Assembly (NCBI GenBank): GCA_022821275.1 | Contig: JAJEDY010000072.1 | Span: 1 to 58,963, forward strand | Length of the DNA stretch: 58,963 nucleotides | Direction of reading: 5' to 3' | Source: Candidatus Latescibacterota bacterium | Lineage (GTDB): Bacteria > Latescibacterota > UBA2968 | Shown here: positions 1 to 58,963 of the stretch, one piece after another | Layout: each line of letters opens with the position of its first letter | Numbering within the stretch: position 1 is the first letter of the stretch | Notes under the pieces: generated by a model | The model's database searches: none | The model's input: only the letters and a program-made list of their open reading frames with translations | What the model was told of the DNA's origin: nothing | Translations under genes and position numbers: made by a program

Positions 1-1
1 T

Positions 2-424
2 AAGACTGTTGCCAGAGTGCATGAGCGTATCCGCAATAAACGACATAATTTTGTGCATCAAGAAGCAAGAAAAATGGTCAATCGCCACGGGTTCATTGCG
101 GCAGAGAAACTCGATGTTCAAGACATGCAACAGAACCGTCGATTGTCTAAATCCATAAGCGATGCAGCATGGTCAATGTTTCGGTATTGCCTCCAATACA
201 AAGCGGAAGAAGCTGGTATTGGATTCAAACCCGTCAACCCCAAATACACAAGCCAGACCTGCTCAGGATGTGGTATTGTAGAGAAAAAGCCACTCTCCCA
301 ACGATGGCATGAATGTGCGTGTGGGGTGTCTCTCGACAGAGACCACAACGCAGCGATAAACATTTTGACGTTGGGGCTACAACGTCAGGTGGAATGCATG
401 TGCCCGAATGATTTTATCGGGTAA
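2..424 (+). CDS. tnpB: TnpB RNA-guided nuclease (IS200/IS605 family), C-terminal part
   Basis: The frame is open to the left edge, so only about the last 140 residues are visible and the start lies outside the window. The segment has the TnpB RuvC-II glutamate (AAEKLDVQDM), a zinc ribbon with two Cys pairs (CSGCG and CACG), and the RuvC-III aspartate in LDRDHNAAINIL. TnpB is the OMEGA nuclease carried by IS200/IS605 elements; it uses an RNA made from the element's right end. The final part is intact, ending in a normal stop. Whether the full protein is intact and whether a TnpA partner exists cannot be seen. Confidence 0.9.
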   Translation, partial: KTVARVHERIRNKRHNFVHQEARKMVNRHGFIAAEKLDVQDMQQNRRLSKSISDAAWSMFRYCLQYKAEEAGIGFKPVNPKYTSQTCSGCGIVEKKPLSQRWHECACGVSLDRDHNAAINILTLGLQRQVECMCPNDFIG

Positions 425-468
425 CCACCAAGAAGCCCAACTGATTCAGCGTTGGGAGTAGTCACAGA
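421..468 (+). ncRNA. Candidate right end of the IS200/IS605 element and 3' part of its omega RNA
   Basis: Directly after the tnpB stop, CCCAAC (436-441) and GTTGGG (451-456) form a hairpin, followed by GAGTAGTCAC. Subterminal hairpins at this place are typical of IS200/IS605 right ends, and the omega RNA scaffold normally runs from the tnpB 3' end into this hairpin, with the guide copied from the flank beyond. If so, the guide would begin near 469. The exact element boundary is inferred, because the left end is not in the window. Confidence 0.4.
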
Positions 469-525
469 CTATATGCATATAATGTACAGGGATCTTTCAG
501 AAGTAGAATAGTCGGGGGGTGCGTA

Positions 526-1065
526 ATGATCTTGTCGGGGAAAATGATTCACGAGCGAATGGGAAAGGACATTATTATTGAGCCGTTTGATCCTGCCAGG
601 CTCAATCCCAATAGCTATAACCTGTCACTTGCTAATGAACTCATGATATACGAAGATGGCGTTCTCGATATGAAGAAGAAAAATCGCACGCGATCTATTC
701 GAATTCCGGATGATGGGTACGAGTTGCAACCCCAAACGCTCTATCTTGGCAGAACAGCGGAATTTACCAGGACGAATAATTATGTCCCTATGCTCGAGGG
801 GCGGTCATCAGTGGGCAGATTGGGGCTGTTTGTACACATAACCGCAGGTTTTGGCGATGTGGGCTTTGCTGGCTACTGGACTTTGGAGATGTTCTGTATT
901 CGGCCCATTCGGATCTATCCAAATGTGGAAATCTGCCAAATTTACTACCATACTCTGGATGGCGATTTCGAGACTTACAAAAGTGGAAAGTATCAAAATA
1001 ACACTGGTATTCAACCCAGTCGTTTATATCTCGATTTTAAAGGAATAGATAGCATTGAACCGTAG
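526..1065 (+). CDS. dcd: dCTP deaminase / dUTPase-family protein
   Basis: A 179-residue protein of the trimeric dCTP deaminase/dUTPase fold. It would convert dCTP to dUTP, feeding dTMP synthesis or depleting dCTP. The signature RSSVGRLGL (about residues 93-101) and the following G-D-V-G-F-x-G-x-W-T-L-E segment, with the catalytic Glu in TLE, are present, and LNPNSYNLSL matches the N-terminal family motif. The start ATG is preceded by a G-rich ribosome site. The length is close to that of cellular Dcd. Dcd homologues also act in phage defence by nucleotide depletion; with a Nudix gene overlapping its end, that role is possible but unproven. Confidence 0.85.
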   Translation: MILSGKMIHERMGKDIIIEPFDPARLNPNSYNLSLANELMIYEDGVLDMKKKNRTRSIRIPDDGYELQPQTLYLGRTAEFTRTNNYVPMLEGRSSVGRLGLFVHITAGFGDVGFAGYWTLEMFCIRPIRIYPNVEICQIYYHTLDGDFETYKSGKYQNNTGIQPSRLYLDFKGIDSIEP

Positions 1066-1600
1066 CGAAGATATACAGGCGTTTTTGTCAGATAAAATTC
1101 CTTTTCATGAGACAGAAACTCTATGGGCAAATGGGACAATGCCTCTGCGCGTGTGTTATTTTTGTTCCGATGAACAGCCGTCAGAGCAGTTTGTAACTTC
1201 TGTTCGATGTCTCGTTCTCCAGAATGATTCTGTTCTGGCACTCAGGAATCGCAAGGGCAATCACATTTTGCCGGGCGGTCGGCGCGAAGAGGGAGAGTCT
1301 TTCGAACAAACTCTTCGCCGCGAAGTTGCAGAGGAGACGGGCTGGACGGTTGAGTCTATCTCACGTCTGGGTTTTATTCATCTGGAGCATCTCAAGCCGA
1401 AGCCGCCTGGATTCCAGTTTCCATATCCCCACTTTTTTCAAATTGTTTACACTGCGTGCGCTTCCAAACATGTGCCAGATTTGATGTGCTACGATGACTA
1501 TGAAGAGGAAGCGACATTTGTCCCAATATCTGAACTGGATGCGTTGGGTATCTCCGAGGCTGAGTTGGGATATGTTCGATATATCAAAAAGGGGATTTGA
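1055..1600 (+). CDS. Nudix hydrolase, first of two in tandem
   Basis: A 181-residue protein with a complete Nudix box at about residues 73-95 (G, five residues, E, seven residues, REVAEETGW). This motif binds Mg and hydrolyses nucleoside diphosphate-linked substrates. The frame begins at a TTG overlapping the end of the dCTP deaminase-like gene; an in-frame ATG at 1139 is the alternative, and would leave the Nudix domain intact. The roughly 30 extra N-terminal residues are unassigned. The overlaps on both sides (TTGA-type junction with the next gene) point to one operon of nucleotide-handling enzymes. Substrate unknown. Confidence 0.8.
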   Translation: MNRSEDIQAFLSDKIPFHETETLWANGTMPLRVCYFCSDEQPSEQFVTSVRCLVLQNDSVLALRNRKGNHILPGGRREEGESFEQTLRREVAEETGWTVESISRLGFIHLEHLKPKPPGFQFPYPHFFQIVYTACASKHVPDLMCYDDYEEEATFVPISELDALGISEAELGYVRYIKKGI

Positions 1601-2040
1601 GCGTGTTCACAGTCGGCGTTTTTGGTATCATTACCGATGACAAAGACCGCGTTTTGTTGTGCCACCGACGCGACTTTGATTTGTGGAATTTGCCCGGTGG
1701 CGGCGTTGAGGCAGGCGAGAGTCCGTGGGCTGCTCTGGTGCGGGAGATAGAAGAAGAAACGGGTTTGAACGCCGTACCCGTCCATCTCAGCGGGGTGTAT
1801 AGTAAACCGGATAAGAATGAGATCGTATTGTCATTCTTCTGCCAGGTTACAGGAGGCGCGATCCAACTCACCAATGAGGCGGACCAGGTCGAATACTTTC
1901 ATTTAGATCGTATTCCGAGCAATACCTCCCCAAAGCAGGTTGAGCGCATCCAGGATTACTTCGCGGACAAGACAAGGACCTATTACAAGGTACAAACCGG
2001 TCCTTCTGCTATTGATTTGATCAACGAAGGAGAGATGTAA
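1597..2040 (+). CDS. Nudix hydrolase, second of two in tandem
   Basis: A 147-residue MutT-like protein. The Nudix box is complete (G, GVEAG, E, seven residues, REIEEETGL) at about residues 35-57, after the usual first strands GVFGIITD and VLLCHRR. The frame starts at TTG 1597, overlapping the stop of the previous gene; GTG at 1603 is an equally good start. It is a separate, diverged paralogue of the preceding Nudix gene rather than a recent copy. Substrate cannot be read from sequence; nucleotide pool cleaning is the usual role. Confidence 0.82.
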   Translation: MSVFTVGVFGIITDDKDRVLLCHRRDFDLWNLPGGGVEAGESPWAALVREIEEETGLNAVPVHLSGVYSKPDKNEIVLSFFCQVTGGAIQLTNEADQVEYFHLDRIPSNTSPKQVERIQDYFADKTRTYYKVQTGPSAIDLINEGEM

Positions 2041-2104
2041 AAAATATGCACATCGTCTAATATTGGGTTAATGCGACGCACTGTAACGATTGGGCAGGAT
2101 CGAA

Positions 2105-2132
2105 TTGACATACCATAAATAATCTATATATT
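2105..2132 (+). promoter_or_regulatory. Sigma70-type promoter of the first toxin-antitoxin pair
   Basis: TTGACA (2105-2110) and TATATT (2127-2132) are separated by 16 bp. The expected transcript start (about 2139-2141) falls on the ATG of the toxin gene at 2140, and there is no Shine-Dalgarno sequence in front of that ATG, so the transcript is probably leaderless. Confidence 0.6.
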
Positions 2133-2143
2133 ATATGGTATGT
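2108..2143. promoter_or_regulatory. Palindromic operator spanning the toxin-antitoxin promoter
   Basis: A perfect 10-bp inverted repeat, ACATACCATA (2108-2117) and TATGGTATGT (2134-2143), overlaps the -35 end on one side and the start codon on the other. This is where a self-repressing antitoxin with an HTH domain would be expected to bind. Confidence 0.6.
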
Positions 2144-2421
2144 GGACTATTTTCGAGCATCGAAGGGTGGGCAAGCAGCTAAGATCCATGCCCCAGGAAA
2201 TTCTCAAGCGTTACGAAAAATGGAAAGATATCGTTATGATATCAGGTCCTCAAGGCTTGAGGCTTATCAAAGGATTTCAGGACGAAGCACTGCGAGGAAA
2301 ATGGCAAGGACACAGGTCATCTCGGCTTGGTCTCCACTATCGCGTCATATACAAAACCGAAGCCAGTAGAGTTCTCGTGCAGGTTGTAAGTCTAACCGCT
2401 CATGATTACCGGAGACAGTGA
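2140..2421 (+). CDS. RelE/ParE-superfamily toxin
   Basis: A 93-residue basic protein of the RelE/HigB/YafQ fold, whose members cut mRNA on the ribosome or, less often, poison gyrase. Visible features are an N-terminal strand and helices (VGKQLRSMPQEILKRYEKW), the GLRLIKGFQDEALRGKW segment and the C-terminal RLGLHYRVIYK strand rich in Arg/Lys, as in mRNA interferases of the mRNA-cleaving type. It is followed with a 1-bp gap by an HTH antitoxin (toxin first, as in HigBA). Translation appears leaderless. Catalytic residues cannot be assigned with certainty. Confidence 0.75.
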   Translation: MWTIFEHRRVGKQLRSMPQEILKRYEKWKDIVMISGPQGLRLIKGFQDEALRGKWQGHRSSRLGLHYRVIYKTEASRVLVQVVSLTAHDYRRQ

Positions 2422-2422
2422 A

Positions 2423-2683
2423 ATGGAAAATTACCGTCGTGCCAAGGCGCAGATTGAGGTATCCGTAGGTGAGTCCGTCCGTATTATCCGCGAACTTCAG
2501 GAGTTTAGTCAAAATGAGCTTGCCAGGCGTACAGGGATTCCTCAATCGACTATTTCGGCCATTGAAAATAACCGCATCCAGCTTGGTGTTGAGCGCGCCA
2601 AGGTGCTCGCTCGAGCGTTGCAGTGCCATCCGGCTGTTCTCGTTTTTCCCGGTTGGGAAATTAGACAGACCACAGCCGCTTGA
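2423..2683 (+). CDS. XRE-family HTH antitoxin
   Basis: An 86-residue protein with one Cro/C1-type helix-turn-helix, roughly residues 16-70 (SQNELARRTGIPQSTISAIE is the HTH core). ATG 2423 is chosen over ATG 2402 because GGAG at 2411-2414 is well placed before it and the longer form would overlap the toxin. It should neutralise the RelE-like toxin and repress the promoter through the palindrome at 2108-2143. It is followed by a hairpin repeat that also follows the second TA pair of this window. Confidence 0.78.
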   Translation: MENYRRAKAQIEVSVGESVRIIRELQEFSQNELARRTGIPQSTISAIENNRIQLGVERAKVLARALQCHPAVLVFPGWEIRQTTAA

Positions 2684-2708
2684 GCGGCTGTCTATTTCCA
2701 CTGAATAT

Positions 2709-2791
2709 CCAATGAGATGGAATTACGCTGTCCATGGCCAGTACGCTGTGTTGCACATTGTGTAACACAGCGGTTTTCGTTGGGGCGCAGG
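2709..2791 (+). repeat. Dispersed hairpin repeat A, copy 1
   Basis: Shares CCAATGAGATGG, then a long hairpin (arms 2745-2756 and 2760-2771 around an ATT loop, including one G-T pair), then GGTTTT.GTTG.GGCGCA, with copy 2 at 5933-6004. The spacer between the conserved box and the hairpin differs (24 versus 14 nt). Both copies sit 25-36 nt behind an XRE antitoxin gene. The hairpin followed by a short T run could end transcription. Confidence 0.7.
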
Positions 2792-2894
2792 CTTTGGGAT
2801 GAGGTCATATCGACTACGGCAGCGATATTCAGAGACGCTCTTGAACTCTCTGAGCAAAGGGCTACATCTGTAAACCACAATAGGGAGGTAGATT

Positions 2895-3329
2895 ATGATT
2901 AAGCGACTTTTATTTGGTGGAGCGATTATTGAGTCGATCCCGGCAAATGTCGGGTTGGCGATTCTCAGGATTTTTACAGGGTTGAGTATGGCAATGGGAC
3001 ATGGATTGGGGAAGCTTCCACCTTCCGAGCGATTTGTAGATATTACGGGAAAGCTGGGGTTTCCTATACCCGAGTTTTTTGCCTGGGTAGCAGCCTTTTC
3101 GGAGTTTGGCGGCGGACTACTGTTGGCACTGGGATTACTCACGCGACCTGGGGCGTTTTTTATAGCTTTTACTATGCTGGTGGCCGGGTTCTTACAACAC
3201 GCAGCAGATCCATTTAGCTCGAAGGAAATGGCATTTCTGTACCTGGTTATTACAGGGATGTTTGTAGTTGTCGGTTCAGGAAAATACGGAGTAGATACTC
3301 TGATACGATCGCGTGGCTCACATTTATAG
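2895..3329 (+). CDS. DoxX family membrane protein
   Basis: A 144-residue protein with four hydrophobic segments (about residues 16-36, 60-80, 84-104, 115-133) typical of DoxX/DoxD. Family features include LRIFTGLSMAMGHGLGKL near the N-terminus and AAFSEFGGGLLLALGL in the second helix pair. DoxX-family proteins sit in the inner membrane and are linked to quinone or thiosulfate redox chemistry and oxidative stress, but for this member the role is unknown. GGGAGGT directly precedes the ATG. No partner gene is adjacent. Confidence 0.85.
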   Translation: MIKRLLFGGAIIESIPANVGLAILRIFTGLSMAMGHGLGKLPPSERFVDITGKLGFPIPEFFAWVAAFSEFGGGLLLALGLLTRPGAFFIAFTMLVAGFLQHAADPFSSKEMAFLYLVITGMFVVVGSGKYGVDTLIRSRGSHL

Positions 3330-3389
3330 CAGTTTCTGGGGCTGTCCGCATAACAAATCAGTTAGAATATCCCATGGAGATGGCACCGC

Positions 3390-4427
3390 ATGGTCACAAG
3401 ACTCGCCAACATGAAGGATATCCGCGCTTTATTCCGCGATAAGCCGGATGTAACCTGTGGACAGATTGATGCGCTTTTCGAGAAACATGGTTTCAGCTCG
3501 TCCCGGTCGATCAGGTGCCTGGAAACCAATTTCACAAACCAGATTTTTTTGGTGGAGACTCGCGCCCATGGCTGGGTAATCTTGAAGATACAGTTTCGCC
3601 AATCCCTCGGCTTCAGTTTGAAAACCGAGTTCATCGCCACAGGAGCACTGCGCGGCACTGTTGGTGTTCCGGTATCTGAATCTCTGGTGTACGATGGAGA
3701 TGGAGAACCATTTGTCTTTGAATGCCTTTTGATCCCGCGCGAGCCGGGTGAGTCGGGCCTCAGTTACTATCTGGCCGCATCTCGGGCACAGCGGTTGCAG
3801 TTGGGTTCGCTTCTGGGGCAGACTGTTGCCCAGGTGCATATGCAACAATGTCCCCCAAAGCTTCAATCACAGAAAACGAGAGATCTTGCGTCGTGGGAAG
3901 TGACGATCCGGGAAGCAATATTTGGAGACGAGGTATTGGCTTCCTCTATGGCGGCGACCTTGCCGGAACTCTGGAGCAGGCTATTGGCCGCCACGGATCC
4001 GGTGCCCGAAGTCAGGGTGCAGGGTGACAATGTATTTCTATGGGGCGAAGCAGGACTCCACAACGTGCTCGTGGAGAACGGTAGTTCCTTACGCATCACC
4101 AACGTTCATGATTTCCAATCGGCTGGCTGGGGGACCGCGGCTCATGACCTGCGACAAGCTGAAGGAGAATACGTGACCAGGCCGGGTTCAGAGCATTTCG
4201 AACCCGGATATATTGATGCTTTTCGATCTTCCTACAATGCCGTCACCGAAAAGCCCCTTACGGAGTTATCGCCCGTAGAGGAGAAGGTCCTGTCAATTGT
4301 CGCGAATCTCAGGATGATAAGGTTTTTCTGGGACTGCGGTCGTCTCCTACATCCCAAAACGTCTGAATTCTTGGGTGCAGCGGTTTCCGATATCGAGAGC
4401 TTGCATGGCGTGGGGTTGGCTGAGTAA
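3390..4427 (+). CDS. Aminoglycoside phosphotransferase (APH)-like protein with altered catalytic loop
   Basis: A 345-residue protein of the APH/choline-kinase fold. The N-lobe has the lysine strand (GWVILKIQF), and the C-lobe has GEAGLHNVLV and VHDFQSAGWGTAAHDL where active kinases have a Brenner loop (H-G-D-x4-N) and the metal-binding D-F/D-x-E-x-A-x-x-G segment. The loop Asp is replaced by Glu and the preceding His by Trp. Activity is therefore uncertain, although the metal-binding DF is kept. GGAGA at 3376-3380 supports ATG 3390; ATG 3411 is an alternative. The substrate cannot be inferred. Confidence 0.7.
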   Translation: MVTRLANMKDIRALFRDKPDVTCGQIDALFEKHGFSSSRSIRCLETNFTNQIFLVETRAHGWVILKIQFRQSLGFSLKTEFIATGALRGTVGVPVSESLVYDGDGEPFVFECLLIPREPGESGLSYYLAASRAQRLQLGSLLGQTVAQVHMQQCPPKLQSQKTRDLASWEVTIREAIFGDEVLASSMAATLPELWSRLLAATDPVPEVRVQGDNVFLWGEAGLHNVLVENGSSLRITNVHDFQSAGWGTAAHDLRQAEGEYVTRPGSEHFEPGYIDAFRSSYNAVTEKPLTELSPVEEKVLSIVANLRMIRFFWDCGRLLHPKTSEFLGAAVSDIESLHGVGLAE

Positions 4428-4450
4428 ATCGGCTTGCCTTCATTTCTGCA

Positions 4451-4499
4451 ATATAGAAACCATTTTGCCGCTAAGATTGTCACAAGAGTAATAGAATTT
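4451..4499 (+). repeat. Dispersed repeat B, copy 1
   Basis: A 49-bp sequence beginning ATATAGAAACCATTTTGCCG recurs at 6098-6146 with only three substitutions. It lies 38 bp before the HAD gene start, while copy 2 lies 43 bp before the racemase-like gene start. CTGTCTATC follows directly here (4500-4508) and 14 bp later in copy 2. A shared promoter or leader region, or the remnant of a small mobile element, are both possible. Confidence 0.7.
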
Positions 4500-4536
4500 C
4501 TGTCTATCCACATGATCAGTGGAGAGCCTAAATCGC

Positions 4537-5151
4537 ATGCAGACGTACGAATCAATTAAGTGCATTGTTTTCGACTTCGGTTTTACGTTGTCATCGGATC
4601 TCTATTTTAAGATATCCCCACCTGAATGCCCTGAGTGGCATGATATTATTCAAGAGCATGTGTTCGCCAATCGGCATATCTGCAGGATGTGGATGACGAA
4701 TGCCCTGAGTCTTAGAGATATTGCGGCTATTGTTTCCGATCACGCAAATATGGATCTTTCTGCGGTTGTGAAAACTATGGAGTTAGGATGCAGGGATCTT
4801 AATTTTAACGAAGCAGTCCTGAATTTCGCACTGGCGCAGAGAAGTCAAGGGAGACGTACCGCGCTTGTAACTGCCAATATGGATGTTTTCTCAGATGTTG
4901 TCGTTCCAGCGCATAAATTGGATGAGAAATTTGATGTGATTATCAATTCTTCTGATTACGGAGAAATCGATAAGCGCATACTCTGGCCTATCGCATTTAA
5001 GGCGCTGGGAGATGGTATTCATTATGAAAATAGTCTTTTGATTGAAGATGGCAGCAAAGAGCCAGAACTTTTTAGAGGTTGTGGAGGCTTTGCCTATCAG
5101 TACACCAATGACGAGAGTTTTTCCAGATGGTTGGATGATGGTGTGCTCTGA
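4537..5151 (+). CDS. HAD-superfamily hydrolase-like protein
   Basis: A 204-residue HAD fold protein. Motif I is IKCIVFDFGFTLSSD (about residues 8-22), with the nucleophile Asp but Gly at the second acidic position, as in haloacid-dehalogenase-type members. Motif II is TALVTANMD, and the motif IV region is LLIEDGSKE. The cap is helical and inserted after motif I. ATG 4537 is chosen because GGAGAG (4521-4526) is suitably spaced, whereas an upstream GTG at 4519 lacks a ribosome site. The substrate is unknown. Repeat B lies just upstream. Confidence 0.7.
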   Translation: MQTYESIKCIVFDFGFTLSSDLYFKISPPECPEWHDIIQEHVFANRHICRMWMTNALSLRDIAAIVSDHANMDLSAVVKTMELGCRDLNFNEAVLNFALAQRSQGRRTALVTANMDVFSDVVVPAHKLDEKFDVIINSSDYGEIDKRILWPIAFKALGDGIHYENSLLIEDGSKEPELFRGCGGFAYQYTNDESFSRWLDDGVL

Positions 5152-5274
5152 AGCAAAAAAAGAGATATAGGTTAGCAGAAAGTATCTATAGAAGTATCCG
5201 TCCCGATCATTGTACCCCGAAAGGTAAATGTTATTTCCCTTTGTTTTTGGTAACATATTCGTTAACTTTTAAAT

Positions 5275-5625
5275 ATGAGAGAAATCATCTTTTATCGCAC
5301 AGCATCAGGGCATCGTCCTGTCGAACAATTTTTGGATTCCCTGACTGCGCGGCAAGGTGCTAAAGCTACTTGGACATTGGGATTGATTGAGGAATTGGAG
5401 TTCGTTCCCCAACAATACTTCAAGAAACTGGTCGGTACAGATGATATCTGGGAGGTTCGTGTCAACATTGGTAGAGATATGTTTAGACTCCTGTCATTTT
5501 TTGATGGTCCAAAGTTGGTGGTTCTCAACCATGCCTTTGCCAAGAAGACACAGAAGATTTCAAGGTCAGATATCCGTCTGGCAGAACAGAGAAAACGAGA
5601 TTATTTCAGGAGGAAAAACCGATGA
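5275..5625 (+). CDS. HigB-like toxin (Gp49/RelE family)
   Basis: A 116-residue basic protein of the phage-Gp49/HigB family. Family features include the N-terminal [18 protein letters not shown], the central LIEELEF...[13 protein letters not shown] stretch, and the C-terminal FRLLSFF...[12 protein letters not shown]. It would act as an mRNA interferase. It overlaps the antitoxin by 4 bp (ATGA). No Shine-Dalgarno sequence precedes its ATG, and an inverted pair ATGTTA/TAACAT lies at 5228-5233 and 5252-5257, perhaps an operator. The arrangement mirrors the RelE/XRE pair 3 kb upstream but the toxins are different families. Confidence 0.85.
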
Positions 5626-5897
5626 GCGATTTAAAAAAGTATGTTGAGAATCGCAAAGCAAGAGACCCCGAATTTGCCGAGAATTACGAAGCCGGTTATT
5701 TAGAATTTAAGATCGGTGTTCTCCTCCGACAAGCTCGAGAAGAGGCTGGTCTAACCCAGGAAGAGGTGGCACAGAAACTGAATACCAAGAAATCTGCGAT
5801 TTCAAGAATGGAAAACCATGCAAAAGACATCAGGCTGTCAACTTTGGGGAAGTATGCAAAAGCAGTCGGAAAAAAATTACATTTTTCTGTGGGATAA
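5622..5897 (+). CDS. HigA-like XRE antitoxin
   Basis: A 91-residue XRE-type DNA-binding protein. The HTH lies at about residues 35-80 ([20 protein letters not shown] is the core). The first 35 residues ([20 protein letters not shown]) are typical of HigA antitoxins paired with Gp49-type toxins. GGAGG within the toxin end serves as the ribosome site, and the 4-bp overlap suggests coupled translation. It should neutralise the toxin and repress the operon. Confidence 0.85.
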
Positions 5898-5932
5898 TTG
5901 AAATTGAAAGTGAAATCATGTTCACAAACTGT

Positions 5933-6004
5933 CCAATGAGATGGTCCAGGATTTGTGCGCTGTGTTGCATATTGTGTAACACAGCGGTTTTTGTTGTGGC
6001 GCAA
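5933..6004 (+). repeat. Dispersed hairpin repeat A, copy 2
   Basis: Second copy of the element at 2709-2791: CCAATGAGATGG (5933-5944), a hairpin with arms 5959-5970 and 5974-5985, then GGTTTTTGTTGTGGCGCA. The single change inside the stem (C to T) keeps pairing as a wobble, suggesting that the structure matters. It again lies just behind an XRE antitoxin gene. Confidence 0.7.
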
Positions 6005-6097
6005 TCGCGTCTCCACGCAACTCGCTACGCGGATGACGGATCGGGATATCGCAAATCTCCAGAGTTCGCTTGAGTTGTATCGTGAACATTCTTTGCT

Positions 6098-6146
6098 ATA
6101 TAGAAACCATTTTGCCGCTAAAATTGTCACAAGAGTAGTAAAATTT
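6098..6146 (+). repeat. Dispersed repeat B, copy 2
   Basis: The 49-bp match to 4451-4499 with three differences. It lies between repeat A copy 2 and the racemase-like gene, so both repeat families occur in this intergenic region (5898-6188). Confidence 0.7.
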
Positions 6147-6188
6147 TCCTTAGTAAAACGCTGTCTATCAGAGAAAGAGAGTTATTTT

Positions 6189-6857
6189 ATGCAATCCCAT
6201 TTGGCTTTTCTTCATACTTCACCAGTGCATGTCGATACTTTTAATCGGCTTATAGAGGAAGCTTCTTTAGAATTATCTATTAGGCATATTATAGAGGAGC
6301 AATTTCTGACAGAGGCCCGTGACAAAGGAATTACTCAAAATTTGGATGAACGTATTCGGGATTGTATTCTCTCCGCGAGAAAAAAAGGCGCAACCGTGAT
6401 ACTCTGCACATGTTCTACAATTGGAGCAAGTGCGGAAAAAGTAAATAATCTGACAGATGGTGTCATTGTTCGAATCGATAGACCTATGGCTGAGAAAGCA
6501 GTCGAAATAGGTTCTCGGATTATTGTTGCTGCCGCACTTGAGAGTACAATCGCTCCAACTCGTGACCTTATTCTTGAAACCGCAAAAGCACGTCAAAAGC
6601 GCGTTGAGCTTATTGAGGTTTTTTGTGATAATGCCTGGTGTAGATTTGAGGCAGGAGACTACGAAGGATATTTTAGTGAAATAGCCCAAAATATAAAGGA
6701 CAGAGCATCTGAAGGAGATGTTATTGTATTGGCACAAGCCTCTATGGCGGGAGCCGCAAATTTGTGCCCGGAAGTTTCAGTACCAATCCTCAGCAGTCCT
6801 GAAATAGGCTTAATGCACGCAGTTAATGTTTGGAAACAAAAATGCTGTCAGAACTGA
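6189..6857 (+). CDS. Asp/Glu racemase-superfamily protein
   Basis: A 222-residue protein resembling the aspartate/glutamate/hydantoin racemase fold. ATVILCTCSTIGA (about residues 73-85) supplies the first-half Cys, and VIVLAQASMAGAANL in the second half aligns with the second catalytic loop, but with Ala/Ser where many racemases have the second Cys. A cofactor-independent two-Cys racemase activity is thus doubtful, and a one-Cys hydrolase or decarboxylase-like member is possible. The longer open frame back to 5955 runs through both repeats and is rejected; ATG 6189 is the likely start. Its end overlaps the next gene. Confidence 0.6.
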   Translation: MQSHLAFLHTSPVHVDTFNRLIEEASLELSIRHIIEEQFLTEARDKGITQNLDERIRDCILSARKKGATVILCTCSTIGASAEKVNNLTDGVIVRIDRPMAEKAVEIGSRIIVAAALESTIAPTRDLILETAKARQKRVELIEVFCDNAWCRFEAGDYEGYFSEIAQNIKDRASEGDVIVLAQASMAGAANLCPEVSVPILSSPEIGLMHAVNVWKQKCCQN

Positions 6858-7387
6858 TTAAAACAGATCGATTGATACTCAGGCCGTTTAGCCTTGTGGA
6901 TGTTGAAGATGTCCTGTCATACGCATCCGATCCGGAATGGGCGCGCTTTCTTCCGGTTCCCCAACCGTACACGAGAGCACATGCCGAAAAATTTGTAGCA
7001 GGTCAAGTATTGCAGGATCGCAAAACACGCGCATCCTGGGCGATTGAATACGCTGGATCGGTTATTGGTGGAATTAATATTGGGTTTAATTTTGATCATC
7101 GCGTTGGCGAAATGGGCTATAGCATTGCCCGACACTTTTGGGGAAAAGGCCTGACTACGGAAGCTGCGGGTGCTGTTATCGACGAATCGTTTTCAGCCTA
7201 TCCAGATTTGAATCGCATTCGCGCTGGTGCCGATGAGAGAAATGTCGGTTCTCTCCGGGTCATGGAGAAGCTCGGAATGGTCCGTGAAGGTGTCTTGCGC
7301 CAGGATCAATATCTGAGAGGCGAATTTAGAAACATGGTGTGGTGCGGGTTATTGCGTGATGAATGGGAGGCGCGAAAAAATAGGTGA
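6842..7387 (+). CDS. GNAT acetyltransferase, RimJ/RimL type
   Basis: A 181-residue protein with the RimJ/L pattern: TDRLILRPFSLVDVEDVL at the N-terminus, the acetyl-CoA loop region ARHFWGKGLTTEAAGAVI (about residues 98-115), then NVGSLRVMEKLGMVREGVLR. Such enzymes acetylate protein N-termini, antibiotics or small metabolites. It overlaps the racemase-like gene by 16 bp, suggesting co-transcription. An in-frame TTG at 6830 is a less likely start. Confidence 0.85.
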   Translation: MLSELIKTDRLILRPFSLVDVEDVLSYASDPEWARFLPVPQPYTRAHAEKFVAGQVLQDRKTRASWAIEYAGSVIGGINIGFNFDHRVGEMGYSIARHFWGKGLTTEAAGAVIDESFSAYPDLNRIRAGADERNVGSLRVMEKLGMVREGVLRQDQYLRGEFRNMVWCGLLRDEWEARKNR

Positions 7388-7391
7388 ACTT

Positions 7392-7865
7392 ATGCGGATC
7401 AGTTTAAAGAAAGCATCTATTAGAGACGCGGAATCTATTCACCGTCTTCAGGTGGAATCATTTTTGCCACTGCTTCGCAAGTATCGGGATTACGATGCGA
7501 ATCCAGCCAATGAAGAGGTCGAACGAGTTATCAACAGATTAAAGCAGCCCCATACCACTTACTACTTTATTATGCTTGATGGTGTGCAAATCGGAGCGAT
7601 CAGAATTATCTACGATGACGAGACCAAGCGGGCGAGGATTAGTCCCATGTTTATCATCCCAGAGCATCAGGGAAAGGGATATGGTCAGGATACCATCGCG
7701 CTCGTTGAGGATATTTTTGATGCGGAGTGCTGGGAGCTTGATACGATTCTGCAAGAGGAAGGCAACTGTTATTTTTATGAGAAAATGGGATACAGGAGAA
7801 CGGGAGTTACGCGAGAGATAAATGACCGAATGACTATTGTTCCTTATGAGAAATCATTGCGATGA
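7392..7865 (+). CDS. GNAT acetyltransferase
   Basis: A 157-residue GNAT domain. The acetyl-CoA binding loop is IIPEHQGKGYGQDTI (about residues 87-101), after the strand ARISPMF, with the C-terminal YFYEKMGYRRTG typical of the fold. ATG 7392 follows AGGTGA closely; a longer frame from 7356 would overlap the previous gene by 32 bp. It is not a copy of the preceding GNAT gene. The substrate is unknown. Confidence 0.82.
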   Translation: MRISLKKASIRDAESIHRLQVESFLPLLRKYRDYDANPANEEVERVINRLKQPHTTYYFIMLDGVQIGAIRIIYDDETKRARISPMFIIPEHQGKGYGQDTIALVEDIFDAECWELDTILQEEGNCYFYEKMGYRRTGVTREINDRMTIVPYEKSLR

Positions 7866-7928
7866 AAATAGACGATTTGGCTGGATGCCACTGGTGCGAC
7901 AAAAGCACTGGGGAAGAGAGAATAAAAA

Positions 7929-8429
7929 ATGAGTGATACTATTGCTCAGTTTGAGATGCCAACATGGGATCCCTGTCCATTTTGTGAAATAGTTGCTGGA
8001 CGCGGTGAAAATAGGCCTGTTATCAATTCAACGGAGAAGACGCTTGCGGTGCTCAATCCCAGGCAGTTTGAAATCGGACAGCTTCTCGTTGTTCCTCGCC
8101 GCCATGCGCCGACGATATTGGATCTGACGGATGATGAGGCGGGTGAAATTATGAAGACGGTCCGAATAGCAGCGGAGGCACTTGTTAAAACGTTTAATCC
8201 GGATGGGATTACGGTTTATCAGAATAATGGCGTGGCCAGCTTGCAGGAGGTGCCACATTTTCACATGCACGTTGTGCCTCGCCGGAAGTCGAGCAACTGG
8301 GGAAGTGGCCCTCCGCATATCGCTGCCTTACAACCGAAAGATGGGGGTATGAAGCAGAAGGTGACCGTGTCCTGGGAACGGGCAGAAGAGATTGCGTCTA
8401 TTATAAGGCCGAATTTTAAGACGATTTAG
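7929..8429 (+). CDS. HIT-family nucleotide hydrolase/transferase
   Basis: A 166-residue histidine-triad protein. HFHMHVV (about residues 110-116) is the catalytic His triad. CPFCEIVAG at residues 16-24 is the usual N-terminal zinc-type Cys pair. HIT hydrolases split adenosine phosphoramidates, including adenylated amino acids. The C-terminus is slightly longer than in HinT. It ends one base before the hflX start and may be co-transcribed with it. Confidence 0.88.
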   Translation: MSDTIAQFEMPTWDPCPFCEIVAGRGENRPVINSTEKTLAVLNPRQFEIGQLLVVPRRHAPTILDLTDDEAGEIMKTVRIAAEALVKTFNPDGITVYQNNGVASLQEVPHFHMHVVPRRKSSNWGSGPPHIAALQPKDGGMKQKVTVSWERAEEIASIIRPNFKTI

Positions 8430-9746
8430 ATGGGACAGCATATGGCTAATATGTACGATATTACAAAAGAACACGCGATTGAGCGGGGCATACTCGTCGG
8501 GCTTGCGTTGCCCGGTGTCTCTCTCGACGAAGCGCAAGATACGCTTGACGAACTCGGGCTTTTGGCGGATACAGCGGGTGTCGATGTTGCTGTGCAGGTG
8601 CTTCAGGAACGCCAGCGCAGAGATCCCGCGTATCTGATTGGTCGCGGCAAGGCAGAAGATCTCGTCGAACAGGTCGCAGAATCCCATGCACAGGTCGTTA
8701 TTTTTGACGAGGACCTTTCGCCAGCACAAACCCGCAATCTCGAAAATCTGATTGAGGTTAAGATCATCGATCGCAGCCGACTTATTCTGGATATTTTTGC
8801 CAGTCGCGCCAAGACCCGAGAAGCACAAACTCAGGTCGAGTTGGCTCAACTTATCTACATGTTGCCCAGGTTGACACGTCAATGGACCCATCTTTCGCGG
8901 CAGGCTGGCGGTACTGGAGGCTCTGGCGGTGTGGGTACGCGCGGTCCGGGTGAAACGCAGCTTGAGGTAGATCGGCGCGCGACCAATCGCCGCATTACGA
9001 TTCTCAAACAAGCACTGGGGCGCATTGCCAGACAACGCGCGATTGCCCGCAAACAACGCACCGATATTTTTCGCGCAGCACTTGTCGGTTATACCAATGC
9101 CGGCAAATCTACCCTTATGCGTGCCCTTTCTGGCGCCGATGTGTTGATTGAGGATCGGCTTTTTGCTACGCTCGATTCCACCACGCGGCGCATCTCCCTC
9201 GGCTATAACCGCGATATTCTTTTGTCCGATACCGTTGGTTTTATTAAAAAGCTGCCCCACCATCTGATCGCTTCTTTTCACAGTACCCTCGAAGAGGCTA
9301 TCGAAGCCGATCTTTTGCTTCACGTGGTTGACGTCAGTCATCCGGCTTGTGAAGAACATATCGCCACGGTGATTGAGGTGCTTGGAGAACTCGATGTGGC
9401 GGACAGACCGACTATGATGGTGTTTAACAAAAATGATCTGTTAGACGATCAGGCTCGACGCGCATATCTAAAAGCGACATATCCCGACGCGGTCTGGCTT
9501 TCTGCTGAGACGGGTGATGGACTCGAAGACCTGCGGTGGGCGATCTACAACCACCTTGAGGGCGACCGTTTGACGCTCATGGTTCAGATTCCCCAACGCG
9601 AGGGCAAACTCCTGTCAGAACTATACCGAATTGGCGAAGTTTTGCACACGGACTACAAGGGCAATGATGTTTTAATGGAGGTTAAACTCAGCCAACACAA
9701 TGCACAGCGTCTTTTGCCCGATGGTCGTTATCAAAACCTGTGCTGA
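8430..9746 (+). CDS. hflX: GTPase HflX (ribosome rescue/splitting factor)
   Basis: A 438-residue protein with full HflX architecture: an N-terminal glycine-rich domain with YLIGRGKAEDL, a coiled-coil linker with GTRGPGETQLE, then the G domain with G1 GYTNAGKST (about residues 220-228), G3 DTVGFI and G4 NKND, and a C-terminal domain. HflX splits stalled or idle 70S ribosomes, notably in heat stress. The start follows the HIT gene stop directly; ATG 8442 is an alternative. It converges with bactofilin across a bidirectional terminator. Confidence 0.97.
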   Translation: MGQHMANMYDITKEHAIERGILVGLALPGVSLDEAQDTLDELGLLADTAGVDVAVQVLQERQRRDPAYLIGRGKAEDLVEQVAESHAQVVIFDEDLSPAQTRNLENLIEVKIIDRSRLILDIFASRAKTREAQTQVELAQLIYMLPRLTRQWTHLSRQAGGTGGSGGVGTRGPGETQLEVDRRATNRRITILKQALGRIARQRAIARKQRTDIFRAALVGYTNAGKSTLMRALSGADVLIEDRLFATLDSTTRRISLGYNRDILLSDTVGFIKKLPHHLIASFHSTLEEAIEADLLLHVVDVSHPACEEHIATVIEVLGELDVADRPTMMVFNKNDLLDDQARRAYLKATYPDAVWLSAETGDGLEDLRWAIYNHLEGDRLTLMVQIPQREGKLLSELYRIGEVLHTDYKGNDVLMEVKLSQHNAQRLLPDGRYQNLC

Positions 9747-9786
9747 ACAAGATGCAATATCAGTGGGTTAGCTATCTGGAGAAACA

Positions 9787-9819
9787 AAAAAAAACGCGCG
9801 TCATAAACGCGCGTTTTTT
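9787..9819. terminator. Bidirectional rho-independent terminator
   Basis: ACGCGCG (9794-9800) and CGCGCGT (9808-9814) pair around a TCATAAA loop, flanked by an A run on the left and a T run on the right. It can serve hflX on the + strand and bactofilin on the - strand. Confidence 0.85.
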
Positions 9820-9836
9820 GTCTATCGCAGTGTCGA

Positions 9837-10289
9837 TCAATCTGCCACTTGCTTGACATTATCTTGTTTCGCTATATCCATATCCTCCTGCTTTTCTATA
9901 TCTACAGTATTGGGTGCTACAGCACATGTTCCGTGCAGCACAGCACCTTCTTCGACCACCAGTACCTGAGTCGTAATGTCGCCATTGACCTCAGCACCGG
10001 AGCCAAGCCTTACTGAACGCGAAGCATCCAGAGGTCCTTTGACACGTCCGTCAACAACCGCATCTTTTACCTGGATCAAATCGGCCTCCACCTCACCCTG
10101 AGTACCGACGACAAGTGAACCAGAAGACGTGATTTTCCCGCGAAAAGTCCCATCTATGCGAATGCTATCGGTGACCTCAAAGTGCCCTTCCACAACCGAT
10201 CCTTCGCCCACAATTGTATTGATGGCTTCTACGTGGTTTTGTTTGTTAAACTTCGCTATTTTTGAGGTAAGAAATCGCGCGGATTGCAT
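9837..10289 (-). CDS. Bactofilin (polymer-forming cytoskeletal protein)
   Basis: A 150-residue bactofilin. The central domain, about residues 25-120, has the repeating beta-helix pattern (SIRIDGTFRGKI, SLVVGTQGEVEADLIQVKDAVVDGRVKG, SVRLGSGAEVNGDI), flanked by short disordered ends. Bactofilins form nucleotide-free filaments on the inner membrane and position cell-wall enzymes. The gene overlaps the 3' end of the M23 peptidase gene by 34 bp and has its own G-rich ribosome site. This pairing is common and suggests the filament localises that peptidase. Confidence 0.92.
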   Translation of the reverse strand: MQSARFLTSKIAKFNKQNHVEAINTIVGEGSVVEGHFEVTDSIRIDGTFRGKITSSGSLVVGTQGEVEADLIQVKDAVVDGRVKGPLDASRSVRLGSGAEVNGDITTQVLVVEEGAVLHGTCAVAPNTVDIEKQEDMDIAKQDNVKQVAD

Positions 10290-11089
10290 GCCCGCCCCCC
10301 TTCGATAACTTCGTAGTGTAAATGAGGTTCACGGCTTTGCGTTGAGGTGCCTACCAGTGCAATGTATTGCCCTTGTCTGACATAGTCTCCTTCTTTGACC
10401 AGCAGTGCGCGGTTGTGACCATACCGCGTGGTATAAATGCCACCGTGCTCAATAACCACCATATGCCCGAACTCGGGATCAAAATCTGCAAATGTCACCT
10501 GTCCACTGGCGGTGGCCTGCACGGGCGTTCCTGCACTGGCAGCGATATCAATCCCCGAATGGCATTTTTCGAATACGCCTGTCGGAGATAACCCATTGGC
10601 GCAGTTATCTCCCCCTTCAAACGCGCGTGTCACCCATCCAAGAGATGGGGGCACAGGCCAGATTGTGGGAATCCAGTGCATGTCCAGACCAACCCGCGGT
10701 TTATTTTCCACCAATAGGGTTTTTATTTCATAGTATCCTTCGATGTACTCCGCTTCATCGGGTATTGGCGACAAGCCCATGCGCCCTGCCAATATAGAAC
10801 GCAGTTTTTGTTCTCCGACCTGCATGCGCGTTACCACTTGCGCCAGTTCATCCACGCGGGCAACGTCGGCGTGTAGATGCTCATTTTCCTGTTCAAGAGT
10901 TTGCGCGGTGTGTTTCCAATACGTGGCTCTCCAGAAAAAAAACAGACCGATAAATATCATACACAGCGCAAAGACCAATCCCGAGCCTATCCCCAATAGC
11001 ATGCGATAACCGAGCTTAAACTTCAGGGTTCTCGATCCATCGTCTGGAATGATCAGCACCGAAAAATTTTTGCGTTGCCAGTTCAACAC
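10256..11089 (-). CDS. M23 (LytM) family murein peptidase, membrane anchored
   Basis: A 277-residue protein with an N-terminal transmembrane helix (about residues 28-52), a coiled coil (HTAQTLEQENEHLHADVARV) and a C-terminal LytM domain. The zinc ligands are visible: HSGIDIA (H-x3-D), HLHYE (H-x-H). It would cut peptide cross-links in the periplasm. Translation appears to begin at GTG 11089 or TTG 11086, next to GGAGG; the spacing is short for both. It is coupled to the bactofilin gene downstream. Confidence 0.9.
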   Translation of the reverse strand: MLNWQRKNFSVLIIPDDGSRTLKFKLGYRMLLGIGSGLVFALCMIFIGLFFFWRATYWKHTAQTLEQENEHLHADVARVDELAQVVTRMQVGEQKLRSILAGRMGLSPIPDEAEYIEGYYEIKTLLVENKPRVGLDMHWIPTIWPVPPSLGWVTRAFEGGDNCANGLSPTGVFEKCHSGIDIAASAGTPVQATASGQVTFADFDPEFGHMVVIEHGGIYTTRYGHNRALLVKEGDYVRQGQYIALVGTSTQSREPHLHYEVIEGGRACNPRDFLPQK

Positions 11090-11146
11090 GCCTCCATGAA
11101 TGGTTTGAGCTATGGGTGTGCAATATAAGGGGCACTAAACCAGAAG

Positions 11147-11641
11147 TCAACGGGCGTTTTTAAGTGTGTGATCGGCCAAAATGTGAAATAGATCGGGCAA
11201 ACACAGCCCCGCAAGTGCCCATATAACGATTTTGAGGTCCAGGTCTTTCAAGTCGTCAAACGACATTTTCCAGCCCAGATCAAAAAATGCGTTGGCTATA
11301 GCTGCGATCGCGTACACAACGATGAAAATATAAAGCACCCGGGTCAAGGTGCCCAGAATCGGCGTATGAGAAAGCCCTCTGTGTTTGAAAATATGAGCAT
11401 ACGGCCGCCACAGCAAACGCAAAATTCCCCAGTTTTTCAACGGGTCACTGGCTTTTAAGTCCAGATCGGGCGATAGTAAAAATGTGCCAAATAAGTAAGC
11501 AACCACAAAAACAGTTCCGTTTTCGACCATTTCATCGCGTCCGAAATATTCGACGAGTGGCTTCCAAAAACAGGCTCCTATGCCGATAATGATCACCAAT
11601 AAAAAAAGATCAATCCGCGTATGTGTTTTACCCGATGGCAT
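11147..11641 (-). CDS. DUF2227-like metal-binding membrane protein
   Basis: A 164-residue protein that begins MPSGKTHTRID and has LLSPDLDL, KHRGLSHTP and DLFHILADH, a His/Asp pattern shared with the DUF2227 putative metal-binding family. Several hydrophobic helices (about residues 11-30, 42-58, 93-117, 134-150) indicate an inner-membrane protein. The function is not established; the conserved His/Asp residues resemble a membrane metal-dependent hydrolase site. It stands alone between the M23 gene and a terminator. Confidence 0.75.
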   Translation of the reverse strand: MPSGKTHTRIDLFLLVIIIGIGACFWKPLVEYFGRDEMVENGTVFVVAYLFGTFLLSPDLDLKASDPLKNWGILRLLWRPYAHIFKHRGLSHTPILGTLTRVLYIFIVVYAIAAIANAFFDLGWKMSFDDLKDLDLKIVIWALAGLCLPDLFHILADHTLKNAR

Positions 11642-11668
11642 GTCAAACGCCCTCCAAAAATACCATGC

Positions 11669-11709
11669 AAAAAAGGGTCAACACTCGTGCGAGCATTGAC
11701 CCTTTTTTT
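11669..11709 (-). terminator. Rho-independent terminator of the efflux operon
   Basis: GGGTCAA (11675-11681) pairs with TTGACCC (11696-11702), with an inner CTCG/CGAG stem and A/T runs outside. Reading leftward it follows the hypothetical gene at 11722-12180, the last gene of the RND operon. Confidence 0.8.
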
Positions 11710-11721
11710 ATTTTTTTTGCT

Positions 11722-12180
11722 TCAAAATCCTTTTTTTAATTGTACCTGCATCTTTCTCTGAAACACATCGCCTTTTATATCTACTGCCACACCTTTGATG
11801 TTCACAATACCCCGATCCATCTTCGGGGGAGGCAAACCACTCTCATCTTCTTTTAAAAATAGATGCACGGAAAAAAGAATCGCTGCGCCACCGGCAACGC
11901 CCAACACCATAGCGCGGGTGTCATGACGCTTGGAATTATCGTAAAATTCTCGCGCTAATGCAGAGGTGCCGGCTTGTTTGTAAAGATCATAAGCATCATT
12001 GGCCTCTTTTTTGGCATCGACTGCTTGCTTAACAAGTACGCCGCCCAGGCCCAGCATCATCGCACCGTGAAATTTTGAGCGCATCAAAAAATCCTTGCCC
12101 ATAGCCTGGGCAGGTACAGCCGTGCTCAAGAGCAGGGCAACCACAACCAATCCAATACCAGTTCGATAAAACATACTCAT
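11722..12180 (-). CDS. Exported protein of unknown function, distal gene of the efflux operon
   Basis: A 152-residue protein I do not recognise. It has a signal peptide (hydrophobic residues about 7-22, likely cleavage after AQA), an alpha-helical stretch rich in Ala and Lys, and a second hydrophobic segment (AMVLGVAGGAAILFSVHLFL, about residues 90-109). The C-terminal 40 residues alternate Val/Ile with Lys/Asp as in beta strands. It lies 15 bp behind tolC and ahead of the operon terminator, so it may be an accessory of the efflux complex. Nothing catalytic is visible. Confidence 0.65.
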   Translation of the reverse strand: MSMFYRTGIGLVVVALLLSTAVPAQAMGKDFLMRSKFHGAMMLGLGGVLVKQAVDAKKEANDAYDLYKQAGTSALAREFYDNSKRHDTRAMVLGVAGGAAILFSVHLFLKEDESGLPPPKMDRGIVNIKGVAVDIKGDVFQRKMQVQLKKGF

Positions 12181-12195
12181 AAATTTGCCTCCGTA

Positions 12196-13569
12196 CTATT
12201 CAGGATTTCCAACAACGGGTGTGCCAATTTCGTTTTCCAAATTCGCCATTTCGATCAGATAGTTGTATTTTGATTGCACGAGATTGTTGCGCGCATTAAA
12301 CAAATCGCGCTGAGCAGTCAACCGCTCGAGAAAAGTTCCCCCGCCAAAATTATACCGCTCTTCTTCCAGCTTAAAATTTTCTTCAGCCGCTTCCACAGCT
12401 ACTTCATTTGCTTCGATCAAACGCCGAAAGCGTTCCAGGTTGAGATAGCGCAGTCGAATGGTCAATGCTTTTTGTCGTTTGGCTTGATCTAACCGCTCCT
12501 GGCTGAGCAAGTATTGCAGCTTTTGGCGTTTCAAGTTGTTGCTCGTGTTGAAGTTGAAAAGGGGCATGCTCACGCTGAGACCAATACCATAGCCATAGTT
12601 CTTGAGGAATAGGTCTTCTATACCGCTAAATTCCTCATCCTTACCAATACTCCAGCTATAGGCATTCATGTTCATCGTTATTCTGGGATGGTACAAACCT
12701 TTTCTCGTCGCATTGTAAGTGTCTCGGGATGCCAGCATACCGTACTTGCTGTCCAGGATGTCGGGGTGTTCTTTAAGGGCTATAGATAGTGCATCGGAAA
12801 AAGAATATTTTGGAGACAGAAGTTCAAACTCTTCTTCTGATGGGATAATATCTACATCCGTGCCCAGGCCCATTGTAAATGCCAGGTTCGACTGGGCGAT
12901 GCGTACATCGTTTTCTCGTTGAATCAGGGTTGCGCGCAAAGCCGCCAGAGCCGATTTTGCGTTCGTCACCTGTAAAATTGCCGCGGATCCAATCTCGTAC
13001 AGGGTTTCTGCACGACGCAGGCTTTCTTCGGATACTCGCACGCGCTCTTGTTGGACTTCCAATAGTTTGATGGCTTGTAACAGTTGAAAGTAGCGCTGTT
13101 TGGTCTGAAAAATGATCGTTTGGCGAGTGCCTACTTGCTGCATTTGCGTCTGCATCAGGCTGTTTTTTGCGCTCGATAGCTGGGAGATGATTTGACCGTC
13201 ATAAATCGGCATTGTCAGTCCACCAACTCTGAAATTTTGTCCACCGGTAATGCGGTCTTCCCCCAATAACTGCACCAGCGTGCCGGTCGTCTGATCCAGA
13301 ACTTGCCCTTCACGAGGTCCCTGAACACCTCTGCTGATGCTCCATGACATATTAGAATTGGTCGGGAAGAAACTATTCCGCGCATTATCTACCTGGGTCT
13401 CGGCAATCGCAACCGTGTACTTAAATTGCTCAATTTGGGCACTGCTTGTCAGCGAGATCTCCACACACTCATTTAGCGTGAGGCGCATTTCTCTTCGCTC
13501 TTCCTGGGCACTTGTATTCACACTTGCAAAGATAATTGTCAATACTGCGATATATCTAATACAATGCAT
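12196..13569 (-). CDS. TolC-family outer-membrane efflux channel
   Basis: A 457-residue protein with a signal peptide (residues 1-21) and two structurally repeated halves of long amphipathic helices, typical of TolC/OprM. Examples are LTLNECVEISL near the N-terminus and the second-repeat start FSDALSIALKEHPDIL. As a trimer it would span the outer membrane and periplasm and accept substrates from the RND pump encoded upstream. It follows the pump gene after a 189-bp gap that holds a G-rich tract. Confidence 0.9.
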   Translation of the reverse strand: MHCIRYIAVLTIIFASVNTSAQEERREMRLTLNECVEISLTSSAQIEQFKYTVAIAETQVDNARNSFFPTNSNMSWSISRGVQGPREGQVLDQTTGTLVQLLGEDRITGGQNFRVGGLTMPIYDGQIISQLSSAKNSLMQTQMQQVGTRQTIIFQTKQRYFQLLQAIKLLEVQQERVRVSEESLRRAETLYEIGSAAILQVTNAKSALAALRATLIQRENDVRIAQSNLAFTMGLGTDVDIIPSEEEFELLSPKYSFSDALSIALKEHPDILDSKYGMLASRDTYNATRKGLYHPRITMNMNAYSWSIGKDEEFSGIEDLFLKNYGYGIGLSVSMPLFNFNTSNNLKRQKLQYLLSQERLDQAKRQKALTIRLRYLNLERFRRLIEANEVAVEAAEENFKLEEERYNFGGGTFLERLTAQRDLFNARNNLVQSKYNYLIEMANLENEIGTPVVGNPE

Positions 13570-13726
13570 CGTTCAATTCTCCATGTTTCGGCAAATAGAG
13601 TGACTATCGTTGTTACAAGGGTTAGACGAAAAAACGCCAAAAAAGTTACCGGATATTTGCTTACTCGTTATAAAAACTACAAGTGTTTAAGAAAAAGGAA
13701 AGTTGCCAAAAGTCAATTGGAAAAAA

Positions 13727-13757
13727 ACGGGGGCTGGGGGCTGGAGACTGGGGACTG
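13727..13757 (+). repeat. G-rich tract between pump and tolC genes
   Basis: Runs of four to five G separated by CT, CTGGAGACT and ACT (variants of a GGGGCT/GGGGACT unit) lie just beyond the pump gene stop on the opposite strand. It is close to, but does not strictly satisfy, a four-tract quadruplex pattern because the fourth run has two G and one spacer is nine bases. Confidence 0.45.
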
Positions 13758-13758
13758 G

Positions 13759-16700
13759 TCATTCGCCGCGGTCCATGAGTGAATATACGGTTGGTATAAT
13801 TACCAGTGTTAATAGGGTGGAACTGATTAGCCCGGCGACGACGGTGATCGCCATTGGCGTGCGGATTTCCGCGCCATCGCCCAGGCCGAGTGCCATGGGC
13901 AATAATCCCAGTACGGTTGTCGCTGTGGTCATCAAGATGGGGCGCAATCGCACTTCGCCGGCCTGCACAATTGCTTCCAGTTTGGACAGACCACTGCGCC
14001 GCAGGTGATTGATATAATCTACGAGTACAATGGCATTGTTCACGACAATGCCCGCCAGCATGATAACGCCCAGAAAGACTACGACGGAAAGGGGGATGCC
14101 GGTGAGAAATAGAATGACGATTACGCCAATTAGTGCCAGTGGAATGCTAAACATGATTACGAATGGATGGAGGAATGATTCAAATTGCGAGGCCATTACG
14201 ATGTACACGAGAAAAATTGCGAGGCCCAATGCAAAGGTCAAACTGTTCAACGATGTCTCCATTTCCTTGTTTTGTCCACCAATGACCATGGACACATCCT
14301 GGGGTACTTCCATGGTTTCCAATGCCCGCTGAATCATAGCGGTCATTGTTCCCAGGTCTATTCCGCTCACATTGGCTGAGATCAGAACCGCGCGCTGTTG
14401 ATCTATGCGCCGAATTTCACTCGGTCCTTCGTGTACTTCAATATCGGCTACCGCAGATAGGCGGATGGGCACTTGCTGACGCCCCGGGTTCACGACCAGC
14501 CGACGCAATTCAGTTACTCCGGCGCGGTCGGCTTCATCTACGCGCACCAGCACATCGATGCGCCGGTCGGCTTCTCGAAAGCGCGTTACCACATTGCCCT
14601 GTACTTTTTCGCGCACCAGCGAGGCGACCTGGCGCACGTTCAGGTTATATTTGGCTAATAATTCGCGTTTATAGACAATTTGCACTTCCGGGTTGCCGCG
14701 CTGAAGGCTCGACTTTACATCGTAGAGTCCGGGTATGTCGCTCATTACCCGTTCGGCTTCGCGCCCCAATTGGGTCAGTGTTGGCAAATCATAACCGCGA
14801 ATTTCCACTTCGATAGGCGTCTTGAAACTAAATAGTGCGGGGCGTGAAAAATCGGCTTTTATTTGCGGTAAATCCGAGAGCCTGTTTCGCAAATCAGACA
14901 TCAATACGTCTTCGCGCTGTGCCAAAACACTTTCCCCTCTGATGCCACCCCAAATACGCGAGGGCAATGTCAGGAGGTCTTGCCCCCAACCCGCCATTAC
15001 ATTTTGAGTGTTCTCTGTTTCGATATCCTCCAGTACTACAGACACGACTCCGGTGTGCTCGCCTTGATCAGATGATGTGATATCGGTTTTATCCACGCCA
15101 ACTGTCGAAGAAATCGCGCCTACATCGTATGTATCCATCACTCGCGATTCAATGAGTTTCATGGTTTCATCGGTCATTTCGAGCGGTGTGCCTACAGGCA
15201 AACCAATATCTATATTAAATTCGCCCTGATGTACCTGTGGGATCAATTCATTGCCCAATCGGGGCAACAAGACCATCCAGCATATTGCAAAAGGTACCAC
15301 AGCACCCGCTACAATGCTCAGTCTGTTGTGCAAAGCCCAGCGGATAAAAGGCGTGTAAGCACGCCGAATGGTTGCAAAACCACGCTCAAATAAAAACACC
15401 ACGGGCGCGAGGATGGGCAACAGGACAAGGGCGATTACCAGCAATGCGACCAGTCCGGTTAAAAACACAAACATGAGTGTCGTGATCAGTATTTTACCGA
15501 CCAGGATGAGTGTGGTAAAGATCAGGAATCGAAGAATGAAATAAACTGCGCCGAGGACAAAAAGCAGCGAAATGCCCACTGCGCTGAGGAGCAGGGGAAC
15601 GATTTTTAAAATGCGCTTCCAGACCGTGCGATCCCAGGCCCAGTGGAACAGGCGTTTCAATGTTCTACCCGTCCATTTTGTTTGCACTCCCAGGTCGCGC
15701 CCCAAATTTTGGGGTGTCACAAATGCCAGCAAATCATCCCATATTATTCGCACCCACGCTTTGCCAAACAGGTCGCGATCCTCAGCCCAGGCACATACAG
15801 GTCCCCACAGGCGATTTATTTCCTGGCGCCATAATGGCCCAGAACCGAGCCAACAATAAAATCCCCATCCGGGATAGATGATGGGGTATAGAAGGACCGC
15901 CAATACGATGCATACGGCTTTGAGTGCCACCACTGCGATTACACTTGCGAGCCACACTGTGCGGGCGATGTATTCGCCCAGCAAATAGATAAAGCCAATT
16001 GGCACGCGCATCAACAGCGTGCTAAAATTTATGGCGTGATATTGAAGTGCATTTTCGCCCCTGTTTTTCAGGCCCATGCCCTCGAGTAACCAGGCTACCG
16101 AGCGCAATTGCAATACCTCAGACTGCATCAGACGCCGGCCCTGTCCTTCGCTATCGCCGCGTGCCAGATGCACTTGCCGCGAAGCCAGCATGGGGATAAA
16201 GAAGAGCGCGACGCCCAGCGATGCCAGGAGTGAAAACACAACGGTTAGTGCCATGTCGCCAAAGATTTGCCCGGCCACGCCCTCCACAAATACAATGGGA
16301 AAGAACACCGCCACAGTTGTCAGGGTGGATGCAAAAACCGCCCCGCCAACTTCCCCAGTTCCCCGGATGGTGGCGGAGATCATATCGTCGCCTTCTTCGC
16401 GGCATCGAAAAATGCTTTCCAATACGACAATGGCATTGTCAACCAGCATGCCAATACCGAGTGCCAACCCGCCCAAAGACATGATATTTAAGGATACGCC
16501 AAAGATGTTCATGGGGGCAAAGGTCGCCACAATTGAGATTGGGATGGCGAGACCCACAATAGCTGTGTGAGATGGATTGCGAAGGAATATGTACAGGACC
16601 AGTATGGCCAATAACCCGCCTATCAGCGCGGTTTGTTTGACTTCATTGACCGATGATTCGATAAATGTCGATTGGTCGGATAGCAATTCCATATCTACGC

Positions 16701-17799
16701 CTTCGGGCAATGTGAAGGCGATAAAGCTCGTCATTTCCTTCATTTGCACAAATTGCCGTACCTGTTCCCGCCGGTCGTTGGCTTTGGCTTCTTCGATTTC
16801 GCCCGCTTTGAGTTTTTCTGTGTATGCCAGTTGTTCGGGCGTGCCAAACAGGCGGTCGCGCACGCGCTGTGCTGTGGCTACGATATTGGCGTCGGCTTCC
16901 TTAAAAATTTCGATTTCTACACTTTCTATGCCATTGACCCGCGTGATGATCTCCCGCTCTTTGTGCGTGCGATAAACTTGCCCCACATCTTTTACCCGGA
17001 TTTCAATATTGTTGCGGTCGCCGACTACCAGATTGGCAATTTCGTCAATGGTGCGAAATTCATTCAGCGTGCGCACGAGGTACTGCGTTTGTCCGTCCAG
17101 CAAACTGCCGCCAGCCAGATTGACATTTTCTTCTTGTAACCGCCGGTTGATGGTGTTGATATTGAGTCCCATGAGTGCCAGTTGTCGCTCGCTGATCTCA
17201 ACCCGAATTTCTTCTTCGAGTCCGCCTTTTACACGCGCCGCAGCTACGCCTTTGAGTGCCTCTAATTCTTGCTTGATTTCCTCTTCGGCAATGTGGCGCA
17301 ATACGTACATATTTTCGGTGCCGTAAATCCCCACGCGCATGATCGGGTCTTGCGTGGGGTCATAGCGCAATATCAACGGGCGATTGACACCGCGCGGCAA
17401 GTTGAGGCGGTCGAGATTTTCGCGCACTGTTTGCACGGCATCATTCATATCGGTGTCCCAGCCAAATTCTAAAATCACATCGGACATGCCGGGTCTGGAG
17501 ATCGATGTGATGCTTATGAGATTGCTCACCACGCCCAGGCGCTGTTCGATGGGCCTTGAGATCAAATTTTCGACTTCTTCGGGTGCGGTATCGGGATATT
17601 CAGTACGCACTGTTAGCGTTGGATATGAAATGTCGGGCATCATATTTAGCGGTAGTTGCTGATAAGACACATAACCAAATACGGCAACGGCCAAGACGAC
17701 CATAAAAATCGCTACGGGCCGCCGAGTCGTTATCTCAAATGTGCGAGAAAAATCCCGTTTTACATTGTCCCGAACTTCCGATTCCATATTGTTCTCCAT
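13759..17799 (-). CDS. RND multidrug efflux permease with an enlarged central loop
   Basis: A 1346-residue inner-membrane proton antiporter of the AcrB/HAE1 type. It has the N-terminal TRRPVAIFMVVLAVAVFGYV helix, a porter region, TM4 with GMLVDNAIVVLE (the proton-relay Asp), and a second half with VILFLTGIPLSVVVFLGVIM and VVNNAIVLVDYIN. It is about 300 residues longer than usual. The excess is a segment at about residues 545-810 between TM6 and TM7, with about five additional hydrophobic stretches. ATG 17799 is chosen because GGAG (17806-17809) is well placed before it. Confidence 0.93.
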   Translation of the reverse strand: MENNMESEVRDNVKRDFSRTFEITTRRPVAIFMVVLAVAVFGYVSYQQLPLNMMPDISYPTLTVRTEYPDTAPEEVENLISRPIEQRLGVVSNLISITSISRPGMSDVILEFGWDTDMNDAVQTVRENLDRLNLPRGVNRPLILRYDPTQDPIMRVGIYGTENMYVLRHIAEEEIKQELEALKGVAAARVKGGLEEEIRVEISERQLALMGLNINTINRRLQEENVNLAGGSLLDGQTQYLVRTLNEFRTIDEIANLVVGDRNNIEIRVKDVGQVYRTHKEREIITRVNGIESVEIEIFKEADANIVATAQRVRDRLFGTPEQLAYTEKLKAGEIEEAKANDRREQVRQFVQMKEMTSFIAFTLPEGVDMELLSDQSTFIESSVNEVKQTALIGGLLAILVLYIFLRNPSHTAIVGLAIPISIVATFAPMNIFGVSLNIMSLGGLALGIGMLVDNAIVVLESIFRCREEGDDMISATIRGTGEVGGAVFASTLTTVAVFFPIVFVEGVAGQIFGDMALTVVFSLLASLGVALFFIPMLASRQVHLARGDSEGQGRRLMQSEVLQLRSVAWLLEGMGLKNRGENALQYHAINFSTLLMRVPIGFIYLLGEYIARTVWLASVIAVVALKAVCIVLAVLLYPIIYPGWGFYCWLGSGPLWRQEINRLWGPVCAWAEDRDLFGKAWVRIIWDDLLAFVTPQNLGRDLGVQTKWTGRTLKRLFHWAWDRTVWKRILKIVPLLLSAVGISLLFVLGAVYFILRFLIFTTLILVGKILITTLMFVFLTGLVALLVIALVLLPILAPVVFLFERGFATIRRAYTPFIRWALHNRLSIVAGAVVPFAICWMVLLPRLGNELIPQVHQGEFNIDIGLPVGTPLEMTDETMKLIESRVMDTYDVGAISSTVGVDKTDITSSDQGEHTGVVSVVLEDIETENTQNVMAGWGQDLLTLPSRIWGGIRGESVLAQREDVLMSDLRNRLSDLPQIKADFSRPALFSFKTPIEVEIRGYDLPTLTQLGREAERVMSDIPGLYDVKSSLQRGNPEVQIVYKRELLAKYNLNVRQVASLVREKVQGNVVTRFREADRRIDVLVRVDEADRAGVTELRRLVVNPGRQQVPIRLSAVADIEVHEGPSEIRRIDQQRAVLISANVSGIDLGTMTAMIQRALETMEVPQDVSMVIGGQNKEMETSLNSLTFALGLAIFLVYIVMASQFESFLHPFVIMFSIPLALIGVIVILFLTGIPLSVVVFLGVIMLAGIVVNNAIVLVDYINHLRRSGLSKLEAIVQAGEVRLRPILMTTATTVLGLLPMALGLGDGAEIRTPMAITVVAGLISSTLLTLVIIPTVYSLMDRGE

Positions 17800-17891
17800 G
17801 TATCGCTCCGCATAAAAAATCAGCGAACCGCCCACATATTAAGGTCTGCGATTCGCTATTTTTGTACAACGAGCAAACAAAAGATCCCTCA

Positions 17892-19139
17892 TCACGTCTT
17901 TTCTGTCTGTTCCTCAGTTGAGTCTGGATCCGCGGGGATGCGCAATCCTTCACCTTCGATGATTCGCACTTTGGCTTTGTCCTTCAAACCGTTTTGTCCC
18001 ACCACTACTATCTGGTCGCCTTTTTTTACGCCCGCGAGCACTTCGACAAATTCGGTGTCGTCAAAGCCCATTTCAAAGCGCACTTTATTGACCGTGCTGT
18101 CCGATACGACGAATACGTGTGGCATGCCATCGTCGTACACCACAGCCCGCTTGGGCACGAGGACAGCATGGGGGTGGGTCGCTGTGACGATGTGTGCATT
18201 GATAAACATGCCGGGCCGCAGGAGGCGATTTTTTGATTTCAGTTCCAGGGTTACTTTAAAGGTGCCCGATCCAGGATCGACGACCGGGCTGATACGCAAT
18301 ATCTTTCCTTCAAATTTTGTACCGGGTAAGAAATCTGTTGTCACGAGTGCGGGCTGCCCAACCGCCAAATTGTGCATGCCTTGCCCCGGTACGTGTACAT
18401 ACGCGATCAAGCGGCTCAGGTTGACCATTTCGTAGAGTTTTGTGCTGGCACCAATGCGGTCGCCCAGCTTGACCGAGCGTTTTGAGATGACCCCGCTTAC
18501 CGGCGCACGCACGCGCGCGTAATCGAGAGACAATCTGGCGCGTTCCCACCGAATTTTGCTTTGTTCAACATTGATTTTGAGGTCTTCGTATTCTTCTTTT
18601 GCCAAAAGTTGTCGATTAAATAATTCTTCTTTTCGTTTGAGCTGGCTTTCCAGCTTTTGATACGCCAATTTTGCCTCGGCTTCGTTGAGCTTTAATTCGT
18701 CGTCAACCAGTTCGATTAGCACCTGGCCCTCGCGCACACGCTCCCCTTCTTCGATCAGTACGCGCCGCACCAATCCGGAGCCTCTCGCGTAAATATCGAT
18801 GGTTTCTTCGGCTTCTACTGCGGAGCTATAGAGCACATGCTGGGAGATTTCACCCGTTCCTACGACAGATACTTTTACGGGTACCCCTTCGGCGACTCTC
18901 GGCTTTTGATTTTTGCGTCTGGGATTTGGTTGATTTTTGGCCTTTGGGTTCTGCTGTTTGGTTCGCTTCTGCTTTGCGGCAACTTTGGCAGAATCAGTCT
19001 TGGCAGAATCGGCCTTGGTCGAACTGGTCTTTGCCGTGCTATCAGAAGATGCCTTGTCAGCAGTGGCTTCCTCACCGCACCCCGAAAACGTCCAGAGAAG
19101 AATTAGTATTCCGATTATGACCGATATACGCTGCAACAT
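17892..19139 (-). CDS. RND periplasmic adaptor (membrane-fusion) lipoprotein
   Basis: A 415-residue MFP/HlyD-type protein. The signal peptide ends in a lipobox (FSGC, Cys at about residue 21), followed by a roughly 60-residue Lys/Ser/Thr/Asn-rich linker. Then come the biotinyl-lipoyl fold (IDIYARGSGLVRRVLIEEGE), a coiled-coil hairpin (about residues 150-200) and beta-barrel domains. It would link the pump to TolC and be anchored in the inner membrane through its lipid. First gene of the efflux operon; the linker is unusually long and basic. Confidence 0.93.
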   Translation of the reverse strand: MLQRISVIIGILILLWTFSGCGEEATADKASSDSTAKTSSTKADSAKTDSAKVAAKQKRTKQQNPKAKNQPNPRRKNQKPRVAEGVPVKVSVVGTGEISQHVLYSSAVEAEETIDIYARGSGLVRRVLIEEGERVREGQVLIELVDDELKLNEAEAKLAYQKLESQLKRKEELFNRQLLAKEEYEDLKINVEQSKIRWERARLSLDYARVRAPVSGVISKRSVKLGDRIGASTKLYEMVNLSRLIAYVHVPGQGMHNLAVGQPALVTTDFLPGTKFEGKILRISPVVDPGSGTFKVTLELKSKNRLLRPGMFINAHIVTATHPHAVLVPKRAVVYDDGMPHVFVVSDSTVNKVRFEMGFDDTEFVEVLAGVKKGDQIVVVGQNGLKDKAKVRIIEGEGLRIPADPDSTEEQTEKT

Positions 19140-19226
19140 TATTTTTCCTCACAGGTTGGAATATGCCTGAATTCTACAAGACCTTTGACGCACCAGTGGG
19201 AAGACTGGTTTCGGAAAACATCATTA

Positions 19227-19255
19227 AATATACTGAACGGGTGTATAGTTTTCAA
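19227..19255 (-). promoter_or_regulatory. Sigma70-type promoter of the efflux operon
   Basis: On the minus strand TTGAAA (19250-19255) and TATATT (19227-19232) are separated by 17 bp. It points toward the adaptor gene and would leave a leader of about 80 nt. Confidence 0.6.
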
Positions 19256-19264
19256 GGGAGAAAT

Positions 19265-19299
19265 AAAAAAAAGACGCTCGCATAGTGATCGCCTTTTTG
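19265..19299 (-). terminator. Rho-independent terminator after mrp
   Basis: Reading leftward, an AGGCG/CGTCT stem (one G-T pair) extended by A-T pairs is followed by a run of eight T. It separates mrp from the efflux promoter. Confidence 0.6.
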
Positions 19300-19324
19300 T
19301 GATACGCGATTGTGGATGCAGTTT

Positions 19325-20119
19325 TTACATCTCCAGCGATTGCCAGATGTTATCGGCGATGTCGCGGTATATTTTTGTTAGAGGCGAGTCGGGGTCAGAG
19401 GCTACAATCGGTTCTCCCGTGTCACTTCCCATTTGTACCTGTAGATGCAGGGGAATCTCACCCAGGAAAGGTACATTATAGGCTTTTGCCGTGCGCTCGC
19501 CACCCCCTTGACCAAAGATCGGCGTTTCTGTGCCGCACTTGCTACATATATAAGTGCTCATGTTTTCAATGACACCGAGTACGGGTACTTCAACGGTGTG
19601 AAACATTTCGACCCCACGCCGCACATCCTCCAGGGCGACCAGAGGGGGTGTGGTGACAATGACAGCGCCATCCAAAGGGGTCGATTGGGTCAGGGTCAGT
19701 TGCACATCGCCGGTGCCTGGAGGCAAGTCGATGACCAGGCAATCGAGCGGCGCCCAGGCCACGTCGCGCACGAATTGTGTGACCATTTTGGCCAACATGG
19801 GTCCGCGCCAGATGATGGGTACACCATCGCCCGCGATCAATCCCAGTGATACCATTTTTACACCGTACAACTCAAGGGGTTCAATTTTTTGCTCCGGTGT
19901 CATCTGAGGTTGTGCTTTGCTGCCCATCATGATCGGGACATTGGGACCGTAAATATCCGCGTCCATCAATCCCACCGCGTGTCCCGACTGTGCCATTGCC
20001 ACTGCCAAATTTGACGCGGTCGTGGTTTTGCCCACGCCGCCTTTGCCACTGGCGATTGCAATTATGTGTCTGACGCCCGGGATGGGGGGACGCTCTGGGA
20101 TTGGTGGTGGTGCGTTCAT
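19325..20119 (-). CDS. mrp: Mrp/NBP35-type iron-sulfur carrier ATPase (ApbC)
   Basis: A 264-residue P-loop protein of the Mrp family. It has a deviant Walker A GKGGVGKTT (about residues 25-33), the switch DADIYGPN, DLPPGTGD, and the CxxC (CSKCG, about residue 188) that holds the bridging Fe-S cluster. It lacks the N-terminal MIP18-like domain that many bacterial Mrp proteins carry. ATG 20119 has AGGAG right before it, so the six extra upstream codons (ATG 20137) are unlikely to be translated. Confidence 0.93.
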   Translation of the reverse strand: MNAPPPIPERPPIPGVRHIIAIASGKGGVGKTTTASNLAVAMAQSGHAVGLMDADIYGPNVPIMMGSKAQPQMTPEQKIEPLELYGVKMVSLGLIAGDGVPIIWRGPMLAKMVTQFVRDVAWAPLDCLVIDLPPGTGDVQLTLTQSTPLDGAVIVTTPPLVALEDVRRGVEMFHTVEVPVLGVIENMSTYICSKCGTETPIFGQGGGERTAKAYNVPFLGEIPLHLQVQMGSDTGEPIVASDPDSPLTKIYRDIADNIWQSLEM

Positions 20120-20160
20120 GGCACTCCTGTTGTTCATTTTTTTGTATGTATCTAAAAGCC

Positions 20161-20254
20161 GTCATCGCGTCCCCTGCTTAAAGCATGCAGGGGCAGGCAT
20201 TACGGAGCAGGCTCGTGTCTTTGTCATTGCGGCAGGCTTAAAGCCGCAATCCAG
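20161..20254. repeat. Pair of REP-like hairpins
   Basis: Two inverted repeats share a CTTAAAGC core: CCCCTGC/GCAGGGG (20171-20177, 20187-20193) and ATTGCGGC/GCCGCAAT (20226-20233, 20243-20250). The second has the GTCATT...AATCCAG frame common to many dispersed intergenic repeats of bacteria. Confidence 0.6.
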
Positions 20255-20287
20255 AAAGTTTTTCTACACTACAAAAATCATGGGCGA

Positions 20288-20722
20288 TTACGCCGCTCTG
20301 TCTTCTATAACCAGGCTACGCCCAACATTTCGGAGTGCTCTCATGATCTGACTGATATGGGAGTAGCAGTCAGGGTTGAGCAACTTGCGGATGGCAGAGT
20401 CATTTAAGTTTAGACGAGCAGCGAGAGCGTCTCCGGTGATTTCCTGCTCGCGCATGGCTGTGTAAAGAGCCAGCTTGGCGGCAGCGATAGGCGGGACTGC
20501 GACGAGTTCCTGACCGTCGGCAACAGGGCTTGGCGTTGGGATTTCTCGTTGCTGTTGGACGTACACAGCGAGCATGGCAACGAGGACGTCTTCGGCTAAA
20601 AAAAGAGATTCTTCTCTGGTTTGCGCCCCTGTTATGGCTCCAGGTACGTCGGGAAAGGTCACGATGAATCCCTCACCTTCTTCATGGTCGGGAGTCAGAT
20701 TGCATGGATAGGCGTATTGCAT
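20288..20722 (-). CDS. HicB-type antitoxin, no HicA partner seen
   Basis: A 144-residue protein with the HicB partial RNase H-like fold at the N-terminus (GEGFIVTFPDVPGAITGAQT, then EESLFLAEDVLVAML) and a C-terminal helix-turn-helix-like region (ALAARLNLNDSAIRKLLNPD). HicB normally neutralises the HicA mRNA interferase encoded next to it. No HicA-sized reading frame is visible on either side (20723-20881 is open of genes), so it is an orphan, perhaps kept as a regulator or as protection from related toxins. Confidence 0.8.
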   Translation of the reverse strand: MQYAYPCNLTPDHEEGEGFIVTFPDVPGAITGAQTREESLFLAEDVLVAMLAVYVQQQREIPTPSPVADGQELVAVPPIAAAKLALYTAMREQEITGDALAARLNLNDSAIRKLLNPDCYSHISQIMRALRNVGRSLVIEDRAA

Positions 20723-20881
20723 GATTTAGAACACCGATACTTTTTCAAAACGCTAAAATGCCCATTATTTGCCTGCGTGTAGCTTGCTCCTATTTGATTA
20801 TATCCTATTATTAAATACTTCGGACCTCGCGTCCCTTTTCCTAATGTCCTAATTTAGTCTTGATCTCCCGTTGTCCTGTGC

Positions 20882-21334
20882 TCATGTCTCTGTACTCTCT
20901 GACTGAAGACCTGTAAGAGCGGTCCAAGGGTTGATTACCTCAATGCCACAGTGCTCGAAATGCCCGACATTGCGAGTAGCGATGGCCGCCCCGCGACAAC
21001 GAGCGATAGCTGCTATTTGGCAGTCCGCGTGGCTGATCGGCAGGCCAGCGGCCCGGCGACCAGCACCAATCTCAGCATAGATGGGTGATGCCTTACTGTC
21101 AAAAGGTAGAATGCGTCGTGCAAAATCTTCCTTGAGCATATTTTCGACTTCGGCTACGATCTGATCTCGCCGCCGACCCATTGGCAGAATAGCGACGCCG
21201 TACCGTAGCTCGGCCTCTGTGATCGCCGAGATGAAGACATTTGCGGTGTCCTGTTTAGCAAGCCACATCTTCACGCCGGGATCGGGCTTGGAGCGCATCA
21301 ACTCCGAGACAACGTTGGTATCGAGTAGGATCAT
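20882..21334 (-). CDS. VapC/FitB-type PIN-domain ribonuclease toxin
   Basis: A 150-residue PIN domain with the metal-binding acidic residues: Asp in MILLDTNVVSEL (residue 5), Glu in TEAELRYG (about residue 42), Asp in ISHADCQIAAIA (about residue 102). The C-terminal ATRNVGHFE segment is typical of FitB. Such toxins cut tRNA or rRNA. ATG 21334 is preferred since the longer frame would run into the antitoxin gene; the two genes are 10 bp apart. Confidence 0.88.
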   Translation of the reverse strand: MILLDTNVVSELMRSKPDPGVKMWLAKQDTANVFISAITEAELRYGVAILPMGRRRDQIVAEVENMLKEDFARRILPFDSKASPIYAEIGAGRRAAGLPISHADCQIAAIARCRGAAIATRNVGHFEHCGIEVINPWTALTGLQSESTET

Positions 21335-21344
21335 ATTCGATAAC

Positions 21345-21587
21345 TCAACCGAATCGGGGTGGGTCGCGCATCGGCTCGCGCGGCGGTATATCCAGATCCA
21401 CACCGCCCAGGGGCGCGAATCGATCGTGTATAGCGCGTGCTAAATTGATAGGAGGCGTGTGCTCAATGAGCGCAGCACGCAAAATTATCCGCGCTTCCTC
21501 TTCCATTGAGTGGCCGTGCTCAGCCGCCTGGATGCGCAGCCGCCGCTTAATGTCGTCGCTAAGATTGCGTATTGTCATGCTGGCCAT
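21345..21587 (-). CDS. FitA/VapB-type ribbon-helix-helix antitoxin
   Basis: An 80-residue protein with an N-terminal Arc-like ribbon-helix-helix (MTIRNLSDDIKRRLRIQAAE, then SMEEEARIILRAAL) and a C-terminal tail that would wrap the PIN toxin. GGAGG (21596-21600) lies eight bases before ATG 21587, which decides the start against a longer frame. It should bind its own promoter as a repressor with the toxin. Confidence 0.88.
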   Translation of the reverse strand: MASMTIRNLSDDIKRRLRIQAAEHGHSMEEEARIILRAALIEHTPPINLARAIHDRFAPLGGVDLDIPPREPMRDPPRFG

Positions 21588-21694
21588 CTTCTTTACCTCC
21601 AATTTGAAGTCGCACATCGCGTATAAAGTGTACCATTAAGACGCCAAATCATCAAGAAAAATTCTGAGTAAACAGATTTTGGTGTTTTTTTTTA

Positions 21695-24600
21695 TTACTT
21701 GCGCTCCGGCTCAAACACTAACTCCGGCACGACAACCTCCCAGGCATCGCATTTCGCGTGGTCTCGGTACTGAGGCTCCGATGCTTCGCGGCTCCAATCC
21801 ACGACGGCGAAGACCGTGGCAGACTTGCACCGCATTCCCGGTGGGGGTTCAAACGCCTGGGCAAGACGCCCCACCACCATCCCTGCCTGGTTCAGCAATT
21901 CCCAGGAGCCATTTTTGGCAATCCGCGTCTCTATCGGATCGCCCGGCGACAGGGCGGCTATTGCGCGATGCACAGGATGGCGGATATAGTGACGCCCTGC
22001 GAATCCCAGATTGACCTCGCGCAGACTGGGCCGCCGATATTGACGTGCGAGTTCCAGGTTTCCCGGCTGCGAGTCACCGGATGTGCGGTGTAGAACCGAG
22101 CCGTTGTTTGGAAAGGCATACGGTAGCGAGTGCAAGCGTCCGTACACCAGGGGTTCAGACTCCATTACGAAACCTGGTCGTGTACCTCTTGCTGGGCGCG
22201 ATCCTTGAAAACGCACGAGCGCGAGAGTCTGCCGGGCGCGCGTCATGGCCACGTAGTAGAGTCTGCGCGGTGCGTCCGGATCTTCACCTTTATTGACTTT
22301 GTCCCAGCCTCCGTCGAGTACCGCTATGTGGTCAAACTCCAATCCCTTGGCGCGGTGTGCGGTCAACAGCAAGAGTCCGCGCTGGCGGCGGCGCACATCT
22401 CGTCCCCACTCGGCCAGCCACTCGATGAAGTGGTCCACCGGCACTTCCGCGCCGCCAGTTTCCAGGGTGTGCTCGTCCAGAGCTTGGCGCAGTAGCTCAA
22501 TCCAGGGTCCTGGGGGACGTGTATCCACCCAATCGGTCAAATCCGCACCTTCTACCAGCCGGGTATCTCGTCCACGTAGCCATTCAACAAATTCCCGGGT
22601 TTCCCGCAGGTACCAGAAGCTCGGAATTTCTTCGTTTCCCATCTGCACCGGGATACGGTGGACTTCGCAAAACGCTTGTACCGGATCTAGATATTTCCAC
22701 TCGCGTGCGATCACCGCACATGTGGACCAATCCCAATTCGGAGAGAGTCTGGCGAGGCGCTGTAACTCTGTCATGGCGACCTGCGCTTGCGAGATCGGAT
22801 CGCGCCAGGCGGACAGGATCTGGACTCGACCGCGAGAGATTGGGTCCAGCGCATCCCAGTCGCCACCGAGCGGATTTTTCGTACGCGCCCGATCAATGCG
22901 GATGGGATGTCCGGTCTTCATCCGTTGTCGCGCTGGATTGATCAACGCATTGGCCGCTGTGATGATGTGACCGGTGGAACGATAATTGTCGATCAGGTAG
23001 GTGGGCTTTGGCCCATAATCTGCCTCGAAACGACGGATGAACTCTACCGAAGCACCGTTGAAGGCATAGATGTTCTGATCGTCATCGCCTACTGCGAAGA
23101 GGGTGAGTTTGCGATCCTCATCTTGCAAGGTCCGTCCAGCAAGTGCAGATATCAACTCGTATTGATCTGCGCCAATATCCTGGTATTCATCTACCAGGAT
23201 CCAGCGGAAACCCGCGAGGAGCCGTTCTCGCTGATCATCCGCTTCTTCTGGCTCCAGACCCTCGCCACGTAGCAGTGCCGTTGCCTGGCGCAATACCTCC
23301 CGGAATGCTTCTTCGTCGAGCAGCCGTCGTTCTCGTTCCTGAAAGCTGACACCGACCAGTCTCATGGCCAGCGCGTGACAGGTGAGCACGGTTATCCCTC
23401 GGACATCGTCACCGATCAAATCTATAAGGCGTCGCCGGATCTCGACAGTTGCGTGTCGGTTGTAGGCCAGTGCCAGAATGCCGCGGGGATTCTCGCGCCT
23501 TGCGCGCACGAGGTAGGCGATACGATGCACCAGCACGCGCGTCTTACCGGAGCCGGGACCGGCGAGTACCAGCACATTCGTCTGCTCCCGATCATCCGCA
23601 ACGATACGCTGCTGGATAGGATTTTTCAGGCTTTCGACGATGGCTCTCCACGATTCGGGCGTGGTCTCTCTCGCAATTTCCTTGTCCCTATCTGGCAGCC
23701 AACGGCGAAGGAAATCCTCCTGCTTAAGACTGAAGTAGTCAATGGCCAGACGCAGAGCATCGGCCATGTTGTTGAGACCCCGTTGCGCGAATTCTACCAT
23801 TACATGGATCTGCAGCACCTGCCCTTTATAGTGGAAATCGAGCGGTGCAAAGTCGGCAGTGGCAAAGCCGCGCCTTTCCTCCTCCAGCCGGATGGTCATG
23901 GCCGGACGAAATACTGCAAGGCCCTTGTTGAGACGAATGACCTCTTGATCGTGCAGCCATAGCAGGGCGTGATGTAGCAATTTCTCAGGATTTCTGCTTT
24001 TTAGAAATAGGTCAGACGTGATCGCTTTCAATAGTTTGCCAAGGGTGGTCTCAGCCAGTAGATCCACCCCCCTACTCCCGGGCGGCAGACAGGAGAGCAA
24101 GTGATCCAGCAGGCGCTTAGCCCCCTCGCGCCGACGCGACGCGAGTTCCTCCAAATCCGACCATTCGCGTCGCAATGTCACCCGAACCGTCTCTGCATCC
24201 CGCCGTCGTACCCCGAGGCTGCCAGCGTCGCCTCCTTCTCCGCGTCCGTCACCGGCGATGCTGCGGAGAATACGCCACAGCCGTTCCGGCAGGGGATCGG
24301 TCACTCCTTCATCCCTCAGGGTTTGCGCGGCGACGCGCAAATGCAGGATTGAGGTGTCTTCTTTGCCCATATCCGGTGCTGCTTCACGCATCTGCGCGAT
24401 CAGGGCGGTCTCCAACTCTGCCGCTTCATCAAAGCGTTTGCGCGAGTTACGCACAACTCCCGCGTGGACAAAGGCAGTCAGCACCGTATCGTTGCTGGCG
24501 ATGCCCAGCCGCTCCAGGTCGTACAGGGCACTGCGCACGCCTTCGGCACTCAAGCCGGATACCCCCATCAGTTCGTCGGTGGATATGCCTTCATCGGGAT

Positions 24601-26872
24601 CGGCGTCGATCAATGTCTCGGCGATTCTGAGTAGCCTGCGGCGGTAGTCGTCGGTCATGGACGCCTTCGCCAACCGACTGCGTGCTTCTTCCACCGAATC
24701 CACCCGAAGAGATGAAGGAAATACCTGCACCCGGTTCTCATCTCTGGTCAATAGTATTGCCTCCTCGAGCCAGGATATGGCGGTTCGCACGCGGGTATCG
24801 TCGGTGGTTGAGTCCCTCTCAAATACCTTTTCGTCGTCCTCGCTGAGGATTTCGCCTGCAGTGGCCACGACCTCGCCGTCCAGACGTTTTTTTCGGTCCA
24901 GGTTGCGCAGCGCTCTCAGGACGCCGTGTATCTCTCGCCGGGTGAGCCGCGAACGCGCCGACAAGCCGAACTGTCTCTCCACATCATCCGTCGCATAGAG
25001 TAGTACGCAGCGTGCCATCTGCCGGTCTCGTCCGGCGCGACCTGCCTCCTGCAGGTAGTTCTCCAGCGATCCGGGTATGTCGGCATGGATCACCAGCCGT
25101 ACATCCGGTTTGTCGATACCCATGCCGAAGGCATTGGTGGCTGCGATCACGCGCAGTTCGCCGTTGATGAAGCACTGTTGCACATTCTTCTTGGTCTCGG
25201 GCGGAAGCCCGGCGTGGAAGTAGTCTGCCGCGATCTCCTTGTCCTGTAAGAACTCCGCCACTTCTTCGGTCTGGCGGCGTGTAGCACAATAGACGATGGC
25301 ACCTCCGGGCAGGTCCGGCGGTAAGTCATCCATTAGAATCTGGTGGATGTGCGAGAACTTCTCTCCCCCGGTTATTGGCACCACTATAAACTCCAGATTG
25401 GTGCGACGAGAACCGCCATCAAAAACCTTCAGCCTTACACCGAGTTCGTCCCGGAAATGTTGCTTGATGTCCGCCACCACGTCGGGCTTGGCGGTCGCTG
25501 TCAGACACAGTACCGGTGGTGTCGGTCCCTGTCCCGTCTTTTCGCGGATGCAGCGTCCCACGTAGCGATAATCGGGGCGGAAGTCGTGTCCCCACTTCGA
25601 GAGACAGTGGGCTTCGTCCAGTACCCAGGCACCGATCTCACGTTGATCGAGTACACGGCGCACGGCGGTACTGCGGAGTTGTTCCGGCGAGATGATGAGG
25701 ATGCCCACGTCCCCGAGCCGAACCCGGTCAAGCGCATCGGCTCGCTCGGGCATGGACAGCAACCCGTTGATAGCCACGCACGAGCCAATTCCATGAGCCT
25801 CCAGCCCTGCTACTTGATCCGCCATGAGCGCGACCAGAGGCGAAATCACCACTGTGAGAGCACCGGTTTTGTCGTAGCGGGATAAAGCCGGGATCTGGTA
25901 ACAGAGCGACTTGCCTGTGCCAGTGGGCAGAATGCCCAGCACATGCTCTCCGGCCATTGCGGCCTCGACGATGGTCTGCTGCATGGGGTGGCCCTGATCG
26001 TCCTTCGGTTCCGGGCGAAAATCGTCAAATCCAAACCAGCGTTTAAGCTCTTTGCGCGGATCGTGTCTCTCCTGGCACCAATCGCAGTTCGACTCGTCAC
26101 AGGGCATATCCCGTAGTTGCCGGACCAGTTTACTGGTTTCTGGAAACTGATGTCGTACCCATGGTGGCATCACGGAATTACCACCGGAAACTGATAGCCA
26201 GGCCAGCGCGTAAGCCAGTGACCAACCGCTTTGGGTGGTATTTTTGAGAATATCCTGACCGTGATTCTGACAGGCGATGCCCGCAAGTCGCTCGCGAATT
26301 GCAGCGTTGGCTGCTGCTTCGGTTGGCTGAGGTGAGTACCTTATGGCAGCGAATACGGCATCGAACCCCGCGCTGTCAGGTCCTGTCCCGGTCAGCCAAT
26401 GCCACGCGGCGAGCAAGCTAAGAGGCGTGTCGCGTAATGCGGTTTGCTGACGGTTGAAGACTTCCAGCGCGAGCCGGGCATCGAGTTCCGGGTCGTTCAA
26501 TCGCCCGCGTTTGAGCTGTCCGTCCTGATAGTGTTTGACGAGGTGGTGATAGGGATTGCGGGGAAAGGCGAGGGGGTTGAGCCACAATGTATCGATCGCC
26601 GGCAGGTTCAGCATTCGTAGATTGGGTTTTGCGGCTTTAAGATGTGGTAGATCGAAATTGATCAGGTTGTGACCGAGCAGGAAGTCTGCGCCATCAGCGA
26701 AGTCGTCGAGTTTTGCCAACGCCGCCGTCAGGTCGCCGCCGCGAAAGACCAGTGGTTGGTCAACGTCCGTACGCACCGCGGCGAATGCGCGGATGCGGTG
26801 ATCTTTTTTGCCGACTTCGAGGTCCAGAGAGAGAAAGTGGGGAGATATACTTGGGACCATAGCGATGTCCAC
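21695..26872 (-). CDS. Exonuclease-RecQ-UvrD fusion helicase
   Basis: A 1725-residue three-part protein. Residues 1-200 form a DnaQ-like 3'-5' exonuclease: DLE at 17-19, GHNLINFD at 67-74 and a late Asp near 131. Residues about 260-680 form a RecQ core: a Cys-rich site (CDESNCDWC), Walker A LPTGTGKS near 313, LDEAHCLSKW, and QEAGRAGRD. Residues about 1090-1640 form an SF1A UvrD/Rep helicase: AGPGSGKT near 1105, VDEYQDI, DDQNIYAFNGA, LLTAHRAKGLEF and VAMTRAR. GTG 26872 or ATG 26860 could start it; no clear ribosome site. It probably processes DNA ends or blocked forks; a defence role is possible because TA genes flank it. Confidence 0.93.
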   Translation of the reverse strand: MDIAMVPSISPHFLSLDLEVGKKDHRIRAFAAVRTDVDQPLVFRGGDLTAALAKLDDFADGADFLLGHNLINFDLPHLKAAKPNLRMLNLPAIDTLWLNPLAFPRNPYHHLVKHYQDGQLKRGRLNDPELDARLALEVFNRQQTALRDTPLSLLAAWHWLTGTGPDSAGFDAVFAAIRYSPQPTEAAANAAIRERLAGIACQNHGQDILKNTTQSGWSLAYALAWLSVSGGNSVMPPWVRHQFPETSKLVRQLRDMPCDESNCDWCQERHDPRKELKRWFGFDDFRPEPKDDQGHPMQQTIVEAAMAGEHVLGILPTGTGKSLCYQIPALSRYDKTGALTVVISPLVALMADQVAGLEAHGIGSCVAINGLLSMPERADALDRVRLGDVGILIISPEQLRSTAVRRVLDQREIGAWVLDEAHCLSKWGHDFRPDYRYVGRCIREKTGQGPTPPVLCLTATAKPDVVADIKQHFRDELGVRLKVFDGGSRRTNLEFIVVPITGGEKFSHIHQILMDDLPPDLPGGAIVYCATRRQTEEVAEFLQDKEIAADYFHAGLPPETKKNVQQCFINGELRVIAATNAFGMGIDKPDVRLVIHADIPGSLENYLQEAGRAGRDRQMARCVLLYATDDVERQFGLSARSRLTRREIHGVLRALRNLDRKKRLDGEVVATAGEILSEDDEKVFERDSTTDDTRVRTAISWLEEAILLTRDENRVQVFPSSLRVDSVEEARSRLAKASMTDDYRRRLLRIAETLIDADPDEGISTDELMGVSGLSAEGVRSALYDLERLGIASNDTVLTAFVHAGVVRNSRKRFDEAAELETALIAQMREAAPDMGKEDTSILHLRVAAQTLRDEGVTDPLPERLWRILRSIAGDGRGEGGDAGSLGVRRRDAETVRVTLRREWSDLEELASRRREGAKRLLDHLLSCLPPGSRGVDLLAETTLGKLLKAITSDLFLKSRNPEKLLHHALLWLHDQEVIRLNKGLAVFRPAMTIRLEEERRGFATADFAPLDFHYKGQVLQIHVMVEFAQRGLNNMADALRLAIDYFSLKQEDFLRRWLPDRDKEIARETTPESWRAIVESLKNPIQQRIVADDREQTNVLVLAGPGSGKTRVLVHRIAYLVRARRENPRGILALAYNRHATVEIRRRLIDLIGDDVRGITVLTCHALAMRLVGVSFQERERRLLDEEAFREVLRQATALLRGEGLEPEEADDQRERLLAGFRWILVDEYQDIGADQYELISALAGRTLQDEDRKLTLFAVGDDDQNIYAFNGASVEFIRRFEADYGPKPTYLIDNYRSTGHIITAANALINPARQRMKTGHPIRIDRARTKNPLGGDWDALDPISRGRVQILSAWRDPISQAQVAMTELQRLARLSPNWDWSTCAVIAREWKYLDPVQAFCEVHRIPVQMGNEEIPSFWYLRETREFVEWLRGRDTRLVEGADLTDWVDTRPPGPWIELLRQALDEHTLETGGAEVPVDHFIEWLAEWGRDVRRRQRGLLLLTAHRAKGLEFDHIAVLDGGWDKVNKGEDPDAPRRLYYVAMTRARQTLALVRFQGSRPARGTRPGFVMESEPLVYGRLHSLPYAFPNNGSVLHRTSGDSQPGNLELARQYRRPSLREVNLGFAGRHYIRHPVHRAIAALSPGDPIETRIAKNGSWELLNQAGMVVGRLAQAFEPPPGMRCKSATVFAVVDWSREASEPQYRDHAKCDAWEVVVPELVFEPERK

Positions 26873-26911
26873 ATTATTGAAAGACCAATAAGCGGCTCAA
26901 AAAATGCGACT

Positions 26912-28030
26912 TCACTTCTGTGTCGCCATGACGCATTCTGCCAGTTTGGGAATGCCTTCTCGAATTTGTGCGAGTGTTGCGTAGCCAAATGCGAGGCGCA
27001 GGTAGGGTACATCGTCGTGGTGTACGTGAAATGCCTTGCCGGTGGCGTAGTCGATCCCGTGGGATTCGGCTATTTGTTCGCATTTGATCACATCGGTGGC
27101 ATCGGGCAATTTGACCCAGATGAATAACCCGCCTTTGGGACGGCTGAACCATTCAAAAGCGTCGGGAGATTGTCCCAGCATTTCAAACATCAAATCGCGT
27201 TTTTCTTTTACGATTGCGTTGATGTTGTTGACATGGGTCCACAGGTGCTCGCGGAAGTATTCGTACACAATGGCTGCGGCGAGCGTACTCGTGCCGCCAT
27301 CTCGACGAATTTGCAAAATTTTGCCCAGGAGGGGTTGTTTGGTGAAGAAGCATCCCAGGCGCACACCTGGGCCCAGAATTTTGGAGAGGGATTCAATATG
27401 TATTACAGGTACTTCCGCTGGGAAGGTGTACAGTGAAGGTACGTAATAATCGTCTTCATATACCGTATCGGCATAGCAGTGATCTTCGACGACAGGGATC
27501 TCGTACTGCGCGGCAATTTGCAACAGTTCTTTTCGCCGTTCGAGTGGCATGATCGCACCCGTGGGATTTTGGAATGTTGCGAGTACATAAATGAATTTGG
27601 GGAGTTTCCCATTATTGGCCCGTTTTTTTAGTTCGTCGGACAGCGCGTCCATCCGCATGCCATATTCATCCACGGGAATGCCCACCAGTTCTGCACCTTC
27701 TTTGTTATACGCGCCAATTGTGCCGGAATAGCAAAATTCTTCCATGACGACGCCATCGCCGGGTTGGTCGATAAACATCTGCGCCATCAAGGTCACAGGC
27801 TGCATTGAGCCATTGGTCAATGCGATTTCTTCTACGGGAGGGGCGATTCCTTCGCGTTGTCGCAAGCGGTCAGCCAGGACCTGTCGCATCGGTTGATATC
27901 CCAATGTGCCGGGATAAAGTGCCAGTTCATTGCCCATTTCGGGCAAGATACGCATGGCGGCTTCGGCCAATTCCCGCTTGGGAAACGATGCCGGGTCGGG
28001 ACGCCCGCTGCCAAAGGGATAATTTTCCAT
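26912..28030 (-). CDS. PLP-dependent class I/II aminotransferase
   Basis: A 372-residue fold-type I enzyme close to 2-aminoadipate aminotransferase and the MocR-linked group. It has the substrate loop YPGTLGYQPMR, the FQNPTGA motif (about residue 153), VEDHCYAD with the PLP-ring Asp, and the Schiff-base Lys in ESLSKILGPGVRLG (about residue 214). It transfers amino groups to 2-oxoglutarate in the cytoplasm; the exact amino acid is not clear. No HTH domain is fused. GGAG lies before ATG 28030. Confidence 0.9.
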   Translation of the reverse strand: MENYPFGSGRPDPASFPKRELAEAAMRILPEMGNELALYPGTLGYQPMRQVLADRLRQREGIAPPVEEIALTNGSMQPVTLMAQMFIDQPGDGVVMEEFCYSGTIGAYNKEGAELVGIPVDEYGMRMDALSDELKKRANNGKLPKFIYVLATFQNPTGAIMPLERRKELLQIAAQYEIPVVEDHCYADTVYEDDYYVPSLYTFPAEVPVIHIESLSKILGPGVRLGCFFTKQPLLGKILQIRRDGGTSTLAAAIVYEYFREHLWTHVNNINAIVKEKRDLMFEMLGQSPDAFEWFSRPKGGLFIWVKLPDATDVIKCEQIAESHGIDYATGKAFHVHHDDVPYLRLAFGYATLAQIREGIPKLAECVMATQK

Positions 28031-28060
28031 GTGATTGTTCTCCTGAGTTAGCTGGCCGCT

Positions 28061-29647
28061 CTAATACCCTTTTTCTCGCGCCTTCATGCGCGGATCGTAC
28101 ATGGCCAGCAATCCGTCTTCAACGATCTCAATCATTCGAACACTGGCGGCAGCCGCGCCCTTTTTGTTAATTTTGTATCCGACTGAATCCAGATAATCTG
28201 GCGCGGCCTCGCCGAACTCGTCTTCTATGCTTACCCATTCATTGCCTTCTGAGTGTACCCGAGGAGCTGCAATTGACCATTCGGGATCTTCGTCGAGTAC
28301 CAGCCTTCGCGCTAAAACCTGAAAGACAGACGATGGAATGCGCGTGCCTCCAGATGCGCCCACAGTCAGGACGGGTTCGCCATCTTGCAAAACAATGGTT
28401 GGGGCCATGTTCATAATGGGGGCTTTGCCGGGGGCAATTGAATTTTTTAAGCCCGAACCGGGGTCAAACCGCGACATGCCCGCATTCATCAACAAGCCCA
28501 TACGGGGAATTGTTACCAAAGAGCCATAGCCCGGTCCATGCGTGAGGGTCAGGGCGACCATATTGCTTTGCGCGTCTATTGTGCAAATATGCGTCGTGCC
28601 ACCCGTATAAAACGGTCGCAACAGCGATTGTCCGCGTTTTCCTTCGGCAACATAGGTGGCAATTTCTTTGGCATTTGCACCGATATTGATCTCCGACATC
28701 AGCATGTCTGTATCTACCGGCATTTGCTTTGGATCGCCAAAATGCCGGTATCGGTCCATCCAGGCTGCGCGAATAATTTCGACCATGCCATGGGCTAATC
28801 GGGCGGAATCTCGCGCGTAGAGATCTAATTCGGCTTCGTCGGCTATGGCACACATTTGTGCCAGGCTCAATCCGGCACTGCAAAGGGGCGAGCTGTACAC
28901 ATCGTATTCCATACAAGCTGTTTGTACAGGGTCAACGATCTGAGCTTCGTAATTTGCCATATCATCTCGCGATAAAATCCCACCGTTATCCCGAATGTGT
29001 TTGACAATGCGCTCTGCGATGCGTCCCTCATAAAATTCACGTACGCCTTTTTCTGCAACCTGACTGAGCATTCTGCCCAAATAAGGGTTTTGTGCACGGT
29101 CTCCGCTTTTGGGCACTTCACCACTGATCATCAATAAGCGGGTTGTCTCTGGAAATTCGCGAATGCGCGCTTCGCTTCGAGCAACGCCCGTAGCGTAGTT
29201 TGCAGATACCCGAAACCCGCGTTCACATGCGCGAATAGCAGGTGTGAGTACTTCGGATAGTGGCATTTTGCCGAATTTTTCCAGAGCCAGACCAAGACCT
29301 GCCATTACGCCGGGTACGGAGATGGCCTTATAACCGATTGCATTGGCATAACCGCTGACAGCAGAACCAAATCGCCCATCGGAGCGCGTTACGCGAAACA
29401 TCCGGTCCTGGGCTTCTTGGGGGGCGACGGTGTTAAAGTCGATGCAGACAACTTCGCCGCCAATATAGGCGGTCATCGCGCCGCCATAACCGCCAATGCC
29501 GCACGATTTAGGTGCCAAAACACAGGCGAGGAATGCCGCTGTTACAGCGGCATCGACTGCGTTGCCACCCTTTCTCAATATGCTTACAGCCGCAGAATCG
29601 GATTCGGGTTGTCCTACCACTGCGCCGTATTCAAACATTGCTGCCAC
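28061..29647 (-). CDS. Gamma-glutamyltransferase-family protein, no signal peptide
   Basis: A 528-residue Ntn-hydrolase. The autoprocessing Thr is in GGTTHICTIDAQSN (about residue 349), which would create large and small subunits. Family motifs GIGGYGGAM near the N-terminus and GASGGTRIP in the small subunit are present. The start is taken as GTG 29647 (nine bases after GGGAG) or ATG 29638; the longer frame overlaps the neighbouring dehydrogenase gene and is rejected. Unlike E. coli Ggt there is no export signal, so it may act in the cytoplasm on gamma-glutamyl or related amide bonds. Confidence 0.88.
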   Translation of the reverse strand: MAAMFEYGAVVGQPESDSAAVSILRKGGNAVDAAVTAAFLACVLAPKSCGIGGYGGAMTAYIGGEVVCIDFNTVAPQEAQDRMFRVTRSDGRFGSAVSGYANAIGYKAISVPGVMAGLGLALEKFGKMPLSEVLTPAIRACERGFRVSANYATGVARSEARIREFPETTRLLMISGEVPKSGDRAQNPYLGRMLSQVAEKGVREFYEGRIAERIVKHIRDNGGILSRDDMANYEAQIVDPVQTACMEYDVYSSPLCSAGLSLAQMCAIADEAELDLYARDSARLAHGMVEIIRAAWMDRYRHFGDPKQMPVDTDMLMSEINIGANAKEIATYVAEGKRGQSLLRPFYTGGTTHICTIDAQSNMVALTLTHGPGYGSLVTIPRMGLLMNAGMSRFDPGSGLKNSIAPGKAPIMNMAPTIVLQDGEPVLTVGASGGTRIPSSVFQVLARRLVLDEDPEWSIAAPRVHSEGNEWVSIEDEFGEAAPDYLDSVGYKINKKGAAAASVRMIEIVEDGLLAMYDPRMKAREKGY

Positions 29648-29690
29648 GAGCGAAAACTCCCTTCTGTGTTTGTCAAAGTTGTCCCGCTGG

Positions 29691-30734
29691 TCAGGTTCGC
29701 AGCGAATTGTAATCGATAACCACTTTAATGGCCCCACCGAGGCGATCGGTGAACAGCTCATATCCGTGCTGAATCTCTTCAAAGGGCAATACATGCGTTA
29801 CCAGAGGTGCCATGTCAACACGTCCTTGTGCGATCAGGTCACGGGCAAGAGAAAAGTTGGGTACCACATTGGGACCAACTGTGGAGATCAGGTTGAGATT
29901 TAATCTGAAAAATTCGGGATATGCAAATGGGTAATACGCATCGTCTGGTACGCCAAAGCACAGCAGGGTGCCCATGTGGCGCACGAGTTTCATGCACGAA
30001 TTGAGCGTTTTTGTCTGGTGACCGACTGCTTCGATTACCAGATCCGCCATTTTGCCGTTTGTGATCTCGCGGATGGCTTCCACAGGATCGTCTTTATCGA
30101 CGTTGACGGTATGGGTTGCGTGCATTTTTTTTGCGGTGTGTAAGCGGTAATCCAATTTGTCGAGTCCAATTACGGTTCGCGCGCCCAGATTGGCCAGCAT
30201 GCGCGTGAACATCAGTCCCATAGGGCCTTGTCCGACAATTGCTACATCGCTATTGACGATGTTGCCGAGTTTTTGGCACGCCCATACGACTGTGCCCAGG
30301 GGTTGGGTCATCAGAATTTGCTCGTCGGGTACAACACCTTTGGGCAGTGGAATGGTTCGGCTATCGGGGGCGCAAATATATTCGCACAGTCCCTTTTGTG
30401 CATCGGGTAGTGCAAGGACAAAGTCGCCGGTTTGAAATTGATCAGATGTCGATTCAACGACTGTGCCCAGGCATTCGTGAATCGAGAGGCCGACGCGCAG
30501 GGGATATGGGTCCCCATTGACGTAATCGACAAATGGTGCGCGTTTTGCTTTGCGCGGGTTGAGTCGCGACCTTTCTGCCAGTTCGTTGTGGTCGTAATCC
30601 CATAATGGCACGTCTGAACCGCAAAGACACGCCCGTTCCAGTTGAATTTTTACTTGCCCAGCACCTATGAGTTGTGGTTCGTCTGTTTCGACGACCACGA
30701 TGCGTCTGGGTGCGACGATTTGTGCTGCTTTCAC
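29691..30734 (-). CDS. Zinc-type alcohol dehydrogenase (MDR family)
   Basis: A 347-residue medium-chain dehydrogenase. The catalytic-zinc Cys is in LCGSDVP (about residue 38) and the Rossmann motif is VGQGPMGLMFTRML (about residues 166-179). The structural-zinc lobe with four Cys is absent: the segment ALPDAQKGLCEYI replaces it. The lysine/Asp preference of the nucleotide strand (VIGLDKLDYRLHTA) suggests NAD. It reads toward the gamma-glutamyltransferase and aminotransferase genes and may share their operon. Confidence 0.85.
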   Translation of the reverse strand: MKAAQIVAPRRIVVVETDEPQLIGAGQVKIQLERACLCGSDVPLWDYDHNELAERSRLNPRKAKRAPFVDYVNGDPYPLRVGLSIHECLGTVVESTSDQFQTGDFVLALPDAQKGLCEYICAPDSRTIPLPKGVVPDEQILMTQPLGTVVWACQKLGNIVNSDVAIVGQGPMGLMFTRMLANLGARTVIGLDKLDYRLHTAKKMHATHTVNVDKDDPVEAIREITNGKMADLVIEAVGHQTKTLNSCMKLVRHMGTLLCFGVPDDAYYPFAYPEFFRLNLNLISTVGPNVVPNFSLARDLIAQGRVDMAPLVTHVLPFEEIQHGYELFTDRLGGAIKVVIDYNSLRT

Positions 30735-30837
30735 TTACATTTCCTCAATTTAAATTGTCCCACTATTTTTTAGCGTGCGTAATATAGCTTGTAGGCATTG
30801 AAAAGTCAATTTGCCATTGGGCATATGTTTATAAAAA

Positions 30838-30874
30838 TAAACCCCTTTCCCATTTAATGTGGAAAAGGGGAGTG
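30838..30874 (-). terminator. Terminator after the DUF4258/DUF2283 pair
   Basis: CCCCTTTCC (30842-30850) pairs with GGAAAAGGGG (30861-30870) with one bulged A; read leftward it is followed by a T-rich tail TTTATTTTTAT. Confidence 0.7.
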
Positions 30875-30908
30875 TTTTGCGTCACGGTGATGAACTGCCT
30901 GTTATACC

Positions 30909-31127
30909 TTAACGTGCTAACTTTTTAGGTCGTGTCTCAAATTGAAAATCCATAAGATTGATCGGTTGTTCTCTCTTGGAGAGATACAAAATTTCAAGAC
31001 CTACGACCTGTTCAGATGCATCGTAGTCGATGATGACACCAGGCGCAACCTCCTCTGACTCCTCAACAGGAATATTTACCAGTTGAAGGTGAAGAGCGTC
31101 AGCTTCTTCATCTATTTTTAATTTCAT
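30909..31127 (-). CDS. DUF2283 protein (putative antitoxin)
   Basis: A 72-residue protein of the DUF2283 family: MKLKIDEEADALHLQL at the N-terminus and PGVIIDYDASEQVVGLEILY in the centre. These acidic small proteins are often found next to DUF4258 proteins in a toxin-antitoxin-like layout. It overlaps the DUF4258 gene by 4 bp, and GGAGG lies before its ATG. The role is inferred from the arrangement only. Confidence 0.8.
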   Translation of the reverse strand: MKLKIDEEADALHLQLVNIPVEESEEVAPGVIIDYDASEQVVGLEILYLSKREQPINLMDFQFETRPKKLAR

Positions 31128-31348
31128 AATTTCCTCCTCATCGACGGAAATGTATCTTTTTTTACGATCACACGCAATACTCGACCATCATATTCCTGTA
31201 TTCGCCCTAATCGGTGTTCTAATTCTGGATCATGTTTGTCGGGGGACACGCGCTCGGGATGGTCTAGTACGCTTTCAATCCACTCTGTACGAATATTGGG
31301 ACGCTTACGCAAACTATCACGCGCATGTTCTGTCAGTTCATACGCCAT
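31124..31348 (-). CDS. DUF4258 protein (putative RelE-like toxin)
   Basis: A 74-residue basic protein. It has YELTEHARDSLRKRPNIRTEWIESVLDHPE and a C-terminal VLRVIVKKDTF strand, the DUF4258 pattern, which resembles a minimal RelE/BrnT-type fold. ATG 31348 is chosen; a longer frame would overlap the dehydrogenase gene. No ribosome site is apparent before it. Paired with DUF2283; toxicity is not established. Confidence 0.75.
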   Translation of the reverse strand: MAYELTEHARDSLRKRPNIRTEWIESVLDHPERVSPDKHDPELEHRLGRIQEYDGRVLRVIVKKDTFPSMRRKL

Positions 31349-31364
31349 ATCAATAACTTGTAAT

Positions 31365-32249
31365 CTATTTACTTTTTGATTGCTCGGCAAAAATATCGAT
31401 GACCTGCGCGAGTGATCGGCTTCTATCTCGCGTTTCGGGTGCTTCGTCTGCCAGTGGTGTTTCGCTGACGAGGCGGTACATGTCTGCGGCGCCTTCGTAT
31501 ATTTTTGGCGTGAGCCCCAGATCGCCGAAGGTTTTGGCGATTTCTTCCATTTCGCCTATCCACCGCTTTGCTTTGGTTGGCATTCCCGGCAAGCCCCGCT
31601 CCATGCCTTCCAACCGGTCTTTCTGACTCATTTCCCACTCTGCGATCAATCCATCGTACAGGCCCATGCGCCGCGCGGCGATGAGCAATTCCGTTTGTAG
31701 CGCGGTCGTGCCTTTGGTCTGCGCGGCATAGCACATTTTCAAGCCCGATGCCTGCCCGATTTCATCGCCCACTTTTCGCACGTCCAGCCCGTAATTGTTC
31801 AATTTTTCAAAGCCCGATGTGTCTGGGCCCGAACAGTAAAACCGCGTGCCTCCAGGCTGGCGTGGCGGTCCGCCGATAATACCCGCATCGACAAATACAC
31901 TGCCCGCGTTTTCAATTGTTTTACCAATGCGCACAGTTGTTGCCGGGGCTATTGCGTTGCAGTCGGTATATACAATTTGTTCGTTTGTTTCTTTCAGGGC
32001 GTCAGCCACGCGAGCAGCTACCGATTCTGATGCTGCGGGTACGAGGATACATATTACGAGTGAGGCTTCGCGCACGAGAGCGGAATATGTGGGCACGTCT
32101 TCGATTCCCGCTATTTCTGCGAGTTTGCGCGTGCGCTCACTGCGGCCATTCAGGCAGGTTATTACCCGAGCGCCAGAGGCGATTGCCACTTGTCCAACGA
32201 CATGGCCCATGTCTCCGGGGCTGAGTAGGCCAACTGTAAAAGTTGACAT
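31365..32249 (-). CDS. NAD(P)-dependent dehydrogenase, 6PGDH-like with DUF1932 domain
   Basis: A 294-residue beta-hydroxyacid-dehydrogenase-like protein. The N-terminal Rossmann domain has GLLSPGDMGHVVG (residues 8-20), VPAASE and the VDAGIIGGPPR substrate motif (about residue 120). The C-terminal half (QTKGTTALQTELLIAARRMG) fits DUF1932, fused to 6-phosphogluconate dehydrogenase-like domains. The second-domain Lys typical of the family is seen in the GLKMCYAAQTKG segment. The substrate is unknown. Confidence 0.85.
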   Translation of the reverse strand: MSTFTVGLLSPGDMGHVVGQVAIASGARVITCLNGRSERTRKLAEIAGIEDVPTYSALVREASLVICILVPAASESVAARVADALKETNEQIVYTDCNAIAPATTVRIGKTIENAGSVFVDAGIIGGPPRQPGGTRFYCSGPDTSGFEKLNNYGLDVRKVGDEIGQASGLKMCYAAQTKGTTALQTELLIAARRMGLYDGLIAEWEMSQKDRLEGMERGLPGMPTKAKRWIGEMEEIAKTFGDLGLTPKIYEGAADMYRLVSETPLADEAPETRDRSRSLAQVIDIFAEQSKSK

Positions 32250-32267
32250 TATTTTCTCCTTTCTTAA

Positions 32268-33392
32268 CTAAAATCGATCTGTCCACCACATATACGGATT
32301 GCCTTTGGGAAACAGGATATCCAGCACAGGTAGCAGTTGTCTGGATATTTTTATTTCATCACTACAAGCAATATCTACCACCTGTCGATACCCCATTACC
32401 AGTTGGGTCAACGCCATTTGAGGCATTGACACCTGGGCACGGCCACCAACATCGGCCATGACAATATCCGACCCGGAAATCTCGAGGCCCACGCGCCCAA
32501 TGTCTGTTTCAATGGCAAATTCACCTGTCCAATTCAATTCTGAGTGCGTCCATCGTTTTTGGAATACGGGCAGCAATTTTTTCATCAGACGATTCAGATG
32601 GATAATGCGTCCCATTGCGCTTTGATTAAACGGATATGCGATCAAACACGAACATCCCAAAGGTATGCACAGCGAGATAAATGGATCATCGCAAGGCAGA
32701 TAAAAGAGTACTTCTTCAGTGCCTGCACGTTTTGCTCGTCTTGCGATGGTCTTCCCAACAGAGGCAAGTGCTTCGCGGTCCTTTCCACACACTTCTGTTA
32801 CCACAGTGCGCCCCGCCTGTATGTCGTAAACCGCATATCCACGCACCCGGTCCCGAGCGTCATACACCACCAGAAATTTTCCCGCACGGCGAACCGTATC
32901 TTTGCCCAGACCTGGCATATACCATCTCGGCTTCCAGTTCTTTTGTCGTGCGTCCATGCCTGAGCGCGCGGCATTGTAATTTCTGTACAATCGGCGCATT
33001 GCCTCGTGATCAGCCCTGCGCCCTCTCCGCGCTTTCAAAGGGCCGTTCAGCGACGATAATTGCGATGTTTTTAACCACATAGACTGATTGGCAAATACCA
33101 CGGCATACCCATATCGATGGTAAAAATCGTCAATGCCAAACAAAATGCTCATGTCGCAGTTCTGGCGCTCCATCAGTGCAATCGATTCCCACATGGCCTG
33201 ACTGGCATATCCTTTCTGGCGATGATTGGAATCCGTCCATACACCGGCAATGCCACCCATTTTCACAACAGCAGAATCGATTTGCATGTGTTTTTTTACC
33301 ACACCGAGACCACTGACAGCCTGTTCGCCCAATAACAGACTGATCTGCCACCGGCTTTTGCGGTCTTCAATCGCGGTTCTCAATTCAGCCAT
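32268..33392 (-). CDS. Eis-like GNAT acetyltransferase with SCP2-like C-terminus
   Basis: A 374-residue protein. The first GNAT domain has the acetyl-CoA loop VWTDSNHRQKGYASQAM (about residues 51-67) followed by a conserved FYHRYGYAVVF. A second GNAT-like region lies near residues 120-250, and the last 110 residues resemble an SCP2 fold, the layout of Eis and related enhanced-intracellular-survival proteins. Eis enzymes acetylate amines such as aminoglycosides. It overlaps the TauD-like gene by 8 bp. Confidence 0.8.
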   Translation of the reverse strand: MAELRTAIEDRKSRWQISLLLGEQAVSGLGVVKKHMQIDSAVVKMGGIAGVWTDSNHRQKGYASQAMWESIALMERQNCDMSILFGIDDFYHRYGYAVVFANQSMWLKTSQLSSLNGPLKARRGRRADHEAMRRLYRNYNAARSGMDARQKNWKPRWYMPGLGKDTVRRAGKFLVVYDARDRVRGYAVYDIQAGRTVVTEVCGKDREALASVGKTIARRAKRAGTEEVLFYLPCDDPFISLCIPLGCSCLIAYPFNQSAMGRIIHLNRLMKKLLPVFQKRWTHSELNWTGEFAIETDIGRVGLEISGSDIVMADVGGRAQVSMPQMALTQLVMGYRQVVDIACSDEIKISRQLLPVLDILFPKGNPYMWWTDRF

Positions 33393-34326
33393 CTACGTTG
33401 TCCTTTTGCATCAACCACAGTCGCACGTAATGCCGTCTTTGGTCCGGATCTGGATGGTCTTCAAATGCCGTTCGATTGTGCAGGATCCAATTGTTGTTGG
33501 TAAATAGCATTTGTCCGGGCGCGAGATCAAATTCCACGCACATTTCGGGACGCTTTAATATGTCTTCAACGGTTTGTAGTGCGCGCTCTTGTTCTGACGT
33601 GAGTGGTACATCTGCTTCTCGATGTCCCTCCTGGATATAATAGTGCAGGTAGCGCATGATCAATGTCTGTTTATCCCAGAAAAAAACAGGGGTCTTTTTT
33701 ACAGGTGCTTCGCCCGGGAGAAATTGTCCCCGTCGGTCAAAATAGAAAAGTGAGTAAAGCGCGTTTAGAACGTTGGGCGCTTGACGGTGTAGTATATTGT
33801 GTACTGCACAGGCACTGATCAATTGGTTGCGTCCACCCGACCGCGCGGTTTTGATACATAACAGGCCGACTATTTCGGGTACTTGCGTTCCGAATGCGCC
33901 ATCTGTGTGAAACGAACTTTCTGCGTTGGTTACGGAAAAACGCGCGCCCGATTTTACATCTCGTCCGGTGTCCCGCACATCGTATAGTAGCGTGCCTTCG
34001 ATATTTTGTTCAAAGGGTACGCCCAAACACTGTCCGATCATCCAATATGCGGCTCGCGCCTGGTCCCGTGTGTAATATTCTACGGGCAAGTGCTCGATGA
34101 TGGCAAATCCGCGTCCGGTGTGCAATGCCTCGGAGACGGGCTGGAGACAGGGCGCATGAGCGATGGCATCGGAAACGCGGAGATCGGAGATCGCGCCCGT
34201 ATGTTTTTGCACATTGCTGTCCAATGCAGATAAATAGCGTTCGGGTAAGGTGTAATACCATTCAGAAGGCGCATCAATGGTATCGGCAGTCCACGCACGG
34301 GTATCTGTTATTTGTTTGTTTAACAT
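33385..34326 (-). CDS. TauD/TfdA-type Fe(II)/2-oxoglutarate dioxygenase
   Basis: A 313-residue protein with the facial triad: HTDGAF (His/Asp near residues 139-141), LHNRTAF (His near residue 284), and a downstream Arg (QRRHYVRLWL) that binds 2-oxoglutarate. The core is a double-stranded beta-helix. Such enzymes hydroxylate sulfonates, quaternary amines or amino acids. It is the first gene of the minus-strand block with its own strong promoter; no sulfonate transporter is adjacent, so taurine is not implied. Confidence 0.88.
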   Translation of the reverse strand: MLNKQITDTRAWTADTIDAPSEWYYTLPERYLSALDSNVQKHTGAISDLRVSDAIAHAPCLQPVSEALHTGRGFAIIEHLPVEYYTRDQARAAYWMIGQCLGVPFEQNIEGTLLYDVRDTGRDVKSGARFSVTNAESSFHTDGAFGTQVPEIVGLLCIKTARSGGRNQLISACAVHNILHRQAPNVLNALYSLFYFDRRGQFLPGEAPVKKTPVFFWDKQTLIMRYLHYYIQEGHREADVPLTSEQERALQTVEDILKRPEMCVEFDLAPGQMLFTNNNWILHNRTAFEDHPDPDQRRHYVRLWLMQKDNVDG

Positions 34327-34380
34327 GATGAAGTTCTTTTACCTTGCGTTCTACGAGGCTCTACCGTTATTTTGATTGAT

Positions 34381-34409
34381 ATTCTAAGGGACAAATTGCA
34401 CTCTGTCAA
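34381..34409 (-). promoter_or_regulatory. Sigma70-type promoter of the TauD-led operon
   Basis: On the minus strand TTGACA (34404-34409) and TAGAAT (34381-34386) are separated by exactly 17 bp. It drives leftward transcription, divergent from the GalU-like gene. Confidence 0.65.
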
Positions 34410-34438
34410 GCGTTTGGCATTTGGAGGAGCATCGCGCT

Positions 34439-35347
34439 ATGGAGATTGAAAAAGTCGTTATTCCGGTTGCTGGTTTGGGTACGAGTCTGTTGCCTGCGAC
34501 CAAATCTCAACCCAAAGAGATGTTGCCCGTGGGACGAAAGCCCGTGGTTCAGTATGTGGTTGAAGAGGTGATTGAGCAGGGGCTAAAGAAGATACTTTTT
34601 GTGACGGGAAAGGATAAGCGTACGATAGAAGATCATTTTGATCGGGATCCGGAATTGCAGAATTATCTCTCGGAGAGCGATCACGAGCGTTTGCTCGATG
34701 AACTCGATTACGAAAAAGAAGGGGTCAAATTTTTTTATACGCGACAAATTATCCCTTCCGGTCATATTACGCCCGCGGGTATAGGGGATGCTATCAGCAG
34801 GGCTGAGGACTTTGTTGCTGGCGAGCCATTTGTGGTTGCGTTTGGCGATACGATTATCAAATCGGGCAATCATGCGGGTCTCGTGCGGCGGATGATTAAA
34901 TCGCACTGCGAGAATCAAGCCAGTTGTACTATTGCGGTTGTCGAGGTGCCTCAGGGCGAAGAAGACCAGTACGGTATTGTTGAGCCTGTGAACGGTGCGT
35001 CTGAAGATGATTTTGAAATCGCGCATATTGTGGAGAAGCCCGCACCGGAAAATGCGCCGAGCAATCTCGGCGTGGCCGCGCGTTATATTTTTAATCCCGA
35101 AATTTTTACTGCTCTCAAACGCACATCTCCCAGTTACAGGGGCAAGCTCGAGCTTACAGATGCGATTTCGACGCTTATTAAAATGGGACACTCTGTTCGC
35201 TGTATTAAGTTGTATCCCGAAGAATTGCGCTACGATATCGGCGATTTTGAATCGTATTTCAAATCCTTTATTGACTTTGCTCTTTTTGATCAGCGCTATG
35301 GGTACCTTCTCCGCCAGTACCTGCAAAAGCGCTTGAGACAATTCTAA
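34439..35347 (+). CDS. GalU-like nucleotidyltransferase (UTP-sugar-1-phosphate)
   Basis: A 302-residue nucleotidyltransferase of the GalU group. VIPVAGLGTSLLPATKSQPK (residues 6-25) matches the family signature except that the G-x-G-T-R arginine is Ser. Other marks are present: KEMLPVGRKPVVQYV, GDT, VEKPAPENAPSN and KLELTDAI. GalU makes UDP-glucose from UTP and glucose-1-phosphate. GGAGGAG before ATG 34439 fixes the start. It is fused by stop-start overlap to a GHMP kinase that would supply a sugar-1-phosphate, so the substrate here could be another sugar, such as glucuronate-1-phosphate. Confidence 0.85.
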   Translation: MEIEKVVIPVAGLGTSLLPATKSQPKEMLPVGRKPVVQYVVEEVIEQGLKKILFVTGKDKRTIEDHFDRDPELQNYLSESDHERLLDELDYEKEGVKFFYTRQIIPSGHITPAGIGDAISRAEDFVAGEPFVVAFGDTIIKSGNHAGLVRRMIKSHCENQASCTIAVVEVPQGEEDQYGIVEPVNGASEDDFEIAHIVEKPAPENAPSNLGVAARYIFNPEIFTALKRTSPSYRGKLELTDAISTLIKMGHSVRCIKLYPEELRYDIGDFESYFKSFIDFALFDQRYGYLLRQYLQKRLRQF

Positions 35348-36402
35348 TGATCCATGCGTTTTTTTCCACTGCCCCAGGACGCTGTGGCATTATTGGAAAT
35401 CCCACTGATATGTACGGCGGTAGCGTTATTTCGTGTTCAACGCAGGAACGCGCCGCAGTTCTGATTGAGTCGTCCGATGTGCTCAGTTTTGAGGTTGCCG
35501 GGCAGCGCTTTGAAGTGCAGCGTCCCGAAGATTTATATCCGGATGGCGGCTATTTTGATGTGGCGAAGGCCATCGTCCATTTTCTGGATCTCGGCAGTGC
35601 GAAGTTTTCTCTGCGCTGGGCGTGCAATGTGCCCTTTGCCGCCGGGCTTTCCAGTTCGTCGGCTATGAGTGTGTCTATTCTCAGCGCGATTTTTGCATTT
35701 CTGGGACGCGACGAGCATCCCTTTTTTTGCGCTGAGATGGCGCGGCATATCGAGTTGAACTATATGGCTTTATGCGGGTATCAAGATGCGTATATGTGCA
35801 TGTTTGGCGGTTTGAATTATATGGATTTCAATGGCAAGCAGTTTTACCGCGCGTTTGGGGATGAGCCTTATGCGACTGTTGAGCCGCTCCACGAGTACGT
35901 TGGGGATTGCCCCTTTGTGTTGGGGCATACGGGTGTCCAGCGTTCGTCGGGCACTGTTCATTTGCCGATTCGAGAGCGCTGGTTGGCGGGCGATCGAGAG
36001 GTCAGGCGTTGTTATTTGCGGATTGCACATCTGGCGCGTATGGGCAAACGCGCGATTCTCGCCAAAGATTGGGCGCATCTGGGCATGCTGATGATCGAGA
36101 ATCACGAGATTCAGCGCGACTTAGGGGGATCGGGTCCGGAGAATGAGCGGTTGATTCAGGCCGCATTGGAGGGCGGCGCACTGGGCGCGAAGCTCGCTGG
36201 CGCAGGGGGTGGCGGTACTATTATCGCGCTTGCGTGTGATAAAAAGCCCGTTGTCGAGGCTATGAAACAGGCCGGTGCCAGTCGCATTTTGTATCCCAAA
36301 CCCCGTCCCGGTGCGACGGTTGTTCCGCTTGAAAATGCAGCGGACCGCGAGCGGGCGGAACGAGAACTCGTCCAGCGTGGCGAGCAGGCGGATATTGTAT
36401 AG
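35347..36402 (+). CDS. GHMP sugar kinase, glucuronokinase-like
   Basis: A 351-residue GHMP kinase. Motif 1 is APGRCGIIGNPTDMYGG (residues 9-25), motif 2 the ATP loop PFAAGLSSSSAMS (about residues 96-108), and motif 3 GAKLAGAGGGGTI (about residues 277-289). The GNPTDMYGG variant resembles glucuronokinases (GNPSD...) more than galactokinase or mevalonate kinase. It would make a sugar-1-phosphate for the GalU-like enzyme whose stop codon overlaps its start. Assignment to glucuronate is an inference from motif 1 and context. Confidence 0.8.
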   Translation: MIHAFFSTAPGRCGIIGNPTDMYGGSVISCSTQERAAVLIESSDVLSFEVAGQRFEVQRPEDLYPDGGYFDVAKAIVHFLDLGSAKFSLRWACNVPFAAGLSSSSAMSVSILSAIFAFLGRDEHPFFCAEMARHIELNYMALCGYQDAYMCMFGGLNYMDFNGKQFYRAFGDEPYATVEPLHEYVGDCPFVLGHTGVQRSSGTVHLPIRERWLAGDREVRRCYLRIAHLARMGKRAILAKDWAHLGMLMIENHEIQRDLGGSGPENERLIQAALEGGALGAKLAGAGGGGTIIALACDKKPVVEAMKQAGASRILYPKPRPGATVVPLENAADRERAERELVQRGEQADIV

Positions 36403-36404
36403 CT

Positions 36405-37490
36405 ATGTCTTCTTCAAATAATTTCCGCATCCTTTTTCTCGCGCGTCGCTACCCACCCAGTGTGGGGGGTATTCAGACGCATTGTTATAATCTCTATCAT
36501 CGTTTGATTGAGATGTGTTCGGTAAAACTGGTCGCTCTGGGTAGAGATTCGCTTTTGCATCTGATCTGGTTCGTGCCTTATGCGTTTCTGGTATCTTTTT
36601 TTTGTGTTATTTTCAGGCGGGTTGATGCGATTTATTTTAGCGATGGCGTGATTTGTTCTATTGCGCCGTTTCTGAGGTTGTTTACGCGCATGCGTTTTGT
36701 GGTGACGATTTACGGTTTGGAGATGACGTTTTCCAATCCGATATTTAGTCGCATGATGCGCTTTGGTGTTTCGTTTTGTGACAGGGTGGCTGTTATCAGT
36801 CAAATTACCAGAGCGCTTGCCATTCAGGCTGGTGTGCCCACTGAAAAAATTGATATTATTTATCTCGGTATCGATCCGCCCAGTATTCATAGGGCGCAGC
36901 GCGAGGCTCTCAAAGCGCGATTTGAGGCCGAACACGGTGTTCAATTTGGACGGGACAAAATTGTTCTGAATTTCGGCAGGCAGGTGCCCCGAAAAGGCGT
37001 GGCCAAATTTTTGGAATGCGGCGTGCCTTTGCTCGATCGAGATATCGTGCTGATTATTAGCGGTTCGGGTCCAGATGCCGAGCGCATTCGCGAGATTTGG
37101 GAAGAAAATGGTCTTCGAGATCGGGTGTTGTTGCTTTATCTGAGCGATGAAGAATTGGGGTTTATCAGAGGTGAAGCAGATCTTTTTCTTATGCCCAATG
37201 TGCCCTATCCCAACGATGTGGAAGGGTTTGGCATTACCCATCTCGAATGTATGCACGATGGCACGCCCGTGGTGGCTTTTGCTGTGGATGCACTTACGGA
37301 GAGTGTTAGCAAGGGGGGGTATCTGATTCCGCCGAATGATTATCAGGCGTTTGTCGATCAGATTCACGCTTTTTTTCAGTTGTCTGCAACAGAGCGCGAG
37401 GAAATAGAACGCGAAGCCCGCGATTATGTGCGTTCTGGGTTTACATGGGATAAGACTGCTGTAGAATATTTCGATCTTTTTGTGGGGTGA
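36405..37490 (+). CDS. GT4-family glycosyltransferase
   Basis: A 361-residue GT-B glycosyltransferase. The N-terminal domain has RRYPPSVGGIQTH (residues 14-26), and the C-terminal donor-binding site has EGFGITHLECMHDGTPVVAF (about residues 273-292), the E-x7-E pattern of GT4. A hydrophobic stretch near residues 53-69 may associate with the membrane. It begins 2 bp after the kinase gene, and so probably uses the nucleotide sugar made by the two upstream genes to build a glycan or glycolipid. Confidence 0.88.
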   Translation: MSSSNNFRILFLARRYPPSVGGIQTHCYNLYHRLIEMCSVKLVALGRDSLLHLIWFVPYAFLVSFFCVIFRRVDAIYFSDGVICSIAPFLRLFTRMRFVVTIYGLEMTFSNPIFSRMMRFGVSFCDRVAVISQITRALAIQAGVPTEKIDIIYLGIDPPSIHRAQREALKARFEAEHGVQFGRDKIVLNFGRQVPRKGVAKFLECGVPLLDRDIVLIISGSGPDAERIREIWEENGLRDRVLLLYLSDEELGFIRGEADLFLMPNVPYPNDVEGFGITHLECMHDGTPVVAFAVDALTESVSKGGYLIPPNDYQAFVDQIHAFFQLSATEREEIEREARDYVRSGFTWDKTAVEYFDLFVG

Positions 37491-37502
37491 AAGGAATTTT
37501 TT

Positions 37503-39110
37503 ATGACCGGTGCTGATGTTCTTATTCAAAGTTTAAAAGCGCAGGGGGTTGATACGCTTACGGGTATGCCAGGCAATCAGAATATTCATCTTTACGATGC
37601 GGTGCTGCGCGCTGGTGGTATTCGCCATTTGCTTATCCGTCACGAACAGGGCGCGACTTTGATAGCAAATGGGTATGCGCGCGCGTCTGGGCGCGTTGGT
37701 GTCGCGCTTACTGTTCCAGGTCCCGGTTCGACAAATGCCTCTACGGGGTTGGTGGATGCCCATACGGATTGCGTTCCCGTGCTGTTGATTACCGGGGGGA
37801 CAGAGGTGGCTTTTGACGGGCGGGATCGCGCGAAGTGTTTTCACGGTCTGGATCAGGAGACTTTTTTTAAGTCGATTACGCATTTTTTTGCGCGGCCCAG
37901 GTCTGTTGGTGAAATTCCCGATGCGGTTGTCGGTGCGTTCAAGGCACTGCGCGCCCCGCGTCCCGGTCCTGCGGTTATTGAATTGCCGACGGATGTTGCC
38001 GCAGAGGCGGGTGTGGCGGATATTCCACCGCTGGTTGAGGGGGATCGCCTGTGTCCCGATAGCGCGGATATTGACCGCGTGGCCGCGGTGCTTCGCACGG
38101 CAAAACGTCCGGCTATTCTCGCGGGTAGCGCGGTTATGCACGCCGATGCCACCGATGCGCTCCGTTCTCTTGCAGAGGGTTTCAATATTCCCGTTGTTTA
38201 TACCCGTTTGGGGAAGGGGGTTATGCCAGATGGGCATTCTCTGACTGTGGGGCATTGTTCGGCGCAGGCGGGTAAGACTGTTCTCGGTGGTGCGGATTTG
38301 CTTCTCGCGATTGGTTGTCGCTTTACGCAGATCGATACGCGGAGCTGGTCGCTGCCTCTGCCGGATCGCAAGGTTCAACTCGATCCCGATCCGCGAGAGC
38401 TTGGGCGCGAGTATCCGATTGAGGCGGGTGTTGCGGGTGATCTGGCGCTGTCGATTCCCCAACTTGCCGAGGTGGCGGGTGGTTATGCAGCGGATTGGGG
38501 TGATTTTGTCGATCGCACGCGGGTCGAGGCCGGGGCTAACCGCGCGCCAGTGCCCATTATGGGCGTTACGCGCAAGTCGCTTCCCGAGGATGCGATTGTT
38601 GTGGTGGATGTTACGTCTATTGGGTATCGCGCGTTTGACGAGTATCCGATTACTCTTCCGCGTACGTTTCTCTATCCCAGTCATTCGGTTACGCTGGGGT
38701 TTGCGGTTCCCGCTGCTATTGGCGCGAAGCTGGCGTGTCCAGATCAGCAGGTTGTCGCGTTTTGTGGCGATGGTGGGTTTCAGATGACGGCGAGCGAACT
38801 CGCTACGGCTGCCGAACACGGTATTGAGACGGTTTCTGTTGTTTCCAATGATGGTAGTCTTTCGGCGATTCGCGGTGCTCAGGCAAAGGCTTTTGATGGT
38901 CGGGTGATCGATACGGATATGAAGACGCCCCGTCTTGCAGATTTGGCGCGGTCTCTGGGTGCAAGGGGGATTCGCGTGGATGATCCCGATCGTTTTGAAG
39001 CGGTTTTTGCCGATACTCTGGGTCTGGAAGGTCCTGCTGTGATTGAGGTGATGATGGAGGAGCAGCGCGATTATCTCATTAGCCGCGTGCCGTGGCTTTA
39101 CCCGGAATAG
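37503..39110 (+). CDS. Thiamine diphosphate-dependent enzyme, acetolactate-synthase-like
   Basis: A 535-residue ThDP enzyme. The N-terminal PYR domain has the cofactor Glu in IRHEQGATLIANGYAR (about residue 47), a central DHAP-synthase-like domain follows, and the C-terminal PP domain has CGDGGFQMTASELATA (about residue 420) with an ND in place of the usual NN end of the ThDP motif. This suits acetolactate synthase, benzoylformate decarboxylase or sulfopyruvate decarboxylase-like members. No small regulatory subunit lies adjacent, so branched-chain synthesis is not implied. Confidence 0.85.
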   Translation: MTGADVLIQSLKAQGVDTLTGMPGNQNIHLYDAVLRAGGIRHLLIRHEQGATLIANGYARASGRVGVALTVPGPGSTNASTGLVDAHTDCVPVLLITGGTEVAFDGRDRAKCFHGLDQETFFKSITHFFARPRSVGEIPDAVVGAFKALRAPRPGPAVIELPTDVAAEAGVADIPPLVEGDRLCPDSADIDRVAAVLRTAKRPAILAGSAVMHADATDALRSLAEGFNIPVVYTRLGKGVMPDGHSLTVGHCSAQAGKTVLGGADLLLAIGCRFTQIDTRSWSLPLPDRKVQLDPDPRELGREYPIEAGVAGDLALSIPQLAEVAGGYAADWGDFVDRTRVEAGANRAPVPIMGVTRKSLPEDAIVVVDVTSIGYRAFDEYPITLPRTFLYPSHSVTLGFAVPAAIGAKLACPDQQVVAFCGDGGFQMTASELATAAEHGIETVSVVSNDGSLSAIRGAQAKAFDGRVIDTDMKTPRLADLARSLGARGIRVDDPDRFEAVFADTLGLEGPAVIEVMMEEQRDYLISRVPWLYPE

Positions 39111-39116
39111 GTCGAG

Positions 39117-41324
39117 ATGATCAAGATAGAAAAAATAAAACCCTATATTGATAAGACAAAGCCGTATATCTACTGGATAAGGCCCCATCTTTTCCGTATA
39201 GCGATTTATTGTATGATTTGTGCGGTGGGGTATTTGGCTATTGCTGTTGCGGTGATTTATGGATATAAGGACGGCTTGCCGTCTTTTGATAAGTTAGAGG
39301 ATGTGGATCCCGCGCAGACGACCAATATTTTTTCTCGAGATGGGGTCGAGTTGAAGAAATTCTGGGTGCAGAGGCGCGACCCCATTGCGTTTGAGCAGTT
39401 GCCGCGTGCTGTGATTGACGCTCTGATTGTTACGGAAGATCAGCGTTTTTGGAGGCACTGGGGTGTGAGTGTTCCCGATATTATCCGCGTGGTGTTCCGC
39501 AATGTTTATACGTCGGGTACTTTGAAGGGGCACGGTGCCAGTACGCTGACGCAACAATTGGCGCGGAATATTTTTTTGACGCTGGATCCTACGTGGACAC
39601 GTAAAATTCAGGAGCAGATGACTGCCGTGCTTTTGGAGCGCACTTATACCAAGCGCGAGATTATTACGATGTATTTTAATCAGATGTATTTCGGCAATAG
39701 TGCTTACGGTATTCAAACTGCTGCGCGTCGTTTTTTTGGGAAGGATGTCGAGCGTTTGAGGGTGGAGGAGGGGGCGTTGTTGGTCGGGCTTTTGAAGGGG
39801 CCGACTCCCTATTCGCCGATTTACCACCCCGCGCGCGCGCTGGATAGGCGCAATAATGTGGTGCTGTACAATATGCGGGGGTTGGGCAAGATTACGGCGG
39901 CAGAATACGATTCGGTTGCTCAGCATCCGATTGTTTTGAAGGAGGTCCGAGAGGAGACGGGAGAGGCGCCCTATTTTACGGAGGATATTCGCAAGTATTT
40001 GGAATATACCTATGGGCTGAGTGTGCTTTACGATGGTGCGACAGTTACTACGACGCTGGATAGTCGGTTACAGGAGATTGCAGAGGATGTGGTGTCGCAA
40101 AATGTGATGGGGAAGCTGAAAGATCGCGTGGCTGACAAATGGAAGCGCGATCCCCCGGGTGCGGCATTTTTTGCGAAGATCAAGACGCGGCAAGATACGC
40201 TGGCTAATCTGGTGTTGCAGGGGGCGCTGGTGGCACTGGATCCGCATACGGGACATATTTTGGCGCTGGTGGGCGGGCGCAATTTTGAAGAGAGTAAGTT
40301 TAATCGCGCAACGCAGGCTATGCGTCAGCCGGGGTCTTCTTTTAAGCCTTTTATTTATACGGCTGCGGTTGATAAGGGCCATACGGCCACCTGGCGGTTG
40401 CCCGATACGGCTGTGACGATTAAGATGTACGATGGGACGTATTGGCAGCCCGAGAATTACGACCGAAAATTTTTGGGGTGGATGACGATGCGCGAAGGGC
40501 TTGCGGGTTCTCGCAATGTGGTGACGACTAAGGTGTTGCAAGCGGTGGGTCCGAAGACGGTGGTGGATTACGCGATGAAGATGGGGATTGATTCGCAGAT
40601 TCAACCGGTTTTGTCTTTGGGGATGGGAACGAGTGAGGTCAAGTTGTTGGAGTTGGCGTCGGCTTATGGGACGCTGGCGAATAAGGGTATTCGGGTGACG
40701 CCGATGTCGATTTTGAAGATTGAGGATAAGAATGGGAATGTGCTTGAGGAGAATGTGCAGGGGCGCGAACGGGTTGTGTTGAGTGAGGAGGCTGCGGCTG
40801 TGACTGTGGATCTGATGCAGTCAGTTCTGGATATGCGGGCGGGTGAAAATTACGCGGTTTTGACCGGGACAGGGCGGATTGCGCGCACGGCTTTTGGTTT
40901 TCGTCGTCCAGCGGCGGGGAAGACGGGTACGACGCAGGAGTATGCCGATGCGTGGTTTATCGGGTTTACGCCGCAGATTGTGTGTGGGGTTTGGGTGGGG
41001 TTTGATTCCAAGGTGTCGATGGGGAGCCGAATGTCGGGTGCGGCTGTGGCGTTGCCGATTTGGGCAGAGTTTATGCAGCGTGCCCATGCTATGCTGAGGC
41101 TGCCGGTTGAAGATTTTGTGTTGCCGGAGGATATTCCCAGGGTGGAGGTTTGTGGCGATACTTATGAGGTGGCGTCTATTTATTGTTCCAGGCGTTATAC
41201 CGAGGTGTTTAAGCCGGGTACAGAACCCAAGCGTCCGTGTCCTGTACATACTTCGAATCAGCAGTCTTTGCCCTCGCCCAGTCAACCGAAAAAGCCCAGG
41301 ACGAAGCGGGAATATCAGTTTTGA
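39117..41324 (+). CDS. Class A penicillin-binding protein (PBP1A type)
   Basis: A 735-residue bifunctional murein synthase: cytoplasmic tail, one transmembrane helix (about residues 28-50), then a GT51 glycosyltransferase domain (catalytic Glu in TEDQRFWRHWGV near residue 106, GASTLTQQLARN) and a transpeptidase domain. The transpeptidase has SxxK in GSSFKPF (near residue 406), SRN as S-x-N, and GKTGTTQ near residue 601. It would polymerise and cross-link peptidoglycan in the periplasm. It follows the ThDP gene by 6 bp and is closed by a terminator. Confidence 0.95.
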   Translation: MIKIEKIKPYIDKTKPYIYWIRPHLFRIAIYCMICAVGYLAIAVAVIYGYKDGLPSFDKLEDVDPAQTTNIFSRDGVELKKFWVQRRDPIAFEQLPRAVIDALIVTEDQRFWRHWGVSVPDIIRVVFRNVYTSGTLKGHGASTLTQQLARNIFLTLDPTWTRKIQEQMTAVLLERTYTKREIITMYFNQMYFGNSAYGIQTAARRFFGKDVERLRVEEGALLVGLLKGPTPYSPIYHPARALDRRNNVVLYNMRGLGKITAAEYDSVAQHPIVLKEVREETGEAPYFTEDIRKYLEYTYGLSVLYDGATVTTTLDSRLQEIAEDVVSQNVMGKLKDRVADKWKRDPPGAAFFAKIKTRQDTLANLVLQGALVALDPHTGHILALVGGRNFEESKFNRATQAMRQPGSSFKPFIYTAAVDKGHTATWRLPDTAVTIKMYDGTYWQPENYDRKFLGWMTMREGLAGSRNVVTTKVLQAVGPKTVVDYAMKMGIDSQIQPVLSLGMGTSEVKLLELASAYGTLANKGIRVTPMSILKIEDKNGNVLEENVQGRERVVLSEEAAAVTVDLMQSVLDMRAGENYAVLTGTGRIARTAFGFRRPAAGKTGTTQEYADAWFIGFTPQIVCGVWVGFDSKVSMGSRMSGAAVALPIWAEFMQRAHAMLRLPVEDFVLPEDIPRVEVCGDTYEVASIYCSRRYTEVFKPGTEPKRPCPVHTSNQQSLPSPSQPKKPRTKREYQF

Positions 41325-41331
41325 TTTCTGT

Positions 41332-41367
41332 GGGATGATCCAGAAAGCGGGTCATCCCATTTTTTTT
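41332..41367 (+). terminator. Rho-independent terminator after the PBP gene
   Basis: GGGATGATCC (41332-41341) pairs with GGGTCATCCC (41349-41358) with one G-T pair, loop AGAAAGC, then A and a run of eight T. Confidence 0.85.
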
Positions 41368-41379
41368 GGGGGTGTAGAT

Positions 41380-43164
41380 ATGTCTTCTGTGCAATCTCTT
41401 GGCGTGCCGGTCCGCAGTGTTAATTGGGTGCGTATTTTCCCGGCGTTTGATGCAGGGGGTCGCGATTGCCTGGTGGCTGTGATGGGGCAGCAGGCAGATG
41501 GTTTTATGGTGGTGAAGATCGATCCGATTACGGGTGAGACGGATCAGGTGACGGCGACGGTGCCTTCAGCGCATTATCCGACGGCTGCGTTTCTAAGTCG
41601 CAGTGGCGTGATTTATATTGGGGCGGCATACGCGGGGTATTTGTTTCGGTATGATCCAAAGGCGGGGCAGTTGGATAATTTGGGGGCGATCAATTTGCCG
41701 TATGATACGTTTCCATGCCGTATTGATGAGGATGCCCAGGGGGTGCTGTGGATCGGGTGTTACGGTTCGGCGGGGCTGACGAGTTACGATCCAGGGACGG
41801 GTGCGTTTGTGCGGTATGGGCGGATGGATGAGACGGATATGTATTGTTATCCGATGTGTGCGCCAGATGGGACGGTTGCATGCGATATTAAGATGACGCG
41901 GCCCCATGTGGTGGTGCTCGATCCGAGGACGGGCGTTCATCAGCCGGTGGGTCCGGTTGTGTCAAAGGAGGATGGCGGGGCGTCGGCGTTGATGCGGGCG
42001 TCCGATGGGTCGCTTTATATTCAGTCGTCTGAGGGCAATTTTCGTTTGGCGGGTTTTGATGCGGTTCGGGTGGATACGCTTCCCGAGCCTGAACCGCTGC
42101 CGACGATGTCCGATGGGGCGTTTGTTGATTTTGCCGATCGTGATGCGCAGATGTATCGGGTGGTTGGTATTACACAGCCTGATACGGGTGTGACGAGGCA
42201 ATTGCCCATTGCGTATGCGTCGGCGGGGAGCGAGTTGTTTTTGCTACATCGCGGTCCGGATGACAATATTTACGGGTCGAGTATTTTGCCGTTGCATTTG
42301 TTCCGCTTCGTGCCTTCTTCGGGTGAGATGACGGATCTGGGGGTTTGTTCTACGGCGGCCGGGGAGGCGTATTCGATGGGGAATTTGGATGGGAAGCTCT
42401 ATATTTGTTCTTATCCCGGTGCCAGGCTGTCGGTGTATGATCCTTCTCTTCCATATCGTTTTGGGATGGCGGCTGATAGCAATCCGCGTGATTTGGGGCG
42501 TATGGATGAGGTATCCTATCGTCCCCGTGCGATGGTGACGGGTCCAATGGGGCGGGTGTGGGTTGCGTCTGTTCCGGATTACGGTTTGTGGGGTGGTCCA
42601 TTGTCGTGGTTCGATCCGGTTACGGAGCAATTTGGGTCTTACCGCGATATTGCCGGTGAGGCGAGTTGCTGGTCGCTGGCATGGCTGTCTCGCGAGGATT
42701 TGCTCGCGGTGGGGACGACGATTAATGGCGGGTCTGGTACCCGTCCGCGGGTTTCACAGGCGGTGCTGTTTTTGTGGGATTATGAGCGGGAGGAGAAGGC
42801 GTGGGAGGGGACGCTCGATAGACACATTTCGGCGATTAATGCGCTTGTTGTCGGTGAGGATGGGGTGCTGCACGGTACGGCTCTGGGCGATGAGGGTTCT
42901 GTTCTGTTTGCGTTTGATCCGGTTTCGCGGGCTTTTCTCTATGTGGTTCCCTTAGATGGCTGTCCCCTGGATCTGGGGCTTCAGAATGGACCAGATGGGA
43001 AGATTTACGGTTTTACTACGGCGTCTTTTTATGAATTCGATCTCGCCCACCGGGCTATTGCGCCTCTGTACGAGGAAGAAGACGCTTTCCAAATCCCCGG
43101 TCCCGTGATGGGGAATAATGTGTATTTCGCTAAGAAGCACGAGGTGAAAAGGTTGGTGATTTGA
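41380..43164 (+). CDS. Beta-propeller protein (SMP-30/Vgb-like repeats)
   Basis: A 594-residue protein without signal peptide or catalytic motif that I can name. It holds about ten short repeats of the pattern [VIL]YIG...YLFRYDPKAGQ, VLWIGC..TSYDPGTG, RVWVASV..SWFDPV, LHGTALG..FAFDPVS, i.e. Tyr/Phe-Asp-Pro-x-(T/S/A)-G turns of propeller blades. Such proteins are often lactonases, virginiamycin B lyase-like or sugar-binding. ATG 41380 follows GGGGGTG and begins just after the terminator; a frame open to 41107 runs inside the PBP gene and is rejected. Role unknown. Confidence 0.8.
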   Translation: MSSVQSLGVPVRSVNWVRIFPAFDAGGRDCLVAVMGQQADGFMVVKIDPITGETDQVTATVPSAHYPTAAFLSRSGVIYIGAAYAGYLFRYDPKAGQLDNLGAINLPYDTFPCRIDEDAQGVLWIGCYGSAGLTSYDPGTGAFVRYGRMDETDMYCYPMCAPDGTVACDIKMTRPHVVVLDPRTGVHQPVGPVVSKEDGGASALMRASDGSLYIQSSEGNFRLAGFDAVRVDTLPEPEPLPTMSDGAFVDFADRDAQMYRVVGITQPDTGVTRQLPIAYASAGSELFLLHRGPDDNIYGSSILPLHLFRFVPSSGEMTDLGVCSTAAGEAYSMGNLDGKLYICSYPGARLSVYDPSLPYRFGMAADSNPRDLGRMDEVSYRPRAMVTGPMGRVWVASVPDYGLWGGPLSWFDPVTEQFGSYRDIAGEASCWSLAWLSREDLLAVGTTINGGSGTRPRVSQAVLFLWDYEREEKAWEGTLDRHISAINALVVGEDGVLHGTALGDEGSVLFAFDPVSRAFLYVVPLDGCPLDLGLQNGPDGKIYGFTTASFYEFDLAHRAIAPLYEEEDAFQIPGPVMGNNVYFAKKHEVKRLVI

Positions 43165-44094
43165 ATGTTGTGTGGTTTGAATTGGAAGAGCAGGATTCTG
43201 TTTGTGAGTCTCCTTTTTTTGGGGCTTTGCAGCGGTGCAGATGCAGAAGTCAATGATCTGTTTCAAGCAATTCGCCTGGGAGATGTTCAGGAGGTACGAC
43301 GTTTAATTGCGTTGGGTGCAGATCCAGACACAATATTAGATAGCGGGGGTGGAACGCCGCTCTATTATGCGGTTGAGGTAAACAATGGTGGAATAATAAG
43401 GGCTCTGCTTGAGGTTGGCGCGAATCGTCTTGCGATAGATCAAGATGGACAGACAATTTTGGATATTGCAGAGTCTTCTACAATACTTAACCCTCATTTT
43501 CTTTTACTCTTGAGAAATGGGTTGCCCAATCATCAGCTAATAATATGGGATGGCTCTGGTGACTTAGGAGTGAATCTGACCACCAATGCTGCAACATCGG
43601 TATCCGTTCGCTCTATAGAAGGTAAGATCGTTTATTCGGAAACAAGGGAGGATGGAAAGGTTTGGGACAATGCCTATTCCTGGAACGGGGTAATGTCAGC
43701 CGGTGAGATAATTTCTTCAGGGGTGTACTACTTTGAGGCAAAGACAGATAACAGCATCTCCCGTACTGCGTGTACCATAGTTAGAACGCAGGGTGATTCT
43801 TTGGCGCTGATTGTGGCAGTTGAGTCTGGTCGCCTGGACTTAGTGGAAGCTCTTCTCAGTCGAGAAGATGGGATGAATATTAATGTGCAGGGGACAAAGG
43901 GGCAGACACCTCTCATGCAAGCTGCCATGATGGGGGACATCGCTACGGCGCGTCTCTTGCTCAGTTACGGCGCGGATGTTTACGCGCAAGACTTCGAGGG
44001 GTGGACTGCCCTGGGGTATGCTGCTCGATCGATGAATCGAGAATTGATTGCGCTTATAAAGAGCAAGATGGAAGCATTGCGTATCCAGCGCTGA
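43165..44094 (+). CDS. Exported ankyrin protein with inserted FlgD-type Ig domain
   Basis: A 309-residue protein with a signal peptide (residues 1-27, cleaved near GADA). Ankyrin repeats occur at about residues 28-100 (EVRRLIALGADPD, TPLYYAVEVNNGGIIRALLEVGA) and at about 210-300 (LVEALLSRED, GQTPLMQAAMMGDIATARLLL, WTALGYAARS). Between them lies a FlgD-Ig-like strand pattern, SVSVRSIEGKIVYSE to YSWNG...ISSGVYYFEAK. The two halves would form a periplasmic or secreted binding surface; the partner is unknown. It starts directly at the stop of the beta-propeller gene. Confidence 0.75.
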   Translation: MLCGLNWKSRILFVSLLFLGLCSGADAEVNDLFQAIRLGDVQEVRRLIALGADPDTILDSGGGTPLYYAVEVNNGGIIRALLEVGANRLAIDQDGQTILDIAESSTILNPHFLLLLRNGLPNHQLIIWDGSGDLGVNLTTNAATSVSVRSIEGKIVYSETREDGKVWDNAYSWNGVMSAGEIISSGVYYFEAKTDNSISRTACTIVRTQGDSLALIVAVESGRLDLVEALLSREDGMNINVQGTKGQTPLMQAAMMGDIATARLLLSYGADVYAQDFEGWTALGYAARSMNRELIALIKSKMEALRIQR

Positions 44095-44120
44095 TCTTCA
44101 ATACAGACAATTAGAAATAT

Positions 44121-44160
44121 AAAAGCCCGATAGACCAGTTATCCATTGGGCTTTTGTTTT
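44121..44160. terminator. Terminator after the ankyrin gene
   Basis: AAAAGCCC (44121-44128) pairs with GGGCTTTT (44148-44155), with an inner GATA/TATC stem, followed by GTTTT. It isolates the defence island from the upstream operon. Confidence 0.7.
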
Positions 44161-44262
44161 ATAGTCCGTGTATTGGTCTGTCTGTCAATTTGCGGAATTT
44201 CAATCCTTTATGTATATTGATTAGTGAACGTTTGAGCAGTTTAGTAGCTGCACAAATAGGTG

Positions 44263-44291
44263 TTGACCGTAGCCCTTTGTCGTCTTAGCAT
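44263..44291 (+). promoter_or_regulatory. Possible promoter of the small HTH gene
   Basis: TTGACC (44263-44268), 17-bp spacer, TAGCAT (44286-44291). The -10 is weak. Directly downstream is TATATAC and the ATG at 44319. The wider stretch 44161-44318 shows nothing else I can name. Confidence 0.35.
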
Positions 44292-44318
44292 ATATACAAA
44301 TGTTACACAAAGAGACAT

Positions 44319-44618
44319 ATGCAACGCTTTGAAACACTGCGAGACGTCGATATGCCGATTCAGATTGACAGTGTCACCTATTATTCAGCAACTGAAGTGA
44401 TAGGTGCTTTGAATGTGTCGCGCCAAACGCTCTGGCGGTGGCGCAATGAAGGCAAAGTTCCAGCCGGGCATCGGTATCGCGGTCGGCAAATTCTCTTTAC
44501 CGCTGCTGAGGCGGAAGAGATTCACCAGTTTGCCAATCGAATTGAACCTATTGATCAATCCGATGCAAATCAGTTGAAACTTTTTATCCATAAACGCCCT
44601 GATTTGTCCAAGGTCTGA
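44319..44618 (+). CDS. MerR/excisionase-like HTH protein
   Basis: A 99-residue protein with a winged helix-turn-helix (SATEVIGALNVSRQTLWRWR, then GRQILFTAAEAEEI as wing and following helix), at about residues 27-72. It is short and without an effector domain, like excisionases and small phage-type regulators. The start could be ATG 44319 or ATG 44352. It lies just ahead of the phosphorothioation cluster in the same direction, so it may control it, or it may be a relic of a mobile element that brought the island. Confidence 0.7.
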   Translation: MQRFETLRDVDMPIQIDSVTYYSATEVIGALNVSRQTLWRWRNEGKVPAGHRYRGRQILFTAAEAEEIHQFANRIEPIDQSDANQLKLFIHKRPDLSKV

Positions 44619-44708
44619 AATCTACCGATAGCCTTATATTAAGAACTTACAGGGGTTTAGAAAAAGTTTCGATTTTGGGTACGAATTTTGCTTTTGTGAG
44701 AGTTGATC

Positions 44709-45890
44709 ATGCGAGAAGTGTATTTAGATAATAATGCGACGACAAAGCCTTTGCCCGAGGTGCGCGAGGCCATGATGCGTGTGATGGGTGAGGATTTTGG
44801 CAATCCATCGAGCGCACATTCGGCTGGTGACCGGGTGCGCGAGGCTATGGTTGTAGCGCGTGAAGCCGTTGCACAGTTGGTCGGGGCTGAGGCGGATCAG
44901 ATTGTGTTTATGGGGAGTGGGACTGAGGCGAATAATACGGTTTTTAATTCTGTTGTTCAACGTGCCCCAATGGGAAAACGGGTTCGCATTGTGACGACGA
45001 CTGTAGAACATTCGTCAATTGTGAAGATGTGTGATTATCTCGGTGGAAAAGGCGTTGAGATTGTATCTGTTCCGGTGGATCGCTACGGGCAGTTGGTTTG
45101 GGAAGCTCTGGATGAGGCAGTTACGCCAGATACCGACTTGGTTTCTGTGCAGTGGGTGAATAATGAAACAGGCGCGATTTTGCCCGTCGAGCGGATTGCC
45201 CGACTCTGTCAATCCCGAAGGGTGTTGTTTCACACGGATGCGGCGCAGGCTGTTGGTAAATTGCCCGTTTCTGTAACAGAATTGCCCATTGATTTTTTGG
45301 CTTTTACTGCACACAAATTTCACGGGCCACAGGGGATTGGCGCACTTTATGTGAGGTCGTCCAAAGAGTTGTTGCCGTTGCTTTGGGGCGGATCGCAGGA
45401 AGGTGGATTGCGACCAGGGACAGAGAACCTGCCGGGCATTATAGGCATGGGGACTGCGGCTCAGTTGCGGTTGGATCGGTTGAGGGATGTGCAGGGGCTT
45501 ATGGCTTCGCTTCGGGATCGTTTTGAGCAGTCGGTCATTGCTCAAATATCCGATGTTGAGATTAACGGTGATCCCGATATGCGGGTTTGTAATACGACAA
45601 ATTTGCTGTTTCGAGATGTGGATGGTCAGGCGCTTGTGGCGCGGTTGGACCAGGAAGGAGTAAGGTGTTCTCAGAGTTCGGCATGTACCAATCAGCGGCC
45701 CGAATCTTCGTATGTGTTGCAGGCTATGGGTTTGTCTGAGTCCGAGGCTTACGCGAGTATTCGATTTAGTTTTTCGGAGTTTAATACGGTTGAAGATGTT
45801 GATGATGCGGTTGCACATCTGGCGCAGTTGTGTGAACAATTGCGGAGGTTTAGTCGGCGACGATTGTCGCTTTTAGCGGAGGTGGGATGA
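44709..45890 (+). CDS. sspA: Cysteine desulfurase of a phosphorothioation module (SspA/DndA-like)
   Basis: A 393-residue NifS/IscS-type PLP enzyme. It has the N-terminal YLDNNATTKPLPEVREAM, PLP-binding Lys in AFTAHKFHGPQGIG (near residue 201), and the catalytic Cys loop RCSQSSACTNQRPESS (Cys near residue 325). It takes sulfur from cysteine as a persulfide. Its gene overlaps a DUF4007 gene by 4 bp and is followed by a P-loop ATPase and a DndC-like protein, so its likely role is to supply sulfur for DNA backbone modification rather than general Fe-S assembly. Confidence 0.88.
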   Translation: MREVYLDNNATTKPLPEVREAMMRVMGEDFGNPSSAHSAGDRVREAMVVAREAVAQLVGAEADQIVFMGSGTEANNTVFNSVVQRAPMGKRVRIVTTTVEHSSIVKMCDYLGGKGVEIVSVPVDRYGQLVWEALDEAVTPDTDLVSVQWVNNETGAILPVERIARLCQSRRVLFHTDAAQAVGKLPVSVTELPIDFLAFTAHKFHGPQGIGALYVRSSKELLPLLWGGSQEGGLRPGTENLPGIIGMGTAAQLRLDRLRDVQGLMASLRDRFEQSVIAQISDVEINGDPDMRVCNTTNLLFRDVDGQALVARLDQEGVRCSQSSACTNQRPESSYVLQAMGLSESEAYASIRFSFSEFNTVEDVDDAVAHLAQLCEQLRRFSRRRLSLLAEVG

Positions 45891-46789
45891 TGAAGTTTAG
45901 TGGGCACGAAACTTTTGCAATTCGAGAGGGGTGGCTTCACAAAGGACTCAAGCTGCTCATTGAGGCCCCGGACAAATTGGTGCATGAATTTTCTGCCGAT
46001 TGGCTCGGCGTTGGAAAAAATATGTCCCATTCTATACGTCACTGGCTGGTGGTAACGGGATTGGCGGAGCGCGAAGGCCGTCAAGCTCCGTTGAAAGAAA
46101 CCGAGCTTGGCAGGCTTATTTATGATCACGATGAGTATTTTGTTGATATTGGGACATGGTGGGCTTTGCACGTTAATCTGGTTGCCCCCCAAACGCAGGT
46201 ATATACTTGGAAATGGTTCTTCAATACTTTTACTCACTCCCGATTTGAAAGGTCTCTGTGCATAAATCGTCTAATGCGCGATGTAGAAGACTCACAATCT
46301 CGATTCCCCAGTCAAAATACCATTCAGAGAGATGTTGCTTGCCTGTTGCAGAGCTATGCCAGAGTTATTCCAACAGAAAACAAAGACCCAGAAGAAGCGC
46401 TTGAGTGTCCATTCGTTGAATTGGGTTTATTGAGCTATTTTCGCACATCAAAATATTATCAGGTGCATCAAAGGGAGAAGGCGATTCCCACTCATTTATT
46501 GGGCTATGCTCTTTCCATGGCATTTGAGGAAGTTAGGACAGGACAAGATACATTCGATATATCCGTGGGAGAAGCAGCAACACGCCCGGGCGGTCCAGGC
46601 AAGGCATTTGTATTAACGAGTGAATCCCTATTATCGCTTGCTCTTCAGGCGGAAGAAACGGATTCAAATAAGGACATTCAGGTGGTCGGTCTCGCAGGAG
46701 ACAGAAGAATACGCATGCGGCGAATGCAACCCGTTAATTGGCTGAGAAATCACTATCAGATCCAATGGAGGGATCAGCATGCAGCATAA
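45887..46789 (+). CDS. sspB: DUF4007 protein (SspB-like)
   Basis: A 300-residue protein that begins KFSGHETFAIREGWLHKGLK and contains LGVGKNMSHSIRHWL (about residues 43-57), hallmarks of DUF4007. Proteins of this family are the SspB component of SspABCD, reported to nick DNA for single-strand phosphorothioation. The start codon overlaps the stop of the desulfurase, and its end overlaps the ATPase start by 11 bp, so translation is coupled. No classic nuclease motif is evident by eye. Confidence 0.82.
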   Translation: MMKFSGHETFAIREGWLHKGLKLLIEAPDKLVHEFSADWLGVGKNMSHSIRHWLVVTGLAEREGRQAPLKETELGRLIYDHDEYFVDIGTWWALHVNLVAPQTQVYTWKWFFNTFTHSRFERSLCINRLMRDVEDSQSRFPSQNTIQRDVACLLQSYARVIPTENKDPEEALECPFVELGLLSYFRTSKYYQVHQREKAIPTHLLGYALSMAFEEVRTGQDTFDISVGEAATRPGGPGKAFVLTSESLLSLALQAEETDSNKDIQVVGLAGDRRIRMRRMQPVNWLRNHYQIQWRDQHAA

Positions 46790-49700
46790 GAAAATAGTCG
46801 AGTTCGATGCGGAAGTATTTCTTCGTTCTATTAACATACAATACGATGCAGAATATCCGAATCGGATTGCACACTACCAGCCTACGGCTAAGAGTGTCCC
46901 TCTTATAAAATCCCTGCTCGGTTCTGAACAAGATAGGGCATTTTTTGTTGTTGCGCCCTATGGTACAGGGAAATCAATTACAGCGACCTATTTATTGCAT
47001 TTGGTTGAGAATTGCCCCGATGCCGATGAAACACTATCTGCTATTGAAGACAAGCTGGAAGTAGTTAGTCCAGATTTGAGCAAGTTTTCCAAAGAACGTC
47101 GCAACGAGAAAGACAAAGGGCTTATGCTGGCATTGCAGGGCTATTGTGAAAATTTGGGCGAGAGCCTGAAGGATGCCGCGCTCAAAGGGATGGGGCGCTT
47201 AAAACTCGGTCGTCAAGCGCGTACAATTGAATCTATGCCGTGTGAAACGATTGACCAGGCAATAGAATTGCTCGGCGCGGTTCGGGATAAGGCGCGTTCA
47301 GCGGGCTGTGATCGGGTTGTGATTTTGTGGGATGAGTTTGGACGCCATATTGAGTCTTTGATTGCCGAGGGGCGTTCTGCTGCTCTGAGTGAAATTCAAT
47401 TGTTAGCTGAGTGTGTGAGTCGGTCTATAGTTATTCCCGTAACGCTCGGCTTGTTGTTGCATCAGGAGTTGTTGCAATATGCGAGCAATTCACCAGCTTC
47501 GGTTCGTGCAGAATGGAGAAAAATTGAAGGTCGCTTCCAGACTATTCAGTATATCGACGATAGCAAGGAAATATACCGTTTGCTATCAGAAGTGGTTTCT
47601 GAACAGAATGGCTCTAATGTCTTGCCTGATGAACAATCAAAGTTGTCTGCGACGGTGTGTAAGAAACTTGGATTATTTTCTGACTTTACTGTATCGGAAC
47701 TCCAGTCGCTTTTGCGCGGTGCATATCCCTTGGAACCCACTACTCTGTACTTGCTACCACGCATTTCAGGTCGGGTTGCACAGAACGAAAGGACGCTGTT
47801 CAGCTTTCTCAATTTCATGGACTTTCAAAATCATGTTAGACCGGATCATCTCTACGAATACTTTTCACCGGAAATGCGTACAGATACGGCTGTAGGTGGA
47901 ACATATAAACAATGGCTTGAAACACAGAATGCCCTTTCAAAGCTCGACAATGATAACGGTCTGGCGGCAACAGCACTGAGAACCGCAAGTCTGTTGGGTT
48001 TTGGCGTAAATGGTGAGCGGTCCCGAACGTCCCGCGATTTGCTGTTATTTGCCCTGCGCGGTTATGCAGGTGCTGGGGGAGTCAATAATGGGGCACAACA
48101 GGAAGAAGAGGTTGTTGATCAACTCATAGACCAGAAACTCCTTTTACATAGAAAACACAGTGATGAGGTTTCTGTGTGGCATGGGACGGATGCCGACCTT
48201 CGAGGTAGGCTCGAAGAAGAGAAATCACGACAGCGCAGGACATTCGATTTCCTTACTTTTTTGACGGATGAAGCCAATCCCCCTGTCTGGCGACCGGTCA
48301 GATATAACAGTGATTTCCATATCAGGCGTTTCCTACGGGGAGAGTATTGCAGTCTGGAAAAACTGAGCGAATATCTTGATGTGGAGAATCCCAATGCTGA
48401 CACGGATTTAGTCAGTAATATGCCCGTTGGATGTGATGGTATTTGTGTCTATGTGATTGTCGAGACGACGGAAGAACTTCAGGAAGCAGAGCGAGCGGTT
48501 GCCAATTATCTGCATGAAGAACGAGTCATTTGTGCGGTGCCTAAGGCTCCCATCCCTCTATTTGAGGCAGCTTTGGAAGTGTGGTGTTTAATTCAGATGC
48601 AGGAGGATGATAAGCTGGTGGAATCGGATCCGATGGTGTTGTCTGAAATTCAACAGATGACAGATGATGCCCGTAGCTATCTTCAAAAGCTCCTTGATCG
48701 GCTGATCCTGCCGGGTAGTAAAGGGCCGCGATGGTTTTACAAAGGGCGTGAGTTACCAGTCAAAAATGCTTATGACTTGAGGAACGAATTGTCCGAGATC
48801 ATGCAGACAATCTTTCACTATACCCCTAAGATCAATAACGAGATGATTGTTCGGCACAAGCCTACTCCTACTGTGGTCAATTCTCGTAAGAAGCTCTTAC
48901 TCGGCATTCTTGAGCGTTCAGGTCAGGAAAATTTTGGGATTAAAGGTAATTCTCCCGATGCATCAATGTTCCGAACCATTCTCTGGCGCACAGGTCTTTA
49001 TACCAATAAAGATAAAGTTTGGAAATACGCTTTACCCGATGAAATTAAAGACTCTGGACTTCAAAAGGTATGGAGCAAGATTCAGCAGTTTTTCACAACT
49101 CCATCGGAAAAACTCAAGGATATCCAGGAATTTTTTGATGAACTGATGAAACCACCTTTCGGGGTCCGCGCTGGATTGCTTCCCATTCTCTTTGCCGCAG
49201 GTCTTAAAGCATTTCCCAGTGCGTATTCGCTACGCTATAAGGGGAGTTACGTATCTGATATTCTACCTTCGGATATTGAGCAGTTATGTCGTGAACCGAA
49301 ACAGTATGAATTTATTGTCTTAGACCTTGATCAGACAAAATACGATTATCTCAACGCTGTTCTCGAACTCTTTGATACTCAAGCGAGGTCAGTAACTGGA
49401 AATGATCTCATTCGAGCCTGTTATGACGCGCTTGAAAACTGGAAGACAGATCTACCCACAGGCGCACTTTCGACAAAACATTTAACGGATCAAACCCGAT
49501 GCTTCCAAATAGCACTTCGTCAGCAGTCTGATCCGGAGCAACTGCTATTTGAGGGTATTCCAAAGGCATTAGGCTATCCAAACCATAAACACCACTTGTT
49601 GTTGGAATCATTTGAAAAATGCAAAAGTAAACTATCTAAGGTCGTTGACTGTTACCGGACAGAAGCGATTTCCTCTTTGTGCAGTGCCTTATCTATGAAC

Positions 49701-50168
49701 TGGAAATTTGAAAACGGATATGTACAGAAAATAGCACGCCGCTGGGCATTGTGTTTTCCCAATGAACTATCCAACGCGCTAAATGACAGCGTGTCAAAAG
49801 GTCTCCTATCTCGTATGCGTATGCAATATCCGTCTGATGCCAAACTTCTTGATTCACTTTCGGGCTTATTGCTGCAGAAGACGATTAACCGGTGGGATGA
49901 TAGCTGTATCGCCAATTTTGATCGGGAAATTCATAACGTAGTACGACGCATTGAGGAAACTGCTTTGTCTTCTGAGTTTCAAGTAAACGGAACAGCCAAA
50001 GATAGATTGGCTGACTTGGTTCAAACACGCATGGATGGATTGTATAGACGTTTGACAGATATCGTTGGCCCGGAAAAAGCGCGTACCTTGTTTGCACATA
50101 TTCTTGAAGACAACACGGGAGAAGGTTTACATGGCGACCATACAAGAGGCGTTGAACAATCAGTCTGA
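46779..50168 (+). CDS. sspC: Large P-loop ATPase of the phosphorothioation module (SspC-like)
   Basis: An 1129-residue protein with Walker A APYGTGKS (near residue 62) and Walker B VVILWDEFG (near residue 183), i.e. an AAA/STAND-like ATPase followed by about 900 residues without motifs I can name. The N-terminal HYQPTAKSVPLIKSLLG precedes the ATPase core. In SspABCD modules an ATPase couples modification to DNA. It overlaps DUF4007 upstream and the DndC-like gene downstream (38 bp). Assignment as SspC rests on context. Confidence 0.78.
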   Translation: MQHKKIVEFDAEVFLRSINIQYDAEYPNRIAHYQPTAKSVPLIKSLLGSEQDRAFFVVAPYGTGKSITATYLLHLVENCPDADETLSAIEDKLEVVSPDLSKFSKERRNEKDKGLMLALQGYCENLGESLKDAALKGMGRLKLGRQARTIESMPCETIDQAIELLGAVRDKARSAGCDRVVILWDEFGRHIESLIAEGRSAALSEIQLLAECVSRSIVIPVTLGLLLHQELLQYASNSPASVRAEWRKIEGRFQTIQYIDDSKEIYRLLSEVVSEQNGSNVLPDEQSKLSATVCKKLGLFSDFTVSELQSLLRGAYPLEPTTLYLLPRISGRVAQNERTLFSFLNFMDFQNHVRPDHLYEYFSPEMRTDTAVGGTYKQWLETQNALSKLDNDNGLAATALRTASLLGFGVNGERSRTSRDLLLFALRGYAGAGGVNNGAQQEEEVVDQLIDQKLLLHRKHSDEVSVWHGTDADLRGRLEEEKSRQRRTFDFLTFLTDEANPPVWRPVRYNSDFHIRRFLRGEYCSLEKLSEYLDVENPNADTDLVSNMPVGCDGICVYVIVETTEELQEAERAVANYLHEERVICAVPKAPIPLFEAALEVWCLIQMQEDDKLVESDPMVLSEIQQMTDDARSYLQKLLDRLILPGSKGPRWFYKGRELPVKNAYDLRNELSEIMQTIFHYTPKINNEMIVRHKPTPTVVNSRKKLLLGILERSGQENFGIKGNSPDASMFRTILWRTGLYTNKDKVWKYALPDEIKDSGLQKVWSKIQQFFTTPSEKLKDIQEFFDELMKPPFGVRAGLLPILFAAGLKAFPSAYSLRYKGSYVSDILPSDIEQLCREPKQYEFIVLDLDQTKYDYLNAVLELFDTQARSVTGNDLIRACYDALENWKTDLPTGALSTKHLTDQTRCFQIALRQQSDPEQLLFEGIPKALGYPNHKHHLLLESFEKCKSKLSKVVDCYRTEAISSLCSALSMNWKFENGYVQKIARRWALCFPNELSNALNDSVSKGLLSRMRMQYPSDAKLLDSLSGLLLQKTINRWDDSCIANFDREIHNVVRRIEETALSSEFQVNGTAKDRLADLVQTRMDGLYRRLTDIVGPEKARTLFAHILEDNTGEGLHGDHTRGVEQSV

Positions 50169-50937
50169 TGATATCCAGCATATCGTCAGTGTTTCAGGGG
50201 GTAAGGACTCCGCAGCCCTTGCCATTTATATGCGGCAAAATTATCCCCAAATTCCTGCGGAGTATGTTTTCTGTGATACCGGATGTGAATTAGATGAGAC
50301 GTACGAGTATTTGGAGTGCTTAGAGGCTCTGCTTGGCGTCGATATTCACCGTCTAAACGCGCTCGACAGCTTGGGGGTAGAGAAGAAGCCCGGGCGCAAT
50401 CCGTTTGATATGTATTTGAATGAGATATACAGCGGTTATTTGCCCAGCCCGAGATCGCGGTGGTGTACGCGCGTGCTAAAAATTGAACCTTTTGAGGATT
50501 ATGTTGGCGATAGCCGGGCGTATAGCTATATCGGCATTCGCGACGATGAAGACCGGGATGGGTACATCTCAAAAAAGCCACCCTCGATTTCTCAGCAGCC
50601 CAATATTATTCCTATTTATCCGTTTAAGGACGATGGGCTTGGTTTATCGGATATTGTGCATATTTTGGAAGAATCGGGTTTAGGTCTGCCAGAGTATTAC
50701 AAGTGGCGGTCGCGGTCCGGATGCTATTTTTGTTTTTACCAGCAGATTGGGGAGTGGCAGAGGTTAAAACAAGAACATCCCGACCTATTCGAGAAGGCGA
50801 AGGAATACGAGCAAGAAAAGAATGGAAAGAAATTTACCTGGGTAGATGGCAAAACCCTGGATGATATTGTAAATCAACCCCTCAGAGACTTGCCTGTGAT
50901 TGATGAGGCTGAGGGTTGTGCGATTTGTCATTTGTAG
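50131..50937 (+). CDS. sspD: ATP pyrophosphatase, DndC/PAPS-reductase family (SspD-like)
   Basis: A 268-residue protein with the PP-loop VSGGKDSAAL (about residues 22-31). Cys residues lie in CDTGCELDETYEYLE, RWCTR, and the C-terminal CYFCF and CAICHL, which could hold an Fe-S cluster as in DndC. It would activate DNA for sulfur insertion using ATP. ATG 50131 follows GGGAGAAGG, inside the end of the ATPase gene. With the three preceding genes it completes an sspABCD set. Confidence 0.85.
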   Translation: MATIQEALNNQSDDIQHIVSVSGGKDSAALAIYMRQNYPQIPAEYVFCDTGCELDETYEYLECLEALLGVDIHRLNALDSLGVEKKPGRNPFDMYLNEIYSGYLPSPRSRWCTRVLKIEPFEDYVGDSRAYSYIGIRDDEDRDGYISKKPPSISQQPNIIPIYPFKDDGLGLSDIVHILEESGLGLPEYYKWRSRSGCYFCFYQQIGEWQRLKQEHPDLFEKAKEYEQEKNGKKFTWVDGKTLDDIVNQPLRDLPVIDEAEGCAICHL

Positions 50938-50987
50938 TCAGTCTGCCTATGTACGCTCACAGGCAGACTGAAAGGATCAAACAATAA

Positions 50988-52772
50988 ATGCAGGATGAAC
51001 TTCGGCCAGAATACGACTTGCGAACTTTGCAAGTAAGAAAAGTTGGCCCGGAGCGAAAGCTCTCTGGTAGATCAGTTGTCCAGTCAGCACCGGATGTCGC
51101 CGAGGTATTTCAATCAGGTTGGGCTCAGTTATTTGCGTTATACAAAGAAGATACAGGAAATGGGGAGACGATGTTCAGCGGATTGGGTTTGACGGTAAGC
51201 CAATTCTTTGGGGCACTCTCAGACCAAGACCTTAGGCGATTCTTGGATCCTGGTGTCTTGGCGGTACTGGATACAATTTTCGGCGGACGAATAGCTGGCG
51301 ACGACCTAAAGCGTGTCGCTCGAATGCTCGTTGATGTTGATATGTTGCTCGGAGAAGAGGAGGGACGAAGGCTTGTCCTTAGTCTCGTTCCGGATGAGAA
51401 GCTCGCCGAGATGAAAGTCCGTGTCGGTCGCAGTATCCACCCCACTGACGCAAGCAATTGGACCGAGGTAGAAGTAGGACGGATACGCGATTTCTTTGGT
51501 CTAGCCGAAGAGCGGATCGTACCGCCTACACTACCACCAACGGATACGATCAGTCCTGAGTACGGTCTATTCGATCATCAGAGAAATGTTGTTCGAAAGC
51601 TGACGCCACTGTTGGCTCAAGATGAACGCCGTGTAGTTCTTCATCTACCTACCGGGGTAGGTAAGACTCGGACAGCCATGCATGTGGTGGCCGATTGGCT
51701 ATGCACATACGAACCGTCGGTTGTGGTTTGGCTGGCATCAGGGCAGGAATTACTGGAACAAGCGGTGCTGGCATTCAAAGAGGCGTGGTCTCACTTGGGA
51801 ACAAGGCCCCTACAAATTGGAACTATGTGGGGCGATCAAATGCCTGATCTCGATAGCTTCTCTGACGGATTTCTCGCTGTCGGGCTTGCAAAGGGCTGGG
51901 CTGTAATCTCACGTACTGACCCGGATTGGGCATTGCGACTCTCTCCACGGGTTCGGCTTGTGGTTTTCGATGAAGCCCACCAGAGCATCGCCCGAACCTA
52001 CAGGCAGATCGCCGAAGAACTTACCCTCGATTTCCGATGTGCATTATTAGGACTCACTGCCACACCAGGACGAACGTGGGCCGATATTGACGAGGATGGT
52101 AAACTGGCCGAATTCTTTTCTGGCAATAAGGTCTCTCTTGATATTCCGGGTGATAATCCTATTGAATATCTTATCGAAAATGGATTTCTCGCCCGCCCGA
52201 TTTTTCGCACTCTTCTTTCTAAACCTGGCGTCAATATCGGCGATGACGAATTAGCGCAGATCTCAGATGCATTGGAGATACCCGAAGAGATTGTGGCTTC
52301 CTTGTCAATGAGTGAGCAATACGTGACCGCAGTGCTTGAAGGAATTATGGAACTTCTTAGTACAGGCCATCAGCGCATTCTCGTTTTTGCTGCGACGGTT
52401 GATCACGCTCGAGTACTGACCGCTATACTCACTGCTCGCGATGTCCGTAGCTATGCGATAACAGGAGCAACACCGATACGTGTGAGGCAACAATCCATTA
52501 GGGCTTTCAAGTCGGATGACGGAGAACCAATCATTCTCGTCAACTTTGGCGTATTGACGACGGGGTTCGACGCGCCGAAGGCGAGTGCTGTAGTCATAGC
52601 TCGTCCGACACAGTCTTTGGTATTATACAGCCAGATGGTCGGACGTGCGATTCGTGGGCCGAAGGCGGGGGGCACTGAAACTTGTGAAATTTTGACGGTC
52701 GTTGATCCAAACCTGCCAGGGTTTGGCGATGTCACAGAAGCATTTCTGAATTGGGAGGATGTATGGCAATGA
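50988..52772 (+). CDS. SF2 DNA helicase of the putative restriction module
   Basis: A 594-residue DEAH-type helicase. An N-terminal domain of about 195 residues has no motif I know. The core has Walker A LPTGVGKT (near residue 222), DEAH in VVFDEAHQ (near residue 327), LTATPGR, then in the second RecA domain GFDAPKASAVVIARPTQS and QMVGRAIRGP (motif VI). Such helicases move along dsDNA in restriction systems. It begins 50 bp after the DndC-like gene and overlaps the GHKL gene, and is thus probably the SspF-like or equivalent effector gene. Confidence 0.82.
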   Translation: MQDELRPEYDLRTLQVRKVGPERKLSGRSVVQSAPDVAEVFQSGWAQLFALYKEDTGNGETMFSGLGLTVSQFFGALSDQDLRRFLDPGVLAVLDTIFGGRIAGDDLKRVARMLVDVDMLLGEEEGRRLVLSLVPDEKLAEMKVRVGRSIHPTDASNWTEVEVGRIRDFFGLAEERIVPPTLPPTDTISPEYGLFDHQRNVVRKLTPLLAQDERRVVLHLPTGVGKTRTAMHVVADWLCTYEPSVVVWLASGQELLEQAVLAFKEAWSHLGTRPLQIGTMWGDQMPDLDSFSDGFLAVGLAKGWAVISRTDPDWALRLSPRVRLVVFDEAHQSIARTYRQIAEELTLDFRCALLGLTATPGRTWADIDEDGKLAEFFSGNKVSLDIPGDNPIEYLIENGFLARPIFRTLLSKPGVNIGDDELAQISDALEIPEEIVASLSMSEQYVTAVLEGIMELLSTGHQRILVFAATVDHARVLTAILTARDVRSYAITGATPIRVRQQSIRAFKSDDGEPIILVNFGVLTTGFDAPKASAVVIARPTQSLVLYSQMVGRAIRGPKAGGTETCEILTVVDPNLPGFGDVTEAFLNWEDVWQ

Positions 52773-54700
52773 ATGGCATGGGCGAGCAACTGACGTTTTC
52801 GATCTTGGATACCCCAAGGGCCGTCGAGGCACTGCGTGATAGCGGCTACATGTCTACTACGCATGCGCTTGCGGAACTCATCGACAACTCGATCGAGAGC
52901 GGAGCTACGTCAATAGAAGTCTTTGGAGTAACGCAACAAGATGATATCACAAAAAGATTTACACTTAAAGAGCTAGCCGTACTTGACAATGGTGGGGGAA
53001 TGGATGCAGAGACTCTGAGAAGGAGTCTCCGTTACGGCGATGGAACGCGACGGGAACGACAGGGGATTGGACGCTTTGGCGTAGGGCTTCCCAACTCGTC
53101 AATGTCGCAGGCAAAGCAAGTGGATGTTTGGTCGTGGCAATCAGGCGTTACTAATGCACTGCATACTCGACTTTCTATCGTTGATGTGAATAGTGGTCTA
53201 AACGAGATCCCGGAACCGAAGTTGAAATCCATTCCAAACGTATACCGTAATAAAAGCCGCATGGAGTTTGGTGACTCTGGAACTCTCGTAAGGTGGAGTG
53301 ATCTTGATCGAGTCGAATGGAAACGAGTATCGACGACTTTCCGGCATACGGAAGCCCTTCTGGGCAGGCTTTACCGACGTTTTCTCGCCAAGCCATCGGA
53401 GCGGCTACATTCCGACGACCCAAGAGATGACATTGGTCCCCGACGCACTATTCAATGCATACCCATCCAGCAGGTAGGAAACTCATTTAAAGTTGAAGAG
53501 GATGACATTGTAGAAGTGAGGCCGAACGATCCTCTTTACCTGATGAGTGGAACTTCATGTCTGGAAGACTTCGGTCCTGGTCCTATGTTTACGGAATTGG
53601 AAGGGAGTCCTTTTGTGGTGCCTGTGAAGTATAATGATCAGGAATATCCAGTACGTGTCCGGGCGGCTTATGCCCGTGCTCATGTTCGCGACCCTTCTAA
53701 CCCTGAAGCTACTTGGCCTGAAGCGTACGCTGGATGGGATTCCGGTAGTACTCCGTGGGGAAAGCATGCTGGTCAGAATATGGGTGTATCTCTGATGCGA
53801 GCGCATCGTGAAGTTATGCTCGACGAATCTTGGGTAAGTGGCGACGACCCAAGAGAACGATGGTGGACAGTGGAAGTAGATTTCCCGACTGATCTAGATG
53901 AAGTATTCGGTGTCACCAATAATAAACAAGGTACGATGACCTTCCAGCGGCTTGCCCGATTCGACTGGAAACGAGAGGCCTTACCTGGTGAAGAATCGTT
54001 CGGTGATGTTCGCCGACGAATGGAAGAAGAAGGTGACCCTCGCGTCTCTCTTATAGATCTTCGCAGACAGATCGAAAACGCACGCAGGTTGATGCGACCT
54101 CGTGTCAGAGAAGCACGGCAGAGCCGAGGCGCACGCCATGTGCAAAGTGAAGACCAGAAAGCTGACGCAAAGGTCACTGCCGCTGTCAAGCATAGGATAC
54201 AGGAAGGATACAAAGGAAAATCTGACCTTGCCGGTGAATCGGCAACTGAGAAGGAGCAAAGGGAAAAACAAGTCGAATCCTTGGTTGTAAAACATCGTAT
54301 AGACGAACAAGATGCCCTTGAAAAAATAGATGAGACGATTAAAGCGGGAAACCTAGTGCGTTGGATCCAATCGTCGCAATCTAGTCCAGCCTTCTTTGAT
54401 GTCGAAGCACTGCCCAACCTACTTCAAGTTGCGCTCAACACGGACCATCCTGTCTATTCACATCTCTATGAGATTATGCACCCTGATGTCGAAGAATTGA
54501 CAGAGGATGAGGTTCGGGAACGACTCGCGAAAGCTGCCGCGGCTTTCCGCATTCTCATCTATTCGTGGGCACGCTATGAGGATGAGCAGACAGGCCGTGA
54601 TCAGCGTCAGGTACGCAATGCACGTGTGGAATGGGGAAAGTACGCGGAAGAGTTTTTCGACGAAGACGATGGATCAATTGATCCTACAGATCTGGTATAG
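52763..54700 (+). CDS. GHKL (Hsp90/MutL/MORC-like) ATPase of the putative restriction module
   Basis: A 645-residue protein. The GHKL fold is shown by the N-box ALAELIDNSIESGA (near residue 38), G1 LDNGGGMD (near 75) and G2 GIGRFGVGL (near 100). The remainder has charged, probably helical stretches (EKEQREKQVESLVVKHRID). ATP-driven dimer closure as in MutL/MORC is expected. ATG 52763 overlaps the helicase end; ATG 52769 is an alternative. GGGAGG at 52753-52758 serves either. The helicase-GHKL-PLD order is the interesting part. Confidence 0.82.
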   Translation: MAMNGMGEQLTFSILDTPRAVEALRDSGYMSTTHALAELIDNSIESGATSIEVFGVTQQDDITKRFTLKELAVLDNGGGMDAETLRRSLRYGDGTRRERQGIGRFGVGLPNSSMSQAKQVDVWSWQSGVTNALHTRLSIVDVNSGLNEIPEPKLKSIPNVYRNKSRMEFGDSGTLVRWSDLDRVEWKRVSTTFRHTEALLGRLYRRFLAKPSERLHSDDPRDDIGPRRTIQCIPIQQVGNSFKVEEDDIVEVRPNDPLYLMSGTSCLEDFGPGPMFTELEGSPFVVPVKYNDQEYPVRVRAAYARAHVRDPSNPEATWPEAYAGWDSGSTPWGKHAGQNMGVSLMRAHREVMLDESWVSGDDPRERWWTVEVDFPTDLDEVFGVTNNKQGTMTFQRLARFDWKREALPGEESFGDVRRRMEEEGDPRVSLIDLRRQIENARRLMRPRVREARQSRGARHVQSEDQKADAKVTAAVKHRIQEGYKGKSDLAGESATEKEQREKQVESLVVKHRIDEQDALEKIDETIKAGNLVRWIQSSQSSPAFFDVEALPNLLQVALNTDHPVYSHLYEIMHPDVEELTEDEVRERLAKAAAAFRILIYSWARYEDEQTGRDQRQVRNARVEWGKYAEEFFDEDDGSIDPTDLV

Positions 54701-54705
54701 CAATC

Positions 54706-55617
54706 ATGACTGCGGATAGTGGTACGCAGGGCAGTCGTATTCGCGCCCTTTTCGAGAATACAGAAGACGATGTTTCAATTATCGCACCGTTCATCAAGAT
54801 AGACGCATTGAGATCATTGCTTAAAGTCATTCCTTCGGAAACACATCTGAGGTGTGTCACCCGATGGCTTCCCGAAGAAGTCGCTATAGGGGTATCCGAT
54901 CCGGAGATATTAGACTTACTGGAGGAGCGTGGCAACTTCATTCTTACCTTGGTTGACAGGCTGCACGCCAAGCTCTACATCGCCGGTGACCGATGCCTCG
55001 TTGGTTCATCTAATGTGACTCTTGCAGGACTTGGTGAAGGAGGAGATTCCAATAATATTGAGATTCTTGTAGATACGACTATCGATGCTCCAGGAGTTGC
55101 GGAGACACTCGAAGAAATCTCTAACACAGAACGTCCAGCGACGAGGGCCATAGCACAAATTACACGTCGTTTAGCCGACAGTCTCTCCGCCTCAGCACTA
55201 TCAACAGCCACTATTGAAATATCGTGGTTTCCAATCAGTCGGCGACCTCAAGACGCGTATCTATTTTACACACAACCACCGAGTGGATATACAAAAGCTG
55301 CTGACCGCATCCTGTTAGATGACTTGGTCAAAGCTAATCTTCAGCCGGGCCTTGAGGAAGGTGAATTCCGATCCGAGATTCGTTCCTTGCTTCAGACTAT
55401 ACCTATAGCGGAGAGTTTTCTCAACACAACTGAAGACACTACACTCACTTTCGCCGACACGCACTCTTATTTTAAGGAAATCGCCGGAGACCAGTTCTCT
55501 GCCAATGAACTATGGCTCGCATTTGTCGAATGGATGGCGCACTTCTTTAACGATCAAGTTATGAGACAAGAGATAACAGAGATTGCACTCCGGCGTGCCC
55601 AGATACTGATTCAGTGA
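54706..55617 (+). CDS. Phospholipase D-family nuclease with one HKD motif
   Basis: A 303-residue protein with one HKD motif, HAKLYIAGDRCLVGSSNVT (His near residue 86), after a strand-rich N-terminal half (SIIAPFIK). Single-HKD enzymes such as Nuc and BfiI act as dimers and cut DNA without metal. The C-terminal half is helical and unassigned. It starts 5 bp after the GHKL gene. It is the only recognisable nuclease in the helicase-GHKL-PLD group and is therefore the likely DNA-cutting part. Confidence 0.82.
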   Translation: MTADSGTQGSRIRALFENTEDDVSIIAPFIKIDALRSLLKVIPSETHLRCVTRWLPEEVAIGVSDPEILDLLEERGNFILTLVDRLHAKLYIAGDRCLVGSSNVTLAGLGEGGDSNNIEILVDTTIDAPGVAETLEEISNTERPATRAIAQITRRLADSLSASALSTATIEISWFPISRRPQDAYLFYTQPPSGYTKAADRILLDDLVKANLQPGLEEGEFRSEIRSLLQTIPIAESFLNTTEDTTLTFADTHSYFKEIAGDQFSANELWLAFVEWMAHFFNDQVMRQEITEIALRRAQILIQ

Positions 55618-55698
55618 TACAATCCCTACGCCGTTGAGTCCCGTTTGGTATTCGAATGTAATGTTACGATATGGCAGATTTTTTTTGAATAAAGTCTC

Positions 55699-55732
55699 TT
55701 GACTTTATGTATGTTTAGTGTTACATTACACT
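55699..55732 (+). promoter_or_regulatory. Promoter with overlapping operator for the XRE-ImmA operon
   Basis: TTGACT (55699-55704), 17-bp spacer, TACATT (55722-55727). The palindrome AGTGT-N6-ACACT (55717-55732) covers the -10. A further related core, GTAACATTACA on the minus strand (55657-55667), lies upstream. A self-repressed promoter is the simplest reading. Confidence 0.65.
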
Positions 55733-55748
55733 GCAATTGGAGGAAAAT

Positions 55749-56105
55749 ATGGCTACATTTGGAGAGACCATCAAACAGTGGCGACTTAATTTACGTCTTG
55801 GTTTACGAGAGTCCTCTAAAGAGATTGGAATTTCAGCAACCTATCTGAGCCGACTCGAAAATAATAAGGAGAATCCACCACAAGCTGATAAACTTGTACA
55901 GATCGCAAAAGTTTACGATAAAACGGAAGATGAAATCTTCAGTCTTGCGGATCGGGTGCCCCCCGATATTGAAGAAACCTATAAGAAAAATGATGTTTAC
56001 AAAGAAAAGTTGCCAGAATTGATGCGGACAATTGCACAACAAAACCTTACGGCCCCTGAATGGGATCAATACATAGAAGATACAAAGAACCGGCATAATC
56101 GGTAA
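55749..56105 (+). CDS. XRE-family repressor (CapH-like)
   Basis: A 118-residue protein with a Cro/C1 helix-turn-helix (LGLRESSKEIGISATYLSRL, about residues 16-35) and a C-terminal helical tail (about residues 75-118). In its layout with a following ImmA/IrrE peptidase it matches CapH of CapH-CapP pairs, where DNA damage makes the peptidase cut the repressor. GGAGG precedes ATG 55749. It likely represses its own promoter and, from the shared site, the ubiquitin-like operon. Confidence 0.82.
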   Translation: MATFGETIKQWRLNLRLGLRESSKEIGISATYLSRLENNKENPPQADKLVQIAKVYDKTEDEIFSLADRVPPDIEETYKKNDVYKEKLPELMRTIAQQNLTAPEWDQYIEDTKNRHNR

Positions 56106-56123
56106 TGGTGTAGGAGGTTACTT

Positions 56124-56768
56124 TTGGTTGTCGTTCCTTACTTAACATACGATCATATGGAGGCAGTGGCTCAAAAACTGCTGTTTGAATACGAACAAGA
56201 GAGGGGGCAATTGACTCCACCAATCCTTATTGATGACATTATCGAAAACCACCTAAAATTATCTCTTGAAATTGAAAATCTTAGAGATGAACTGGGATGT
56301 TCAGATATTTTGGGTGGAATTTACTTCTCGGAACGTCGAATCGTGATCGATAGTTCCCTCGCAGAAGAGGATGGACGATATAACTTCACAGCAGCCCATG
56401 AGGTAGCACATTGGGAACTACATCGAGAGCTTTTTATGTCCAACTCCAATCAAACCGATATTGTCTGCCGAGATTCGCAAAAAAGACAAAGAGAAGAATA
56501 CCAGGCCGATTTCACTGCTGCGTGTATATTGATGCCTCGTAATCTTCTGGCTCAAGCTGTACGTGAATATTACGGAAAAGAAGTCTATCCGTTTAAACGG
56601 GGTACGAAGTTTCGCCAATACGACGACTGCGTTGACCATGTAGCTAGAAATTTCAATAAAACTTTCGGCGTGTCTATACAGGCGATGATGATTCGGTTGA
56701 AGCGGACACAACTGGTGCGCGATACCACAGCGGATCTGATAGACTCGTCAAGTCTGTATGCTAATTAA
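56124..56768 (+). CDS. ImmA/IrrE-type metallopeptidase (CapP-like)
   Basis: A 214-residue protein with the zinc motif HEVAH (about residues 92-96) and the downstream acidic ligand region EEYQADFTAACILMPRNLL. ImmA/IrrE family peptidases cleave XRE-type repressors; CapP does so on sensing ssDNA. Translation begins at TTG 56124, six bases after a strong TAGGAGG; the next ATG would be inside the fold. It lies 18 bp behind the repressor gene. Confidence 0.85.
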   Translation: MVVVPYLTYDHMEAVAQKLLFEYEQERGQLTPPILIDDIIENHLKLSLEIENLRDELGCSDILGGIYFSERRIVIDSSLAEEDGRYNFTAAHEVAHWELHRELFMSNSNQTDIVCRDSQKRQREEYQADFTAACILMPRNLLAQAVREYYGKEVYPFKRGTKFRQYDDCVDHVARNFNKTFGVSIQAMMIRLKRTQLVRDTTADLIDSSSLYAN

Positions 56769-57138
56769 GGGTTAAACGGGTAAGAAGTATGTTATGATTA
56801 TTTGACATTTGTCTTTGTTTTTTTATTTTAATTGTTTAGTGTTTTGTTACATTAAACGATTAAGTGGTAGCTAATCATTCAAGGAGGTGTACCGTGTAAG
56901 ATTGCTCATAAAAAATTGTTGGTCCCAGCGGTGGGGTTACTAGCTGAGAACAAACTGTTATTAAAGGTGAACGGCCCTCGCCCAAATCCAATCAGGGCTA
57001 CGTAATCACAGATCGAACTAAGAACAATAGTGGACGTGGTTAATGCGATCCTGTTTTGATAGCCATGAGGCTAAAATTCGATTTCTAATTTTTCAAAATA
57101 CCTATGTGTTTAACACTATATCCCATAAGGAGGATATT
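56769..57138 (+). other. 370-bp intergenic region ahead of the ubiquitin-like operon
   Basis: This stretch contains the candidate promoter and operator-like core (56802-56856), a strong AAGGAGG (56880-56886) followed by GTG and at once TAA, and a further 240 bp with no gene. From 56899 a frame without a start codon runs to a TAA at about 57003, and a second frame ends near 57041; together they look like a decayed or frameshifted small gene, or an untranslated leader. A second AAGGAGG directly precedes the ubiquitin-like gene. Confidence 0.5.
56802..56856 (+). promoter_or_regulatory. Candidate promoter and operator for the ubiquitin-like operon
   Basis: TTGACA (56802-56807), 16-bp spacer, TATTTT (56824-56829). 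Just downstream TGTTTAGT (56833-56840) and GTTACATTAAA (56846-56856) repeat elements of the XRE promoter (TGTTTAGT at 55712-55719, GTTACATTACA at 55720-55730). Confidence 0.55.
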
Positions 57139-57474
57139 ATGGCAAACGTAAGTGATGTATCTGAGGCGATCCGGGAAGAAATCCTCGATGAAATCGCCGA
57201 TCTCGAAGAATATGCAGCACGCGGAGAACGCCCACCGCAGTGTCGTGGTTACCGTATTCGCGTCAATCGTGAGCGATTCGTAATGTATGACTCGAAACCG
57301 ACGCGTGAAATGATTCTGGAAACAGCGGGTTTAATCCCTGTCAAGGAATGGACACTCCGACTCGTAGTACGGAGTTGCAAGCCCGAGTTGATCAAGCAGG
57401 ACGAACAGGTCGATCTTACACGCCCCGGGGTCGAAAAATTCAAGGCCCTACCGCGTGACCAGACGGAGGGTTGA
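57139..57474 (+). CDS. Ubiquitin-like protein (multi-ubiquitin domain family)
   Basis: A 111-residue protein with one beta-grasp domain at about residues 36-105 (GYRIRVNRERFVMYD, TREMILETAGLIPVKEWTLRL, VDLTRPGVEKFKALP), the pattern of the bacterial multi-ubiquitin family, after an acidic helical N-terminus (EAIREEILDEIADLEEYAA). It ends in Glu-Gly, so its C-terminal glycine is exposed without processing. It would be activated by the E1 domain encoded downstream and attached to targets. ATG 57139 has AAGGAGG before it. Confidence 0.82.
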   Translation: MANVSDVSEAIREEILDEIADLEEYAARGERPPQCRGYRIRVNRERFVMYDSKPTREMILETAGLIPVKEWTLRLVVRSCKPELIKQDEQVDLTRPGVEKFKALPRDQTEG

Positions 57475-57475
57475 A

Positions 57476-57877
57476 ATGTCGCGGCATCATTTTGAACTTC
57501 TGGCAGAAGATCACCAATTTTTGGATGATTACGGTTGCCCATGGGAGACCATCTCTGATGGCTCCCAATGGGTGCTGCTGCATAATTTCAGTACCCAGCA
57601 CTCTGGGTATAACCATCAACGTGTCACCGTAGCAATCCGTCTGGAAACCGGATATCCGAAGACGCCTCTGGACATGGTGTATTTCTACCCGGCACTTGCG
57701 CGCAAGGATGGAAAGCAGATTGGAGCTATCCAAGCGACACAGCCGATCAACGGCAAGGCCTTTCAAAGGTGGTCTCGGCACCGCACGGGCACGAACCCCT
57801 GGATCGTCGGTCAAGACAACCTCGGGACACACATACTCTTGGTCGAGGACTGGCTACGTCGGGAATTTGAAAAGTGA
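57476..57877 (+). CDS. E2-like protein (Prok-E2 family E type)
   Basis: A 133-residue protein with an UBC-like core: VTVAIRLETGYPKTPLDMVYFYPAL, then QRWSRHR, NPW and a C-terminal LVEDWLRREFEK helix. It fits the bacterial E2/UBC family encoded with multi-ubiquitin and E1 genes. The only Cys is near residue 21, before the fold's core; no Cys occurs where E2 enzymes keep the active one. ATG 57476 follows the ubiquitin-like gene stop by 1 bp, with a GGAGGG site inside it. Confidence 0.72.
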   Translation: MSRHHFELLAEDHQFLDDYGCPWETISDGSQWVLLHNFSTQHSGYNHQRVTVAIRLETGYPKTPLDMVYFYPALARKDGKQIGAIQATQPINGKAFQRWSRHRTGTNPWIVGQDNLGTHILLVEDWLRREFEK

Positions 57878-57886
57878 GATAGACAA

Positions 57887-58843
57887 ATGGAAGTGACACT
57901 TACTTTAACCGAAGATCAACACGAAGAGCTTAAAGCGCATCTCTTTCCAGGTGATGGATATGAGGCATCGGCGATCATTCTTTGTGGGAGATGTACCGGA
58001 GATCGGCGACATCGTCTGGTTGCGCGAGAAGTGCATCCTATCCCGTATAAACAATGCTCTGAGCGTACACCTTTACGTGTAACTTGGCCGACTGATGTCA
58101 TTACTCCTCTACTTGATCGCGCTGAAAAGCACGGGTGGACAGTGATAAAGAGTCATAGCCATCCTAACGGTAGAGCACGGTTCTCCAAAACTGATGATGA
58201 AGGTGATCGCAAACTAATACCCGCGGTTCGCGACTGGTTCGATGATGATTTCTTTCACGGTAGCGTTGTCATGCTCCCCAATGGAGAGATATTTGGCCGC
58301 TATCTTGATGGTAAGGGTGATTTTGTACCTCTGGCACACATCAACGTAGTTGGGGACGATCTCCTATTTTGGTATGCCGATCCACACGGCGACAATATCC
58401 CAGATTTTGTGGCGTCTCACACCCAAGCATTTGGTGAAGGAACCTTTGAACGCATTCGCCGTCTGTCGATTGCAGTTGTTGGCTGTTCCGGGACCGGCAG
58501 TCCGGTGATTGAGCAACTTGCTCGACTCGGTGTTGGGGAACTGGTGCTCGTTGATGAAGACATTATTGAAGAACGGAATATCAACCGTATCTTGAACGCA
58601 ACAATGAATGACGTGCAAGACAGTCGGTACAAAGTCGGCGTTCTCACCGAGGCGATCAATCGCATCGGCATCGGAACCCGCGTTATTCCCTTGGCTACGA
58701 ATCTTTGGACACCGCAGGCAGTACGGGCCGTTGCACAATGCGATCTCGTTTTTGGGTGTGTAGATACAATTGACGGGCGTTTTCTGCTCAACACACTCGC
58801 TACCTACTACATACTTCCCTATATAATGCGAATAAAGAGTTGA
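57887..58843 (+). pseudogene. JAMM peptidase-E1 (ThiF) fusion, truncated by an insertion sequence
   Basis: The visible protein has an N-terminal JAMM domain with HSHPNGRARFSKTD, an exact H-x-H-x7-S-x2-D (His near residue 89). An E1/ThiF adenylation domain follows: AVVGCSGTGSPV (near residue 200), LVDEDIIEERNINR and GCVDTIDGR. It then runs to LLNTLATYYILPYI, the usual start of the last ThiF core part, and stops after MRIKS read from foreign DNA. The remaining E1 half, with its catalytic Cys, is missing. An intact protein would both activate the ubiquitin-like protein and remove it. Confidence 0.85.
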
Positions 58844-58847
58844 AAAG

Positions 58848-58917
58848 ATCGCGTTCTTGCCAGATGATTGAGTAGTCAAAGCAATCATCAACCCTTAAAA
58901 AGGAGCAAGAACGCGAT
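58848..58917 (+). promoter_or_regulatory. Nested hairpins sequestering the transposase start
   Basis: A 13-bp perfect inverted repeat, ATCGCGTTCTTGC (58848-58860) and GCAAGAACGCGAT (58905-58917), encloses an 8-bp one, GATGATTG (58863-58870) and CAATCATC (58882-58889). The outer right arm covers the end of the AAAGGAG ribosome site and the first two bases of the ATG. A transcript entering from outside would fold and hide the start. Confidence 0.7.
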
Positions 58918-58963
58918 GGATTGGCAAGATAGACTCATCGGTTTGTATCTGTATATATGCCAG
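58916..58963 (+). CDS. Transposase, N-terminal 16 residues only
   Basis: ATG 58916, after AAAAAGGAG, opens a frame that runs off the right edge (MDWQDRLIGLYLYICQ). So short a piece does not allow a confident IS family assignment; the N-terminus is reminiscent of DDE transposases of the IS982 type, which is only an impression. Confidence 0.6.
   Translation, partial: MDWQDRLIGLYLYICQ

What the first reader, a model, noticed from the sequence alone, without database searches (positions are those of the whole stretch)
55657..56856. CapH/CapP-like repressor-protease pair may control the ubiquitin-like operon
Seen: an XRE repressor and an ImmA/IrrE peptidase lie between two defence clusters. The 11-bp core GTTACATTACA overlaps the -10 of their promoter; one-mismatch forms occur upstream (55657-55667, minus strand) and behind the promoter of the ubiquitin-like operon (56846-56856). 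Known: CapP-type peptidases cut CapH repressors on DNA damage in CBASS and other islands. Inference: the pair makes the ubiquitin-like operon inducible by DNA damage, which could itself be caused by the neighbouring restriction system.
Basis: partly seen in the sequence, partly recalled or inferred. Interest (0 to 1): 0.75.

Follow-up and report, generated by a model that had tools for sequence, protein, structure and literature searches.

The report
Phage-type switch fronting a ubiquitin-like operon
A repressor gene and a protease gene that look like a phage's on/off switch sit, with a matching DNA control site, in front of a bacterial ubiquitin-like operon and probably control it; this general kind of control is already published, and in this genome the operon is currently broken by a mobile element.

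Summary
XRE (55749-56105) and M78/ImmA peptidase (56124-56768) lie between an Ssp/restriction cluster and a Multi_ubiq-E2-JAB/ThiF ("Bub"-type) operon. The shared element is better read as an 18-bp palindrome (6-N6-6): TAGTGT-N6-ACACTG over the XRE -10 (55716-55733) and TAGTGT-N6-ACATTA behind the operon promoter (56837-56854). A perfect palindrome of the same form covers the -35 (55690-55707). The 55657 site is weak.

Ten homologous phage/plasmid loci carry a matching palindrome before XRE and 42-78 bp after the ImmA stop; the window's lies at +69. XRE-M78 pairs also flank many Bub-type operons (43 of 86 loci here; published: 219 of 544 have CapW or CapH+CapP). So control of the operon by the pair is likely, but the concept is known.

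Three corrections. The pair resembles phage ImmR/ImmA cassettes more than CapH/CapP: the peptidase lacks the C-terminal domain that PprI needs to sense ssDNA, so DNA-damage induction is unproven. Similarity to same-genus operons begins only inside a decayed leader gene behind the operator, so pair and output promoter look swapped in. The operon's E1 gene is split by an insertion sequence, so the pathway is probably dead here.

The parts
44703..50937 (+). SspA/DndA-like cysteine desulfurase, SspB (DUF4007), SspC, SspD/PAPS-reductase-like: phosphorothioate-type modification module
   Evidence: Pfam Aminotran_5 6.6e-71; PADLOC SspB 1.6e-111, SspC 2.3e-162; SspD by homology with the SspA-D cluster of L130 and reading of the ORF
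50988..55617 (+). Helicase, GHKL/HATPase (MzaB-like) and PLD-like (DrmC-like) genes: probable restriction module
   Evidence: Pfam ResIII, HATPase_c_3; PADLOC MzaB 5e-15, DrmC 9e-8; the same three genes at 65-87% identity behind different Ssp genes in L130
55657..55667 (-).
   Evidence: 12/16 to the box; not among the 6-N6-6 palindromes scoring 5/6 or more
55690..55707 (.). Palindrome TAAAGT-ctcttg-ACTTTA over the -35 of the XRE promoter; candidate operator O1a
   Evidence: 6/6 palindrome
55699..55727 (+). Predicted promoter of XRE-ImmA (TTGACT-17-TACATT)
55716..55733 (.).
   Evidence: matching palindromes in 10 homologous cassettes
55749..56105 (+). XRE repressor, 118 aa (HTH 1-66, flexible linker about 76-88, C-terminal helices)
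   Evidence: end-to-end homologue in L134 (E 3e-13)
56124..56768 (+). ImmA/IrrE (M78) metallopeptidase, 214 aa, HEVAH at residues 92-96; no C-terminal GAF-like domain
56802..56829 (+). Predicted promoter of the ubiquitin-like operon (TTGACA-16-TATTTT)
56837..56854 (.). Palindrome TAGTGT-tttgtt-ACATTA; operator O2, +69 after the ImmA stop
   Evidence: same position range (+42 to +78) in 10 cassettes
56890..57048 (+). Remnant of a YjzC-like leader gene (start lost, stops); similarity to same-genus operons begins here (about 56912)
57139..57474 (+). Multi_ubiq ubiquitin-like protein
   Evidence: PF14452 5e-10
57476..57877 (+). Prok-E2_E conjugating-enzyme-like protein
   Evidence: PF14462 5e-39
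57887..58825 (+). 5' part of the JAB-ThiF (E1) gene; the remainder plus a DUF6527-type gene lies on contig C46
58824..58963 (.). Left end of a multicopy insertion sequence inside the E1 gene (contig end)
   Evidence: 140-bp match at 7 other contig positions; about 6-bp overlap of the two E1 halves on L018 suggests a target duplication

Best explanation
The two genes are a phage-type repressor-protease switch (ImmR/ImmA-like; it works like CapH/CapP). The XRE dimer binds 18-bp palindromes at its own promoter (O1a/O1b) and at an output promoter just behind the protease gene (O2), so it represses itself and the next operon. When the M78 protease is activated it cleaves XRE, and both promoters open. 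In phage relatives the output is the next phage operon (replication genes follow in two of them); here a regulator-plus-output-promoter block has been joined, at a junction inside a decayed leader gene, to a Bub-type ubiquitin-like operon. Shown by sequence: gene families, the two matching palindromes, their conserved layout in ten cassettes, the junction, the IS-split E1. Inferred: binding, cleavage, operon control. Unknown: the activating signal; DNA damage is possible, but not through the PprI-type ssDNA-sensing domain, which is missing.
For: All 10 examined homologous cassettes (phages, prophage plasmid, plasmid) show matching palindromes before XRE and +42 to +78 after the ImmA stop; the strongest score 22-24 of 24 against shuffle maxima of 19-20. 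The window's O2 is at +69 and matches O1b at 10/12 outer positions (17 of 5000 shuffles in that interval). Pair homologues are end-to-end and co-directional. M78 flanks Bub-type operons upstream in 53 of 74 loci versus 1 of 74 downstream. L021, a same-phylum Bub-type operon behind a co-directional pair, has GTTAGC-N7-GCGAAC / GTTAGC-N7-GCTTAC at -19 and +37 (12 of 1000 shuffles). Similarity to same-genus operons starts only behind O2. Models match IrrE/PprI (1e-4) and SinR/DdrO/CapH-type HTH domains.
Against: No binding or cleavage data. The window's own palindromes are less perfect (score 20 of 24) than those of most phage cassettes, and single-locus significance is moderate (0.3-3%, depending on the test). 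Some listed cassettes are close to each other (L143, L146, L147), so ten is an over-count of independent cases. No orthologous locus keeps both pair and operon. The operon is disrupted, so control may no longer matter in this genome.
Confidence: 0.68

Rival explanations
1. Standard CapH/CapP control: the protease senses ssDNA from DNA damage or phage attack, cleaves the repressor and induces the ubiquitin-like operon.
For: Adjacent XRE+M78 pair; PADLOC capP 2.4e-19; CapP (7t5t) is the only peptidase hit in PDB sequences; published association of Bub operons with CapH+CapP or CapW.
Against: Only 118 residues follow HExxH and no GAF-like domain is modelled, whereas PprI without that domain neither binds nor responds to ssDNA (PMC10904395). 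The nearest full-length relatives are phage cassettes. ICE ImmA proteins can still be switched on by DNA damage through RecA (PMC10233336), so damage control is not excluded.
Confidence: 0.17
2. The pair only regulates itself (a stranded phage or mobile-element immunity module); the site in the operon leader is a non-functional leftover of its former output promoter.
For: Decayed leader gene, IS-split E1 and a recent-looking junction; no orthologous locus keeps pair and operon.
Against: Operon coding sequences were under purifying selection (dN/dS 0.11-0.24); the output promoter and O2 remain intact and in the conserved position; L021 shows a similar pair fronting a related operon.
Confidence: 0.12
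3. The repeated motif is chance similarity in AT-rich leaders; the operon is constitutive or read through from XRE-ImmA.
For: Two-mismatch matches to the 11-mer are at background; AT-rich leaders; no terminator found between ImmA and the operon; some tests give only p of about 0.03-0.04.
Against: Both extra sites together in 0 of 3000 shuffles and the conserved two-site layout in ten cassettes.
Confidence: 0.03

Closest known systems
Phage/prophage XRE-ImmA immunity cassettes (e.g. Corynebacterium atypicum phiCATYP2070I L138, Acutalibacteraceae phage NatCom_991 L136, MT835765 L134); ImmR/ImmA of ICEBs1 and TnSmu1
   Same: Gene order and direction; full-length homology (peptidase 25-31% over about 90%, repressor 24-30% over about 95%); matching palindromes before XRE and behind ImmA; in L138 a type I R-M operon lies just upstream
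   Different: Output here is a ubiquitin-like operon instead of the phage's own next operon; half-site sequence differs
CapH/CapP (CBASS- and Bub-associated)
   Same: XRE repressor plus M78 protease beside a defence-type operon, with palindromic promoter sites
   Different: Peptidase lacks the long C-terminal part typical of operon-linked peptidases; pair is co-directional and upstream, whereas most Bub-linked pairs in the survey are divergent
PprI(IrrE)/DdrO of Deinococcus
   Same: Best structural match of the peptidase model (3dti, 1.1e-4); HTH of the repressor resembles DdrO
   Different: No GAF-like domain; the pair controls a local operon rather than a dispersed regulon (one exact site in the genome)
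CapK/CapS (PMC13373217)
   Same: Local regulators, often between an upstream R-M system and a downstream Bub operon
   Different: Kinase/STAS-wHTH chemistry instead of protease/XRE

Membership tests
CapH/CapP | Adjacent XRE repressor and M78 peptidase beside an immune operon | tested here: met
CapH/CapP | HExxH metallopeptidase active site | tested here: met
   HEVAH at residues 92-96
CapH/CapP | C-terminal sensor region as in CapP/PprI that responds to ssDNA | tested here: not met
   118 residues after HExxH against a median of 190; no strands after residue 76 in the model; in PprI the GAF-like domain is required
CapH/CapP | Repressor sites in its own promoter and in the target operon promoter | tested here: inconclusive
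   palindromes present and conserved in layout; binding not testable
CapH/CapP | Induction by DNA damage through repressor cleavage | not testable with these tools
   needs reporter and cleavage assays
Phage/ICE ImmR-ImmA-type cassette | Short M78 peptidase and XRE with end-to-end homology to phage cassettes, same order and strand | tested here: met
Phage/ICE ImmR-ImmA-type cassette | Matching palindrome before XRE and within about 40-80 bp behind ImmA | tested here: met
   O1b and O2 (+69); ten cassettes at +42 to +78
Phage/ICE ImmR-ImmA-type cassette | Controls phage or ICE genes | tested here: not met
   downstream genes are Multi_ubiq/E2/JAB-ThiF; no other mobile-element gene was seen in the examined neighbourhood except the IS
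Bub (bacterial ubiquitination-like) operon | Multi_ubiq Ubl, E2, JAB-ThiF E1, DUF6527 | tested here: met
   same gene set behind CapK/CapS-like genes in an E. roggenkampii plasmid, the species used for Bub in PMC13373217
Bub (bacterial ubiquitination-like) operon | Intact E1 | tested here: not met
   split by an IS between C39 and C46

The most novel reading that the evidence does not exclude
Phage lysogeny-type switches (XRE, short ImmA and their output promoter) act as portable regulator blocks that are swapped in front of bacterial defence-type operons, so that a Bub operon answers to a phage's induction signal rather than to a built-in ssDNA sensor; L021 would be an independent case and phiCATYP2070I (R-M, then XRE-ImmA, then phage operon) the source-like arrangement.
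Probability: 0.35. Interest if true: 0.62.

Novelty: new variant of a known kind. Interest (0 to 1): 0.45.

Why it matters
Local protease-repressor control of ubiquitin-like operons is a recent topic. This locus suggests that the control unit can be a phage immunity cassette together with its output operator, without the ssDNA-sensing domain, and gives an exact 18-bp operator and a position rule (about 40-80 bp behind the protease gene) that can be tested and used to predict targets of such cassettes. It also cautions that in this genome the controlled operon is disrupted.

Tried and rejected
(1) Finding orthologues that keep both pair and operon: species-wide scan, phylum, plasmid and viral scans with the peptidase gave none; a profile scan could not be built and one from L139 found nothing. 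(2) The 11-bp core in 8 relative loci: absent; replaced by a palindrome-geometry test. (3) A dispersed regulon: rejected, one exact site and no 1-2-mismatch sites in the genome. (4) The pair as part of the Ssp/restriction unit: it does not follow the PLD gene in three relatives. (5) Stops reported by tblastn in the second half of E1 suggested decay; they come from the IS-derived part, and both halves are open. (6) Ungapped comparison of the two leaders alone was only marginal (78 of 2000 shuffles), so it was not used as the main evidence.

Full report
Observation. The XRE gene (55749-56105) and the M78/ImmA gene (56124-56768) are real and lie between an SspA-D/helicase/HATPase/PLD cluster and a Multi_ubiq, Prok-E2_E, JAB-ThiF operon. 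The exact core and its two one-mismatch forms are at the stated positions. The 11-mer alone is weak: eight matches with up to two mismatches against eleven expected. A 16-bp box around the first site finds, in 59 kb, only the three reported places and one other at 12/16 or better; shuffled leaders reproduce both extra sites in 0 of 3000 trials. No other site with two or fewer mismatches exists in the 5.66-Mb assembly.

Corrected register. The shared unit is an 18-bp palindrome of two 6-bp half-sites with a 6-bp spacer: TAGTGT-tacatt-ACACTG (55716-55733, over the -10) and TAGTGT-tttgtt-ACATTA (56837-56854, behind the predicted operon promoter), plus TAAAGT-ctcttg-ACTTTA (55690-55707, over the -35). 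The 55657 site is not a good palindrome of this form.

Why the downstream site is probably real. The nearest full-length relatives of the pair are co-directional XRE-ImmA cassettes in phages and plasmids. In ten of these loci, the same kind of palindrome occurs before XRE and again 42-78 bp after the ImmA stop, for example GTTAGC-N6-GCTAAC twice in L136, GTAAGC-N6-GCTTAC twice in L144, GTTCGC-N6-GCGAAC in L134 and L139. Six score 0 of 300 shuffles in the first test (L134, L138, L139, L143, L144, L147); L136 and L146 reach 24/24 once the upstream stretch is widened to 230 bp; L137 and L145 are weaker (8 and 5 of 300). Three of the ten (L143, L146, L147) are close relatives. The window's downstream palindrome lies at +69 and matches the upstream one at 10 of 12 outer positions (34 of 5000 shuffles anywhere in the leader, 17 of 5000 within +40..+80).

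Link to the ubiquitin-like operon. I collected 86 loci with the same E2 family. M78 peptidases lie upstream in 61, XRE genes in 47, both in 43; within 2.2 kb the count is 53 of 74 upstream against 1 of 74 downstream. Divergent loci carry their own palindromes between regulator and operon (GCTTGAyATATCAAGC; GTTTACAAA...TTTGTAAAC). L021, in the same phylum, has a co-directional XRE-M78 pair and two matching palindromes at -19 and +37 (12 of 1000 shuffles). The general association is published: 219 of 544 Bub operons have CapW or CapH+CapP, and CapK/CapS often sit between an R-M system and a Bub operon (PMC13373217). An E. roggenkampii plasmid with CapK/CapS-like genes before a multiubiquitin-E2/ThiF/DUF6527 operon ties that name to this operon type.

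What kind of pair. The peptidase has HEVAH at 92-96, but only 118 residues after it; 54 of 61 operon-linked peptidases have more than 130. Its model (pLDDT 81) has catalytic and helical parts and best matches IrrE/PprI, with no strand after residue 76. [quoted passage not shown] ICE ImmA proteins can nevertheless respond to DNA damage through RecA (PMC10233336), so induction by damage is open. The repressor model has a confident HTH, a low-confidence linker (78-88) and C-terminal helices; its HTH matches SinR, DdrO and CapH.

A swapped-in block and a broken target. Nucleotide similarity to the same-genus operons (L018, 91%) begins at about 56912, inside a YjzC-like leader gene that is intact in L018 and L019 but has lost its start and gained stops here. 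Everything upstream, including O2, is unrelated; L018 instead has a sigma-like gene, a small gene and an M78 gene there. The E1 gene is cut by a multicopy IS: the 5' part ends at the contig end and the remainder is on contig C46, with a 6-bp overlap relative to L018. Ubl, E2 and both E1 parts have dN/dS of 0.11-0.24 against L018, so decay is recent.

Verdict. Control of the operon by the pair is likely by sequence, the mechanism is inferred, the DNA-damage step is unproven, and the concept is known; the phage-cassette affinity and the two-operator layout are what this analysis adds.

Noticed in passing
L018:6757-8660(-), L078, L079, L084, L088, L090, L091, L093, L095, L098, L099, L104, L108, L051 upstream of the Ubl operon: A different regulator set sits divergently before many Bub-type operons: an ECF-sigma-like gene (TIGR02937 5e-10 in L079, 2e-9 in L018), a 110-150-aa protein without a family, and a 260-300-aa M78 peptidase. 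35 of 86 loci have the sigma-like gene, 21 of them with an M78 hit within 5 kb. It suggests sigma release by protease cleavage of an anti-sigma; no paper on it was found.
   Followed up: partly
Bacteroidota loci L075, L077, L078, L081, L082, L095, L108, L115, between the sigma-like gene and Ubl: Inverted pairs of AAGCGTGACA / TGTCACGCTT (or close forms) in the divergent intergenic region, possibly back-to-back sigma-specific promoters.
   Followed up: partly
window 58824-58963 and G000:C46 end (L027): Multicopy IS splits the E1 gene and breaks the assembly; contigs C39 and C46 are probably neighbours.
   Followed up: yes
L018 about 9009-9197; L019; L020 about 9100-9210(-): A YjzC-like (PF14168) leader gene precedes the Ubl gene in this genus; it is decayed in the window and apparently shortened and fused to the Ubl reading frame in L020.
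   Followed up: partly
window 44703-55617 versus L130: Helicase, HATPase and PLD-like genes are 65-87% identical to L130 while SspA-D are only 23-46% identical: modification and restriction modules appear to be exchanged separately.
   Followed up: partly
L018:8690-9000: About three imperfect repeats (...TGGCAAAATTTCCGAACTAACGGGCATATA...) between the sigma-like gene and the Ubl operon; one copy is also left upstream of the operon in L020.
   Followed up: no
window 21695-26872 (-): 1725-aa protein joining a DpdF/PsyrT-like helicase part (8e-113) and a GajB-like UvrD helicase part (4e-49).
   Followed up: no
L138 (phiCATYP2070I): Prophage plasmid in which a type I R-M operon, an XRE-ImmA pair and then phage genes follow one another on one strand, mirroring the window's layout.
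   Followed up: partly
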